A DNA stretch of 64,000 bases from Zingiber officinale (lineage: Eukaryota; Streptophyta; Magnoliopsida; Zingiberales; Zingiberaceae): NCBI RefSeq assembly GCF_018446385.1, contig NC_055992.1, forward strand, positions 100,830,947 to 100,894,946. Reading direction: 5' to 3'. The number at the start of each line of letters is the position of its first letter. Position 1 is the first letter of the stretch. A model generated the notes under the pieces. The model did no database searches, had not been told where the DNA came from, and saw nothing but the letters and a program-made list of their open reading frames with translations. Below, piece after piece: positions 1-64,000 of the stretch. The position numbers and the translations under genes were made by a program.

Positions 1-1643
1 GTGATAGTTTGACAGCATATTGACGAGTTTGGAAAGGGAAGCCATCATGATGGTCAAGACCACCATCAGTATATGCTACCAATTATGGATGATTTTGAAC
101 TATGAAATCAACCTTAGATCTTCACAAAAACATGAGGGAGACACAACATCTTAGTTTAGTCTTACATCAAATATGGACTAAAGAAAGAGATTTATATGTT
201 TTAGATGAGTAATCAACTTCTAACTTAGGTTTAGCATTTTGGGATAGTTTTTAGACCTACTTTGCAAATTAATAATATCCTTGTACAGGGACCAGATCTG
301 ACAAATATAATCAACAAGCATTTTAACGGCTCAAAATCATTATTAGCAGAATCATAATTTGTATAAGGCAATTCAAACTCTACAAATCATAAAAGAATTC
401 GTCGAAGCTTCCAACCTACCTACATCTACCATATAATTAAGTCAACTCCAGAGAACAAGGGCCTTCTTTCCAATAATAACAGGCTCAACCAAAAAATTCT
501 GAGAACAAGATCAAAAGGGCTACTGCTCAACGAATACCATGTTAATAATACCATGTAAATCACATGGTACGGAGTCCCTCACAAAGAAACAGATTGCATC
601 AGTGGCCGTCAATGTTTTAACTTTCTCTTAGCAGAGAACAGTTAAGCTCGTTACATGAACATGAAAGCCAAAGGTTGACAAGAAGCATGATAAACGACCT
701 ATTATGGAGATCTAACAGTCGGTAACTAAGTAGATGACCCTAACCTAGTTTATGACTATAGGCCCTTTGAAAAGTGATAAGCAGCTAAAACGTAGGCTTT
801 ATTTTTCCTGTTTTCCCAAAAGCAGTATTTCGAGCTCCAATTATCCCCAAATGGTACAAAAATACTGCTACCATTAGCATAACCACAGATCAAAAAAGAC
901 AACACGAATCTGCTACCATACAGAAGTTCAAAATTCATAAAATCGATGAAATAAGTAACCTCGGATCATTTAAAATGAAAACCCTAGCTATGGATCACAA
1001 ATCCCCATCCAAAAGCAAGCAAGGAGGAAAACCATACCTGTACAGCCAGCTGCGAAAGCGATCGATACTCCGAACTGCTGAAACGAAAGCACAAAATTGA
1101 CAGCCTTCAACTGGATTATACAAGCCAGACCAAATCTAGGCCAGATCAAGCGATCGCAAAGAAAAAAAAAAAACTCCACAAAAAATCGACTCTCTTTCTT
1201 CGTCTTTCTGCCCTCTACGGCTCCATGGATGCGTCGGCGATCAACAAACCGGAGGATCCTCTCCCTCGCTCGTTTCGTCGCCCTCGTCACGGACTGCCTC
1301 AGCAGACGACTCCGGCACGGAGCAATTGCAGCAGCTACCCGTCAAACCGGACACGTGTCGACTCTTCCTTGTTCCTGGCTTTGACTTCGAGGCGTCCAAT
1401 AGGAAGGTGACTTGAAGGATCCATGACGATACGGGAGCCATCAGATCGAGAGTGGACGGCGACTGATGATCAAGCAATGAGTTTTCATCCACAGTCGTAA
1501 AGTACCATTTCCAACCTAAGAAGTACCCCTTTCCTTACCATCTTTTTATTGGATGGGAGGCCGGTCCCTTGCAGGGATTCCACCGTGGTAAGCGTGTGCA
1601 GGCGGATAAAACTTGGATTCCGATAAGTCGAGGTTTGGTTTAC
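1..1643 (-). repeat. Segmental duplication copy 1: promoter, leader exon and intron start of a minus-strand gene
   Basis: This segment is nearly identical to 32738-34210. On the minus strand a leader exon ends at 1038 with the donor CAG|GTATGG, and the T-rich start of a leader intron runs left out of the window. No open frame continues across the leader, so I read it as 5' UTR. In copy 2 the same leader lies upstream of a MYB-CC exon, so the gene leaving the window on the left is probably the intact MYB-CC paralogue. That is inference: its coding part is not visible. Copy 1 keeps a stretch at about 1348-1403, including an ACGTG core, that copy 2 has lost. Confidence 0.7.
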
Positions 1644-2155
1644 CGACGGCGACTTTTATTGCGGATTATGGAATCGTTAATTTGTTTCTAATAAGGAACA
1701 CTAATCATTTCATTCGCTCGTCCTAGTATTTTTATTAATTTAGTATTTCTATTAATTTATTTTTAGAGTAAGACGGAGAAGGTAAAATTATGAGTGACTA
1801 TTAGCTATTAATACAAATGATAAAATATAAGGGGTGATATATTTCAACACATTGAGTTGACCGAATATCTTATATGATAATATCTCATATTTTAATCATC
1901 ACATCGTTTCAAGAAGAGGATGATACATATTTCTAGAACCATCAATGGAAAGCTAAAACTTAGCTTGGCATGATGTTAAGACGTATTAGAGGGTAAATTT
2001 GGGTTGGACGGTTGTGGGTCGAAGTCCCCACGGGTTGACTGCCGATGAATTGATATTGTGCTTTCATAATTTACTCTTAGGGACCTGTCGTCTTAAAAAT
2101 TAATTAGATCCTAAAAATTGAACGTGAGTAAAAAAAAGAAGTTAAAATTCAATGA
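1644..2155. other. Intergenic, AT-rich, no gene seen
   Basis: AT-rich sequence between the duplicated leader and an unassigned ORF. It holds a short box near 2010-2030 (GGGTCGAAGTCCCCAC) that resembles a Pol III B box, as in tRNA-derived SINEs. No A box or clear SINE tail was found, so no element is called. Confidence 0.5.
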
Positions 2156-2416
2156 ATGGTAACTTTGTATCAGAGAGTTGAAAATGCTGGGCGTCCCTGT
2201 GCACAATGTGCATCATTTGCCCGTGAATGTGCTCAACTTTCAGATTGTTCAGCTTTCATCAGGGTCCTGGAACAGAAGAGTGGGGTACTCAATATGGAGA
2301 TGACATTGACGAGACTAACACAACATTGTTGGCAAGTAGCTGAGAGTTCTGCTACAGACCAAATCTCTCAGAATAGCAGCACCAGTCCAGAGATGTGTAC
2401 GGTTGTTTCATTGTGA
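2156..2416 (+). other. Unassigned 86-codon ORF, possibly a terminal exon or gene fragment
   Basis: Open frame with a Cys-rich stretch (CAQCASFARECAQLSDC, about residues 15-31) and a Ser/Thr-rich end, stopped by TGA at 2414-2416. I do not recognise the family. The composition looks more like a real exon than the AT-rich surroundings. There is no convincing upstream exon, and the frame lies in the space between the duplicated leader and the 3' end of ARP8 on the other strand. It could be the last exon of a lost gene, a captured fragment, or chance. Confidence 0.2.
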
Positions 2417-2954
2417 CTGTAGCTTAGTAATGAAACTACTTTAGTTTAGTTCACGTTTGAAACTTAAGGCTTCTTTGGCTACCAATTGCTAACGCCAATA
2501 CTAATTAAAGAGAAGATGAAAAAAAAAGTACATATTAACGTTTTCTTCAATATTCTCTGGCTACTTTTATATGAAATATAGTGATAAGAGCAATGTTTTA
2601 CCAGCACACTAAGAGAAAAGGAAAGTATTCATGGAAAAACACACAGTTTACAATGTGTATCAATTGTAAATCACATTATTAGAACTTTGGAGTTCTTTAT
2701 TAGTTGCAAAATATACTATTAAATAGCACACTCCCTCGTAAAGAATGCTTACATCTGTATTAAGCCTTTTTGGAGCTGATGATTGATAACAAATGGGTGT
2801 AGACTACTGTGTATTTTTGGATGTTGTTGAATCCCCTAAAATTTTGGGTATGTCTATAAAGATTAAAAAACAAATTGACAAAGTGCAAGTGTATCATTCA
2901 TCCTGCGAGAAGAATGTCTGTCTGTCTATAAGCTACAGAGGGCTGGAAATTTCA
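2417..2954. other. Likely ARP8 3' UTR and downstream flank
   Basis: AT-rich stretch directly downstream of the ARP8 stop codon (minus strand). It should contain the ARP8 3' UTR and polyadenylation site. No other gene was seen. Confidence 0.45.
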
Positions 2955-5046
2955 TCATATGTTGCGTTGAGACTTCTGGGCAAATTGATCTCTTGTAATA
3001 CACCATGCGTCGCAGAAGGTACTCACCTACAATCAATCAATTTCAGCATAGTTGATGACTTCTCATATTCAAAAATTAGATACAGCTAGCAACAAAAAGG
3101 CCCATATTTCACTGAAAGTTGTCAAAACAACCAGAAGAAAATACAATTTGCAAGTGCACCATGAAAATCAAGGAATTTGACTAAACTTCAGTTATTAGTT
3201 GAATAGCTATGCTTACCGATTAACTTGACTAATCTTACACACACTTCCATTGGTTTTTTGCGAAAGTTACTAAACATAGTTGTGAATGCACAATAAAGTT
3301 AACTTATTGAAATCTAATACTCAGTTGCCTTGGCTTTGATGAACTCTATCAGTTAAACTTGGGCTGAGAGTGCCAATAGGACTAACGTGGCACATTTTGT
3401 AGCTGCAAGCGACAAGCATCTAAAGAGGCGTGACAAATATAGATGTGATTCAGTTTTGAGTCTGATATGGGCTCAATCAATTCCAGGGGCATTCCCTAGT
3501 CTGATCAGTAATTGGAGAAGCAATCCTTCAACGGAACAAAGTAATTAGCATCAATCGCTGCCCCAGATGACTAGCAATGGAGGATTTTAAACAGCGACTT
3601 CACATTTTAAAATCGTTGGACTTTTTTCATCCATTTTCACTTTATCGTGTAAACTGGCACCTACTAATCACTTCCAAGTATACTACAAAATAACAGAAAG
3701 TAAATCAACCATGTGATGGAAATGATAGTATCAGATCATAGTAATTTGCAGTTAGAAAGAGTTTGAGACAGTTTAAAACATTAGATTGGCTTACATTGCT
3801 GAGGATCTTTGCTCCGAACCAAGCAGAATCAGTGCCATATGGAGGGGGTATGACTTTAATTCCTTCAGAGATTTGCGGAGGAAGGAGGTTAAGGAGTTCT
3901 TTGTCCAACCTCTCTGAGATTCACCACACCAAATAGAAAAATTAATAAAAGATGCTGTTTTTGTTCAAGTGAAATAGGAGAAAATAATTTCAAGGAAAAT
4001 ATTTTACAAAAAACTAGTTTACTTTGAAGGGTTCATTTGTGTATAATTGAAAGCTATTGTCATTTGTTTGTTTAATAATATAAAATGAGCAACCTCAATG
4101 ATTCATCCTATTGTAATGACAATGACTCCTCTTTGACCGAAATCATTTTTGTTGACCATAGCTTTTGTACTTGCAAAATAGTTTTCTGAGAAGCAAACTA
4201 AGTCTTAGTATAGTTTTAACTAAATCAAATTATTGTTAGAAAATCCGTTAAAAAGGCTGAAGATGAAACAAAATAAAGAATAAGCCTCGCAGAAACTCAA
4301 ATATCAAATTAGCTTACCAGGTAGTCCGGGTAAACATGATGTTCCACCAGCCAAAACCACAGTTTTATACCATCCATCATCACTTGTTACTTCTGAAGAG
4401 AAACAATGATCTATACACTGAGCCACAGCTTCATGCAAACCCCTTGAATGCCTAGAAACAACAAAGACCAAAAGAATATATCAATCACACAATCATATTG
4501 CTATTTATCCTTGTTTTTACCTTTTCCTGTAAGTGAATCATCTTCACAGATAAGATTTCAATTACAGTAAATTACTCCAACATCAGGATTTTACCCATAA
4601 GTGCTCCAGTTACAAGAGTCCAAATCAGATAGATTCAGGGGTTGTGGAGATTCTAACATATCACTCAACCAAAAATATGTAAGAGAAGAGGGAATAGTGC
4701 AGAATAAGTTTTCTGGCACATGCATTATCACTGTTCGTCAGTAGAAACAAGTGTATATAACCAGACAATGGACAGCACTACAATACAGGAGAACTACCAG
4801 AACTATAAGCATGAATGAATAAAGAGGAATACATATCCAGATGAATTAAATTAACAAAACTCACACTCTTGCAATATGTGGCTGGAAAAGAATCTCTCCA
4901 GTTTGGAAACGCTCCTTTGCTAGAGTGAACAAACCCTCAGATGCAACCTCACACGATCCTTTGGAGTCTTTAAGTAGTTCTGCATTATAATCAGTGGCCA
5001 CGTAGCAGAGTTTCTGGCATGAAAGGGTCTCAGGTTACTACAAGGG

Positions 5047-5084
<38 letters not shown>

Positions 5085-8000
5085 GTGTGCACTAACTTAG
5101 GCGCTTGAAGATAAACAAGTTCAATTTGATGAAAGTTTATTTGTCTCAAACTTCACATAGAGCAACACAAGAAACTAAAGCATGATTCTATTCTTGGGGC
5201 AAACTTGAAGAAATAATTTAACAAAGCTAAGGTGGAATCTTTAGCTGGAGCTGAACAAATTAACTTCAATATTTCATGTAATGAATGATTCAGTTGGCTT
5301 CAGTTCTAAGCACATTTTAGACCAAATCAAAATTTTCAAACTGAATATATGAATCTATCAAGAATTCAAACCAAATATGAAGATTATGGATTGCAATATA
5401 GATTAACAAAAACATTCACAATAAATAAGATCAATTTGCATATCTTCACAAAATTCTTTTAAGACATTTTTCACCTGTGTAACAAGTTGAGCATCACAGA
5501 TATATACTCTTTAAATTCTAGGAGAGTGAGTATTCTAGGTCTGTTTAGCATTGAGTTTATGTACGCTAGTTTTTCACTTTTCCTCTTCTATAATAAGAAT
5601 TAGATATTTTAGCAAATTAAGTTGGAATTAGACCAATAAAATATAGTTTTATTTACAGAAATTTTGTTGGCATGCCCAAATAAGTACAGTCCCAATTATC
5701 AAACAGAAGTAGGGGAGATAGTTCGAATTTCCTTGATAGGTTGTCCAAAAAAAAATAATTCATACAGTCTTACAGTGTCCATTAGAAAACTGAATTCACA
5801 TAGAGCAGCATACCTCCTTGATAGTTCGAACAGTATATAGAGATTGGAAAATTATATTTCTCTGTTGCATTAGTTCCTTGAGAAATGCAGTGATTTTTGA
5901 AGCACCAAATCCCAATACTTCAATGCCCAATTCATACATCACTTCACCTCTAAAAACTGTTAAACAATTAATATTTATTATAATTTGAGTTTGGGGGAGT
6001 ATATATAATCCAAAAAGTCATTTTTTTAAGAGTAGAATCACTAGTTTCTGATACAAGGAACATTTCAACTGTTTAAGATAACTCTTCAATTCGCTAATTT
6101 TCAATATGGTAGTAAATGACTCAAATGAGTTATATTATTCAAACATCTTAAATTTTCAAGCATTGTTAGGTCAATGGAACATAAAACCTTAGTCTATAAA
6201 TTAAGGCATCTGCTGAATAGGTCAATTTACTTGAAAAAACCTTCCCAGATTAAATAACAACTACTCTGAAAAGTCCCAATACAAGCTACTTTTCCAAATT
6301 TTGCAGCAGCTAGCAAGTAACACAGAAGATCACCATACTCACCTTATAATCTGCCCAATCTAACTTATTTGCTAGTCCTAACTCCAAATAAAGAAGGCCA
6401 TAAATTTTTTGAAGGCTTGCATTTGTATGCAGCCAGTATGAAAAAAACTATGAATAGTACAGATGACACAAGATGGACAGCAACCCCAACTATTATTTGT
6501 ACTGGTGACCACCCTTGCTCTTGTTTGGTAAATTAACAGTCTCGATAATAGAAAATAGTAGAAAACAAGACTAAGAACTTAAAAACACTAGTAAATGAAG
6601 ATTTACCTGGGACAACTGATGTTACATTGAAACCAATGTTAACAACTATTCCAGAAGTTCTTCTTGCTGCATACAAAGCTAAAACAGCCTGAGGTTTCAG
6701 ATTAAGAAAGTAGTTTAGCATTCATCTTATTGGAACAAGGATAAAGGGGAAACAAATTACACATCAATCAGGATTCCTCACAACAACAGAAGTTTAAAAT
6801 TATCATCTAAAAGGAAACAACCGTGCATGCATATGTTTGAGTTAATTTATTCAAAAAAAAAAAGAAAAGAGTTAAATCATCAATCAAAAGCAGAAATAAT
6901 AATCTGGAACACTGAAAAAATAGTATTGAATTCCAAGGCAATAGTTCCAAATCGAATCTCTTTAGAGAGTATCTATCAAAATCCTGAACTTTGCTTTATT
7001 GCGCCTTTCTCCTATCAACCATCCACCCTGGCCCATACTCGAGATTTAAAAAAAATGAACAATGCAGCAACAGAATTTCCAGGCTTCGTGGACAAATCTC
7101 CAACTATTAGCTTCTTAGTTCTGCAACACAGGAAGCTTAGCTATGGTGACTTAATATATTAAGTGTTAATGTGCAAAGGATTATCCACGGCCGATTTTTG
7201 ATGATTGCATGAATGTCATAATCTGCTCCTGCTCTGTGGCTGGATTTATTCACTTATTCCCTTTCACTCTTTTCCCTTTGTGATCTTGTTAGCTTATATG
7301 ATGTGTGACTGAACATTTTGATAATAATTCTGTAAGCCATTGTGAATGCACATTTTATATCTGCCTATGTTCATTTGTGTCATTGTTGAAAAAAAAATGT
7401 CACTTTTAAATTGCTTGCAGGTACATCAAACTCTGACATAGAATCTCCCATTTTGTTTGCTAAACCCTCAAGAATTCAGGACAAATAGTTATTAGATTCC
7501 TCTCTCTATTTAATTTCTCTATTTCCCCCAAAATACAATGCCACAATCAACTTGATGCCAGCAAACAAAATTAGAGCAGTAGCATCTCAACCAACCATTA
7601 AAACTGATATCCTTCGGAAACAAGCTTTGACAACTTTGTCAGGAACAAAGGATGCTATTGATAATAGATAAAATTAAGAAGACAAAATGGAGCCAGTTCA
7701 GATGCATACTTGATCAACTGCACAAACTGCAGGAGCGTTCATATCAAAAAGGACAGAGTATATTGCCTCTCTAAGTTGCCTTCTGGACGTTTGAGCAGCT
7801 TCAGTATCTGGAAAGGGGAAAACACGTTACGTAACTTTGGTCTTCACCTATTTAGGAATCTCAAATATACAAAATTGAGGAAACTATAACCACATCTAGA
7901 AACATCTTAGTTCACAAAAAAGATTGAAAATTTTATTTAAAAAATCAATTGGCAACAGAAGTTTCTAATCTAACTAAACCACTAGCACATGGTAATTCAA

Positions 8001-11000
8001 TCTAGGTCAACTATAAATCAACACTAACGTGAGAGCCATGATAAAAACCCTGTTTGCATAATGCCTGACATGGTTTAACAATCACAGGTGTGAAGCTGTG
8101 AATCCAACATTACACCTCTGCTGGAAACCTTTTCTCCCAAAGGAAGTTACAAGTTTTCATTCCCTTGAACAATTTCGACCAATCACACAGTATGAGAATT
8201 AAGTAGACCAATGATTTTTCGTCAATTGTAATTAATTAGATATGATCCAGAAGAAATAGTGGGTGGCATAAGTTGAGAAAAGTTTGTGTTAATGTACTTG
8301 CTTTTGAAACTACTATAAGTTGGATTATTTTTCTGTAGCAGATGAATAGAAGTCACTATCTTGAGTCAACCATTGCATTTTAGGAATTTCAAATTCAAAT
8401 TGAGAAAGTGATATGCCAATTGGAAACAAGATGCATGAAGCAGCAGAAAGAATCAAGAAAGTCACACCAATATGAAAAACCCCCCCTATTGTAAGAATCA
8501 GAATATCTCTTTCCATCTTGTCATTGTCTATGGATGCACCTACCCTCAGTGTGGCAGATAGGAAGAGACACAATTATCGGGTGAGATGATGACCTAACCT
8601 GCATTCTGTAATGAGAAGAATCACATAAGTTTTACTCTAAACATGAATCAGTGCTTCTGGTAAATAAGTTCATGATTAAAAAAAGTAAAGATAAATTTAA
8701 CCATGAATCAGAAGGAAAAAAAAAAAAACCTGCTAAAAATTGTAGAGAAAAAATGCCGAAACCTTGCATGTGTTGGAGTCTCCAAGTTGCCAAATTCCTA
8801 TGGAGAAACAGAGTCACTACATTAGGAAGCATCTTCTGGACTCAGATATATTACAATGCATGGGCAAATGAACTTTGCATACAAAGATCACAACTCACAA
8901 GTCACAATATAAAAATTAAATTACAAATTTCACCGGGATAGTAAAAGATTTTTTTACCAAAAATGTAGCACAACGCCCAGATGGAGCAGCGTACTTGCTC
9001 CAACCATATTTGCAATAACCCGATCCACCTTCATATAAGGTTCCCAGAAACCATAGAATGAGAGTAAAAATGTATAAATGATCCATAAATACATTTCTCA
9101 AAAACATTTGAAATAAGCTTCCTGAAGCTGCAGACTGAGAAAAATAATTTATAAATGATGGATACACACATTTCTCTACCACATTTGCAATAGCCAAATC
9201 CATCTACGTACATGATACAATACTTACAAACAAAAAAATTAAATTGGGACATAAATTTTCATGATTTGAAAAGGAAAAAACACTACCGAGGATAATATAA
9301 AACTCCAATCAATTTTCTTGGGAAAAACTATTACATCATGCATGAAGCCAAATCTGTGTCATGCAGAATCCATTTTAGAGTTCATATATCCTTAAGAAAA
9401 TGTTCAAAAAGTTCAAACATGACTACTCATTTAACTACTAATCACTTGGATATAACATCTACTGGTTTTCCTAAACCAATTTAGGAGGTTTAGTACGGAA
9501 GTTAAAAGAGTTCTATATTTTTCGGGGAAGAAACGCGCCTTCTGCATACAAATAAATTTTATTGCAGAATCGCATCAAAAGGTTGATGATAAATTGCCTT
9601 TTTTAATTTTCTTTCCAATTTTTCGATTTTTTCCTCTGGGAAAAAAATCAAAACAGAAAAAAGAAAATTCATGGACGAAACATACCATCCACAATAATAG
9701 AACCTGGAACCATGGCACGGCGTGCAAAGATGTTCAAGAAGGACACTTGATGTGAATAAAGGAGGTACATCCTGTCACACAAAAGATTCATAGTTAAGAA
9801 AAAAATTTACTCGTTTACAGAAAAATATTAGAGAAAGAACACACAGCACGATAGTTTTCCACTTTTCCTTTTAGCAAAGATGAGATAATAGTGAACCTGG
9901 GATCACCAATTGTAGTAAGATGAAAGTTGAGTACTGCAAATTACATAAGGTGAAGCTGGAAGTTTGGAAACAATAAAGAAATCCACTATTTTAATTGCTA
10001 AAGAAGGAGAGAGCAAAAGGGAAAAAATAGATACAACAAGAAAGCTCACGGCCGTGGCACAAGGATACTGCAGTGCTGTTGCTTGGGGTGATTTTGGAGA
10101 TGAAACTAATCAAAGCCCCCGTGTACTGTTCTAGAAATTGCAAGGACAACTAAACCTACCAACATCACAGCAGGTCCACCTGCCTTTGAAGGAAACTGAT
10201 GGGGAAACCTTTTGATCTAGGAAGGTTGCTTCACACCAGGTCAGCCAATTCTCAGAAGCAAAGATGAAGGTGTTAACATCTTCATAACTTGGTGGCTATA
10301 GAAGAACACCAAAATTTCCAAGAGTCAACATTTGGATCTGTCATCCGCCAAAGTTCAAAATATGAGCTGCCTTCACAGCTTGACCTTTTCATAGTAGAAG
10401 AAGAGGTGCAATGATAATTTCTCACAGCTATAAGAATTCGATGGACACAAGCAGGAGAAATTGCTTATGTGAACTTTGTGTCTTCCAAGAACATCCTTTG
10501 TATTGAGCTTCATTTGCAATGCTAGTGAAATGAAAACTTAACTCACAGGAGAGCAATTGAGAAGTGAGAACCATGTATCCACACTAGATCATCAAGCAAC
10601 CACTGAAGGATAGTGCAAAGTACACTAACATAATGGAGAAGAAACCCAAAGCTGTCAACCTACAAAAATTTGCATCCGAATATGGCCTGAGAGAATAGTC
10701 AAGGCTATGTCATGTATTCCCTCTTGTCAGCATTGTCTCTTTGATGATGATGATCACCTCTCATCTCTTGTAGGAAATCCTACACTAGCACCTCTGCTGC
10801 TATGTGTGAGGATGAACCGCGTGGACAAGTTAGAGACTAGACAATTAGACAGTTCTTCTATGAAGCCAAGGTATCATATCCGGTTTACATTAATAATGTT
10901 TGTTCTAACATACAGGTTCAATTTTTTTTTTTAATTCACACTATCCTAATGTAATGTTGGTGGCATGGATCCAATAGGAGACCGTAGGTGGAGAGAAGCT

Positions 11001-12204
11001 GCTCCAAGGCAGTTCAAGTGCTTTCAAAAGTTTTCTCAAAATTCAATTTCTGAACTACAGTTTCCTCACCAGTTGCACACAAGAGGCAAATGACAGTGCT
11101 GCTTACTTTGATAAACACAACCTGTTATAGATCAACTCTGAGATGCACTTAGGACAAAGATGAGCAAGAACTTTCTAAATAACCTTGATAAGTAGGTGCT
11201 CTAGAGCAACAGGCCTGAAGTCAAAGGTTGTACACACTCCTACAAATTTGGTGACAAGGTAATGTAGGCAAATGAATATCAAGAGTCCCAAATTCCTGGA
11301 AAGGCTCAAGTGAGCATTGAATTCTTTTAGGCCCAGGGCTCTTGCCTTTACCCAGGGCTTGAACAACTGCATATATCTCTACCTTACTCAAGGGTAAAAT
11401 CAACTCTTCTAAGGAGCTTGGTATTAGGGGAGAAGGCTCGAACTTAGTTATATGAAACATTTCTGTAGCAAACTCATCAAGGAGCTGAAAAGATCCGCGA
11501 AGGCATGATAGAGATAATAAGGGTGGGGGCATCCAACATATATAATAGTGGACTAAAGAAACTAAGCATAGGTGGTTTGAGATTGGACTAATGAAACAAG
11601 CATTGCCTCTAATTTTTTTTATACAGGTTTGGAGGTTATAGTGCTATCGAAATTCCTTACTGGAGACACATCCAAAGAGATTAGGAAAGACATAAGAGAA
11701 CTAAAGGAAATTTAAGAAACTAAAGAGAATAAAAACAAATGAAAAAAATTGGAATTACATTGGCCCCGATCTCAATTGCGTCTCAGCAAACATCACCGTC
11801 TCGAATGGCTCTTTCCCATGTTTGAGGAAGAAGATCCACAGTCTATTATCCGACACCAGAACCCTCCAAGAGCTGCACACCAGGCTTGACCCGGCCGCCT
11901 CCTTCGGCCCGAGAAGCTTCAGTATCTGCACGATCACATCGGTAGGAAGCCGATCGAGATCGCCCAAGGACAGCGGTTGCTGATAATCGTGTGCGGAAAC
12001 TGGCCAGCTGCCTAGGCTAGGATCTGTTTCCGTTAAGTCCGGGTCGAAACCCCACACCTTCCTCACGACCAGCGCCAGCAGGATCTCAATGAGTTGGCTG
12101 ACTCTCCGAGGTAAAATTTGGCGGAGGTAGGAGAATGCGGGGTGATCGAGGCAAGGGGCATTAGGAGACGCCACCGGAGCAGGGATCGAGCTCCGACGTC
12201 TCAT
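2955..12204 (-). CDS. ARP8: Actin-related protein 8 (F-box plus actin-like domain), 12 exons
   Basis: Exons on the minus strand: 12204-11759, 9771-9686, 9028-8958, 8797-8730, 8605-8544, 7807-7710, 6688-6607, 5956-5814, 5013-4865, 4451-4318, 3913-3795, 3026-2955. All introns are GT-AG and the phases close to 1530 nt (509 residues plus stop). Residues about 82-125 are an F-box (LDRLPTDVIVQILKLLG, then SSLVCSSWRVLVSDNRLW). The rest is an actin-like fold: DGGSGYCKYGWSKYAAP near the start, AVLALYAARRTSGIVVNIG in the middle, and IKVIPPPYG then AWCITRDQF at the C-terminus. An F-box fused to an actin-related protein is the hallmark of plant ARP8, reported as a nucleolar actin-related protein. The start is the ATG at 12204; the frame is open further upstream but only from a TTG. 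The protein is a little longer than the Arabidopsis one, mainly at the N-terminus. Intron 1 (2 kb) holds a LINE relic. Confidence 0.94.
5048..5081. repeat. (TA)n microsatellite in an ARP8 intron
   Basis: About 17 uninterrupted TA/AT dinucleotides in the intron between the ARP8 exons at 5956-5814 and 5013-4865, only about 35 bp upstream of the latter's splice acceptor. Confidence 0.95.
11160..11532 (-). mobile_element. LINE (L1-type) reverse transcriptase relic in ARP8 intron 1
   Basis: Two overlapping minus-strand frames show the N-terminal landmarks of a LINE reverse transcriptase. First comes a helix with GKGKSPGPK, matching the family motif K(A/S)PGPDG. About 100 bp downstream comes DFRPVALEHLLIKVI, matching the FRPISL...K(I/V) block. 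A frameshift separates them, and no endonuclease or catalytic YADD block is visible. It is inserted in the same orientation as ARP8 and is non-functional. Confidence 0.7.
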
Positions 12205-12640
12205 GGCTGAGAAGGAAGATGATAAAGGGGATCGAAATTGAAGGGTTTCAGCTCGCGACGGAATCGAATTAACTCGGGAGGAAGAAAGAGGCGGCAATAA
12301 AAAGGAATTTGGTCGCGACTGGAGACGGGAAGCGATGGATTGGGCATGGGACGTGGACGTGGATCCTATCCAGATGTAGAAATCTTATCCGTCCCATCGC
12401 CGGCCTGTGAGTTATAACCGTCCGATCATGTAATATTGCTGGCGGATTTGGAGCGGATTCTATCTCGAGCACGTGGTCAGGGGAGAGCCAATTGTATCTG
12501 TACGGCATCGCGATACCCATGACCATGAGAGGTAGTGTACGTCAGCCAGGACAATCTGTGGGGTCCGTTTTTTCCGCCAATCAAGGAAGAGTAAGAGTAG
12601 AGATTGCATAGAAAATGTGTTTTACGCCGCCGCCAGAGGA
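12205..12640 (-). promoter_or_regulatory. ARP8 upstream region with a G-box
   Basis: Region upstream of the ARP8 start. It contains a CACGTG G-box at 12470-12475 and a CCAAT pentamer at 12577-12581 on the + strand (ATTGG with respect to ARP8). Frames seen here on the minus strand lack a continuation and look like leader sequence. The transcription start was not located. Confidence 0.4.
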
Positions 12641-14065
12641 ATTTAAGATTAGAGAATTGAATTTAAAATTTCTGTTTACTAATTAACTAAAGGAATGGTT
12701 AAAAAAAATTTCCAAAGAACATTCATCAATTCCCGATTCTACCGGTTTATCTGTAAAAAAAATCTTAAATAAGGAAAAATCGATTAATCAAAACTAAAAA
12801 GCTACCAATTCCAATCTAATTTTTTTTTTTTTTTTTTTGCACGGCCCTATAAATCATAGGAGATTTCACTTTAGCAATAACAATACATTCAAGGAGGAAT
12901 TGAAACAACACATGAATATTATTCATGAATAATTCATAATCTCTATTTATTAAAGTTAAAAGTAATATCGATCACCTCAAATGATCCAGTATTATAGTCT
13001 CACAATAAAAATAAATCTCTATTCCTAAATAATAACAAACTTTACACAAATATATTTAAAAATATTCATGAAGTATTTAAATTTATTCATTTAATTCACT
13101 TGTATTTATTGAATAAATATATATATAAGAATTTTATTAGATAAATATATTGTTCATAAATATTTAATTTATTTATAATCCTATTTGAGATCTTTGTGTT
13201 TTATCCAGATAAGGAAATATATTTATAGCATTGGATCGGAAAGTCTTAACATAGTTACCAGACGATCGTGAGTCTGAAAGAAAGGCACATATGATATAAT
13301 CGACTGAGTCAACAGTGGCCAAATACAACCTAAAAAACTAAGGCATTAGAGAGCCATAGATAATAGTTACGACTATAATTTACTGTTCAAAATAATACAC
13401 TTGTTCCCGACGGCTTTGATGATCTTGAAAATACCAAATCTTTCACGTTGGAAATTTCTATAATAATTTCCATTGACTATCAGTTAATATTCCCTTGGAT
13501 GGAGCTCAAGGAGTAAATAAAATTCCTACAATAAATCCAAAATAATTGGGGCAAAAGGGCGACGATGTTATTCTAACAATCTAAATGTCTACCAAACCAT
13601 TGGACAGAGCTTGATTGCTCATTGCAGTTGCCACTATCGCCAACAATTTACGGGCCCGCATAAATCACCCATGTTGCAAAAGGTAAAATCTGTGGCGCCG
13701 GTGACCCCCAGCCCATATAAACCGCCTCGAACATATTAATGGAGGAGACAATATCTTTGGCTTCTGTAGAACAAAATCTTTGCTTGAATATTCATCCAAG
13801 TAACTATGCTTTTAGCTGCGCAGTGTAGGTACAATGATACACTAGGAATTTACACAATGGCAATCTAAATATATAAATCTTAACAACGCATCAGAATCAT
13901 CAATTAAGTGGTACATGAAAGGAAATGTACATAAGCAACATGGTCCACTTCAAGAAGCGCTGAGAGCATCGTCTGCTCTTATTTTCTTAAAGAAATAAAT
14001 TTACTTGTAACTGTCAGACACAAGCAACACCGAAGTGCATGACCTTTTTATCTGTGCTTGAGTTT
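12641..14065. other. Intergenic between RLF 3' end and ARP8 promoter
   Basis: AT-rich, with a long poly-T run near 12820-12838. The right end should include the RLF 3' UTR. No supported gene. The stretch 13200-13780 is less AT-rich and may be an old repeat, but no family could be assigned. Confidence 0.5.
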
Positions 14066-17000
14066 TCAGTTAGGATCTAGAATTCCCACAAGGCACTTCT
14101 CCAGTAAGAATTCCGCATTAACCCATGCATGATATTTGTCTAATATAACAGTTAAGGCAAATCAACCTGCGGTGGACTGATGAATAAGTAAATGAAGAGT
14201 AAGAAATGTTATTTTGGTGCTAAATAGAATGGTGAAGACCTATGCTTGACACACTGGAAGGTGAAGACTGAATTGTTGCTAAGGTGGGATTACTTTAGAT
14301 AACTTATTGCTAGGATTAAACTTTGTGTCAATTAGACTAAAAAAAAAAATTATTAGATAGTGATACTCGTACTTGTTTCTTTGTTTTGGGATTTGTTAAA
14401 GTATCTTCTAGCTACAACCTTTGTGCTGGTTAGGCTAAAAGAAAATTTTGCAACACGGTCACACTTGTACTTGTTTCTTTGTTTACTTCCTAGTTTATTG
14501 ATCTTGATGGCGTTGTCTAAATTCATTTAGATAAAAAAAAAGCCAGTAAACACGTGATAAAAACTAAGGATACTGAATAAAGCAGTACAGTCTTTGCCAG
14601 CTGCCTTCATAATCATATCCTCACCTGTCAAAAGAAATGATAAGCTAAATCTATTACTACTTAATAAGAAAAAGGGGGAAGAAAATATAGTTGATTCGTG
14701 TAAATTGTATATGACTATTAGGAGAGTACTCAGTTAACTCAACATGAGTTGAACTTGTAAACTTATTGGGCCTAACTTGGATGCAGTATGTAAATCTGTA
14801 AATATCTCCAAGTCATTTTAGTTTCCAAATTTGTCCTGACAAACAGTCAGTAGTTACTCCAATATATAGCCTCAAGAAGATCGGCATAAACCAAGATGGT
14901 GCAATTTTCATAGACTTAGTGATTGAAAAATGGCAAGAAGAATGTAGAAGTTAAATATATTATATATGTGCATGATAAGTCATAATCAATAGGCATCCAT
15001 CCCAAAGAAGTAAAACTTGGAGAGAAATTCTGAGAGAATCTGCAATATAATGTTAAATTACTATAAGGATGTTCTGTGCTACCTATTTCACATAAGATTA
15101 CACAAAAATGATCTCATAACAAGTTGCAGAATCAAGTAATGTTGCATACCACCAGGATGAAACTTCATGTATGGGGAAATATTGTAAACACGGCCTTTTA
15201 GAACTGTCCAAATAGAACCACCAGTTTTATGCTGCTTAACTTCATCCAGAGTAATTAGCCTGCAGTTTGATCGTCCCTTAAGCCCTAAAATGGTCATAAT
15301 GACAAATAAATTAAGAGAAAAGAATGAAAATCATCAGAGCAGAGATACATATAAAAGTATATGTGCAACTTCAAAATTTCAGAACCAACATTTTAGGGAG
15401 AAAAGTAGAAAGATATATATACTGTGTAGTGAACTATGAACTAAGCTATCTAGTAACTAATATGCTAGGGAGAGTTGCCCAAGTATACCCCCAAGCATAG
15501 TAAAGAAGGATATGACTGATTAATTTATCATGATCAAACATCCAGGAAAGCTTGCCTGAAATTGTACCAGTAGAGGAACCATTTTAAGTGAGAAATGAAA
15601 GAACAACTTCATAGATTGGTTATGCATGCATAACAAGCAGTATCTGTTAACATTAAATTACAAAGTGCAATACATATTAGATTCACTGCAACATTATGGA
15701 TGAATTCTAATAATGTTCGTGTTTTTTGTTCAGGAGAGATATCATCCCATTCTTTTCTATTGGTTCATCATTTTGATAGAAATGTATTGATCCACGTGCC
15801 TATATTGATCCATGTGCAAAAATTGATTACTCGGCCATTATATTATCTGCAATTTCCCAGACTAAATGTAATCCTTTTAACCCCAAATTGGTTCAGTCGT
15901 ATAAAAATATTAATAAAAAATGATTTGAAAAGAAAAAAATAATTTTAATTTTTTTAAGTTGAAATTTGAGCACCATTCCACACCCATTGCAGGCAAAAGT
16001 GACTTTTCCGTCCAAATATGGTGGAAGCAATATAAAACTAGGAAAAGAGTTTCTATAGTCTTATTTCTTTCTTAGATAACTTTCCTCGTCGAAAACATGC
16101 AGAGTTAATAGATTATTAGGTATAGTGGGTTTAATTCCAAATTGGTACTTCTAGATTTAGAAATTTATCATCAACTCCATACATATATACACAATAGGTA
16201 TCTTTAATGAAAACAATACAATATTTTTCCCTAAACATAACAATATCCTTTACTCTTATTACAACTTAACATGGAAACTAGAATCTGGACTTGACCAAAG
16301 CCCATATGACTCTGACTATCTGCAATTAATGTACATTAAATAGTAACAAACAGCTATTGTTTGGCGTAGGGATGTAAATGAACCAAACAGTTCGTGAGTT
16401 ATTCGGAGCTCGGTTCGGTAAAAAACTCGTTCAAGTTCGTTCGTTTATCTTATCGAGCTAAGCTCGAGCTTAAGGATATTCGGCTCGTGAGCTCGCGAAC
16501 ATGTTCGTTTGTAGGCTCACGAGCCAAAAAAAATGAGTCTTAAATCGAGCCAAAAATGAGCTCTAAAACGAATCAAAAAATGAGTTCTAAAACAAACCTT
16601 AAAACGAACTTTAAAACGAGCCAAAAAAAACGAGCTCTAAAATGAGTCTGAAAACGAGCCCGAGCTCACTTAACGAATTAGGCTCGTTAACTATGATAAT
16701 CGAGTTAATAACGAGCCAAGCTCGAACTGTTCGCAAGCTTGATAATTCTAAAACGAGCCAAGCTCGAGCCTTGTAATAAAAGTTCGATTCGAGCTCAAGC
16801 CGAGCTAGCTCGAGCCCGAATATAACTTAAACGAGCCGAGCTCGAGCCTAATACTGTTCGGCTCGATTCGGCTGATTTTCATCCTTAGTTTGGCATATCA
16901 AAATGGGGGGATGAAAATTGATACAACATCAATCATCATTCTGAACCGAACTAAACACTACACGAGCAAAAGTCTACAGACATAGTGGTCTAACAATGTT

Positions 17001-19088
17001 GGCAAACATCCTAAAGTACCTCAAAACAACTTATCATGGAACTGGATCAACAAGAAAAGGTATGCTACCTATCATCTACACAGATTTGATTGAATTAAAA
17101 CAGATCATGATTTCGGAATTAGATTAAAATTAAACAGATAGTGACATGTTAAAACCGATTAAAAAAACAAAAATGTGCTAAAAGATCCTTTCACTCTTTT
17201 GTTATAGATGAATATACAACAAGAATATATGAAGATAGTGCAGCCAAAGAATAGAAGATGACGGGCTGCATAAATTACAATAATGGAAGACAATGGAAAA
17301 TAGCTAATTAAAACAAAATCTAACCAAATATATGTAGTATCAAATTATGAGCATACACCAAAAGGTAGCACCTATGTTCCAATAATTCAACACCAGTAAC
17401 TATAAAAAAATATAAATAGAATGAGAGAAGAGCAAAGAACGATAAGATATTAGGATGATCATGATGTTCTAAAATCAATGGTGTTGATTCAATAAAGGGT
17501 GGCATGACATGCTTGGTAAGGCATGGTATTTGAGGGCAGGGCACCTGTATCAAGGAAGACATGGCCAAATCACCAAAAACTCTAATATCCAAAAAGACAA
17601 AAGGAAACTAGATAGCTCGCCTCCTCCCGAGGTGGAGGGTGTCTCAATCCATTATATATCTTGCCTCGGAAATTATCTTATAAGCACAGGCATCCATGCC
17701 AATGGATGACACCAGCTGATTGGAAATTGAAATCGTTTAGATTTAAATTGAGCTATATGGTGAGAAAAGAGTAGTAAATGCGTCATCTATCATCAAAAAT
17801 CTTCCTAGAAAATTTTATTTAGAAATTCTTCAGTAAATCTTTACATTGTAAAAAGTTTAATGCATATCCTGAAACCAAAGTAGGAAATTCCATAAGCATT
17901 ACTCACTCTTTATATTACTAGTCATTTATGCTATTAAGGCAGCGCGAGGCTTCTCTCCCTTCCATTCACCTCCAAATAGAAATGAGAATATATTTTTAAT
18001 TTCTTTGGTTACTAACTGGTTGTTAAGAGGATGCACTTAATAGACAGACACTTCCTAGTCCTTAGGCAAAGAAGTAGGGAATGTATGCTCATTATGGTTA
18101 CAACAAACAAGTGCTCCTTAGGGGAAGGAGTATGAGTGGTATTGAGATAATGCAAGCAAATCCCACCTTAAGGATGTATAAGCCCTTTTACTCCAACTTA
18201 AGGAAGGCACTTCATATTCCTTACAGACAAGGAGTCCAGAGTGTCTGTATCATTCGTTCCCTGACTGTAGCAATCATTGAAATGACTTTAGCCTATGAAC
18301 ATGCCTAAAAAGTTAGCAATAAGAAATGCATTATTAAGACCATTTGTTCTTGTATTTTTCTCTAGCTATGATAGGTTTTTCAATCTTTTTCCACCAAGAT
18401 TTTGTCTTCTCACATCCCCTCACTAGTGCTTTGTGGATAACGATCTGCACAGACATAAAAAAAAATAAGGGAAAGAAATACCTGCAAGATCAGGATGTCT
18501 ACGAGTAATCTTTAACCAATCCATTTGGCTGTACCCCTTTTCAAATGGAACCTTAGCTCTCGCTACAGGTTTTTTCACTACTGGTTTCTGTTCCTGTGAT
18601 GCATGTTCCAAATCTTTTGCCCCTCTAACTTGTTCCGGTATCATTAGTTTAGTTAGCTTGTCATTTGCAATTGCTGTTTTACTTGAATTATGAGATGAAG
18701 ACACATCAGATTTCTCTTGTAAAGTTGCATTGTCTCGAGAAGTATCACCTGGCACTGGATTTCTGTCTGTTCTCAAACCACATGAAGGATTGTCTTCAAG
18801 AACAATCTTATTAATATCAGGAATTGCTTTAGGAGACTCTATGTTGTCGTCTTGAACTTCTAAACCAACCTACAAATGAGAAACAGGTAAGATGCTTAGA
18901 AATTTTTGTACAACTTTCGTTAATTCAGAAGGATTGGAAATTCAAATTCTGAACTTATCCATTTTATGAAAAATGAAGTATTAGGTTATAGGCATAGCAG
19001 TAGAACAAGCTTTGAGGGTTGCAGAGCATATTTCATCAAACAATGAATGTCTCACCTGGCAAAAGGTGAAATCAGAGGAATCAACCAT
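14066..19088 (-). CDS. RLF: Cytochrome b5-like heme-binding protein, RLF homologue, five coding exons
   Basis: Coding exons on the minus strand: 19088-19056, 18869-18482, 15284-15150, 14624-14574, 14139-14066. All have GT-AG borders and sum to 681 nt (226 residues plus stop). The N-terminus starts [12 protein letters not shown] variable, Ser-rich region follows, then the conserved block [15 protein letters not shown] and a C-terminal cytochrome b5 domain. Both heme-ligand motifs are present: HPGG at the end of exon 3 and NKYHAW spanning exons 4 and 5. Family members bind heme or steroid; Arabidopsis RLF (REDUCED LATERAL ROOT FORMATION) is cytosolic and acts in lateral root initiation. No transmembrane tail is seen, unlike microsomal cytochrome b5. 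The tiny first coding exon (11 codons) could be missed by gene finders. Length is close to the Arabidopsis protein. Confidence 0.94.
16366..16887. mobile_element. Non-autonomous hAT-like MITE in an RLF intron
   Basis: A 522-bp insertion flanked by the direct repeat GTTTGGC (16359-16365 and 16888-16894; the next outer base differs, so this may be an 8-bp hAT target site with one change). The ends are an imperfect inverted repeat (GTAGGGATGTAAATGAACC against TAAGGATGAAAATCAGCC). The interior is a dense run of GAGCTCGAGC, AACGAGCC and GTTCG motifs with no ORF. It lies in the 3.2-kb RLF intron between exons 2 and 3. Confidence 0.85.
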
Positions 19089-20827
19089 CTCGAAGTTTTT
19101 TTATGCTTTTTTCCTTGTCTTAAAAGAGCATTACAATTCACAAGATACCTAAGAACAAGACCCTGCACAACTACCATAAAGAAAGAATAAGAAGATCTGA
19201 GAAACAGATCAAACAAGATGAAAGAGAAATGCAAGAATCAACTTTGTTTTTATCTTAGGGTTAGAGCAAAGGAAAGCTACCACAAGCATAACACCTCTTA
19301 TGTTTCTCATAGTCGCATCTGTAAATTGATGTCTTGGTCTACTTTTAAGAGCCAACAGCTAGCCCAACATTAATACTGCACTTGTTTCCAAAATATTTTT
19401 AAGAAATATAATTTGAAACTCTAGTATCTTGTTTAGTGAAGAATTTAGAAACAAAATTTGTGATTTTGACAGTGTATACTGTGGACTCATTGCATGTGCA
19501 CATGTAGTATGGCATATGTGTTATCTGAATGTGTATGCAATATGTTGATCAATATGCAATCTATGTTTGCAAACATTTATATGTATAAAAATGCCTAACA
19601 TATGTATAATAGTGAATTAACTATGTGACAGTTTTCATAGTAAACAGCCTGAACAATTTACAGGCATTTTAGAAAAGGTGCAAATACTTGATGGCATATG
19701 CAGTTATGTGAGTCGTGTAAGAGGTCTCCTTCCAAAAAACAAATGTGACTTCTTATATGGATATTTAAACTGCTATTTAAAACACTAATGGGAATAGATT
19801 TTTTTTCCAAGCTCTGAAAAACATGAAAGTGTGTTTATTATATTAAAATTGGAGCAATTTTGAATAGTCAAGCCAAGAAATGTGAAATTTTGTTTGATTA
19901 GTAAAACATGCAATCTTTACCCTAGTTGACACTACTTATTGATATTAATGTTGTAGTAAAATATCATGTATTTTCATCATGGATCAAAAGTTTATTATGT
20001 GCCACCCAAAGGGGAATGGTACGCACCATTCTGACTAGGAATCAGATTCTCGTCTTCAAGAAAACCTTACCAAGTAAGCTTATTAGTTCTTCTGCTTCAC
20101 GTCTACTTCTTCTTTCCCCGCTTCTTTAATTGGTGCCCACCTGTACCAATTCATACCGATACTCAATACCACAATCACTGCCAAAATGGTACAGCTTTTG
20201 GCAAGCCATTAATGTTTAGGCAAACACAACATATTATGGCTGGGCTTTAGTAAACAAAAGGAAATGGTGAAGACAGGAATCATGACAATCTAGATCGATA
20301 TCAAGATCATAATATTATTATGCAGCTAGTCATTCGTAACCCTAACACTAAACAACTTCTCGAACAACAAACTAAAGAGTTAGACGACGTGCTTCGACTA
20401 CAATTTCAAGGATAAAAACTGCAATAAAAGTTAGTAGTCACAGAGGAGAAGAAAAAAAGTCAACACGCACAAAAATGGAGTCACCGAAAGTTCAAAACGA
20501 AGTTAACATAATTTTGAAAATTAAAGTGAGGCCATCACATCGAAGATAGATCTTGAAGATCAGAGTGAAATCTTCTGGCCCAATTTGAATCAAGAACCTG
20601 CATATTTAGCGTGCGATGGCAGGAACAGATATAACTTTAGCGCACATATTAATCGATAAACCTAAAGACAAAATGTAAACATTCCAAATTTCCGATGGAT
20701 GGAAAGATCTTCTATATAAAAACGCTGAATAAGTAAAATAAAAAAAGGGCAAAAAAAGATCAGAAAGCCCATGAATCTGCAACCAATATGTATAGGCAAA
20801 AAAAAAAAATTTGAAACGGAGAAGCAC

Positions 20828-20986
20828 CTGCAGCTTAGATGCTGCTCGCCAACGGTAGTCGAAGCACGCGGCCCGCAAGTATCATCGCAGGGTGTTCTTC
20901 GCCGATCCTCTTGGTGGTTTAGAAGAGCAAAGGAGCAGGTTTCGCTAGGTCAGGTTTGGCAGCGCACGTCGATCTTGACTCTACCA
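20828..20986 (-). other. RLF non-coding leader exon (proposed)
   Basis: GC-richer minus-strand stretch ending in the donor CTGCAG|GTGCTTC (exon end 20828). Frames here stop before the donor, so it would be 5' UTR spliced to the exon that holds the RLF ATG at 19088. It contains a short upstream ORF of 16 codons (20885-20835). A CACGTG G-box lies just upstream at 21005-21010. The transcription start is not defined, so the outer limit is approximate. Confidence 0.55.
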
Positions 20987-21019
20987 TAAGCGGATTCCAT
21001 TCGGCACGTGCCAGGCTTT

Positions 21020-21526
21020 GCGCGATGGCGCCATCCCAATCCGATACCGACTAGACCGACCGGTTAAAAAACAATAGAAGTAAATTTTTTAAATTATTAA
21101 AATTACTCAGTTAGTTTAATAAGAAGCAGTGAAAATAATTTTAAGTTATCCGTGTTTGTAAAAGCGCGATCTGAATCAGAAAATCTGTCCGATACCTAAT
21201 TAATTAGAGTAAGATAATTTTATTATAAATTGATCTTATCATTTATCTATTTGTTTTTTTTTATAGTGATTCCAATTCCAAAAGTAATGAGTTGAATCGA
21301 ATTTTGCAATGAAATTAGAATAGGATCGCTAGAATCGTATGCTCGTGACAGGGAAGAGAGAAAGATAACCGACGGCTAGTAGCAGCAGGTGAGGGAAGCA
21401 ACAAAGGTGCGCTGGTGAGGTTGGAGGAACTTTAAATTTTTAATTGAAATTTTAATTAATTAATTAAATTAATTTCTTACTATAAAATAATTTAAATAAA
21501 CATAATTAAATCATAATCAATATCTC

Positions 21527-21574
<48 letters not shown>

Positions 21575-22942
21575 TTATTTTAAATTATAAATAAATTTTA
21601 TTTATTTATTATATATAATTTTAATTTAGTATTTATGTTAATATTATTATTATTAATTTAATTTATTTTAAATAATAATTAAATATCAAATTAATTTAGT
21701 CTTTATTAATTAATTTTATCATCCTATTAAATTTTATTATCTTACTATTTTATTAATAATCTGGATTATTTAATAATTAATTTTGATGAATTCTAAAATT
21801 AAAAAGTATTTTTAGTAATAATTTTCTCTGATTCTTTTGGTATAAAAAATATGTCATGATTCTCTTAATTCTATATTTTTGGATTGATAACACCGCCGTA
21901 AGTAGAGAACTTTTTATAAATACATTGTCTTATTATTTTATTAAGAATCTAGACTCTTTAATAATTAATTTGGGTGAAATCTAAAATTAAATTATTTTAA
22001 TATTCTTTTTATTTTCCCATTGAATATAATTTTAAAATTTATTAATAATTTTTTTAATTGTTTTATATAAAAAAATATACACTGTCATGATTATCTTTAG
22101 TCTCACATCTTAAAATAGACCGACGACATTAAAAAGTATATTTTTGTTGATTTTTTAGCTAAGATCAAGATAATTTTTTTACGAGGAAAAGTCAGAAGTT
22201 TACTACGGGATTCTGAGTGTTGCCCTACACGTATTATATATTATATTACACATATAACGTGTGCACTGAAAATAATGTGTCATTCAACTGCTTTACATTT
22301 CTCGCTTCTCTCTGTCTCTTCTCGTACTAAATTAAACTTTAAAATTTTTTCATAAAATCATTGTAAAAAATATTTTCAGAAGATCATTGTATGATCCAAT
22401 CCCGATTCATCACCCTAAATCAATCCTACCTAACATGGCAATCCAAAAATTTTTTAAGGATTTTAACTATTTTTTTCGTGAGAATGTATAAATAAAATAA
22501 AATTAGATTTTATTTTTTAAAATTAATGTAAAGATTAAATAGATAAAATAAATATGTATCATAAATTGCCATAACAAACAACAATTGACTTTGATTTGAG
22601 TAACAGTGCCTTGGTGTTCTGTTATAATTAATTACCTTTCCTGTGAATGATTGTTTTCACTTGTTAAGCCCCACGTTTAATAAAATGTTGAGTAGGTTCA
22701 ACTTTATTCAAAAATTTAATTAAAGAATTGTTTTCCATTTTACAAAGGACGTTCTAATATCTATGCTTGCTTTGTACCTAAGGATTGCAGTAGCCAGTAT
22801 GCATGTTTCATCCATTTAATTATATAATAGAGTGGACAATATTATTCTTGCTGTTTTTTGTCAAACATGGGAACAAACCTTTCAAATCTGCTGAAAAAAG
22901 AATACTTTGACGATGTGGATTTTTCTCTTTGCAAGATTTTTG
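21020..22942. other. AT-rich intergenic region
   Basis: Very AT-rich spacer between the RLF promoter and the 3' end of the COM1-like gene. Includes the (AT)n run at 21532-21571 and scattered TTAATTAA-rich sequence. Two related lines near 21740-21880 and 21930-22080 (ATTATTTTATTAATAATCT... and similar) suggest an old internal duplication. No gene was seen; the right end probably holds the COM1 3' UTR. Confidence 0.55.
21532..21571. repeat. (AT)n microsatellite
   Basis: About 20 uninterrupted AT dinucleotides in the RLF/COM1 spacer. Confidence 0.95.
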
Positions 22943-24751
22943 TCATGTCTCCATTAGGAGCCTGCTTAATTGTAAAGACAACTGTTGATTCATCCATTCG
23001 AGGTAATCTTCTGTAATAGAATAAAAGGCAACTGAAAGCAGCTGACAATGTGCAGTTGCTACTTGAGCTTCATCGTTTTAGGAAGCTACTACATACCTGA
23101 ATCGAACCCAATATTCCAGAAACCTTCAGGAGTCAATGGAGGAGCATATCTGTAACGATGCCTTGAGACGCCATCATGATGTTCACAGCGCCTAATCTTT
23201 TCATTCGGATTATTGTCATCGCCTGGAAGAACTGCATCATAGAACTTCTTGCATTGCATGCACTCCACTCCTTCAAGATTCTCCCGCTCGGCCTTTTTCC
23301 TCACGGGTTCACAGTATCGGACGCCCTTGTTTGCTGGACCAGCAGAGTTATGCTGCTCGAGTGGAATAGTTTTGGTGTTCATATCTTGTGTTTCATCGTC
23401 AGAATTGTGGAAATACAAATCTTGTGGGGGAGGTGCTGCAAGATCTTGAGCTGGTTCAAAAGGTAACTTGTTTAAGTTTCTTGCAATCTCCAAAGGAGTG
23501 TCAAGAAAGTTGTCGTGTGGATCCCCTCCATTAGTTTCATGAGCCCGAGTATCCCTCCAGGATGAACTAGACTTCTTCCTGCAGGCTATTGATTCTAATT
23601 TGGAAGTGCCTACATCATGCTTTGGTAAAATGGAGTCGAGAAAGGCTGGATTAGTGTGGGAGCCATTTCTTGATCTTTTGAAGACATCAACATCTTGATG
23701 GAGCACAGGATTTTCATGAGCACCGCTCCCAGTCTTTGATTCATCTACCTGAGAAGCGATGTCAGTGACTTCCTCTTCTTCTTTTTCTTCAGAATCTGTA
23801 CATTTCATTCACAGTACCTTAGTATGCTATAAAAAAAGAGTAGAATAGAATCACACTCTCAAAGGTGAAACCAAAACTAATCCTACAGGAAACAAATAAA
23901 AATTCATCAATTTTACTCCAATTTAGTAAAAGCAACATTAACAAGAATATTAAAAGACTTGCAGATTGGTAAGACCAATATTTTCATGATGCTAAGAGAA
24001 GGTTACCTTGAAGTCTTCTCTTTTTTAGATGAGACGACGGTGAATTGTTCACCACATCTACCCTGTCCAAGTAGCATTCATTTCCTGATTTGTGATTGAA
24101 CTTCCCCACAGCAAACATATATTGTGACTTTAATTGCTTGTACATTGCTGTCATTTTATCTAATTCCATAAGCAAATCTTTTCCTTTAGCTTGCTCATTC
24201 AGCAGTTTCTGATTGTTCAATTCAATTTCTTCTGATAATTTTTTCTGCATTTTCTTCGCCTCAGACAATTCACTTTTTTCCTGATCAAACTGCATTTTCA
24301 GCTTAGCATGCATGTCCTCGTTCCTCATTAAGCATTCAAGCCTGGTCGAAAGAACTTCCTTCTCTAGTTCATGTCTGTCTACTGATTGTTCAGCACTCAT
24401 CAACCTCGTCTTAGTTTGTTCTAGAGCATTATTCAATTGCTGGACTTCTTCTTGAAATTGTTGCCTTTCAGTTTGTAGCTCTTTTACTTGCTGTAAGAGA
24501 GATTGTTCTTTTTCCTTCCATTCATCTTCAGCAAGTTTCCTGATATCAGCTATTTTTTTCTGTAGAACTCTTGATGTCATTTGGAAGCCTGGAAATAGCT
24601 GGCTACAGAAGACAAATTCTATTTGAGACACCCGATCTTTAATTTCTTGAATGGAGGCCACCAGAATCGTGCTGAGTCTAGATATGAACTTCAAGTCATC
24701 AAACTGACTCGAGTCATTAAACATAGGTGTCCTAACCAGGTCATCATCCAT
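22943..24751 (-). CDS. COM1: COM1/SAE2/CtIP-like DNA-end-resection protein (GR1 homologue), three exons
   Basis: Exons on the minus strand: 24751-24007, 23795-23097, 23010-22943, GT-AG borders, 1512 nt (503 residues plus stop). Residues about 10-60 match the conserved plant N-terminus (FISRLSTILVASIQEIKDR). Residues about 75-220 are a long Glu/Gln/Lys-rich coiled coil. The C-terminus is the SAE2/CtIP domain: CMQC at 427-430, CEHH at 452-455 and SRHRYRYAPP from 459, then TPEGFWNIGF, with a short final exon ending MNQQLSLQLSRLLMET. The family activates MRE11-complex nuclease for removal of SPO11 from meiotic breaks and for resection in homologous recombination; it acts in the nucleus. An acceptor-like CACAG|GT abuts the ATG at 24751, so an upstream leader or coding exon is possible. 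The protein is shorter than I would expect for the Arabidopsis homologue. Confidence 0.9.
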
Positions 24752-25179
24752 ACCTGTGGCAGTTTTAGATAAATGAGAACACTAAGATATGCTCAACATA
24801 CAATTACCAAACCTAGGCACAATCAATTAAATAGAACTATGCATTCTCACACTCTCCAGCCATCTTTCAAGATTCCCAATGCTAGGGAAGGATTAGGAGA
24901 GCATCGAAGAGCATCTGTGAAGAGGAAAAAAAATCTTGATGCTCCTATGAATGCTGGAATTTCTTCTCAGCTCAATGTCATAAACTCCAGCCTATTATGG
25001 CCCTATTCCTTTTTCTGTTTCTCATGTTAAGTACCAGAAAATAGGAGGTCGAGCAATCTTGCAAAATCAACATGACCAAGAAACAATTTAAACTATTCAA
25101 ATGGGTTGAATGAATCGTGTGAATAATCTAACAAAACCATATGATATGGCGCGTTATGAGTGGCACAAAGGGTAACATG
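24752..25179. other. COM1 upstream flank up to the retroelement LTR
   Basis: About 430 bp between the COM1 start and the first sequence that looks like Gypsy LTR. No ORF with support. It must include most of the COM1 promoter unless an upstream leader exon exists. Confidence 0.4.
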
Positions 25180-26448
25180 GGGTTGATAGTCAAGATGATA
25201 TGATAGTCAAAGTCAAGGTAAGGTGGTAAGGTGACAGTCAAAATCAAGATGAGGTAATGGTCAAGGTGTACGTAGCCGGACAAACCACTCACCTTCGAAG
25301 GTGAGGCTTAGCTCCACACTCTTTAAGGGCAAGGTGCCCAGCATATAGCCGGTTGGGCCCAAGGCTGGTTGGACCTTCGGAACTTAGCTCTCCACTCTTC
25401 AAAGGGCATATAGCCGATCGGCCCCAGAACTGGTCGGGCCTTAGGGACTTAGCTCCCCACTCCTCTTGGTCGTGGCCCCCAGTATACAACCGATTGGCCT
25501 CAGGGTCGGTCAGACCTTTGAGACTTAGCTCCCCACTCCTCGTGGTCATGGCCCCAACATACAGTTGGTCGCCCCAGAGCCAGTCGGACTTTCGGAACTT
25601 AGCTCCTCATTCCTCGTGGTTGTGGCCCTAGCATATCGGCCCCAGTATATAGCTAGTCGGCCCAGAGTTGGTAAGAGCTTCGGGACTTAGTTTCCCACTC
25701 TTAAGGGACAAAGCGCCCAGCATACAGTCGATTAACCCTAGGGCAGGTCGAATCTTCGGGACTTAGCTCCCCACTCTTCGAGGGCAAAGCACCTAGCATA
25801 CAGCCGATTGGCCCTGGAGCTAGTCAAACCTTCAGGACTTAGCTTCCTACTCTTCGAGGGCAAGGCGCCCAGCACACAGTCGATCGGCCCTAGAGCCGGT
25901 CAAACCTTTGAGACTTAGCTCCCTACTTTTAATGGGCACGACCCCCCAGTATACATCCAGTCGGCTCCAAAGTTGGTTGAACTCCTTTTAAAAGATAACA
26001 TCATCATACAATCGCAACTACCCGTCAGAGAATAACAACTACTCACCAAGCAATATTCTGCTATTCTGACATATACCGGCAATGAAACCTTATGGGGGAA
26101 GGTTGTAGTACACCCTCCGTTACCCAACATATTTTGACACCAGACATTCTCTGACGCCTTATTATTGCGGAGATTATGTGGTCAGTATAAAAAGGGGTCC
26201 TCTCCATTACGCTCTCACGCGCACGCACACTCGCACACTCATCAACACTACTGTTCATCTTCTTCATTTCTGCTACGGTTCCAACTGGGTCCTTCCTGGT
26301 TCTCGCTCTAACGTTCTTATTTGTTCTCTCTGTGGTGTGTGCAGAGAGGATCGCTCAGCGTTATCTTCTTCTAGCTCAAAGTCTTCTCACGGTCGACACC
26401 AGAGCCACCTACCCAGAGCCCCATCTTCCTCGATTTCAGACAGAATCA
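25180..26448 (+). mobile_element. LTR of a Gypsy-type (Tat-like) retrotransposon
   Basis: The segment ends in ...GAATCA directly before a TGGCGCC primer-binding site, and carries a TATAAAAAGGGG promoter box near 26187. Its left half is an internal tandem array (25290-25980). The left edge is uncertain: no clean TG start or target-site duplication was found, and the 3' partner LTR is not in the window. Orientation is away from COM1. Confidence 0.6.
25290..25985. repeat. Tandem array, about 80-95 bp unit, inside the Gypsy LTR
   Basis: Eight or nine diverged units, each with the phrase GGGACTTAGCTCCCCACTC followed by a GC-rich part with GGGCAAGGCGCCCAGCATA and a CCGATCGGCCC-like core. Units differ in length and sequence by substitutions and small indels. 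Confidence 0.85.
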
Positions 26449-26452
26449 AATT

Positions 26453-26470
26453 TGGCGCCGTCTGTGGGAA
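26453..26470 (+). other. Primer-binding site, TGGCGCC type
   Basis: TGGCGCCGTCTGTGGGAA lies five bases after the LTR end. The GGCGCC core and position match the primer-binding site of Tat/Athila-type Gypsy elements. The exact primer tRNA is not assigned. Confidence 0.75.
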
Positions 26471-26639
26471 CTTTGCCTGAATCTAAAATGCGAAGATGGA
26501 GGAGATTAGACAATCTACTATAGTTACTTTGTAGCAAGAAGACTTGGAGCGGTCGTGGGGAGCAAATTATCTACAACCTTATCGAACCTGAGAGTATGCC
26601 AATGACGTGCTTTTATATACCGTTGAATATTTACATTTA

Positions 26640-27440
26640 ATGGAAATGTAGGCAAACTTAGCTCAAGAGCCCTAAATTCCAAACTCTCGTGCCGCTCGGC
26701 TGAATTATAAGCGAGCTTGCTCTCGCCCCGTATTCCAAACTCTCGTGTCACTTGGCCGAGTTATAAGCGAGCTTGTTCTTGCGCCCATATTCCAAACTCT
26801 CGTGTCCTAATCCAGACTCTCGTGCCATTCGGCCGAGTTATAAACGAATTTGCTCTCACGTCCATATTCCAAGCTCTTGTGTTGCTCGACCGAGTTATAA
26901 GCAAACTTACTCTTGCGTCCATATTCCATGCTCTCAAGCCGCTCAACCGAGTTATAAGTAAAGTTGCCCTCACGCCAATAATCCAGACTCTCGCGCCGCT
27001 CGACCGAGTTATAAGCGAGCTTACCCTCGCGCTCATATTCCAATCTCTTGTGCCGCTCGACTGAGTTATAAGCGAGCGAGCTTGATCTCGCGCTCATATT
27101 ACAGACTCTCGTGCCGCTCGGCCAAGTTATAAGCGAGCTTGCTCTCGCGCCCATATTCCAGACTCTCGTGTCACTCGGCCGAGTTATAAGCTAGCTTGCC
27201 CTCATACCTATATTCCAGACTCTCGTGTTGCTCGACCGAGTTATAAGGGAGTTTGCTCTCGCACCCACGTCCCAGACTCTCGAGGCGTTCGACCGAGTTA
27301 TAAGCGTGCTTGCCCTGACACCTATGTCCCGGACTCTCGAGCGGTTCGACCGAGTTATAAGAGTCCTTGCTCTTGCACTTATGTACCAAACTCTCATGTC
27401 GATGGGCTTAGTTATAAGCGAGCTTGCTCTCCCCTTGACT
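26640..27440. repeat. Tandem array, about 60-65 bp unit, downstream of the Gypsy PBS
   Basis: About a dozen units built on CGAGTTATAAGCGAGCTTG followed by CTCTCGCGCCCATATTCCAG and ACTCTCGTGCCGCTCGGC. It starts about 170 bp after the primer-binding site, where gag leader or gag would be expected. The short frames on both strands through it are repeat artefacts. Confidence 0.9.
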
Positions 27441-27699
27441 TTGACCGCTCTCTCACCTTGACTTTAACCTTAACGCCCCCCTGGGGTCCATATCTAACGC
27501 CCCGTATCAGCTGTCTTCTTCAAGAAACTGTCTTCGTCTAATAAGGGATGAAAATCCCATTTCTTCTTCATCCAAGTGTCCAATACCGTGTCTTGGCTGA
27601 CTAATTGGCAGGCGAATCTCTCTCCCCTCCCTGAGTTAGGAGATTACCGCCTTCGTTTCTGTGTCAGAAAAATTGGCTGGCCAACAATTCAACATCCCC
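27441..27699. other. Retroelement-derived spacer
   Basis: Moderately GC-rich sequence between the 60-bp array and the broken coiled-coil ORF. No coding or repeat structure beyond the neighbouring element. Confidence 0.35.
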
Positions 27700-29260
27700 A
27701 ACTGTTACAGGAGGGCCTCTTCTATATGTTCGGACTGAGTCCAGTTTGAGCTGTGCTTCCCTTCTCTTTGGGTAAGAATTATTAACTTAGTTTCTATGTT
27801 ATCACTAACTGAGATCTTTTCTATTTTGTGTAGCGGAAGCCTTGTTCAAGGCGCTAACTTCTAAGGTTCTGCGATTGGAAGAGGCTGAGCTAGATTGGCG
27901 AGGCCAAGCCCTTTTGGTCGAGCATGAAGATCAGTCGACCAGGATTCTAGTAGCCAAACAGGCCATATATTCATGACAACAAGAGTGGAGGAAATTCCTT
28001 CCTTGAGTCTGAAACACAACTGTGGGTCAGGCATAACAGATGTCACTTGGGCACTACCAAACAATCAACTTCCGAGCGTATGCCAGCTAGGGAAGGCGCT
28101 CCGGCCTGATCTTCCGATTAAACGCCCTCGGCTTTGCCCTCCCGCAGCCCGGTCCAAGAGGAGATGGTTTCGCAGCTGACCGGGTCTCCTATAGCCCTGA
28201 CTCCTCGAACGTCATCCCCTTGTCCAACCATCTTGCCTACAAGAGCTTCCTCCGAACCTACCCCGTCCCACCAGTCACAAAGTCTCTTCCATTCTTGGCT
28301 ATGTTGGATGTGTCATCCGTTCAGGGTGTAACCTCGTCTTTGGATCCCTCTCCAATCTACGGGCAGATACAACTATAGGGCTTGTTAGCAGAGGACTAGG
28401 AGGACTCGATGACCCGGACGGAAGACCGTACTATAATGAGGCTAGCAGATGAGTTTGCCCAAGAACTAACGGCGGTAAGTTTTGTCTGGCTTATCCTTTT
28501 AACTGGAACACTACTAATACTACTTCTCTTCAACTTTGGGGGGTTGGGATGAACGCATCCCGAACCATAGTGGGGCTTGAACACGCAAACTAGGCGCTGA
28601 GGAGGCGAATAATAGAATTGGAATCTTCTCCGGCTCCCGCCCGAATCCCCAACGCGACAACCCAACAAGGGGATTAGACGCAAGCTGACCTGCTGAGTGA
28701 GCTGGAGAGGAAGGTACAAGAGGCTCGAGAACTATCTAGCGCTAAGGTGGTAAAGGCGTAAAAACTGGAAGCCGCCCTGAAAACAAGCGAAGCCAAACTC
28801 CAATCGGAAATAACAAGGAGGGTCCAGGCAGTAGCTGATTTAGATGAGAAGACTATCGAAGCACAAGGCCTCTTCGACAAGTTAAAGGAGTTGGAAGTTG
28901 CCCATGCCTTAGAGTTGGTTGCAAAAGATGCAGAGTTGGTTGCAAAAGATGCACAGTTGGCAGCCAAGTTTCTGCTGGTGTATAAAGCTCAGAAAGCTGA
29001 ATTGGAGTCCCTGCGATCCGAGTTAAAGGCCACGAGGTCCGAGTTAATGGCCTGTAAGTCTGAGCAACCAGGAATCGTATATGAACTGATGGCATCCCAG
29101 GCCAAGCTAGCGGATTATAAGACAGGGGAGGACAAGTGCTTCGAAGCTAAGAGAGTGGCCTACCTTCAGTCCCGTGATTTCTACCTGCAACTTGTCCCCT
29201 GTGTTCGGGAGTCCGATTACTTAGCATCTGAACCCCCAACCCACTTCCTACACCGGTAGA
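27700..29260 (+). pseudogene. Broken coiled-coil ORF of a Gypsy-associated protein (C-terminal part)
   Basis: Several short frames on the + strand read as one decayed protein. An intron-like gap (GTAAGAATT at about 27771 to TTTTGTGTAG at about 27832) is followed by LFKALTSKVLRLEEAELDW. Further right, 28680-29258 gives a heptad-rich coiled coil (repeats of LVAKDAELVAKDAQLAAKF and LESLRSELKATRSEL). Plant Gypsy-associated proteins with an N-terminal Transposase_28 domain often end in such coiled coils. The N-terminal domain is found downstream instead, at 30260-30816. Frameshifts and stops make this non-functional. Confidence 0.55.
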
Positions 29261-30259
29261 AGCTTTTGGACGAGCTCTCTGAAGACGTCGTCCCAAATTT
29301 TAAGTAATACTTCCCGGCTCACTCAATCTTGTATTTTAACCCTAATGCGGTCAACAAACTTCCTTGGACATGTACTTAAGTTCACTAAATTTTATTAGCT
29401 CCCATTCTATGTCCTTATCATTTTGTGCTTTTTTTTATTTAAGTCTTTGTGAGTACTCGCGTGTATGTGCGAAGAAATGGCCTAGTTTTTGTCCCTTTCT
29501 GTGTCGGGTAGATAATAAAATCAGACATACCCTCGCGAGTGGCGGCACGCTCTGAACAGGCGGCAATTTTCATAAATACTTAACGAATAGCAGCCCCTAT
29601 GTGTCGAGCAACAAATTATTACGGTTAATCAGACGGTAAATCAAGTAGTGATGCTACCGCTATAGTGGACGACTGTGTCCCGTTAAGAACTTGACCAACC
29701 TATATCCGATCAGTTGAGGTGGCATGTTGGGAGCCCTTCCCAGGTGTCCGACCGACTCTTGGGCTGATTGGATGCACGTTAGGAGTTATCCAATGAGAAA
29801 TGGGAAGCGTAGCCCCGGTGGTCCAACCGACTCTTGGGTTGGTCGGCCTTAGATGATCGTCGGACGCCATAAACGAGGGGAGAGATTTTTATTGATATTT
29901 GATATGCGCGATGACACATCAAGATAATGATTTGCCTGTTACATTCATCGTAAAGGCCCTTCTCCTACTATTGCCACATGTCCATCAACTTCCTTTTCCC
30001 AAACGTGACAATTGACGCACGACTTTACGGATGATAGTCCATTTCTCTTTTAATCAGCAATTAGCCCGCCTTTTTACGCACACGATCAAACGATCTATTT
30101 TAAAGAGGTATGTAGAGTTTCTTTTTAAGAAGCCCTAACGACGCCACTCATCCTCATTACGTTCCTTGTTTCTACGATGTCAGCTGATTCCTTGTTCCCA
30201 TAAGCTCCTGTAGACTCCCTCCTTATTTCTTCGTTCCCCTTGGATCCTACTCTCCGAAT
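29261..30259. other. Retroelement-derived spacer, no intact gene
   Basis: Follows the coiled-coil pseudogene. It contains two related phrases (TCCGACCGACTCTTGGGCTG near 29749 and CCAACCGACTCTTGGGTTGG near 29821). It may be the end of one element and the leader of the next, but no LTR border could be fixed. Confidence 0.4.
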
Positions 30260-30816
30260 CAACCATGAATATTCCTGGGGTGTGGTACACGTTGATTACC
30301 TTGGAGTTTGACGAGGTAGACCTGAACCATGTCTGCTTCACCTATGAAGTTCCCATCTCTTTGCACATGATTATTCCAAGTGATCAGGATCGTCCCCATC
30401 TTCCCCCCACCGGTTATGTGACTTTTTAAAGGACCAAGTCTGAGATGGCCTTCATTTCCCCATTCCGACTTTTTTCTTCAAACTAAGCTAGTATTTTCGT
30501 ATCCCACTCCATCAATTAGTCCCAAACTCCATTTGTCTTTTATGTGAAGTTGTTTCGTTTGTGTGAAATTCCTCTGACTCCCTAGGTGTTCCATTACTTC
30601 TACTACCGCAAACAACTAGCTAGTTGGGTTTTTCGCTTCCAATCCAGCCCGAGGACTACATTTTTCGATAAAATGCCCTCTCATAATATGGACTGGAAAG
30701 ACAAATACTTCTTCATTCGACTCCCTACGCCAATACTACGGCCGACTAGATGGCAGGCGGATATCCCAGTTGTGCCTAAACTAGGTGATTTATGTAGAAG
30801 AATTTTTCTTCCCTGA
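30260..30816 (+). pseudogene. Transposase_28-like (putative Gypsy-type transposon) domain, decayed
   Basis: Read across frames and stops, the + strand gives YEVPISLHMIIPSDQDRPH then LPPTGYVTF, and after a gap FHYFYYRKQLASWVFRFQSS and NMDWKDKYFFIRLP. These match the pattern of the plant 'putative gypsy type transposon' domain (a PPxGYV block, then a (K/R)xWKxRFFF block). In-frame TAA and TAG codons break it. It lies after, not before, the coiled-coil half of such a protein (27700-29260). Confidence 0.6.
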
Positions 30817-31205
30817 TTTTGCCTATTAACCACATCTAGCAATTCAGAATGCCTATGCAAAAAGAACTTACATAAGAACATTGAGAGAAAACTGGATATT
30901 GAGAACATTGATATAACAATTCAAAGCCAAGTAATTTCTGAAAGGAAAATTCTAATATACCTTCAGTCTGGTAAATCAATCTTGCAGTTATTATCTTATT
31001 AAAATGTCTAGAAGGCAATTACTATCTGGACCACCAAGTTGTGCCACAGCATCCACGGAACGATCATGCAGTTCATTTGTCCACCTTAAACGTTGCCTTG
31101 AAGCTAAATTATTGGGGTTGTTCACACCAGTGATAGGCCCCATAGTTCTGTTACTTGATTCTAATTGTTGGTCCTGAGAGACCCAATTGCTATCAATCCA
31201 ACTCT

Positions 31206-32737
31206 ATACTTGAGAAAGACATTAGTTGATGCATTTGTCACTACTAATGCAAAAAAGTGGAAAAGAATAATCCTCATAATCAAGTAGTGTAATATGCAAT
31301 TCAGATATGGCAATTATATCGATATCCCATATCTACAAAACAATTCAAAAATCACATACGATCAAGTTATCATATTTGTTTTTGTTATCTGACATACAAA
31401 ATAAGCAATTATTACATAAAGAGAAGTGGATAATATATGAAAGCACACTTGATGTTGTTCCTACTATAGTAATTGCTAGAATTACTTTAGATCCCAAATA
31501 ATACCGGTGGAAATTTTATTGACGCATTGTGTCATCTCAAAATAGTTCGACGGTTATCAGTATGACAAAATATTGAAATTCTTTTACTCTTTTACATTGG
31601 ACTGAACATGTCATTGTCATTTAAATTCTATACAGACAATAGCTACTATTTGTTAATGTCTCAATTCTAAAGTACAAAGTTCAAACCTTTTTATATAGCC
31701 TTCCTTCTATGTTTAAATTTCTCATAAAGAATTGATATTATCATTTTTGGAACCACTAATTCATTTTTTTTCTTTCCTTTTCAGAATGAGTAGGTAAACC
31801 ACGACTTCAACACCATCATTAAGATGTAATCTGATTGACTGAATGATTTTTAGTAATTCATTCATGCTTAGCATCGGTCATTTCCTAGACAATAATATTG
31901 GCACATTCTAATTTAGTTCCACATAAAGAATTGTGAGCTAATGAAAGGGGTCTTAAAGCTTAGATAAATGAACTACTATTCATTTGATCAGCATTTTTAG
32001 TAATTCATTCATGCTTAGCATGGGTCATTTACTAGAAAATAATATTAACACATCATAATTTGGTTCCACAAAAAGAATTGTTAGCTAATGAAAGGGGTCT
32101 TAAGGCTTAGATGAATGAACTCTACTCATTTGATCATAAGCATTTTAAATTAGTGGTAGGGATTCAAAAGTGTAGAGCTTGACTATGTTCAAGCTTGTTC
32201 ACTTATCTTACCGAGCTTGTTTAAGATTGTTTGTTAAAAATGTAACAAAACTCAAACCAAACTCAAGTTTTTTGTCGAGCTTCGTAAAAGAGTATTTTTA
32301 TTGAGCTTCAAAAGAGACATTACTATATTTATAATTAAGTTCAAAGAATGATCTCTAATAAGTGAAACATGTTATTTTCTCATTTGTAGTATTTTATAAA
32401 TACCATAAAAGCATAAAATTTATAAGATATGCATTATATTTAATATATTTAAATATAAAACTTATCCTTTGAGTTTCATTCTTGCGAGCATATTAAACAA
32501 GAATGTAATCAAACTTTATACAACTTAATAAATAAATTTATTATGAATTGTTTACGAGCTTTATTTTAATGAATTGAGCTCGCTAGGGTTCAAGCTTGTT
32601 CATTTAATTTATTTTTAATATTAGAAACATAAACAAGCTCTTATCAAGTTGAGCACCGAGTTTATTCATGAGCATTACAACCTTATTAACGGTCAAGCTT
32701 AACAAGTTTATGGTTAGTTCTCTTGTCTATGCAAGTT
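31206..32737. other. Leader-intron sequence of the truncated MYB-CC gene, with old repeats
   Basis: No coding support. It holds the tandem duplication at 31847-32146. From about 32160 to 32720 there is a GAGCTTGTTCA-rich stretch resembling a decayed relative of the hAT-like MITE at 16366-16887. The left border of the duplicated segment (32738) lies just after it. Confidence 0.5.
31847..32146. repeat. Tandem duplication of a 147-bp unit
   Basis: Two head-to-tail copies (31847-31993 and about 31994-32146), each starting TTTTAGTAATTCATTCATGC and ending near CATTTGATCA. They differ at a number of positions. Confidence 0.9.
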
Positions 32738-34210
32738 GTGATAGTTTGGCAGCATATTGACGAGTTTGGAAAGGGAAGCCATCATGATGGTCAAGACCAC
32801 CATCAGTATATGCTACCAATTATGGATGATTTTGAACTATGAAATCAACCTTAGATCTTCACAAAAACATGAGGGAGACACAACATCTTAGTTTAGTCTT
32901 ACATCAAATATGGACTAAAGAAAGAGATTTATATGTTTTAGATGAGTAATCTACTTCTAACTTAGGTTTAGCATTTTGGGATAGTTGTTAGACCTAATTT
33001 GCAAATTAATAATATCCTTGTACAGGGACCAGATATGACAAATATAATCAACAAGCATTTTAACGGTTCAAAATCATTATTAGCAGCATCATAATTTGTA
33101 TAAGGCAATTCAAACTCTACAAATCATAAAAGAATTCGTCGAAGCTTCCAACTTACCTACATCTACAATATAATTACGTCAACTCCAGAGAACAAGGGCC
33201 TTCTTTCCAATAATAACAGGCTCAACCAAAAAATTCTTGGAACAAGCTCAAAAGGGATACTGCTCAAGGAATACCATGTAAATTACATGGTACGGAGTTC
33301 CTCTCAAAGAAACAGCTTGCATCAGTAGCCGTCAATGTGTTAACTCTCTCTTAGCAGAGAACAGTTAAGCTCCTTACATGAACATGAAAGCCAAAGGTTG
33401 ACAAGAAGCATGATAAACGACCTATTATGGAGATCTAACAGTAGGTAACTAAGTAGATGCCCCTAACCTAGTTTATGACTATAGGCCCCTTGAAAAGTGA
33501 TAAGCAGGTAAAACGTAGGCTTTATTTTTCCTGTTTCGCCAAAAGCGGTATTTCGAGCTCCAATTATCCCCAAATGGTACAAAACTACTACCATTAGCAG
33601 AACCACAGATCCTAAAGACAACACGAATCTGCTACCATACAGAAGTTCAAAATTCATAAAATCGATGAAATATGTAACCACGGATCAATTAAAATGAAAA
33701 CCCTAGCTATGGATCACAAATCCCCATCCAAAAGAAAGCAAGGAGGAAAACCATACCTGGACAGCCAGCTGCGAAAGCGATCGACACTCCGAACTGCTGG
33801 AACGAAAGCACAAAATTGACAGCCTTCAACTGGATTATACAAGCCAGACCAAATCTAGGCCAGATCAAGCGATCGCAAAGAATATAATAAAGACTCCACA
33901 AAAAATCGACTCTCTTTCTTCCTCTTTCTGCCCTCTACGGCTCCATGGATGCGTCGGCGATCAACAAACCGGAGGATCCTCTCCCTCGCTCGCTTCGTCG
34001 CCCTCGTCACGGACTGCCTCAGCAGACAACTCCGGCAAGGAGCAATTGCAGCAGCCAACCGTCCAACCGGACACTGAAGGTGACTTGAAGGAGCCATGAC
34101 GATGCAGGAGCCGTCAGATCCATAGTGGATGGAAGGTCGCTTGCATGGTATCTAACGCGGTAATTGTTTGCAGGCGATAAAACTTGGCTTCAGATAAGTC
34201 CAGGTTTGGA
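32738..34210 (-). repeat. Segmental duplication copy 2
   Basis: Matches 1-1643 from its first base (GTGATAGTTTGGCAGC) to about 34210, where a GGGTGCG MITE end begins. Relative to copy 1 it lacks a stretch in the promoter (the part of copy 1 at about 1348-1403) and part of 1420-1560. It carries the leader exon, donor at 33757 and leader intron of the truncated MYB-CC gene. Homology may extend left beyond the window start in copy 1, but here the left edge is visible. Confidence 0.9.
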
Positions 34211-34217
34211 AAGCTAA

Positions 34218-34383
34218 GGGTGCGTTTTGCACGTTATTCATTTTTATTTTTTTTAAAATACGTGTTCCTAAAAAAAAAACAAAAAATGATGTTTGATTTA
34301 TATTTTTCATGTTTATTTTTTAAAGAAATATATAATATTTTTTTAGAAAAATAGAGAATGACGAAAAATTATTTTCTATTTTT
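34218..34383. mobile_element. Truncated Tourist-like MITE
   Basis: Starts with GGGTGCGTTTTGCACG after a TAA (34215-34217) and follows the sequence of the complete copy at 35495-35711 for about 165 bp. It stops at ATTTTTAGA|TGGAG, so the right terminal repeat is missing. Confidence 0.7.
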
Positions 34384-35491
34384 AGATGGAGTGAGGGAAG
34401 GTTCATAACGGAAGGGGAAGGGAGGGGAAGGAAAGGAAAGTGAGGGGAAGTAAAGTATTTAACTTCTCCTTGTTTGGGAGGAAGGGAAGGTTCATTAACG
34501 TAACATGTGTTACTTTATTGGGGAGGAAAGGAAAGCGAATGAACATGGTATTCGCTTATCACTTTTCAAGGGGCCTATAGTCATAAACTAGATATTTTTA
34601 TGAATAGATAAAGTTATTAAATTTTTTAAATTAGACATGGTAATTCATTATTTTGTTATGAACATGGTATTCGCTTATCACTTTTCAAGGGGCCTATAGT
34701 CATAAACTAGATATTTTTATGAAAAATGTCTAATTTAACATGGTATTCGCTTATCACTTTTTAAATAAATAGATAAAGTTATAAAAATATCCTCACTTTT
34801 TAAATTAGACATTTTTCATAATATTATTATTTTTTATAAATATAAATTAGATATTTTTAATAATAAAATTAATTTTTTTATATTATCATTTAAATTAGTT
34901 ATTTTTTAATAAAAAAAATTAATCTTTTTATACTATTCATAATAAAATAATGAATTATCGATAATCAAATAATTAAATGAGAAATAATGAAAATAATAAT
35001 TTTAAAAATCTTAAATAAAAAAATTTGAAAGATAACGACGAGAATTCTTATTCTTTAAAAATTTATTAATTTTTGATGAAAAAATTAAAAAATAGTAGAT
35101 ATCCTTTTAAATTTTGACGATAAAAATGATTTCTCTTTTCAATTCAGTTAGAAGATGTGTCAAATCCCCTCTAATGATCTGGCAGCAAGAGAGCTATGAA
35201 AAAGGCGAGGAAATTGGACTCCGACGATATAGAAAAATTAGAAATTGGAACATTTATTAAACTATTAAGAACAGGGATAAAATTGGAATAAAATTTTTTT
35301 TGTTTTCTCTTCCCCTTCCTTGCACCCCAATTCGGGGTGTAAGAAAATCTCTCTTTCCATGGGTAACGAAGGTTAAAGCTTACCCTTCCTTACCTTTCCT
35401 TCCCTTTCTTCACTCCTTCCCAAACAAGGTTCAAAGTTTCCCTTCTCCTTATTTCCCCTTCCCCTTCTCTCACCTCCTCCCAAACAGACCA
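34384..35491. repeat. Segment with purine-rich left arm and pyrimidine-rich right arm, AT-rich core
   Basis: The left arm (34387-34530) is rich in GGGGAAGG and GGGAGGAAGG and includes TTGTTTGGGAGG. The right arm (35320-35490) is rich in CCTTCC and includes CTCCTTCCCAAACAAGG and CCTCCTCCCAAACAG. The arms can pair, so this may be a foldback or MITE-like insertion. The core is very AT-rich and includes filler copies of neighbouring DNA (34541-34761). No ORF is supported. Confidence 0.5.
34541..34761. repeat. Tandem filler copies of a 37-bp piece of the adjacent MYB-CC leader intron, inverted
   Basis: The 37 bases at 33469-33505 recur in inverted orientation at 34554-34590 and again at 34673-34709, with a 13-base start of a third copy at 34749-34761. 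Each is preceded by AACATGGTATTC, and the first two are followed by GATATTTTTATGAA. The copies match duplication copy 2 (GGCCCCTTG) and not copy 1 (GGCCCTTTG). Confidence 0.9.
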
Positions 35492-35494
35492 TAA

Positions 35495-35711
35495 GGGTGC
35501 GTTTAGTATGCGTGTTTTTCATTTTCATTTTCTAAAAAACGTGTATTTTCTGAAAAATGGTGTTTGGTTTGTATTTTTCGTGCCTATTTTCTAAAAAAAT
35601 AGATAGCATTTTCTAAAAAAATAGAGAATGACAAAAAATCATTTTCTGTTTTCTAGAAAACGCGCGTTTTTCAGAAAATAGAAATGAAAAATGCGCGTAC
35701 CAAATGCACCC
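35495..35711. mobile_element. Tourist-like (PIF/Harbinger) MITE, complete
   Basis: A 217-bp element with long inverted ends (GGGTGCGTTTAGTATGCGTG against GGGTGCATTTGGTACGCGCA), flanked on both sides by TAA (35492-35494 and 35712-35714). The 3-bp TWA target site and GGGTGCGTTTGGT-like terminus fit PIF/Harbinger MITEs. No ORF. Confidence 0.85.
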
Positions 35712-35714
35712 TAA

Positions 35715-35964
35715 AACTTCGCTGTTTCAAATAGTACCGTGTTTTAATTTTCTGTTTTAGCAGGTTGATTAGGAATATTCAAAATTCGATTCGATAAAAA
35801 TTTATTTGAACTCGTTTAATGAAATCTATTAAAATAAATACCCGTTAGTTAATGAGTATGCTCGTTGGTAAGCTCATGAATCAACTTTTAAATAAAAAAC
35901 TAATAGTTTTGATATTGAATTTATAGATTTTACACTTTATTTATAAAAAATATAGACAAATATA
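35715..35964. other. Spacer up to Copia element A
   Basis: AT-rich; contains another weak GCTCGTTGGTAAGCTCATGA stretch like the hAT-like MITE interior. The last bases (ATATA) may be the target site of element A. Confidence 0.4.
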
Positions 35965-37245
35965 TGTTGGTGTGGGAAGCATCTGACGATCGAACCTAAG
36001 TGTTGATAATGGCAAAAGATTCAAAGTTAAGTTTATTTGTGATCTAATGTGTTTGAATGAGTTTGTAGGGAAAACACTAAGGTATCTTAGGCAAAAGTTC
36101 TAATTGTGGTTAGGCAGATAGAAAACCCTAAGGGGTGATAATCCTATGTCCTAGGGGGTGGTAACCCTAGGCGAAAAGTCTTGACGGGTCGAAGCTTCGG
36201 GCAAAAATCCTAGGGGGTGGTAATCCTAGGTGGAAAGTCTTGGTGTCGCGAACCAAGTGGAAAGTTTGGACGGGTCGTGGAGCAAACATCCAACAGAAAG
36301 ACTTGAAAACTCGGGCATTGAGCAAAAGTCCAGTCGATCTGGAGGATCAAACTGACAACAGGTATACTCTCCTGAGTGGAGTAGGTGAGGACGCATTCCC
36401 CGGAGAGGGAATAGTAGGCGTCGATTCGACCTAGGATTTCCGGTCGGAAATCCGAAGTCAGAACCGCACAGTCCGGAGATTGCCAAATACTATTGTTATC
36501 ATGTTTATTATGTGCTAACTTTGTTTTGCAGGATATATTGTTGTTTTGTGGACTAACGTAGCTTGCAGGATGAAGAAAGAGCTCAAATTCCCAAATGAGT
36601 GCCCGGGGCGCCTCCATAGAGCTTAGAGATGCCTCGGATGCTTTGGAAGAAGGAGCACACGAAGTCAAGCTTGAGGCGCCCTCAAGGAGTGTTGAGGCGC
36701 CTCGGATGGGCTTGAAGGCGCCATCCATGGCATTAGAGGTTCCTTCAAGAGGATGAGCGGCAACTCCTTCAACCCTTATCTTCACTACGAAATCGGCGGA
36801 GTTGAGGGCGCCCTCAAGGAGGTTGAAGGCGCCCTCAACAGGCTTTATATACCTGTCTCGACCAGTAGCATGGACATATCACTTTCTGAGCATCTTTCAA
36901 CTATTTGCTGCTAACGAGACGATCCGGCTGAGCCATAACAAGACCCCAATGATCCGAAGCTGCGAATTTCAAATTCCTATTGTCGGTATAATTTTAGTTC
37001 AGTTAAATTGTAATATTCTTCTTGTAATATTTGCGCGATTATAATTGTTGCCCAAATTAAACGCTCAACGAGCATGAGCCTTGGAGTAGGAGTCGCCACA
37101 GGTTCCGAACCAAGTAAATCGTTGGTGTTTGTGATTGTTCTTGTTTACTTTATTTCCTCTGCATTACTTGTTGATTTTCCGAAACGAAAAGTGAAAGTCA
37201 CGAGCGTTATTCACGCCTCCCCCTCTAGCACGTCTCGATCCAACA
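35965..37245 (+). repeat. 5' LTR of element A
   Basis: 1281 bp, TGTTGG...CCAACA termini. It contains CCTAGGGGGTGGTAACCCTA-type inverted phrases near 36150-36235, at least eight GGCGCC sites at 36600-36840, and a TTTATATACC TATA box at about 36842. It resembles the LTR of element B in its first 80 bases. Confidence 0.9.
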
Positions 37246-37247
37246 AT

Positions 37248-37259
37248 TGATATCAGAGC
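37248..37259 (+). other. Primer-binding site of element A (tRNA-Met type)
   Basis: TGATATCAGAGC, one change from the canonical TGGTATCAGAGC, two bases after the LTR end. Confidence 0.85.
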
Positions 37260-37511
37260 GGGGTCGCTTCGATTTGATGCAACCACCAGTCAATCAATTT
37301 TTTCGTGGTGATTTTCAGTTTTTGGGAGTTGATCGGAATCGGTATTATTGTCGCCTTCCAATCTATTTTTCGTAATCGAATTTTTCCTCAAAGTTGGTGT
37401 AACACCACTCGAGATCGCGTGTTTATTCTTCTTTTAACCCACACTACTAATCCAGGATCAAGTCTTGGGACAAGCTTTCCTGTTTTTCTTTGTGTGCGAG
37501 ATTTCGTTTTT

Positions 37512-39199
37512 ATGGCTCTCCAAGAAGGCTACAACACCGCCTACCCACCGCTCTTCACCGGAGAAGACTTCGGCTACTAGAAGGGCTGAATGGAATCGTA
37601 CCTTTAGACTCATTTTGAAGTATGGATGATCGTCAAGACTGGCCTTGAACTCCCAACTGACGACAACGAAAAACTGATATCATGCGAGAACTGGGATGCA
37701 ACTCTGATACAGAAGGTAGAAGCAAATGCCAAAACAACCTGTACACTTTAGTGTGGCCTAACCAAGGAGGAGCTGAACTGCGTCGACCCGTTCTCGAGCG
37801 CCAAAGAATTGTGGCAAAAGTTGATCGAGTTGCACGAGGGCACGCCCGACACAAAAGTAAGTAAGCATGACTTACTACTTAATAAATTATATAATATTAA
37901 AATACAGGAAGGTGAAACGGCTAACCAACTTCATGCCTGTATACAAGATTTGCTCAACGGACTCCACGCAATCGGACAGAAAGTGGAGAACCGCGACATC
38001 CTAAGGTACACCCTAAATGTCTTTCCGAGGAATACCTTGTGGGCATCCATGGTAGATGTTTACAAGGTATCTAAGGATCTATCTTTAATTAAACTAGATG
38101 AATTGTTTGTTGAATTTGAATTACATGAACAAATTAACGCTCGATCAACTGAGAAGGGTATGACTTTGATTGCAGGTACAAGTAAAGCACGCGAACCAAA
38201 AGCAAGACGTAGAACCGAACCGGAGTCAGAAGAAGAATCTGACTCAAACGATGACAACGACGAGATCGTCGCCGAACTCGTCAATCTGGTAAGAAAGCTC
38301 TACAAAAAGAAGAAGGGCTTCAACAAGAAGGATATCAAGAAGGTAGTCCAATCCAAGGAGGTCCAACCAAGTTCAAAGGTAAAGTTCGAAGTAACCTACT
38401 ATGGCTGCAACCAAAAGGGCCATATCAAAGCCAACTGTCCAAATACAAAAGATGATAAGAAGTAAAGAAAGAAGAAAGCCCTGAAGGCAACTTGGGACGA
38501 GTCTTCATTAGAAGAGTCTGATGAAGAGCTCGAACAGACGAGCTTCCTTGCACTGACGGCTCGGGACCAAATCAACGAATCCGGAAGCGTGAATCCGGAA
38601 GCGAGAGCGAATCGGAAGCAGAATCAGAAAGAAGCCACAGATCTGTATCCGTTTCTGAAGGGCCTAACTCCGCTGTAAGTCCTTCTCGGTTATATAATCT
38701 AGTTAATTATCTTATGCACAAATTAGCTAAATCCAATGTTCGAATCAAATCACTTCTAAAGGAGGTAACAACTCTTAAAGAAGTGACTGACTCCGAATCC
38801 TTGACTGACCCTATTCAGACTGAAATCTCAACTCAAGTCCAAAAGCTTGAGGAAGAGAATTCCAGCCTGAAAACTCAAGTCAAGGATTTGAAGATCACGT
38901 TGGAACGGTTTACACTGGATTCCAAGAATCTTGATTTGATTATTGGAAAACAGAAGGCCGTATATAATCGATCCGGGCTAGGATTTAAGACAAAAAGGAA
39001 ATATCATTCATATCTATCACTTGTTAACAGACTAAATAGAAAGGTAGTCCAAGCATGGGTATCCAAGTCTAACTTGATTAATCAAGTTGGACTTGGATAT
39101 TATTGGGTCCCCAAGGATCAGATACATTACCTTGATAGACTATATCGAGGCTATGATCCAGGGGGAGCCAATAGAAAAACTATCTTTATAAATAAATAG
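37512..39199 (+). pseudogene. Copia gag of element A, decayed
   Basis: Starts MALQEGYNTAYPPLFTGEDF. Landmarks: GLTKEELN, LWQKLIELHEGTPDTKVSK, QEGETANQLHA (the UBN2-type gag core), and a zinc knuckle YYGCNQKGHIKANC in which the first Cys is replaced by Tyr. A coiled-coil C-terminus ends near YYWVPKDQIHYL. Stops include TAG for Trp and TGA for Arg within the first 30 codons, TAG for Gln, and TAA at 38463. A frameshift lies near 38600. Gag packages element RNA into virus-like particles; this copy cannot be translated. Confidence 0.85.
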
Positions 39200-40106
39200 A
39201 ATTGTTTGATGATTGTTATTTTCTTTTCTTTATAATCTGCTTTTATTATATGCTTAGATTAGGCTAGATTAAGGACTCAGGCGTAACTTACACTTGATTG
39301 GTTAATCCTAGGAGTTTCAAAACGAAAATTAAATATATAATTTCTTTGAAAGGTTGTCTAGAAATGGTGGATGATCCCATACCCAAGAAGGCCTAGTGTC
39401 TCGCCACAACCTGAAAGCCAATCTTCGAAATGTGTATTTAATTAATCGATTGAAAAACTCAAGTCTAACTCAAATGTAAATTAATCCTTAAATATGATCT
39501 AAAATTAAAGTTAACAATCTTACAAGAATACATAAGGTTCCTTGATTGATAACTTAGAATTGGGTGAGATGGATCTAGGATGAACTTAATCGAATTTAAT
39601 TAAACCTAATTCAATTCAATTTAAACTTTCAATTCAATACCATTTAAATCTTAATTCAATTTAATCAACTTAATTAAACCTAACAAATTTAACTTAATTA
39701 AACATAACTTAATTAAAATTACTTTACAACTACTTAATCAAATTAACTAATTAATTAACTTAATCAAATTAACTAACTTAACCTAATTAATTAACTTAAT
39801 CAAATTAACTAATTAATTAACTTAATCAAATTAACTAACTTAACCTAATTAATTAACTGAATCAAATTAACTAATTAATTAACTTAATCAAATTAACTAA
39901 CTTAACCTAGTTAATTTAACTAAATCTAATTCATAATTTAAACCTAAATAACTTAATAAATCATCTCACAATCACCCATAGAAATACCATGTTTGATCAT
40001 CTAGACTAGGTGAGATGGAACATTAAGGAGTTGATTTCAATCAAACTATCTCTTGAATCCATTAAATTGACCAAAATCAAATATTTATGTGTAGGAACAT
40101 AAAGAT
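39200..40106 (+). other. Non-coding AT-rich spacer between gag and pol of element A
   Basis: No supported frame. It includes the 62-bp tandem repeat at 39732-39917. The same position, after gag, is occupied by much longer AT-rich arrays in elements B, C and D. Confidence 0.6.
39732..39917. repeat. 62-bp AT-rich tandem repeat, three copies
   Basis: Copies start at 39732, 39794 and 39856 (exact 62-bp period), each made of ACTTAATCAAATTAACTA, AATTAATTAACTTAATC and ACTTAACCTAATTAATTA phrases. Confidence 0.95.
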
Positions 40107-41638
40107 TTGGATCAATGGATGCTAGATAGTGGATACTCCAGGCACATGACTAGAAATAGATTGAAATTCACTAAGTTGAAACTCAAGAACCTAGGGTCAG
40201 TTGCATTCGGCAACAATAGAACCCTTAGTAATATTCAATTAAGTTCCAATTTCTATATTCGAAAGGTTCTACTGGTTGATCAATTCAATTTTAATTTACT
40301 TAGTATTAGTTAGTTGTGTGACTCAGGATACTTAGTCACATTTTCAAAATCTGAATGCTTAATTAAAAACATTAAAAATCCTGAAATCACACTTAAGGGA
40401 ATTAGGAAAAAAAATATTTATACAATTGACTTACAATCCTCTTCACTAAAGTGTCTATTGACACAACAAGAGGAAACTAAGTTGTGACACAGAAGATTGG
40501 GTCACACTCATACTAGACTTATTTCAAAAATGAGTCAAAATGGCTTGGTTAGAGGTCTGCCCAAACTAAAATTTATAGAAAGTTCAATTTGTAATGCTTG
40601 TCAACAGGGTAAACATACCAAGTCAACCCACAAGTTAACCAACTTAAATAGAACTAATTCAATACTTGAGCTCCTACACTTAGACCTGTTTGATTTACAT
40701 AGAGCCAAGTCACTAAGCAAAAACCGATATTGTTTAGTGATAATCGATGACTACTCAAGATTTACTTGGGTAAAATTTCTAAAAACTAAAGATGAAATCT
40801 ACGAAATCTTTAAAATCTTTTGTAAATTAATAGAAAATGAAAAAAAACACTCAAATAAAAAGAATTAGAAGTGACCATGGGGGAGAATTTGAAAACCACA
40901 AATTTATTGAATTTTATGAAATAAATGGATGTAAACACGAATATTCATGCCCTAGAACCCCCAACAAAATGGTCTAGTAGAACGTAAAAATAGAACCCTA
41001 CAAGAAACTGCTAGAACCATGTTGAATGAATATAATCTATCTAATCAATTCTGGGTTGAAACAATTAATATAGTCAGTAATATACAAAATATAATTTTAA
41101 TTAATAAAATTCAAAATAAAACACCATATGAAATATATTATAATAAAATTCCTAACTTAAACTATTTAAAGGTGTTTGGGTGTAAATTTTCATTTTAAAC
41201 ACCAAAGACTACTTAGGGAAATTTACTTCAAAATCAACCACAGGAATCTTTTTAGGGCACTCTACAACCAGTAGAGCATCTAGAGTTTATAACAAAAACA
41301 CCCTAAAAGTTGAAGAAACAATAAATGCAATTTTCGATGAAGACAATAATCTTTCCAATGTAATACATGAAAATATTAATACAGAAAATATTAACTCAAG
41401 AAACATAGAAGATGATGAAGAAATCAACTTAAACCTAGAGAATTATAAGAACCAGTTACTGACCCAAATATAAGACCAACAAGAACAAGTACTAATCACC
41501 CATCCGACCAAATTTTGGGTGACCCAACTCTAGGAGTCAGAACTAGATCATCTTATAGAAACCTAAGTCAAATAGCCCTTATTTTCAAAATTGAACCCAA
41601 AACTATAGACGAAGCCCTACCAGACCCAGACTGGATAT
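40107..41638 (+). pseudogene. Copia pol of element A: protease, integrase and start of RT, decayed
   Basis: Order of blocks: WMLDSGYSRHMT (aspartic protease, DSG intact), a GAG-pre-integrase zinc finger (LGHTHTRLISKMSQNG, later CNACQQGKH), the integrase core (HLDLFDLHRAKS, IIDDYSRFTWVKFLKTKDE), NGLVERKNRTLQETARTML, and the start of RT (GVRTRSSYRNLSQIA, PDPDWI). Multiple stops and frameshifts occur, for instance after HSNKKN. The frame ends at the insertion of element B, before the RT catalytic motif. Confidence 0.85.
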
Positions 41639-42923
41639 TGTTGGATCGAGAAGCGCTAGAGGGGGGGGGGGGGGGAATAGCACTCGTGACTATTTCGCAT
41701 TTCGGATTCGTAAAACTATCGAGTTAAAGCAGCGAAATAAAGTAAAAGACAACAAACATAGAAAGGCACCAGGGATTTACTTGGTTCGAAGCCTGTGACG
41801 ACTCCTACTCCAAGGCCCGCGATCGTTCATCGCTTCCGGTGGGCAACGACTATAAGCTTAGAAAAGAGTACAAATTTGTATTACAATAAGTGCAATAAAG
41901 AACTATTATACCAACGACAGAATCAAAATCTCGGAGCTCCGGGTCGTCGGCGGCTTGTAACAGCACTTCAGGGCGTCTTTTGGAGCAGCACGTTGTAGTA
42001 GAAGCACTTAGGAATTGTTGTCTTGACTGCTGCCTCGAGACCCCCTTTTATGCACTGCGGAGGCACCTCCAACACCATCCAGGGTGCCTCCAATACGCCG
42101 AGTCAACCGCGTGGATCGGTGCTGAAATGTTCACCTCTTATCCTGCTTGAGGTGCCTTCATGGCCACTCCAAGGTGCCTCCAAGCTCTAGTCTAAGGCGC
42201 CTCCATCTCCGTCTGAGGCTCCTCCAAGCCTGCTGTGCAGCCAGCTCACCCTCTGCACTCGAGGCGCCTCCAACCTCCATGGAGGCGCCTCGGACACTGT
42301 TCATCCGAGGTGTGACTTGCTCCTTTGTTCCTGCAAAATGTATTAGTCCCAAACACATACCATACAAAACAAAGTTAGCACATAATAGTCATAGTAAATG
42401 AGATATTGACAGTCTTCGGACTGTCCGGGTCTGACTTCATATTTCCAACCGAAAACCTTAGGTCGATCCGATGCCTACTGTTCCCTCTGCGGGGAGCGCG
42501 CCCTCACCTACTCCACTCAGGAGATTTACCTGATGCCAACATGATCCTCCAGATCGACTGGACTTTTGCTTGACGCTCGATGCTTCCGGACTTTCTGCTG
42601 GACGCCCGCTCCCTGACCCATCCAGTCTTCCACCTGGTTCGTGACACCAGGACTTTCCATCTAGGGTTACCACCCCTAGGGCTTTTGCCTGGAGCTCTTG
42701 ACCCGCCAAGACTTTCCGCATAAGGTTACCGCCCCATATGACCTAGGGTTACCACCCCCTAGGGGTTTCCACCTGCCTAACCGCAGTTAGGACTTTTGCC
42801 TAAATACACTTAGGACTTTCCTACAAGCTTATTCAAACTATTAGATCACAAATCAACTTAACTTTGAACCCTTTGCCATTATCAAAATACAGGTTCAATC
42901 GTCGAATACTTTCGGCACCAACA
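41639..42923 (-). repeat. 3' LTR of element B
   Basis: 1285 bp, TGTTGG...CCAACA. Contains a G/C homopolymer of at least 12 near the end, GGCGCC/GGTGCC sites flanked by A and T at 42060-42290, and a CATAAAAGG TATA-like box near 42045 (minus). Compared with the 5' LTR part at 63078 onward it differs by several substitutions per 100 bp, so the insertion is not recent. Confidence 0.9.
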
Positions 42924-42941
42924 ATCTCCCCCTTTTTGATT
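42924..42941 (-). other. Polypurine tract of element B
   Basis: AAAAAGGGGGAGAT on the minus strand directly before the 3' LTR start. Confidence 0.85.
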
Positions 42942-44610
42942 ATAGCAACTCAAATTCAAAGTTAAGTAAAAAACAGTAGGGGTGAGCATTCGGTTAATTC
43001 AGTCCATAAATTAACCGAATTAACCGAAAACCGATTTAGTGTTGGCTAACCGAATCAAATCAAAGTTTTACTAAAATTGAATTAACCGAATTAGTTATTT
43101 CAATTAACACCGAATTAACTAAATTTGTTTAAAATAATAATAAAAAGAATTTATACAAACTTAATATCAAATTAACCAAATTAACCGAATGCTCACCCCT
43201 AAAAAATAGGCATAATTAAACAGATGTATAAGTAACAACAATTTTTTAAAGTTTTAGTGTAAGCATAAGAACACAATTTTGGACGCAATCTAGGCTTAAG
43301 CTAACACTTTAAAGTGTAAGGCTCCCCCTTAATTAGAGCTTAAATTTTGAATTTTGAATTTTATGCTACTCTCCCCCTTTGCCATATATCAAAATAAGGA
43401 GAGGAAAAATATAGAACTTAGGTATATCTGAAAAGTATTTTGAAAAAGTGTTTAGGTATACCTTGAAAAAATACTTAGCTTTTTAGAGGAAATATTCTTG
43501 TAAGACTTTTAGCTAAGTCATAAATTATTTCAACTTTGAGAAATAACTTAGCTAATCAGAATACTTTGAAAAAATAAAATACTTAGTTAAATTTAGAAGT
43601 ATTTAACTAAGAGAATGGTTTTTGTAAAACATTTAGCTAAGTAAATGTTTAAGGATTCAGAGAGGATCTTTTTTAAGATATCTTGAAAGGTTATTTTGAA
43701 AAGCAAAATTCGAAAAAGTATTTAGGTAACTTTTGAAGGAAAAACCTTTTTGAGAAAAGTTAGTTAGATTCGGAAAACTTTATAGAATTTTTCTCAAAAT
43801 TGGCTAAGTTTAAAGGCATTTACAAGAATATTTGAAAATGGCTTAAGTTTTAATAGGCCTTTTGAAAAATAGCTTTGAGAAGTTATTAGAAGATATAGTG
43901 AAAGTTGAAATATTTGGTTTGAAAGACTTAGTTAAGTTTAGCTCCATAGAGGGAGGAGCTTAACTTGTAAAAGTTTGAATTAAGGTTGTTCATCTAAATT
44001 CAAGTAGCCCTAAAGTCCAAGCATGAGTATTTATTTAATCTCCTGGGTCTAATGTCTAACCATTAGCTACTAACTGTTTACCTAGAAGGTAACAGCTTTC
44101 ACTTGGCTAGTCAAGTTAAATTGACAATTCAGTTAGATTTGACTAAGTCAGGATCACTTAACTTGATTACTGTATTTTTGGTATTTAACGCCCAGACTTC
44201 TTGCGATGCACAAAAATAAGCATTCTGAAGTCTAGGCTGTACCCTATGCATCTCACGCCGTTCTAAGTTTTACAAACACAAACAAGTTATGCCTAGTGTG
44301 CTTGTGAGATGCTCTGGCTAAAACCTAGGGGAACATGATATCTAAAGGTAAGTTCCTAGGCTAAGTCCAATTTTGAAAATCTAATAAAGTTGGAATTTTG
44401 AAATCAACATTTTTCCTAGAAACTTTATAAAAGAAACTAAGCAAGAGTTTAACTAGATGTGCAGAACTAAGTAACTTATAATAAAAAACTAGTAAGCAGA
44501 AAGTTAGGTTGTGTAACTAAACTCTAATCGACAAAAGTTTAACTAGATAATAGTAGCAGATGAAAGTGTCTGTGTCCAAAGTCCAAAGTACAACGCATGA
44601 AACGATAGTA
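42942..44610 (-). other. 3' untranslated interior of element B
   Basis: AT-rich, no frame with support. Shares short phrases with the region between the accessory ORF and PPT of element C. Holds the MITE at 42977-43201. Confidence 0.55.
42977..43201. mobile_element. hAT-like MITE inside element B
   Basis: 225 bp. Near-perfect inverted ends (TAGGGGTGAGCATTCGGTTA at both), interior rich in AATTAACCGAA. Flanks AAAAACAG (42969-42976) and AAAAATAG (43202-43209) form an 8-bp target site with one difference. Confidence 0.9.
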
Positions 44611-45337
44611 TCAATAAGTAGGATCATCAGCTGGAGGGTCGTCAGCTGGAGGTGGTGCAAGAGGCTGCTCGGGAGCAGGCTGCCCCTAATGAAGAGAGGC
44701 AAAGCCAGAAGCTATGTCTGTGCGAAGCATGCGGAACTCATCCAACATAAGCCGTCGTGTCTAAGCGGAGTAAGCCTCGAGACGTGTGAGTCGGTCCTCG
44801 ACAGATAAGGAGGTGGATCGTCGAGTCGAGGTCGAGGGCCCTGCCGAACTAGAGGGCTGTCCATGAAAATCCTTGGCTGTGAACTCTAACACGTCCTCTC
44901 CCTCGGCTGGAGCAAAGAAGGCAAAGAACTCGGCGTCTGCCTCGGGCCCTCTCGAAGCAACTGGCTCATCCTCGGCTGGGTCGGCTGGCGGAGGCTTGCC
45001 CAGCCATGCTAGGACCCCCTGAGCAGTGACATCTATATGCGCTAGCCTAAGATAACCCAGCCCAAACTCATCATAACGAGTAAGGGGAAGGACCGTCCCC
45101 CGTGTCACATCTATGCCCTCAATTGTCGAAAATATGGATGTCAGTATATGGTGGTAGGGCATATGAACTACTCTGGATGTGACAAGACTAGCTGCATGAA
45201 CTATGTTTAAGAACATATGTAATGCAATGTCTATCTCTAAATGATGACATAATGCGTACAAGAAGAAGGAACGAAACGGTCGCATCTTCGGGACGTCCTG
45301 AGATGTGATGGGTAGTATGCATGCAGTGAGGACTCTA
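44611..45337 (-). pseudogene. Accessory ORF of element B, C-terminal part
   Basis: Continues the frame broken by element C: RVLTACILPITSQDVPKMR, then a hydrophobic, His-containing region (MPYHHILTSIF), then an acidic Pro/Glu-rich linker and a short coiled coil (SVEDRLTRLEAYSA). TAG at 44761-44763 follows and looks like a CAG-to-TAG change; the frame then goes on to TGA at 44611. Homologous to 50409-51095 in element C. I do not recognise the family with certainty; it resembles 'putative plant transposon protein' ORFs that accompany plant retroelements. Function unknown. Confidence 0.6.
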
Positions 45338-45342
45338 TACAT
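45338..45342. other. Left target-site duplication of element C (tacat)
   Basis: TACAT immediately left of TGTTGG at 45343, repeated at 60104-60108 right of CCAACA. Joining the flanks restores a continuous accessory-ORF frame in element B. Confidence 0.95.
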
Positions 45343-46467
45343 TGTTGGTGCTGTTAGCACTAACGGTCTAACTCAGGTTTTGATGAATGACAAATCAGGT
45401 TAAGTTAGGTTTGTCATTATCTAACACTCTGAACGAGTGTGCAGGCTAAGTCCAGATAGGTCGACGGGCTGACCGGATGTCTGGCACGAAGTCCAAGCGG
45501 GTCGACGGGCTGACCGGATGCTTGGCGAGAAGTCCAAGCGGGTCGACGGGCTGACCGGACGCTTGACACGAAGTCCAAATGGGTCGAAGGGCTGATCGGA
45601 CATTTGGCAATAAGTCTAGCTAGGTCGACGGGCTGACCGGATAGCTAACGAGAAGTCCAGACGGGTCGAAGGGCTGGCCGGATGTCTGGCAGGTGAGTAA
45701 AGGTAAGTTACTGGAAGAGAGTGACTGTGAGGACGCGTTCCCGGGAAGGGAACATTAGGCGTCGATCCGGCTTAGATCCATTTCTGATATCTAAGTCGAG
45801 ATCGTGACTAGATTCCGGTCTCGGAAAGACGGAATCTAAGGCATACTTTTTATATTGAACTTATAAACTGTGCTAACACTTTGTTTTGCAGGATATACAT
45901 TATCTATTTGCCTCGGACTAACCTTGTCTTATAGGAAAGAGGTTCCCTGGAGAAAGGTGGTCCGGGCGCCCGGAGGTGAATTCTATCCTGATCGCGGCGT
46001 CGACACGTGGAGCTCGCTGGTTGGACCTGCTACGTTACACTAGGGCGCCCGGAAGGGATCCGGGGCGCCCCGAGCTTAATATACAAGAAGGGGCAGGGGT
46101 GTAGCCTCAACAACTTTGAATTGAAGAAATCGCTCTCTTGTGCTCCTGCGACGCTGCAAAGCTCCGACAAACGCGCTGCTTCTCTCTTTAAGTCTCTTAT
46201 TTTGTCGGTATTGCTTTAATTATTTCATTAGCATTTTTTGTACTTAGTTTGTAATATCTTTCGAACTGCTAGTGAATTGTCCATCGAAAGCACCCTCGTG
46301 TGCGGGCCTTGGAGTAGGAGTCGTCAAAGGCTCCGAACCAAGTAAAATTGGTTCTTGTGTTAGCATTGCATTGTTTTATTCTTCCACTGCGCTTACTCTT
46401 ATCGACGAATTTTTTTATAATCGATATTCACCCCCCCCCCCCTCTATCGAACGTCTATGATACAACA
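45343..46467 (+). repeat. 5' LTR of element C
   Basis: 1125 bp, starts TGTTGGTGCTGTTAGCAC and ends ...GATACAACA (CCAACA with one change). Contains six tandem hairpin units (45448-45690), GGGCGCCC palindromes at 45965-46070, a CTTAATATACAAG TATA-like box near 46076, and a C homopolymer near 46430. Confidence 0.92.
45448..45690 (+). repeat. Hairpin array in 5' LTR of C, six units of about 40 bp
   Basis: Each unit reads aagt, arm, GGTC, GACGGGCT-like loop, GACC, ggat, complementary arm. Outer arms by unit: CCAGAT/GTCTGG, CCAAGC/GCTTGG, CCAAGC/GCTTGa, CCAAAT/ATTTGG, TAGCT/AGCTA, CCAGAC/GTCTGG. Arms differ between units yet pair within units. Confidence 0.92.
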
Positions 46468-46469
46468 AG

Positions 46470-46481
46470 TGGTATCAGAGC
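46470..46481 (+). other. Primer-binding site of element C
   Basis: TGGTATCAGAGC, exact tRNA-Met type, two bases after the LTR. Confidence 0.92.
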
Positions 46482-46744
46482 AGGTACCGCTCTGATTTGG
46501 TGCAACCACCAATCAAGCAAGGGGGTGATTTGTTTTAAAAATTTTCTTTTCTATTTTCGAATTTCAGTTTTTTCATAAAATTCCAAATTGGTACAATTAC
46601 CTTTTTTGGAAATCTCCTTCCGTCGTAATTACATCTAAATTGGTGCAACATCAATTTAGTTATTTTTTGTAATTCTTCCCGTACTACTAATCCAAGACCA
46701 AGTCTTGGAACCTCTCTATTTGTTTTTTTTTGTGTAGATTAAAA

Positions 46745-47587
46745 ATGTCGTAGATCGAGGGCTTCAGCACAGTGTGACCTTCCCTTTTCAATGGGGATGA
46801 TTTCCTGTACTAGAAGAAGTGGATGGAAGTATATCTCAAGACAGATTTCGACTAGTGGCTGAGCGCCACAAGAGCCTACAAAATACCAGTAGACAACTCG
46901 GGGAATCTACTGGATCCTGAAGAATGGACAACAGACTTAAAGAAGAAGGCATCAACAGAGAACAAGGCAATCAACACATTACAGTGTGGATTAACAAGAG
47001 AAGAACTGAACCGGGTCGGACCACATAAAAATGCTAAGGAGCTGTGGGATAAACTGATCGAACTGCACGAAGGAACGAGCGACGCTAAGGTAACGAAACG
47101 AGACTTGCTTCTAAATAGAATATTTAACATAAAAATGCAGGAAGGAGAAACGGCCAGCCAACTCCACGCAAGAATCAAAGATATTCTCAACGGACTCCAC
47201 GCAATAGGACACCAGATGGAGAACCGGGACTTAATAAGGTATGCCTTAAACGCTTTTCCACGCAACAACTTGTGGGCATCAATCGTAGATGCCTACAAGA
47301 TCTCTAAAAATCTATCAAAATTAGAACTAGATGAGCTTTTCTGTGAATTAGACATAAACCGAGAACTAAAAATTAAATTAATGGCCATTAATTTAGGGGG
47401 AGGCTCCAGAATAGCTGGCACCCCCAAAACTAACCTACCCGGCAGGGTAACCCTAACCAACCTACCCGATAGGGTAATTAGGATTAATTTAAAAGGGTTC
47501 AAGTTTAACTTGAAAAATGGTACTGGTGAAATTTTGGATGATAGTACGTTAGGGAAGCTTAGTCTATGCATGTCTAGGAAGATATGA
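46745..47587 (+). pseudogene. Copia gag of element C, with four early stops and an internal deletion
   Basis: ATG at 46745. Stops at 46751 (TAG), 46775 (TGA), 46811 (TAG) and 46853 (TAG); in element D three of these codons read CAG, CGA and CAG. Downstream the core is recognisable (GLTREELNRVGPHKNAKELW, LIELHEGTSDAKVTKRDLL, QEGETASQLHARI). After DELFCEL the frame jumps to a region that in D lies about 1 kb further on, deleting the zinc knuckle and coiled coil. The junction shares TAGA with both sides. Confidence 0.85.
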
Positions 47588-47884
47588 CTTCGACCTGGTG
47601 CATTTGGCTAAGTGGAACTGACCGAAGCTACCCTTTATGGACCCTAACCAGTTAGACCAAGGTCTTGTACTAAGTTTAGGACTATTTGGAAAACCTCGAA
47701 GGCATGGTTACTTTAATGATGTCCAAGTGACTCACCATAGCCCAAAAGTTTATCCAGAGAACTCCTATTTGTTGAACTCAAAGTTAAACCTGAATCTAAC
47801 ACAAGTTAAAAACAAACCCTAAAATTGAACCTAATTCATATCACAAAATTATAGGATTCCTTGATTGAAAACATAGATCAGGTG

Positions 47885-49440
47885 AGATGACTAAGAACTT
47901 TAAATTAAAATTAAAATTAAATTAAAATTAAAATAAAATTAAAATTAAAATTAAAATTAACTTTAAAATTAAATTAAAATAAATTAAAATTAAAATAAAA
48001 TAAAATTAAAATTAATCGTAAATTCTTTTTAAATTAGTTTTAAAAATTAAACTTTATTCTTTTAAAAAAAATTATTAAACTTATTCTTTTTAACTTAAAA
48101 ATTTATTTCTTAATTTTTTTTAAAAAAAATATTTTAAAAATTAAAACTTAAATTTTTTTTAACTTTAAAAATTAAAATTTAATTTTTATTAACTTAAAAA
48201 TTTATTTTAAAACTTAATTTTTTTTAAAAAAAAATTATTTTAAAAATTAAAAGTTAAATTTTTTAATTTAAAAATTTATTTTAAAAATTAAAACTTAATT
48301 TTTTTTTAACTTAAAAAATTATTTTAAGAATTAAAATTTAAATTATTTTTAACCTAAAAATTTATTTTAAAAGTAAAACTTAAATTTTTCTTAACTTAAA
48401 AATTTATTTTAAAAATTAAAACTTAAATTTTTTTTTAACTTAAAAATTTATTTTTTTAACTTAAAAAATTATTTTAAAACTTAATTTTTTTAAAAAAATT
48501 AAAACTTAAATTTTTTTTAACTTAAAATATTACTTTAAAAATTAAAACTTAATTTTTTTTAAATTAAAATTTTATTTTAAAACTTAAATATTTTTTCTTA
48601 AAAATTTATTTTAAAACTTAAAATTTTTTCTTAAAAAATTATTTTAAGAATTAAAACTTAATTTTTTTTTAACTTAAAAATTTATTATAAAAATTAAAAC
48701 TTAATTTTTTTTAACTTAAAAATTTATTTTAAAACTTAAATCTTTTAACTTAAAAATTATTTTAAAAATTAAACTTAATTTTTTTATTTAAAAATTGTTT
48801 TAAAAAAAGTAAACTTAAATTTTTCTTTAACTTAAAAATTATTAAACTTAATTTTTTATTTAAAAATTGTTTTAAAAATTAAACTTATATTTTTCTTTAA
48901 CTTAAAAATTATTTTAAAACTTAAACTTAAATTTTTTTTAAATTAAAACTTATTTCTTTAACTTAAAAATTTATTTTTTTAACTTAAAAATTTATTTTAA
49001 AAACTTAAATTTTTTTTACTTAAAAATTTTTATTTTAAAAATTAAAACTTATTTTTTTTTTAAACTTAAAAATTTATTTTAAAACTTAATTTTTTTTTAA
49101 CTTAAAGATTTATTTTAAAAATTAAAACTTAAAATTTTTTAACTTAAAAATTTATTTTAAAAATTAAAACTTAAATTTTTTTAAACTTAAAAATTTATTT
49201 AAAACTTAAATTTATTTTAAAACTTAATTTTTTTTTAACTTAAAGATTTATTTTAAAAATTAAAACTTAAAATTTTTTATCTTAAAAATTTATTTTAAAA
49301 ATTAAAACTTAAATTTTTTTAAACTTAAAAATTTATTTAAAACTTAAATTTTTTTCTTAAAAATTATTTCAAAAATTAAACCAAATTTTTTTTACTTAAA
49401 AAAAATCTTAAAAATTAAATTTAAAATTTTTCTAACTTAA
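47885..49440. repeat. AT-rich repetitive array of element C
   Basis: About 1.5 kb of degenerate repeats: first AAATTAAAATTAAAATTAA, then many TTAACTTAAAAATTTATTTT and AAAACTTAAATTTTTTTT units. No coding potential. It occupies the place of pol. Confidence 0.9.
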
Positions 49441-49494
49441 AAATTTTTATCTTTAAAAAAAAAATCAAAATTGAAGTCAAAAACCAGGGGCGGG

Positions 49495-49590
49495 CACCCC
49501 TGGTATACGGACTCGGGCTGCTCGGAATGGATCCGGGCGCCCCGCCCCACTTGAGCCCGGGCGCCCAGAGTCCCCTATATATAGGGGGGC
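49495..49590 (+). promoter_or_regulatory. Internal promoter-like block of element C
   Basis: GC-rich island in AT-rich surroundings with GGGCGCCCC and CCCGGGCGCCC, then TATATATA at 49576-49583 and a pyrimidine-rich leader. The accessory ORF starts 166 bp downstream. Same motif order (GGCGCC sites, then TATA) as the LTR U3. Confidence 0.6.
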
Positions 49591-49748
49591 AGGGGTGCCC
49601 CCTCCGCTTGCACCTCCTCCATTCGCTTTCGTCCAAGCTTCTTTCGAGCTTTACTACAAAAGTGTTCAAAAATAAATTTTTCCTCGTTCTACGGTTAATA
49701 CGCAGTTGCGAATCAACTGAGGTCGTCAGTTCTAAAAATATTTTGGCA

Positions 49749-51095
49749 ATGGCTCCTCGGTAAAACTCTTGTCTCCTGTTTAAATTTTTAGAATTTTGTT
49801 GCATGTTTGTTTTCTTTAATTAGTATAATTTTGTTTCATAATTTAGGAATCGTTCTAAATCTGGTGTTGGGCCCTCTATTCCTAGTATTGACCCTAGGTT
49901 TCCTACTGATGAGCTTAGGATTAAGTTTGACTCAACCATCTACATGGTCATTAGGACTAAATGTATAGATAGAGCATTCTTTTTATGCTCTTGTATTCCA
50001 GCTATAGAGGCAATAAACCACTATAACTTGTAGAACCTTGTTGAATGTACTAGCCCAGTAAACATAAGTTTGTGTGCCGAATTTTATAACAACCTAGTGA
50101 AAGTAGACGACCTCACCTATACTACTAGGGCAGTTGGCACTGATATCACGTTGTCCCCTAGTACCATCCGGGACTTTTTGGAGGTACGGTCATCCACCTG
50201 TCCCTTTCAGTGCTATCCTCCCAAGGAGCTACCATTTGGAGATTCCTACTCGCATATTACTCTTGATACAATTTATGCGTATTTTTTTTGTGGCGTGCGA
50301 GTACCCACTGTGACCTAGTTTAGGTCAGTTGCCCTTCGAGTCGAGGACTACACCCTTTATAGGGTCTTAGTCTTTTGCATTCTACCACTGAGCACTCACG
50401 ACATCGCGATGATGCGCCCATTCCACTCTTTTCTCCTCTATGCCCTGTGTCATAGGTTAGATATTAACATTAGCCTGCATATATTTTCTACCATTATTTA
50501 CTCAGCCGGATACGTGACGAGTGGGCGAGTTCATATGCCCTACTGTCACATTCTGACAGCATATATGTCCTCTTTGGGCATTGATGTCACCAGAGGTGAC
50601 ATCCGCTATATGACTGAATTTGACGTTATAGGAGCTAGGAACTTTTCCCTAGCTAGTATTCATATAGATAGTGAGGGTATCATGACTTGGCAGAGGGGGC
50701 ACAACACCAGCCCGACCCAGATGCTTAGCAGGAGAAGGCAGAGCAGGATGAGTTTTTTCTCGCACTATTTCCTGACGAGGCTGCTCCTGCCCCAGCACCA
50801 GCTCGAGCCCCACGTCCCGCTCCTCGCACTCTAGCCGATTAGAGTATCCGGACTAGAGAGAGCGATGTCGAGCCTCCAGCAGGAGTCCTCCGAGTTTCAC
50901 CGAGACATACGGCGAGAGGTCTCCGACTTACGACGAGAGGTGCGACAGGAGGTCTCCGACTTACGACGAGATGTGCGGCAGGAGATCTCCGACCTACGAT
51001 GAGACCTACGAGAGGATGACCAGACCCGACATACTGAGCTGTTGGCACTACTTCGTTCTCTGGGTTCCGGACCACCTCCTTCATCATCTCAGTAG
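49749..51095 (+). pseudogene. Accessory ORF of element C, with a conserved intron
   Basis: Exon 1 is 49749-49759 (MAP plus two bases of an Arg codon), intron 49760-49846 (GTAAAA...ATTTAG), exon 2 from 49847. The product begins MAPRNRSKSGVGPS. Blocks: LCAEFYNNLVKVDDLTY, LPFGDSYSHITLDTIYAYFF, RVEDYTLYRVLVFCILPL, MMRPFHSFLLYALCHRLDI, GRVHMPYCHILTAYMSSLGI. The C-terminus is a charged coiled coil of about 12-residue repeats (REVSDLRREVRQ, EVSDLRRDVRQ). Stops at 50031 (TAG; element D has CAG), about 50316 and 50832 break it. Homologous to the accessory ORF of B and the shortened one of D. The family is not recognised with certainty and the function is unknown. Confidence 0.7.
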
Positions 51096-52576
51096 TTATG
51101 TTTGTTATATAACTCTGTTATGACACTACTACAGATCTTGTAGTACATCTTGATCTATTGACTATCACTTCAGATTTGATTGGTTCTGCTTTAATTTGAT
51201 AGACTAGAATTTTTCAAAAATTGTTTTAAAAAATGATTGTTTTAAATCCTAGGTTAAAATTATTTTCAAAACTCCTATTTGTCGAATTTCAAAACAATTT
51301 TAGCCTTAGACTAGAAAAATCCCTTTAGAAATCATGTTCCCCTAGGACTAGTATGTGAGCATCTCACCAACACCCTAGGTTTACCTTGCTTGTGATTGAC
51401 AAACATAGAAAGGGGTGAGATGTATAGGCCAGTTGTCTGGACTTAAGATGCTTATGTCAGTTCATCAATATAAGTCTGAGCGTTAAATACAAAACATACA
51501 TTGATCAAGCTAAGTGATTCAGTTTAGTCAAACACTGACTAATTACAATGAACTTAACTTGACTAAGCAAGTGAAAGCTAATATCTTCTGATAGTTAGTA
51601 AGTACCTAATTGGTTAGACAACTATTTTGAATGTCCGGTTTAGGGGGAGGATCAATTATTTTCATATTTATTTTTTTTACTAAAAATATTTTGAAATTAG
51701 TTTTTGAAAAATGTTTAAAAATAAATCTGATCTTTGGAAATTTAATTTGATAAATCTATTTTTGAAAATTAACTTTTATAAAACTAAATTCTTCAATTAG
51801 ATTTTATAAACTAAGATTTTGAAAATTGAATCTTTGGCAAACTTAGTTTTAACCAGTTTTGAAAAGTAAATATCATTTAAAACTTAGCTTTGAAATTTTT
51901 GTTTTTTCATATTTGAAAAGTGTTTCAAAATTAAAACTTATGTTTGGAAATTTTCTTGAAAACTTAGTCTTGAAATTTTGATTTTGAAAAACTTATGTTT
52001 GAAAAGTGTTTCAAAGTTGAAACTTATTTTGAAAATTTAAACCTTAAAATTTTGGTTTTAAAAACTCATGTTTGAAAAGTATTTTAAAGTTGAAACTTAC
52101 TTTGAAAATTTGTAACTTATAAACTTATGTTTGGAAATTAGAATATCTAAACTTGCTTTCCTAAACTTAAGCTTGAAAATTAGCTTTTACAAAATTTTTC
52201 TTAAGTTTGCAAAGTCAATTAATTTTGCAAAAATTATCTTTCAAAATTACTCAAAATGTACTAAATACTAAGTTATGTTGCTAAATTAGCTATTTTCAAA
52301 ACTTAGTTATTTTACAAAAGTTAAGAAACTAAAGCTAAATTACTATTTAAACTCCCCTAAGTTAACTTGACATTTTTTCTTACAAGTTTTACTTTGTTTG
52401 TATTCCGAAATTACTTGACTTATGCCCTTATTTGATGAATGCCAAAGGGGGAGGGATAGGTGGTTAAGTTAGAGCAACAAATGTCAAATTTAAAAACTAA
52501 CTTAAACCTTAAAAATCATGCTTGTTTGTTTACTTGCATATTTTTTTCACTAACTTAATCAGGTTGTCATTCCATC
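51096..52576 (+). other. 3' untranslated interior of element C
   Basis: AT-rich with repeated phrases such as AAACTTATGTTTGAAAAG and GTTTCAAAGTTGAAACTTA. No supported frame. Confidence 0.6.
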
Positions 52577-52590
52577 AAAAAGGGGGAGAT
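52577..52590 (+). other. Polypurine tract of element C
   Basis: AAAAAGGGGGAGAT abutting the 3' LTR start TGTTGG. Confidence 0.92.
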
Positions 52591-53569
52591 TGTTGGTGCG
52601 GTTAGCACTAACGATCTAACTCAGGTTTTAATGAATGACAAATCAGGTTAAGTTAGGTTTGCCATTATCTAACACTCTAACGAGTGTGCAGGCTAAGTCC
52701 AGACAGGTCGACGGGTTGACCGGATGTCTGGCACGAAGTCCAAGCGGGTCGACGGACTGACCGGACGCTTGGCGACAAGTCCAAGCGGGTCAACGGGTTG
52801 ACCGGATGCTTGGCACGAAGTCTAGCTAGGTCGACGGGCTGACCGGATAGCTAACGAGAAGTCCAGACGGGTCGAAGGGCTGACCGGATGTCTGGCAGGT
52901 GAGTAAAGGTAAGTTACTGGAAGAGAGTGACTGTGAGGACGCGTTCCCGGGAAGGGAACATTAGGCGTCGATCCGGCTTAGATCCATTTCTGATATCTAA
53001 GTCGAGATCGTGACTAGATTCCGGTCTCGGAAAGACGGAATCTAAGGCATACTTTTTATATTGAACTTATAAACTGTGCTAACACTTTGTTTTGCAGGAT
53101 ATACATTATCTATTTGCCTCGGACTAACCTTGTCTTATAGGAAAGAGGTTCCCTGGAGAAAGGTGGTCCGGGCGCCCGGAGGTGAATTCTATCCTGATCG
53201 CGGCGTCGACACGTGGAGCTCGCTGGTTGGACCTGCTACGTTACACTAGGGCGCCCGGAAGGGATCCGGGGCGCCCCGAGCTTAATATACAAGAAGGGGC
53301 AGGGGTGTAGCCTCAACAACTTTGAATTGAAGAAATCGCTCTCTTGTGCTCCTGCGACGCTGCAAAGCTCCGACAAACGCGCTGCTTCTCTCTTTAAGTC
53401 TCTTATTTTGTCGGTATTGCTTTAATTATTTCATTAGCATTTTTTGTACTTAGTTTGTAATATCTTTCGAACTGCTAGTGAATTGTCCATCGAAAGCACC
53501 CTCGTGTGCGGGCCTTGGAGTAGGAGTCGCCATAGACTCCAAAGAAAGTAAAATTGGTTCTTGTGTTAG
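52591..53569 (+). repeat. 3' LTR of element C, left part
   Basis: Starts TGTTGGTGCGGTTAGCAC and carries five hairpin units (52695-52896). It follows the 5' LTR to TTCTTGTGTTAG, where element D starts in a G run. The remaining 73 bp lie at 60031-60103. About 27 LTR bases are missing at the breakpoint. Confidence 0.9.
52695..52896 (+). repeat. Hairpin array in 3' LTR of C, five units
   Basis: Arms by unit: CCAGAC/GTCTGG, CCAAGC/GCTTGG, CCAAGC/GCTTGG, TAGCT/AGCTA, CCAGAC/GTCTGG. The CCAAAT unit of the 5' LTR is absent, so copy number differs between the two LTRs of one element. Confidence 0.92.
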
Positions 53570-54035
53570 GGGGGGGGGGGTGAATATCGATTATAAAAAA
53601 TTCGTCGATAAGAGTAAGCGCAGCGGAAAAGACGAAATTGAAACAACGCTAACACAAGAACCAATTTTACTTGGTTCGGAGCCTTTGGCGACTCCTACTC
53701 CAAGGCCCGCACACAAGGGTGCTTTTCATTGGACAATCCACTAGCAATTCGAAGATTCAATTACAAAGTTTAAGTACAGAAAAGCTAGAACAAGAAGTAC
53801 CGACAATAGAAAATAAGAGGAGGCGGACAGAGCTTTGTCGGAGATCTTTCGCAGTGTTGCAAGAGCGCAGGAGAGCATGTTTCAGTTCGTTCTGAGTTGT
53901 TGTTGAGGCTCCACCCCTGCCCCTTCTTTTATATGAGGCTCGGGGCACCCCGGATCCCTTCCGAGCGCCCTAGTGTGACGTAGCAGGTCCAACCAGCGAG
54001 CTCCACATGTCGACGCCGCGATCAGGATAGAATTC

Positions 54036-54125
54036 ACCTCCGGGCGCCCGGATCCCTTCCGGGCGCCCGAATCCCTTCCGGGCCCCGGATCCCCTCCGGG
54101 CCCCGGATCCCCTCCGGGCGCCCGG
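54036..54125. repeat. GC-rich short tandem repeat in D 3' LTR
   Basis: Five units of about 18 bp built on CCGGGCGCCCGGATCCCTT or CCGGGCCCCGGATCCCCT. The 5' LTR of D has only one reduced unit here, so the two LTRs differ by about 70 bp. Confidence 0.9.
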
Positions 54126-54397
54126 ACAACCTTTCTCCAGGGAACCTCTTTCCTGCAAGACAAGGTTAGTCAGAGGCAAATAGAAAATGTATATCCTGCA
54201 AAACAAAGTGTTTAGCATAGTTTATAAGTTCAATATAAAAAGTATGACTTAAATTCCATCTTTCCGACACCGGAATCTAGTCACGATCTCGACTTAGATA
54301 TCTGAAATGGATCTAAGCCAGATCGACGCCTAATGTTCCCTTCCCGGGAACGCGTCCTCATAGTCACTCCCTTTCAGTGACTTACCTTTACTCACCT

Positions 54398-54641
54398 GCC
54401 AGACGTCCGGTCAGCCCTTCGACCTGTCTGGACTTCTCGCTAGCTATCTGGTCAGCCCGTCGACCTAGCTGGACTTCGTGCCAAATGTCCGGTCAGCCCT
54501 TCGACCCATTTGGACTTCGTGCCAAGCGTCCGGTCAGCCCGTCGACCCACTTTGACTTCTCGCCAAGCGTCAGGTCAGCCCGTCGACCCGCTTGGACTTC
54601 ATGCCAGACATCCGGTCAGCCCGTCGACCTGTCTGGACTTA
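54398..54641 (-). repeat. Hairpin array in 3' LTR of D, six units
   Basis: Arms as read on the + strand: CCAGAC/GTCTGG, AGCTA/TAGCT, CCAAATG/CATTTGG, CCAAGCG/ACTTTGa (partly broken), CCAAGCG/CGCTTGG, CCAGACA/TGTCTGG, each around a GGTCAGCCC(G/T)TCGACC core. Confidence 0.9.
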
Positions 54642-54745
54642 GCCTGCACACTCGTTCAGAGTGTTAGATAACGACAAACCTAACTTAACCTGATTTGTCA
54701 TTCATCAAAACCTGAGTTAGACCATTAGTGCTAACTGCACCAACA

Positions 54746-54759
54746 ATCTCCCCCTTTTT
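54746..54759 (-). other. Polypurine tract of element D
   Basis: CAAAAAGGGGGAGAT on the minus strand at the 3' LTR start. Confidence 0.88.
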
Positions 54760-54919
54760 GATGGAATGACAACCTGATTAAGTTAAAAAAAATTATGCAA
54801 GTAAACAAACAAGCATGATTTTTAAGGTTTAAGTTAGTTTTTAAATTTGACATTTGTTGCTCTAACTTAACCACCTATCTCTCCCCCTTTGACATTCATC
54901 AAATAAGGACATAAGTCGT

Positions 54920-55277
54920 CTACTTTCACTAGGTTGTTATAAAATTCGGCACACAAACTTATGTTTATTGGGCTAGTACATTAAACAAGGTTCTGCAAGT
55001 TATAGTGGTTTATAGCCTCTATAGCTGGAACGCAAGAGCGTAAAAAGAATGATCTATCTACACATTTGGTCCTAATGGCCATGTAGATGGTCGACTCAAA
55101 CTTAATCCTAAGCTCGTCAGTAGGAAACCTAGGGTCAATATTGGGCGTAGAGGGTCCAACACCAGATTTAGAACGTTTCCTAAATTATGAAACAAAATTA
55201 TACTAATTAAAGAAAACAAACATGCAACAAAATTCTAAAAATTTAAACAGAAGACAAGAATTTTACCGAGGCGCCAT
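54920..55277 (-). pseudogene. Accessory ORF of element D, N-terminal part only
   Basis: Exon 1 55277-55267 (MAP plus two bases), intron with GTAAAATTC donor and ATTTAG acceptor, exon 2 from 55179 (KRSKSGVGPSTP...). The frame runs to LVKVDD and then joins sequence that in element C lies in the 3' region (ACTTATGTCCTTATTTGATG). The deletion removes the rest of the ORF and most of the 3' interior, with GAC shared at the junction. Confidence 0.75.
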
Positions 55278-55419
55278 TGCCAAAATATTTTTTAGAACTG
55301 ACGACCTCGGTTGATTCGCGACCGCGTATTAACTGTAGAACGAGGAAAATTTTACTTTTGAATGCTTTCATAGTAAAACTTGGAAGAAGCTTGGACGAAA
55401 GTGAATGGAGGAGGTGCAA

Positions 55420-55500
55420 GTGGAGGGGGCGCCCCTGCCCCCCTATATATAGGGGACTACGGGCGCCCCGGGTCCGTATACCAGGGGCGCCCGCCCCTGG
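55420..55500 (-). promoter_or_regulatory. Internal promoter-like block of element D
   Basis: GGGGGCGCCCC, GGGCGCCCCGGG and GGGGCGCCCG sites with TATATATA at 55444-55451, about 167 bp upstream of the accessory ATG. Layout as in element C. Confidence 0.6.
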
Positions 55501-55519
55501 TTTTTGACTCCGGTTTTGA

Positions 55520-56480
55520 TTTTTTTTTTGGATAAAAATTTTAAAGTTAGAAAAAATTTAAATTTAATTTTTAAGATGTTTGTTTTTTAAGTAAAAAAAA
55601 TTTAGATTAATTTTTAAAATAATTTTTAAGTAAAAAAAATTTAAGTTTTTAAATAAATTTTTAAGTTAAAGGAAAAAATAAGTTTAATTTTTAAAATAAT
55701 TTTTAAGTTAATAAAAATTAAGTTTAAATTTTTAAAATAATTTTTAAGTTAAAAAATTTAATTTTAAGTTTTGAAATAATTTTTAAGTTAAAAACAATTT
55801 AAGTTTAATTTTTAAAACAATTTTTAAATTTAAAAAGTTAAGTTTAATTTTTAAAATAATTTTTAAGTTGAAAATTTTAAGTTTAAGTTTTAAAATAATT
55901 TTTAAGTTAAAAAAAATTTAAGTTTAATTTTTAAAATAATTTTTAAATTAAAAAAGTTAAGTTTAATTTTTAAAATAATTTTTAAGTTAAAAAAAATTTA
56001 AGTTTAAGTTTTAAAATAATTTTTAATTTAAAAACAATTTTTAAAAAATTAAGTTTTAATTTTTTAAGAAAAAAATTAAGTATACTTTTTTTTAAAAAAT
56101 AATTTTTATGTTAAAAATTTAGGTTTAAAATATTTTTTTTAAGTTTAAGAAAAATTTATGTTTTAAAATAAATTTTTAAGAAAAAAATTTAAGTCTTAAT
56201 TTTTTAAAATAATTTTTTAAGAAAAAAATGTAAGTTTTAAAATAAATTTTTTGAATATTTTTTTTTAATTTAAGTTTAATTTTTTAAACTAATTTTAAAA
56301 AAAATTACGATTAATTTTAATTTTAATTTTAATTTTAATTTAATTTATTTTAAATTTAATTTAATTTTAATTTTAATTTAAAGTTAATTTAATTTTAATT
56401 TAAAGTTAATTTAATTTTAATTTAAAGTTAATTTAATTTTAATTTGATTTTAATTTAATTTTCATTTAAAGTTCTTAGTC
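55520..56480. repeat. AT-rich repetitive array of element D
   Basis: Degenerate units such as AATTTTTAAGTTAAAAAA and TTAAGTTTAATTTTTAAAAT, ending in AATTTTAATTTAAAGTTAAT repeats. Shorter than the homologous array in C. Confidence 0.88.
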
Positions 56481-57224
56481 ATCTCACCCGATCTATGTTT
56501 TCAATCAGGGAATCCTATAATTTTGTGAGATGAATTAGGTTCAATTTTAGGGTTTGTTTTTAACTTGTGTTAGATTCATGTTTAGCTTTGGGTTCAATAA
56601 ATAGGCGTTCTCTGGATAAACTTCTGGGCTATGGTGAGTCACTTGGACATCATTAAAGTAACCATGCCTTCGAGGTTTTCCAAATAGTCCTATCCACTGG
56701 ACTTAATACAAGACCTTGGTCTAACTGGTTAGGGTCCATAAAGGGTAGCTTCGGTCAGTTCCACTTAGCCAAATGCACCAGGTCGAAGTCATATCTTCCT
56801 AGACATGCATAGACTAAGCTTCCCTAACGTACTATCATCCAAAATTTCACCAATACCATTTTTCAAGTTAAACTTGAACCCTTTTTAACTAATCCTAATT
56901 ACCCTGTCGGGTAGGTTGGTTAGGGTTACCCTGCCGGGTAGGTTAGTTTTGGGGGTGCCAGCTATTCTGGAGCCTCCCCCTAAATTAATGGTCATTAATT
57001 TAATTTTTAGTTCTCGGTTTATGTCTATTTCTTTTATAATTATATTTTACTTGGTGATAGTTTAAATTTTGTTGAGTTCTAGTATGTTTAGATTTTAAAT
57101 TTTTTGGTTTAGGTTTGTGTTCTGGTTTTTTATTTGGTTTATTTGACTTTACGTAATATATTTTATCTTTAGGGATATAATATTGGTTGGGTCCTATTTG
57201 CATTGTTAAACACACTTTCAGAAC

Positions 57225-58680
57225 TCAGGCTTTATTTGTTAGTTTGTATTGGGTTATTAATGATTTAAAAGTTTTATTTGAGTTCGACTTATATCCGAGT
57301 CTGGTTTTATTATAACATGCTTTTTGATTATTTAGAATTAAGTCTAAATTTTTTGATCTGGTAGTAAATTTTTCTAACATATTTTTTAAATTATTAATTT
57401 CTAATTTTAATGATGAATTCTCCTCCTCAAGTGTTAGATCTTGAGTTGGTTTATTATTTACAACTTGTTCCTTGAGGATTTGATTTTCCTCGAGGAGCAA
57501 TTTGTTTTCATTTTCTAATTTAACTAACTTATTATTTAAGCACGAAATAATTTTAAAAAACTTTCGGTTCAAGGTTAGGAATACCTCTTCGGAACCTTCG
57601 AAAACGAGTACGGACTCGTGGCTCGATTCAGGTTCGGACCCGTCTTCCGATTCGTCTTCCGACTCTGCTTCGAGGGCCATCAGCGCGAGGTGGCTTTGGT
57701 GCTTCTGATCTTCTGCTTCCGATTCTTCGGAGGAGGAGTCGTCCCACGTTGCTTTGAGGGCCTTCTTTTTGGTTGGCTTCGGTTTGTCGATCTTCAATCT
57801 CGGGCACTCGTTCTTGTAGTGACCTTTCTTGTTGCATCCGAAGCACGTCACACTCCTCGATTCAGTTGGAGAATTGATCTTTTGAAGGTCCTTCTTGCTG
57901 AAACTTCTTTTCCTCCCGGTGAACATCTTCCTTACCAGGTTCACCAGGTGTTCTTCATCTTCAGAGTTCTGGTCAGAATCCTCTTCAGGTTCAAATTATT
58001 CTTCTTTTCTTTTGAGGAACCTGCAAATAAAGCTACACCTTTCTCGATCCCAGCGTTAGTTTGCTCATGCAGTTCTAATTCACAGAAAAGCTCATCTAGT
58101 TTTAATTTTGATAGATTTTTAGAGATCTTGTAGGCATCTACGATAGATGCCCACAAGCTGTTGCGTGGAAAAGCGGTTAAGGCATACCTTATTAAGTCTC
58201 GATTCTCCATCTGGTGTCCTATTGCTTGGAGTCCGTTGAGAATATCTTTGATTCTTGCGTGGAGTTGGCTGGCCGTTTCTCCTTCCTGCATTTTTATGTT
58301 AAATATTCTATTTAGAATCAAGTCTCGTTTCGTTATCTTAGCATCGCTCGTTCCTTCGTGCAGCTTGATCAGTTTGTCCCACAGCTCCTTAGCGTTTTTA
58401 TGTGGTCCGACCCGGTTCAGTTCTTCTCTTGTTAATCCACACTGTAATGTGTTGGTTGCCTTATTCTCTGTTGATGCCTTCTTCTTTAAGTCTGTTGTTC
58501 ATTCTTCGGGATCTAGTAGATTCCCCGAACCGTCTACTGGTATTTTGTAGGCTCTTGTGACGCTCATCCACTGGTTGAAATCTGTCTTGAGATATACTTC
58601 CATCCGCTTCTTCTAGTACGGGAAATCATCCCGTTGAAAAGGGGAGATCGCACTGTGCTGAAGCCCTCGATCTGCGACAT
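57225..58680 (-). pseudogene. Copia gag of element D, nearly full length but frameshifted
   Basis: ATG at 58680 (MSQIEGFSTV). A single-base deletion in the first 25 codons shifts the frame. TAG replaces Trp at the same codon as in A and C, and TGA replaces Trp further on. The core (QEGETASQLHARI, ENRDLIRYAL) is conserved. The zinc knuckle is intact: CFGCNKKGHYKNEC. A Glu-rich region and coiled coil (KLENENKLLLEENQILKEQ) follow. A further frameshift separates the two halves near 57945. Confidence 0.85.
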
Positions 58681-58941
58681 TTTTAATCTGCACAAAAAAA
58701 TAAATAGAGAGGTTCCAAGACTTGGTCTTGGATTAGTAGTGCGGGAAGAATTTAAAAAAAATAACTAAATTGATATTGCACCAATTTAGATGTAATTACG
58801 ACGGAAGGAGATTTCCAAAAAGGTAATTGTACAAATTTGGAATTTTACGAAAAAACTGAAATCCGAAAATAGAAAAAGGAATTTTAAAAATAAATCACCC
58901 CCTTTCCTGATTGATGGTTGCACCAAATCAGAGCGGTACCT

Positions 58942-58953
58942 GCTCTGATACCA
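58942..58953 (-). other. Primer-binding site of element D
   Basis: TGGTATCAGAGC on the minus strand, exact, two bases from the LTR end. Confidence 0.92.
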
Positions 58954-58955
58954 CT

Positions 58956-60030
58956 TGTTGGATCGTAGACGTTCGATAGAGGGGGGGGGGGGTGAATATC
59001 GATTATAAAAAATTCGTCGATAAGAGTAAGCGTAGCGGAAAAGACGAAATTGAAATAACGCTAACACAAGAACCAATTTTACTTGGTTCGGAGCCTTTGG
59101 CGACTCCTACTCCAAGGCCCGCACACAAGGGTGCTTTTCGTTGGACAATCCACTAGCAATTCGAAGATTCAATTACAGAGTTTAACTACAGAAAATCTAG
59201 AACAAGAAATACCGACAATAGAAAATAAGAGGAGGCGGACAGAGCTTTGTCGGAGATCTTTCGTAGCGTTTGTAAGAGCGCAAGAGAGCAGGTTTCAGTT
59301 CGTTCTGAGTTGTTGTTGAGGCTCCACCCTTGCCCCTTCTTTTATATGAGGCTCGGGGCACCCCGGATCCCTTCCGGGCGCCCTGGTATGACGTAGTAGG
59401 TCCAACCAGTGAGCTCCTCTTGTCGACGTCGTGATCAGGATAGAATTCACCTCCGGGCGGCCAGACCACCTTTCTCCAGGGAACCTCTTTCCTGCAAGAC
59501 AAGGTTAGTCCGAGGTAAATAGATAATGTATATCCTGCAAAACAAAGTGTTTAGCACAGTTTATAAGTTCAATATAAAAAATATGACTTAGATTCCGTCT
59601 TTCTGAGACCGGAATCTAGTCACGATCTCGACTTAGATATCAGAAATGGATCTAAGCCGGATCGACGCCTAATGTTTCCTTCCCGGGAACGTGTCCTCAC
59701 AGTCACTCCCTTCCAGTGACTTACCTTTACTCACCTGTCAAACATCCGGTCAGTCCTTCGACCCGTTTGGACTTCTCGCCTGCTATCCGGTCAGCCCGTC
59801 GACCTAGCTGGACTTCGTGCCAAATGTCCGGTCAGCCCTTCGACCCATTTGGACTTCGTGCTAAGCATCAGGTCAGCCCGTCGACCCTCTTGGATTTCGT
59901 GCCAGACATTCGGTCAGCCCGTCGACCTGTCTGGACTTATCCTGCACACTCGTTCAGAGTGTTAGATAACGGTAAACCTAACTTAACATGATTTGTCATT
60001 CATCAAAACCTGAGTTAGACCATTAGTGCT
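58956..60030 (-). repeat. 5' LTR of element D, start truncated
   Basis: Ends (minus) GATCCAACA at 58956. Its beginning is cut after AGCACTAATGG at about 60030, where 73 bp of C's 3' LTR follow. Includes five hairpin units (59736-59940), one with arms CAAAC/GTTTG not seen elsewhere. By eye about two dozen differences from D's 3' LTR over the first 470 aligned bases. Confidence 0.9.
59736..59940 (-). repeat. Hairpin array in 5' LTR of D, five units
   Basis: Arms (+ strand): CAAAC/GTTTG, a decayed GCTAT/TAGCT unit, CCAAATG/CATTTGG, a decayed CTAAGC unit, CCAGACA/TGTCTGG. Confidence 0.88.
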
Positions 60031-60103
60031 TACTTTTATCGACGAATTTTTTATAATCGATATTCACCCCCCCCCCCCTCTATCGAACGTCTACGATCCA
60101 ACA
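60031..60103 (+). repeat. 3' LTR of element C, right end
   Basis: Plus-oriented LTR tail (TACTTTTATCGACG...GATCCAACA) followed by the TACAT target site at 60104-60108. Confidence 0.9.
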
Positions 60104-60714
60104 TACATGACATAGTCCTGCACTCTGAGAGACATCAACCTGAAGTCAGAGACTCCAAGTAGTCTCTCCCCACCAAAAAAGTACTCATAGAGTGTATCTA
60201 GAGTAATGTGGGAGTAGGGGTCGCCAAAGGGCAGATCCCTACTAGGGTAACACAAGAAAGAAGTTGCTGACTGTCTAAGCTCTAAGCTAGTGCATAATAA
60301 GGTAGGTGTAAACTGGATGTCCTTTTCACCAACCCGGGTGGAATAGACCAAATCATCAACCTTCTCAAGGTTGTTAAAAAACTGGGCACATAGATCTTGG
60401 TTTACTGCATGACTGCAGTAAACTAGTCTGTCCAACCGATAATGGGCAATCATCTCTATAACAGATGGATAATAACTCGTGAAACATGGTCTATTTAGGT
60501 ATCTACACTTAATGACAAAGTATGAATGCTAAGAAAAACTAATCCTATGCTGCTCAGTAGGGAATCTAACGTCAGTGGACGGGGTCGTACCCGAGGTGGA
60601 CGCAACATTGTGTCGTTTCCTAATTTCAACCATATACATAAAGATTTGCAAAAACAATCACTAAAACTATGTAAAAGATGATTTCAGATAGTTTAGAGTA
60701 TACCTAGGAGGCAT
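60104..60714 (-). pseudogene. Accessory ORF of element B, N-terminal part, with the conserved intron
   Basis: Exon 1 60714-60704 (MPP plus two bases of Arg), intron from 60703 (GTATAC) to the acceptor ATTAG, exon 2 from 60619. Landmarks: LCAQFFNNLEKVDDLVY, LPFGDPYSHITLDTLYEYFF, MSLRVQDYVMY. A TAG lies near 60528. The frame continues at 45337 once element C and one TACAT are removed. The intron position (after two bases of codon 4) is identical to C and D. Confidence 0.75.
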
Positions 60715-60719
60715 TGTAG

Positions 60720-60970
60720 AGTATTTGAAGGATTTCAAGGGAGGAAATCCGGGTTTAAGGCGCCTTGGATCGAAGTTTTTCGCGAGATGAAACGTGCAGC
60801 AAACTCTCTATTCGCTGCATATTTTGTTATTGAAGGCACATTCAATCACACTGAAGGCGCCTCCAATGTGGAGTTTAGGGCGCCTTGGACCCGGTCTGAG
60901 GCGCCTTAGTTGCTTTCGGCGGGAATTTTTGTGCCGACCTTGGAGGGCGCCTCTGCAGAGGCGCCTTCGT
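60720..60970 (-). promoter_or_regulatory. Internal promoter-like block of element B
   Basis: Six GGCGCC sites, mostly in the form AGGCGCCT (for example AAGGCGCCTT, GAGGCGCCTTAG), immediately upstream of the accessory ATG. No clean TATATATA as in C and D; a weaker AAAATATGC is present near 60815. Confidence 0.5.
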
Positions 60971-61009
60971 TCGTTGTTTTTAGGTAAAATTTTTGTTTTT
61001 TTGTTTTTT

Positions 61010-61615
61010 TTTAAATAAATTTTTAAAACATTTTAAATAAGTCTTTTTAAAACATTTAAAATAAGTTTTTAAATAAAATTTTAAAACATTTTTAAATAAG
61101 TTTTTAGATACATTTTTAAAACATTTTTAAATAAGTTTTTAAAACATTTTTAAATATGTTTTTAAACATTTTAAATAAGTTTTTAAATAAGTCTTTAAAA
61201 CATTTTTAAATAAGTTTTTAAAACATTTTTAAATAAGTTTTAAAATAAATTTTTAAATAAGTTTTTAAATAAATTTTTAAAACATTTTAAATAAGTTTTT
61301 AAATAAATTTTTAAAACATTTTAAATAAGTTTTTAAATAAATTTTTTAAATAAGTTTTTAAATAAATTTTTAAAACATTTTAAATAAGTTTTTAAAACAT
61401 TTTAAATAAGTTTTTAAATAAATTTTAAAAATAAGATTTAAATAAATTTTTAAGACATTTTAAATAAGTTTTTAAATAAAATTTTAAAACATTTTAAATA
61501 AGTTTTTTTAATAAAATTTTTAAATAAGTTTTTAAATAAATTTTTAAAACATTTTAAATAAGTTTTTAAAACATTTTAAATAAGTTTTTAAAACATTTAA
61601 AATAAGAATCTTTTC
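61010..61615. repeat. AT-rich tandem array of element B
   Basis: Units of about 21-23 bp, TTTTAAATAAGTTTTTAAAA with CA/TAAAT variants, repeated more than 20 times. It sits directly after gag. Confidence 0.93.
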
Positions 61616-61791
61616 TACTAAATCACTTTTGTCAGATTAACTAAATTATTTAAACGCGGAATACTTATAATGGGGTCAGGCCCTTCGGAAACGGATACGG
61701 ATCCGTGGCTTCTTTCTGATTCAGCTTCCGATTTGCTCTCGCTCTCGGACATATTGATCTGGTCCCGGGCCATCAGTGTAAGGAGACTCGT

Positions 61792-62817
61792 CTAATCGAG
61801 TTCGTCGTCGTCGTCTTCTGAGGAAGATTCTTCGAATGTTGCTTTCAAGACCTTTTTCCTTCTTTGTTTCTTTATCTCCTTTTGGTTGGGACAGTTGACT
61901 TTGATGTGTCTCTTCTGGTTGCAGCCATAACACGTCACTTCAAATTTTACCTTCGAGCTTGATTGGGCTTCTTTGGACTGGACCACCTTCTTGAGGTCCC
62001 TTTTGTTGATCCTCTTCTTCTTCTTGTACAGCTTATTTACAAGGTTGACGAGTTCAACCATTAGTTCGTCGTCTTCATCGTCTGAGTCAGGTTCTTCATC
62101 TGATTCTGGTTCGGTTCTACGCCTTAGTCTTGGTTGGCGTGTTCTACTTGTACCTACAACCAAAGCAATGACCTTCTCGGTTGGCTGTGCATTAGTCTGC
62201 TCATGTAGTTTGAACTCAGAGAATAATTCATCTAATTTTATAGAAGATAAGTCCTTGGAGACTTTGTAGGCATCTACCATTGATACCCACAATGTACTCC
62301 TCGGAAACGCGTTGAGAGCGTACCTTATTATATCCCTGTTCTCGACCCTTTGCCCGATCGCGTGGAGGGAGTTGAGAATGTCTTGAATACGTGCGTGGAG
62401 TTGACTTGCTGTCTCTCCTTCCTGCATTTTGAAATTATATAATTTATTAAACAACAAATCTCTTTTGCTTACCTTGGTGTCGGAGGTGCCCTCGTGCAGT
62501 TCGATCAGCTTCTCCCACAGCTCTTTTGCGATTGAAAAAGGACCAACTCTATTGAGCTCTTCCTTGGTCAGTCCACACTGGAGGTTGCAGGTTGCTCTGG
62601 CATTGGCTTCCACCTTCTTGATTAGAGCTAGTTCCCAGTTCTCGCAGGGTGTAGGCTTGCCGTCTTCGTCGGTTGGCAGTTGAAACCCGGTCTTGACGAT
62701 CATCCACATCTCGAATTGGATTTTTAGAAAATTCTCCATTCGTCCTTTCCAGTACCCGAAATCTTCTCCAGTGAAGAGCAGGGGACGAACGGTGCTGTAA
62801 CCTTCTTGCTGGGCCAT
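61792..62817 (-). CDS. Copia gag of element B, intact main frame
   Basis: 341-residue open frame from ATG 62817: MAQQEGYSTVRPLLFTGEDF, YWKGRMENFLKIQ (Trp kept, unlike A, C and D), LTKEELNRVGP, ELWEKLIELHEGTSDTKVSK, QEGETASQLHA, an acidic stretch, and a zinc knuckle CYGCNQKRHIKVNC with C-C-H-C spacing intact (Gly before His changed to Arg). The frame ends at TGA/TAA-type stop at 61792 after a run of Asp/Glu; related coding continues a little further, so the C-terminal coiled coil seen in D is missing. Gag could still be produced if transcribed. Confidence 0.85.
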   Translation of the reverse strand: MAQQEGYSTVRPLLFTGEDFGYWKGRMENFLKIQFEMWMIVKTGFQLPTDEDGKPTPCENWELALIKKVEANARATCNLQCGLTKEELNRVGPFSIAKELWEKLIELHEGTSDTKVSKRDLLFNKLYNFKMQEGETASQLHARIQDILNSLHAIGQRVENRDIIRYALNAFPRSTLWVSMVDAYKVSKDLSSIKLDELFSEFKLHEQTNAQPTEKVIALVVGTSRTRQPRLRRRTEPESDEEPDSDDEDDELMVELVNLVNKLYKKKKRINKRDLKKVVQSKEAQSSSKVKFEVTCYGCNQKRHIKVNCPNQKEIKKQRRKKVLKATFEESSSEDDDDELD

Positions 62818-63063
62818 TTAATTAATATGCAAGAACAAAATAGAACGAGATGTCCCAAGACTAGGTATTGGATTAGTAGTGCGGGAAAAATTTAAAATAA
62901 CAAGCTTGAGTGGTGTTGCACCAATTTAGAGCAAAAATCGATTTGTAAAAAGAATTAGAATGTAGCTATTAAGCTAATTCCAATTGACTCCGTAAAACTA
63001 AAAATAACCGCAACAAAAAAATGCTTTGCTTTATTGGTGGTTGCACCAAATCGAAGCGACCCT

Positions 63064-63075
63064 GCTCTTATACTA
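63064..63075 (-). other. Primer-binding site of element B, degenerate
   Basis: TAGTATAAGAGC on the minus strand, two changes from TGGTATCAGAGC, at the expected place next to the LTR. Confidence 0.75.
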
Positions 63076-63077
63076 AT

Positions 63078-64000
63078 TGTTGGATCGAGAAGCGCTAGAG
63101 GGGGGGTGAATAGAGCTCGTGGCTATTTCACGTTTCGGATTCGTAAAACTATCGAGTTAAAGCAGTGGAATAAAGTAAAAGACAACAAACACAGAAAGAC
63201 ACCAGGGATTTACTTGGTTCGGAGCCTGTGACGACTCCTACTCCAAGGCCTGCGATCGTTGATCGCTTCCGGTGGGCAACGACTATAAGCTCGAAAAAGA
63301 GTACAAATTTGTATTACAATAAGTGCAATAAAGAACTATTATACCGACGACAGAATCAAAATCTCGGAGCTCCGGGTCGTCGGGGGCTTGTAACAACACT
63401 TCAGGGCATCTTTTGGAGCAACACGTTGTAGTAGAAGCACTTAGGAATTGTTGTCTTGACTGCTCCCTCGAGACCCCCTTTTATGCACTACTGGAGGCGC
63501 CTCCAACACCATCCAGGGCGCCTCTAACACGCCGAGTCAACCGCGTGGATCAGTGCTGAAAAGTTCACCTCTTATCCTGCTTGAGGCGCTTTCATGGCCA
63601 CTCCAAGGCGCCTCCAAGCTCTGGTCCAAGGCGCCTCCAAGCTTGCTGCGCATCCAGCTCACCCTCTGCACCCGAGGTGCCTCCAAGCTCCATGGAGGTG
63701 CCTCGGACACTGTTCATCCGAGGTGTGACTTGCTCCTTTGTTTCTACAAAATGTGTTAGTCCCAAACACATACCATGCAAAACAAAGTTAGCACATAATA
63801 GTTATAGTAAATGAGATATTGACAGTCTTCGGACTATCCGAGTCTGACTTCATATTTCCAACTGGAAACCCTAGGTCGATCCGACGCCTACTGTTTCCTC
63901 TACAGGGAACGCGTCCTCACTTACTCTACTCAGGAGATTTACCTGATGCCAGCACAATCCTCCAGATCGACTGGACTTTTGCTTGGCGCTCGATGCTTAC
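63078..64000 (-). repeat. 5' LTR of element B, partial
   Basis: Begins (left end) TGTTGGATCGAGAAGCGC and continues beyond the window. GGCGCC sites in AGGCGCCT form at 63480-63700. Its G run has 7 G, against at least 12 in the 3' LTR. Confidence 0.9.

Follow-up and report, generated by a model that had tools for sequence, protein, structure and literature searches.

The window analysed here, 64,000 nucleotides of ginger (Zingiber officinale) DNA, contains two LTR elements, A and C, with tandem hairpin units whose inner core is constant while the outer arms differ from unit to unit and still mostly match each other. The locus raises the question of what keeps the arms paired when their sequence changes, and at which stage of the life of the elements this happens.

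Host elements and related LTRs

The features are listed by coordinates, strand and basis.

35964..37245 (+), LTR E, a relative of another subfamily, whose U3 carries a hairpin chain of its own; motif scan, comparison
41638..42923 (-), LTR D, related, of another subfamily, with a hairpin chain with loop GGTGGTAA; sequence comparison
45343..46467 (+), 5' LTR of element A, TGTTGG...CAACA; BLAST 93% to the 3' LTR, junction CA/AGTGG/TATCAGAGC
45448..45693 (+), array A5 of six hairpin units, each 41 bp long; core matches, period
45964..46070 (+), three GGGCGCCC palindromes directly 5' of the TATA-like box; motif scan, comparison with PMC2829016
46076..46087 (+), TATA-like box TTAATATACAAG, lying some 385 bp past array A5; sequence reading
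46473..46481 (+), primer binding site (PBS) of element A, TATCAGAGC; motif scan
52581..52588 (+), terminal polypurine tract (PPT) AGGGGGAG, then AT/TG; motif scan
52591..53569 (+), 3' LTR of element A, lacking roughly its final 100 bases where it meets element C; BLAST
52695..52899 (+), array A3 of five hairpin units, none of them of the CCAAAT kind; core matches, unit alignment
53568..54745 (-), 3' LTR of element C, lacking roughly its final 24 bases; BLAST, PPT at 54755 (-)
54395..54640 (-), hairpin array C3, six units; core matches, unit alignment
58956..60033 (-), 5' LTR of element C, lacking its first 10 bases; BLAST, PBS at 58950 (-)
59734..59938 (-), hairpin array C5, five units; core matches, unit alignment

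Judged by their non-coding hallmarks the elements appear to be Sirevirus-like, a genus of plant Copia elements. The terminal PPT followed by AT/TG is found at 52581 (+), 54755 (-) and 42933 (-), and PPT copies are clustered before the 3' LTR, at 51642, 52446 and 52581 in A and at 54888 and 54755 in C. The Sirevirus junction CA/A(T or G)TGG/TATCAGAGC takes the form CA/AGTGG/TATCAGAGC at 46473 (+) and 58950 (-), and LTR E has ATTGA in place of ATTGG. The poly-C integrase signal, on average about 21 bp from the LTR end in Sireviruses, is represented by C runs about 22–25 bp off the LTR end at 46431 (+), 58992 (-) and 41675 (-). Where the PPT adjoins the 3' LTR, at about 52556–52653, a possible inverted repeat is apparent by eye only. 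The palindromic repeated motif (RM) with a CGG-CCG core upstream of the TATA box has its counterpart in the (C)GGGCGCCC(G) boxes at 45964–46070, with extra GGGCGCCC boxes at 49535–49566; in part of the genus additional RM boxes precede an env-like gene. The boxes close to the TATA-like box are a better candidate for the classical repeated motif than the 41-bp units, which have a GGTC/GACC stem and differing arms and are not short near-identical CGG-CCG palindromes. Three ORFs of at least 150 aa lie within A and C; of the two scanned for protein families, one shows a weak gag fragment (22 bits against a cutoff of 27) and the other has no family. A gag ORF at 61792–62817 matches PF14223 (57 bits, cutoff 27) and probably belongs to the D element. 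The open translation that crosses array C3 matched no protein in a search.

The arrays are located in U3 upstream of the TATA-like box, as an earlier note made from the sequence alone had placed them, that is, in DNA upstream of the predicted promoter and, in the 3' LTR, in the part of the predicted transcript just downstream of the PPT. Two putative splice-type motifs, CAG|GTGAGT and TTTGTTTTGCAG|G, would bear on a possible role of the array RNA.

The 41-bp unit

The core is matched 22 times at the positions of the arrays with up to 3 mismatches allowed (0.03 expected in shuffles), giving 6, 5, 6 and 5 units with a period of exactly 41 bp, in agreement with the four arrays of five to six tandem units of about 40 bp first described. 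Both A and C have six units in one LTR and five in the other, a variation that had been pointed out for C. The inner part of each unit does not vary: the GGTC/GACC stem around a constant loop, recognized in the earlier note, reads GGTC-GACGGGCT-GACC, with a loop of 8 nt. To this are added a GGA bulge of 3 nt on the 3' side and an outer stem with arms that vary from unit to unit. The arms do pair as claimed, but over seven pairs and not six; columns 11:31 hold an A:T, G:C or G·U pair in 21 units out of 22, or in 19 of the 20 distinct rows, and covary, and in family copies the seventh pair distinguishes CCAGACA/TGTCTGG in unit 1 from CCAGACG/CGTCTGG in unit 6.

All arm pairs named in the earlier note are present, but two of them need qualification. 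The TAGCT/AGCTA unit reads CTAGCT/AGCTAA with an outermost C·A mismatch, and in family copies this position is mostly CCAGCTA/TAGCTGG. The CAAAC/GTTTG pair (59734–59774) differs from its LTR mate and has therefore probably arisen after insertion; two-sided changes of this kind occur at about the chance rate.

The arms of LTR D are CCTAGGG/CCCTAGG, and the D family and one further locus (L103) show a like pattern with other loops, with CCTAGGG/CCCTAGG, CATAGGG/CCCTATG (also in family copies of D) and CCTAAGG/CCTTAGG. A table of 218 hairpins with the GGTGGTAA loop mixes shifted registers and chance matches, and no statistic was drawn from it.

Arm covariation in the window and in the family

In the window, 93.5% of the arm cells are paired against 74% under a tree-matched null (P about 0.0005), and both arms are changed in 32 cells against 9.0±3.9 in column shuffles. 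Unit types, counted by hand, differ by 8 two-sided and 2 one-sided pair changes, while LTR mates differ by 2 two-sided and 10 one-sided changes (Fisher P 0.005). A comparison of LTRs D and E as a second covariation test was judged not convincing, with no clear excess of two-sided changes; counted from D the excess is absent (P 0.51–0.64 in three settings), from E it is weak (P 0.01–0.02), broken pairs are not fewer, and at least one unit could not be aligned with certainty.

The same distinction between types and copies is seen in 30 family arrays. These were taken as the best matches from 5,767 first-look candidates, 40 of them scored; A5 and C3 of the window are among them, one unit that is one base short (L078 u3) is left out and ten further arrays are not added. 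The commonest state is Watson-Crick in 42 of 42 unit-pairs, with no G·U. Half-paired family states number 0 in 24 cells (6 units by 4 varying pairs), where about 12 would be expected under independent change, a crude figure as the cells are not independent. The scatter among copies consists of 87 one-sided and 4 two-sided changes (3.2 expected) and is thus independent, and the one-sided changes show no G·U preference on the sense strand (32 G·U, 42 A·C). One-sided variants are scattered over the tree of flanks, except in sibling pairs, which may be haplotype alleles. The claim that both arms change together within a unit therefore holds for unit types and family arms but not for resident copies. 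Partner-independent mutations, which the earlier note had named as evidence against itself, do occur in those copies.

The ginger assembly contains 56,501 units, and the reversed control 0; the assembly may contain both haplotypes, and unit counts are not insertion counts. Of the first 100 listed units, 77 are Watson-Crick throughout, where independently drawn arms would give 18.7, and they show 10 distinct self-matching arm pairs. A second core class, 3,190 of the 56,501 units, has 47 fully Watson-Crick units among its first 100 listed against 23.7 if independent, with further two-sided changes in CTAAGTG/CACTTAG (10) and CCTAGCA/TGCTAGG (2). In both searches the first 100 places are all on one contig (C1), and the outermost pair is fixed as C and G by the pattern, so that it lies outside the test. 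The CC/GG arm state on CCAAGCG units is found 10,342 times in the assembly. In the second class the most frequent single state carries an A·C mismatch (CCAAGTA/CACTTGG, 25 of 100 listed), CTAAGTA/TACTTGG is a further multi-copy one-sided state (6 of 100), and 301 units are chimeric. CCAAGTA/CACTTGG and chimeric units recur at LTR-mate spacing, the mates beyond the window being putative and assigned from spacing and strand alone, indicating that unpaired arms are no bar to transposition.

Folding

Whole arrays fold no better than shuffles (A5 as RNA of both strands and as DNA, C3 as RNA; z -0.4 to -1.0). Single units, folded for A5 only, give modest values (RNA z -1.1 to -2.6, DNA -0.1 to -2.4), and most adopt the fold as drawn, except unit 4 of A5, which folds otherwise as sense RNA.

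What maintains the pairing

As the earlier note had argued, drift alone is rejected for unit types and family arms by the shuffles, the tree-matched null and the listed genome units, indicating a pairing-dependent process. Of the two processes then proposed, selection on a fold or correction by copying, a correction that acts on integrated copies is not supported. Arm mutations in resident copies are independent of the partner arm, so that the process acted before insertion; host-side arm correction is ruled out by the same scatter. This suggests that pairing is maintained in the transposing lineage, lost after landing and left unrepaired in resident copies.

Probably the arrays represent the distal palindromic cis-region in a Sirevirus-like family of ginger Copia elements, with pairing constrained and arm sequence free. 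The 41-bp unit would be a bulged hairpin or dyad whose outer stem may change in sequence as long as it pairs. In the transposing phase a change in one arm would be answered by a complementary change in the opposite arm, often by way of a G·U or A·C intermediate; one-sided intermediates are indeed present as multi-copy states. Several self-matching unit types would arise in this way and be shuffled into arrays mostly as whole units, and after insertion the constraint would end and the arms decay independently. What is maintained would then be a structure working in the life cycle of the element. The independent two-sided events are few, and unit types are widely copied. A strict pairing rule is countered by the multi-copy A·C state, the chimeric units, the array folds and the D/E comparison.

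In quasi-palindrome correction a growing strand folds back on itself and one arm is copied from the other. If this happened at the hairpins during reverse transcription or replication, pairing would be a by-product of mutation and no function would be needed. Such copying would act solely in replicating lineages, matching what is observed, the family arms without a single G·U are more perfect than selection on RNA needs, and the changes between types occupy adjacent bases. The multi-copy one-sided states, some at LTR-mate spacing, speak against it; mismatches survive transposition, and arm correction is therefore at least not immediate. Moreover, the asymmetric GGA bulge persists, though copying would tend to erase asymmetry, and on balance we regard this explanation as rather unlikely. 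It is improbable that the dyads are DNA-only binding sites or cruciforms, promoter cis-boxes for which an RNA fold is irrelevant. Sirevirus palindromes do sit in a cis-region and have been proposed as regulatory boxes in the part of PMC2829016 consulted, and both the Watson-Crick family arms and the lack of G·U preference among one-sided changes would fit, but a sequence-specific factor would hardly tolerate changing arms when the inner core alone is constant. Parallel decay, in which inverted arms share methylated CG or CHG sites and independent C-to-T changes on both sides mimic compensation, is already disfavoured and very improbable; the type differences are mostly G:C/A:T transitions and the C5 unit CCAAAC/GTTTGA is a post-insertion example, but mostly half-changed pairs are predicted and none is seen at the family level, and compensated transversions are present (C:G in CCAGCTA where other units have A:T or G:C, A:T against C:G in CATAGGG/CCCTATG, T:A against A:T in CCTAGCA/TGCTAGG).

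With the cis-region still the preferred reading, a wider proposal, which we hold to be unlikely, is that the arrays are a large-scale natural record of compensatory evolution, tens of thousands of units with arms complementary only while transposing, through a selected structure or through arm copying in reverse transcription. If true, one could learn directly from the arrays whether LTR palindromes are built and maintained by reverse transcription itself. The constant core and the changing matched arms separate sequence from pairing, the contrast between transposing lineages and resident copies shows when the constraint acts, and the number of units in one assembly would make selection and copying separable by counting.

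Comparison with known palindrome arrays

No earlier report of covarying arms was found among the listed papers of an open-licence library. Beyond ginger, patterns searched in IMG/VR hit 62 stretches and 1 stretch, each with one match and no array and taken as chance, and GTDB genomes gave 0 matches. Palindrome arrays in Sirevirus LTRs are already known; the RMs described in the parts consulted of Bousios et al. 2010 (PMC2829016) are likewise short palindromes arrayed in the upper LTR ahead of the TATA box, and RM-bearing Sireviruses share PPT, PBS and poly-C signals with the ginger elements. The ginger half-sites GGTC/GACC resemble Osr8 CGGTCAGACCG, Osr10 CGGTCTGACCG and Vitis CGGTCGACCG in that account. 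Its RMs are about 10–20 bp with 66–100% identity within an element, whereas the ginger unit is a 41-bp compound hairpin with unit-specific arms, and the ginger arrays lie farther from the TATA box. The arrays are also like the small-RNA hotspot cis-region of maize Sireviruses, a subject of the sections consulted of PMC10760457 and PMC5311732, with complex palindromes in the regulatory LTR, strong predicted structure and high variability; the maize motif is given as CACCGGACNNNGTCCGGTG, and those sections do not mention arm covariation between units. Why Sirevirus LTRs retain palindromes that possibly expose them to small-RNA silencing is presented as an open question in the same part of PMC10760457. 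Set against PMC2829016, as far as consulted, the palindromic cis-region of ginger is itself of a known kind, and the new part is the constant cores with covarying arms.

Elements and hairpin arrays

The window lies at C7:100830947-100894946 of the 3.09 Gb assembly searched. Comparison of the LTRs by BLAST delimits two elements, A and C, whose 3' LTRs adjoin each other tail to tail, and two related LTRs of another subfamily, D and E, each have a hairpin chain in the same part of U3 as the A and C arrays.

45343 to ~53569, + strand, element A
60033 to 53568, - strand, element C
35964-37245, + strand, LTR E
42923-41638, - strand, LTR D

All four LTRs of A and C contain the tandem array, starting some 105 bp into the LTR, with 6, 5, 6 and 5 units and a period of exactly 41 bp, in agreement with the earlier note, which had described five to six units in four LTRs. 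An LTR-end fragment at 60028-60103, matching the end of A's 5' LTR at 95%, adjoins C's truncated 5' LTR in a nested or rearranged junction. Inside A, GGGCGCCC boxes and a TATATATAGG stretch (49535-49595) precede the region where env-bearing Sireviruses have the env gene.

A splice-donor-like CAG/GTGAGT overlaps an array end at 45690-45698, and about 200 nt beyond it is a branch-point and acceptor-like TGTGCTAACACTTTGTTTTGCAG/G (45869-45892). Allowing up to 5 mismatches, the acceptor motif is present at 28 of 30 A-family loci and at all 30 D-family loci, ending in CAG at 24 and 23 of them respectively; E also shows it, though a stricter script pattern missed it there.

Covariation within the units

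Columns 5-11 of the unit pair with columns 31-37, giving an outer stem of seven pairs where the earlier note had six; the inner stem joins columns 12-15 to 24-27. Most units have GACGGGCT or GAAGGGCT as the loop, and the 3' side carries a GGA bulge. Among 20 distinct units, 95.9% of 220 cells hold standard pairs, and both sides are changed in 32 cells against 9.0±3.9 in shuffles. The null model let the two sides change independently, at the observed rates, along a tree of the units themselves (2000 simulations); paired cells amount to 93.5% against 74% under this null (P about 0.0005), and both-changed cells to 38 against 3.1, a value reached in 0 of 2000 simulations. Omitting either arm, or both, from the tree leaves the result standing, and the claim that both arms of a unit change together is thereby upheld. 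The whole arrays of the 5' LTR of A and the 3' LTR of C did not fold better than shuffles.

A free-arm pattern gave 56,501 matches in the assembly and 0 in a reversed control. Among the first 100 places listed, 77 are fully Watson-Crick (18.7 expected with independently drawn arms); in the rest, non-Watson-Crick pairs number one in 20 units, two in 2 and four in 1. There are 10 distinct self-matching arm pairs. A second core, GGTCAAAGGATTGACC, accounts for 3,190 of the matches; 47 of 100 listed units are fully Watson-Crick against 23.7 expected, and their pair 2 is C:G in 74, T:A in 11, T·G in 10 and others in 5.

Related families

Across 30 D-family copies, the commonest arms include CCTAGGG/CCCTAGG, CCTGGT/ACCAGG and ACTGGAC/GTCCAGC, the last having an A·C outside six Watson-Crick pairs, and most D copies listed carry CATAGGG/CCCTATG. 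In the family as a whole one pair is a G·T; one homologous hairpin lacks complementarity, and other hairpins are mismatched in the registers tested. Counted from D, the comparison with E yields 2 two-sided pairs where 1.7 are expected (P 0.51, and 0.53-0.64 under other settings); counted from E it yields 5 where 1.6 are expected (P 0.02, and 0.01-0.02 under other settings); broken pairs were not significantly fewer between D and E. At locus L103, CCTAAGG/CCTTAGG alternates with CCTAGGG/CCCTAGG around similar loops, the first such unit being one-sided. Another locus, L088, has a further LTR-like stretch (~2000-2740, minus strand) in which roughly a dozen 30-bp hairpins form a chain, their arms CCTAG/CTAGG, CCTGG/CCAGG and CTTGG/CCAGG around TGAGTGAAG, some mismatched.

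Other features

The window also contains:

26676-27431, tandem array of 57-bp units, with CTCGGCCGAG-like palindromes, outside the Sirevirus LTRs described
25341-25927, tandem array of 65-76-bp units, likewise outside those LTRs
23089-24751, ORF with a SAE2/CtIP C-terminal domain and another ORF adjoining it; the two may be a single split host gene
11755-12297, F-box ORF

A protein search with gag found this plant-type gag in two Salmonella enterica records, probably plant contamination of bacterial assemblies.

Origin of the matched arms

Hand-counted pair differences between unit types are 8 two-sided and 2 one-sided, whereas comparing the LTR mates within A and within C gives 10 one-sided differences and 2 two-sided, of which one is compensatory (Fisher P 0.005). 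In 30 six-unit arrays from the genome, the commonest state is Watson-Crick in 42 of 42 unit-pairs. Departures from it comprise 87 one-sided changes and 4 two-sided ones, where independent sides would give 3.2 two-sided, indicating that resident copies drift without partner correction. By these counts, arm-correcting copying, as the earlier note had suggested, is not supported as a process acting on integrated copies in the host genome. Arm mutations in these copies are independent of the partner, whereas for the unit types independent change is rejected by the tree-matched null. The one-sided changes on the sense strand are A·C (42), G·U (32) and other mismatches (13), with no clear preference for either strand. 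Over the array and its flanks, divergence is about 6% in each of three presumed LTR-mate pairs and 15% in a fourth, which may not be true mates.

Independent decay of both arms would leave half-changed pairs and does not readily explain compensated transversions; we consider it very improbable. With these two explanations disfavoured, the process left is one that depends on pairing and acts in the transposing lineage. CCAAGTA/CACTTGG, whose innermost outer-stem pair is A·C, makes up 25 of the 100 second-core units listed, and several places are at LTR-mate spacing, so a mismatched lineage has probably transposed. Stepwise compensation under moderate selection accounts for such multi-copy one-sided states better than templated copying that acts at once; slow templated copying of the arms is compatible with them. 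The chimeras CCAGCTA..CGCTTGG (165 in the assembly) and CCAAGCG..TAGCTGG (136) remain rare, at about 1.3-1.6% relative to the CCAAGCG..CGCTTGG parent alone (10,342); a few are likewise at LTR-mate spacing, indicating that exchange inside the core occurs and is tolerated. From the U3 position, the arrays might function as DNA upstream of the promoter or, in the 3' LTR, as RNA downstream of the polypurine tract.

Relation to Sireviruses

In non-coding traits the elements match the Sirevirus description of PMC2829016: a PPT with AT/TG, several PPT copies, CA/AGTGG/TATCAGAGC, a poly-C signal and palindromes upstream of the TATA box. The same paper reports palindromic repeated motifs in this region of Sirevirus LTRs, and PMC10760457 and PMC5311732 describe the palindromes of maize as structured hotspots of small RNAs. 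No account of a constant-core unit with matched variable arms was found among the open-licence papers searched. The ginger 41-bp unit is a variant of the Sirevirus palindromic motifs, in which a constant core is combined with matched variable arms.
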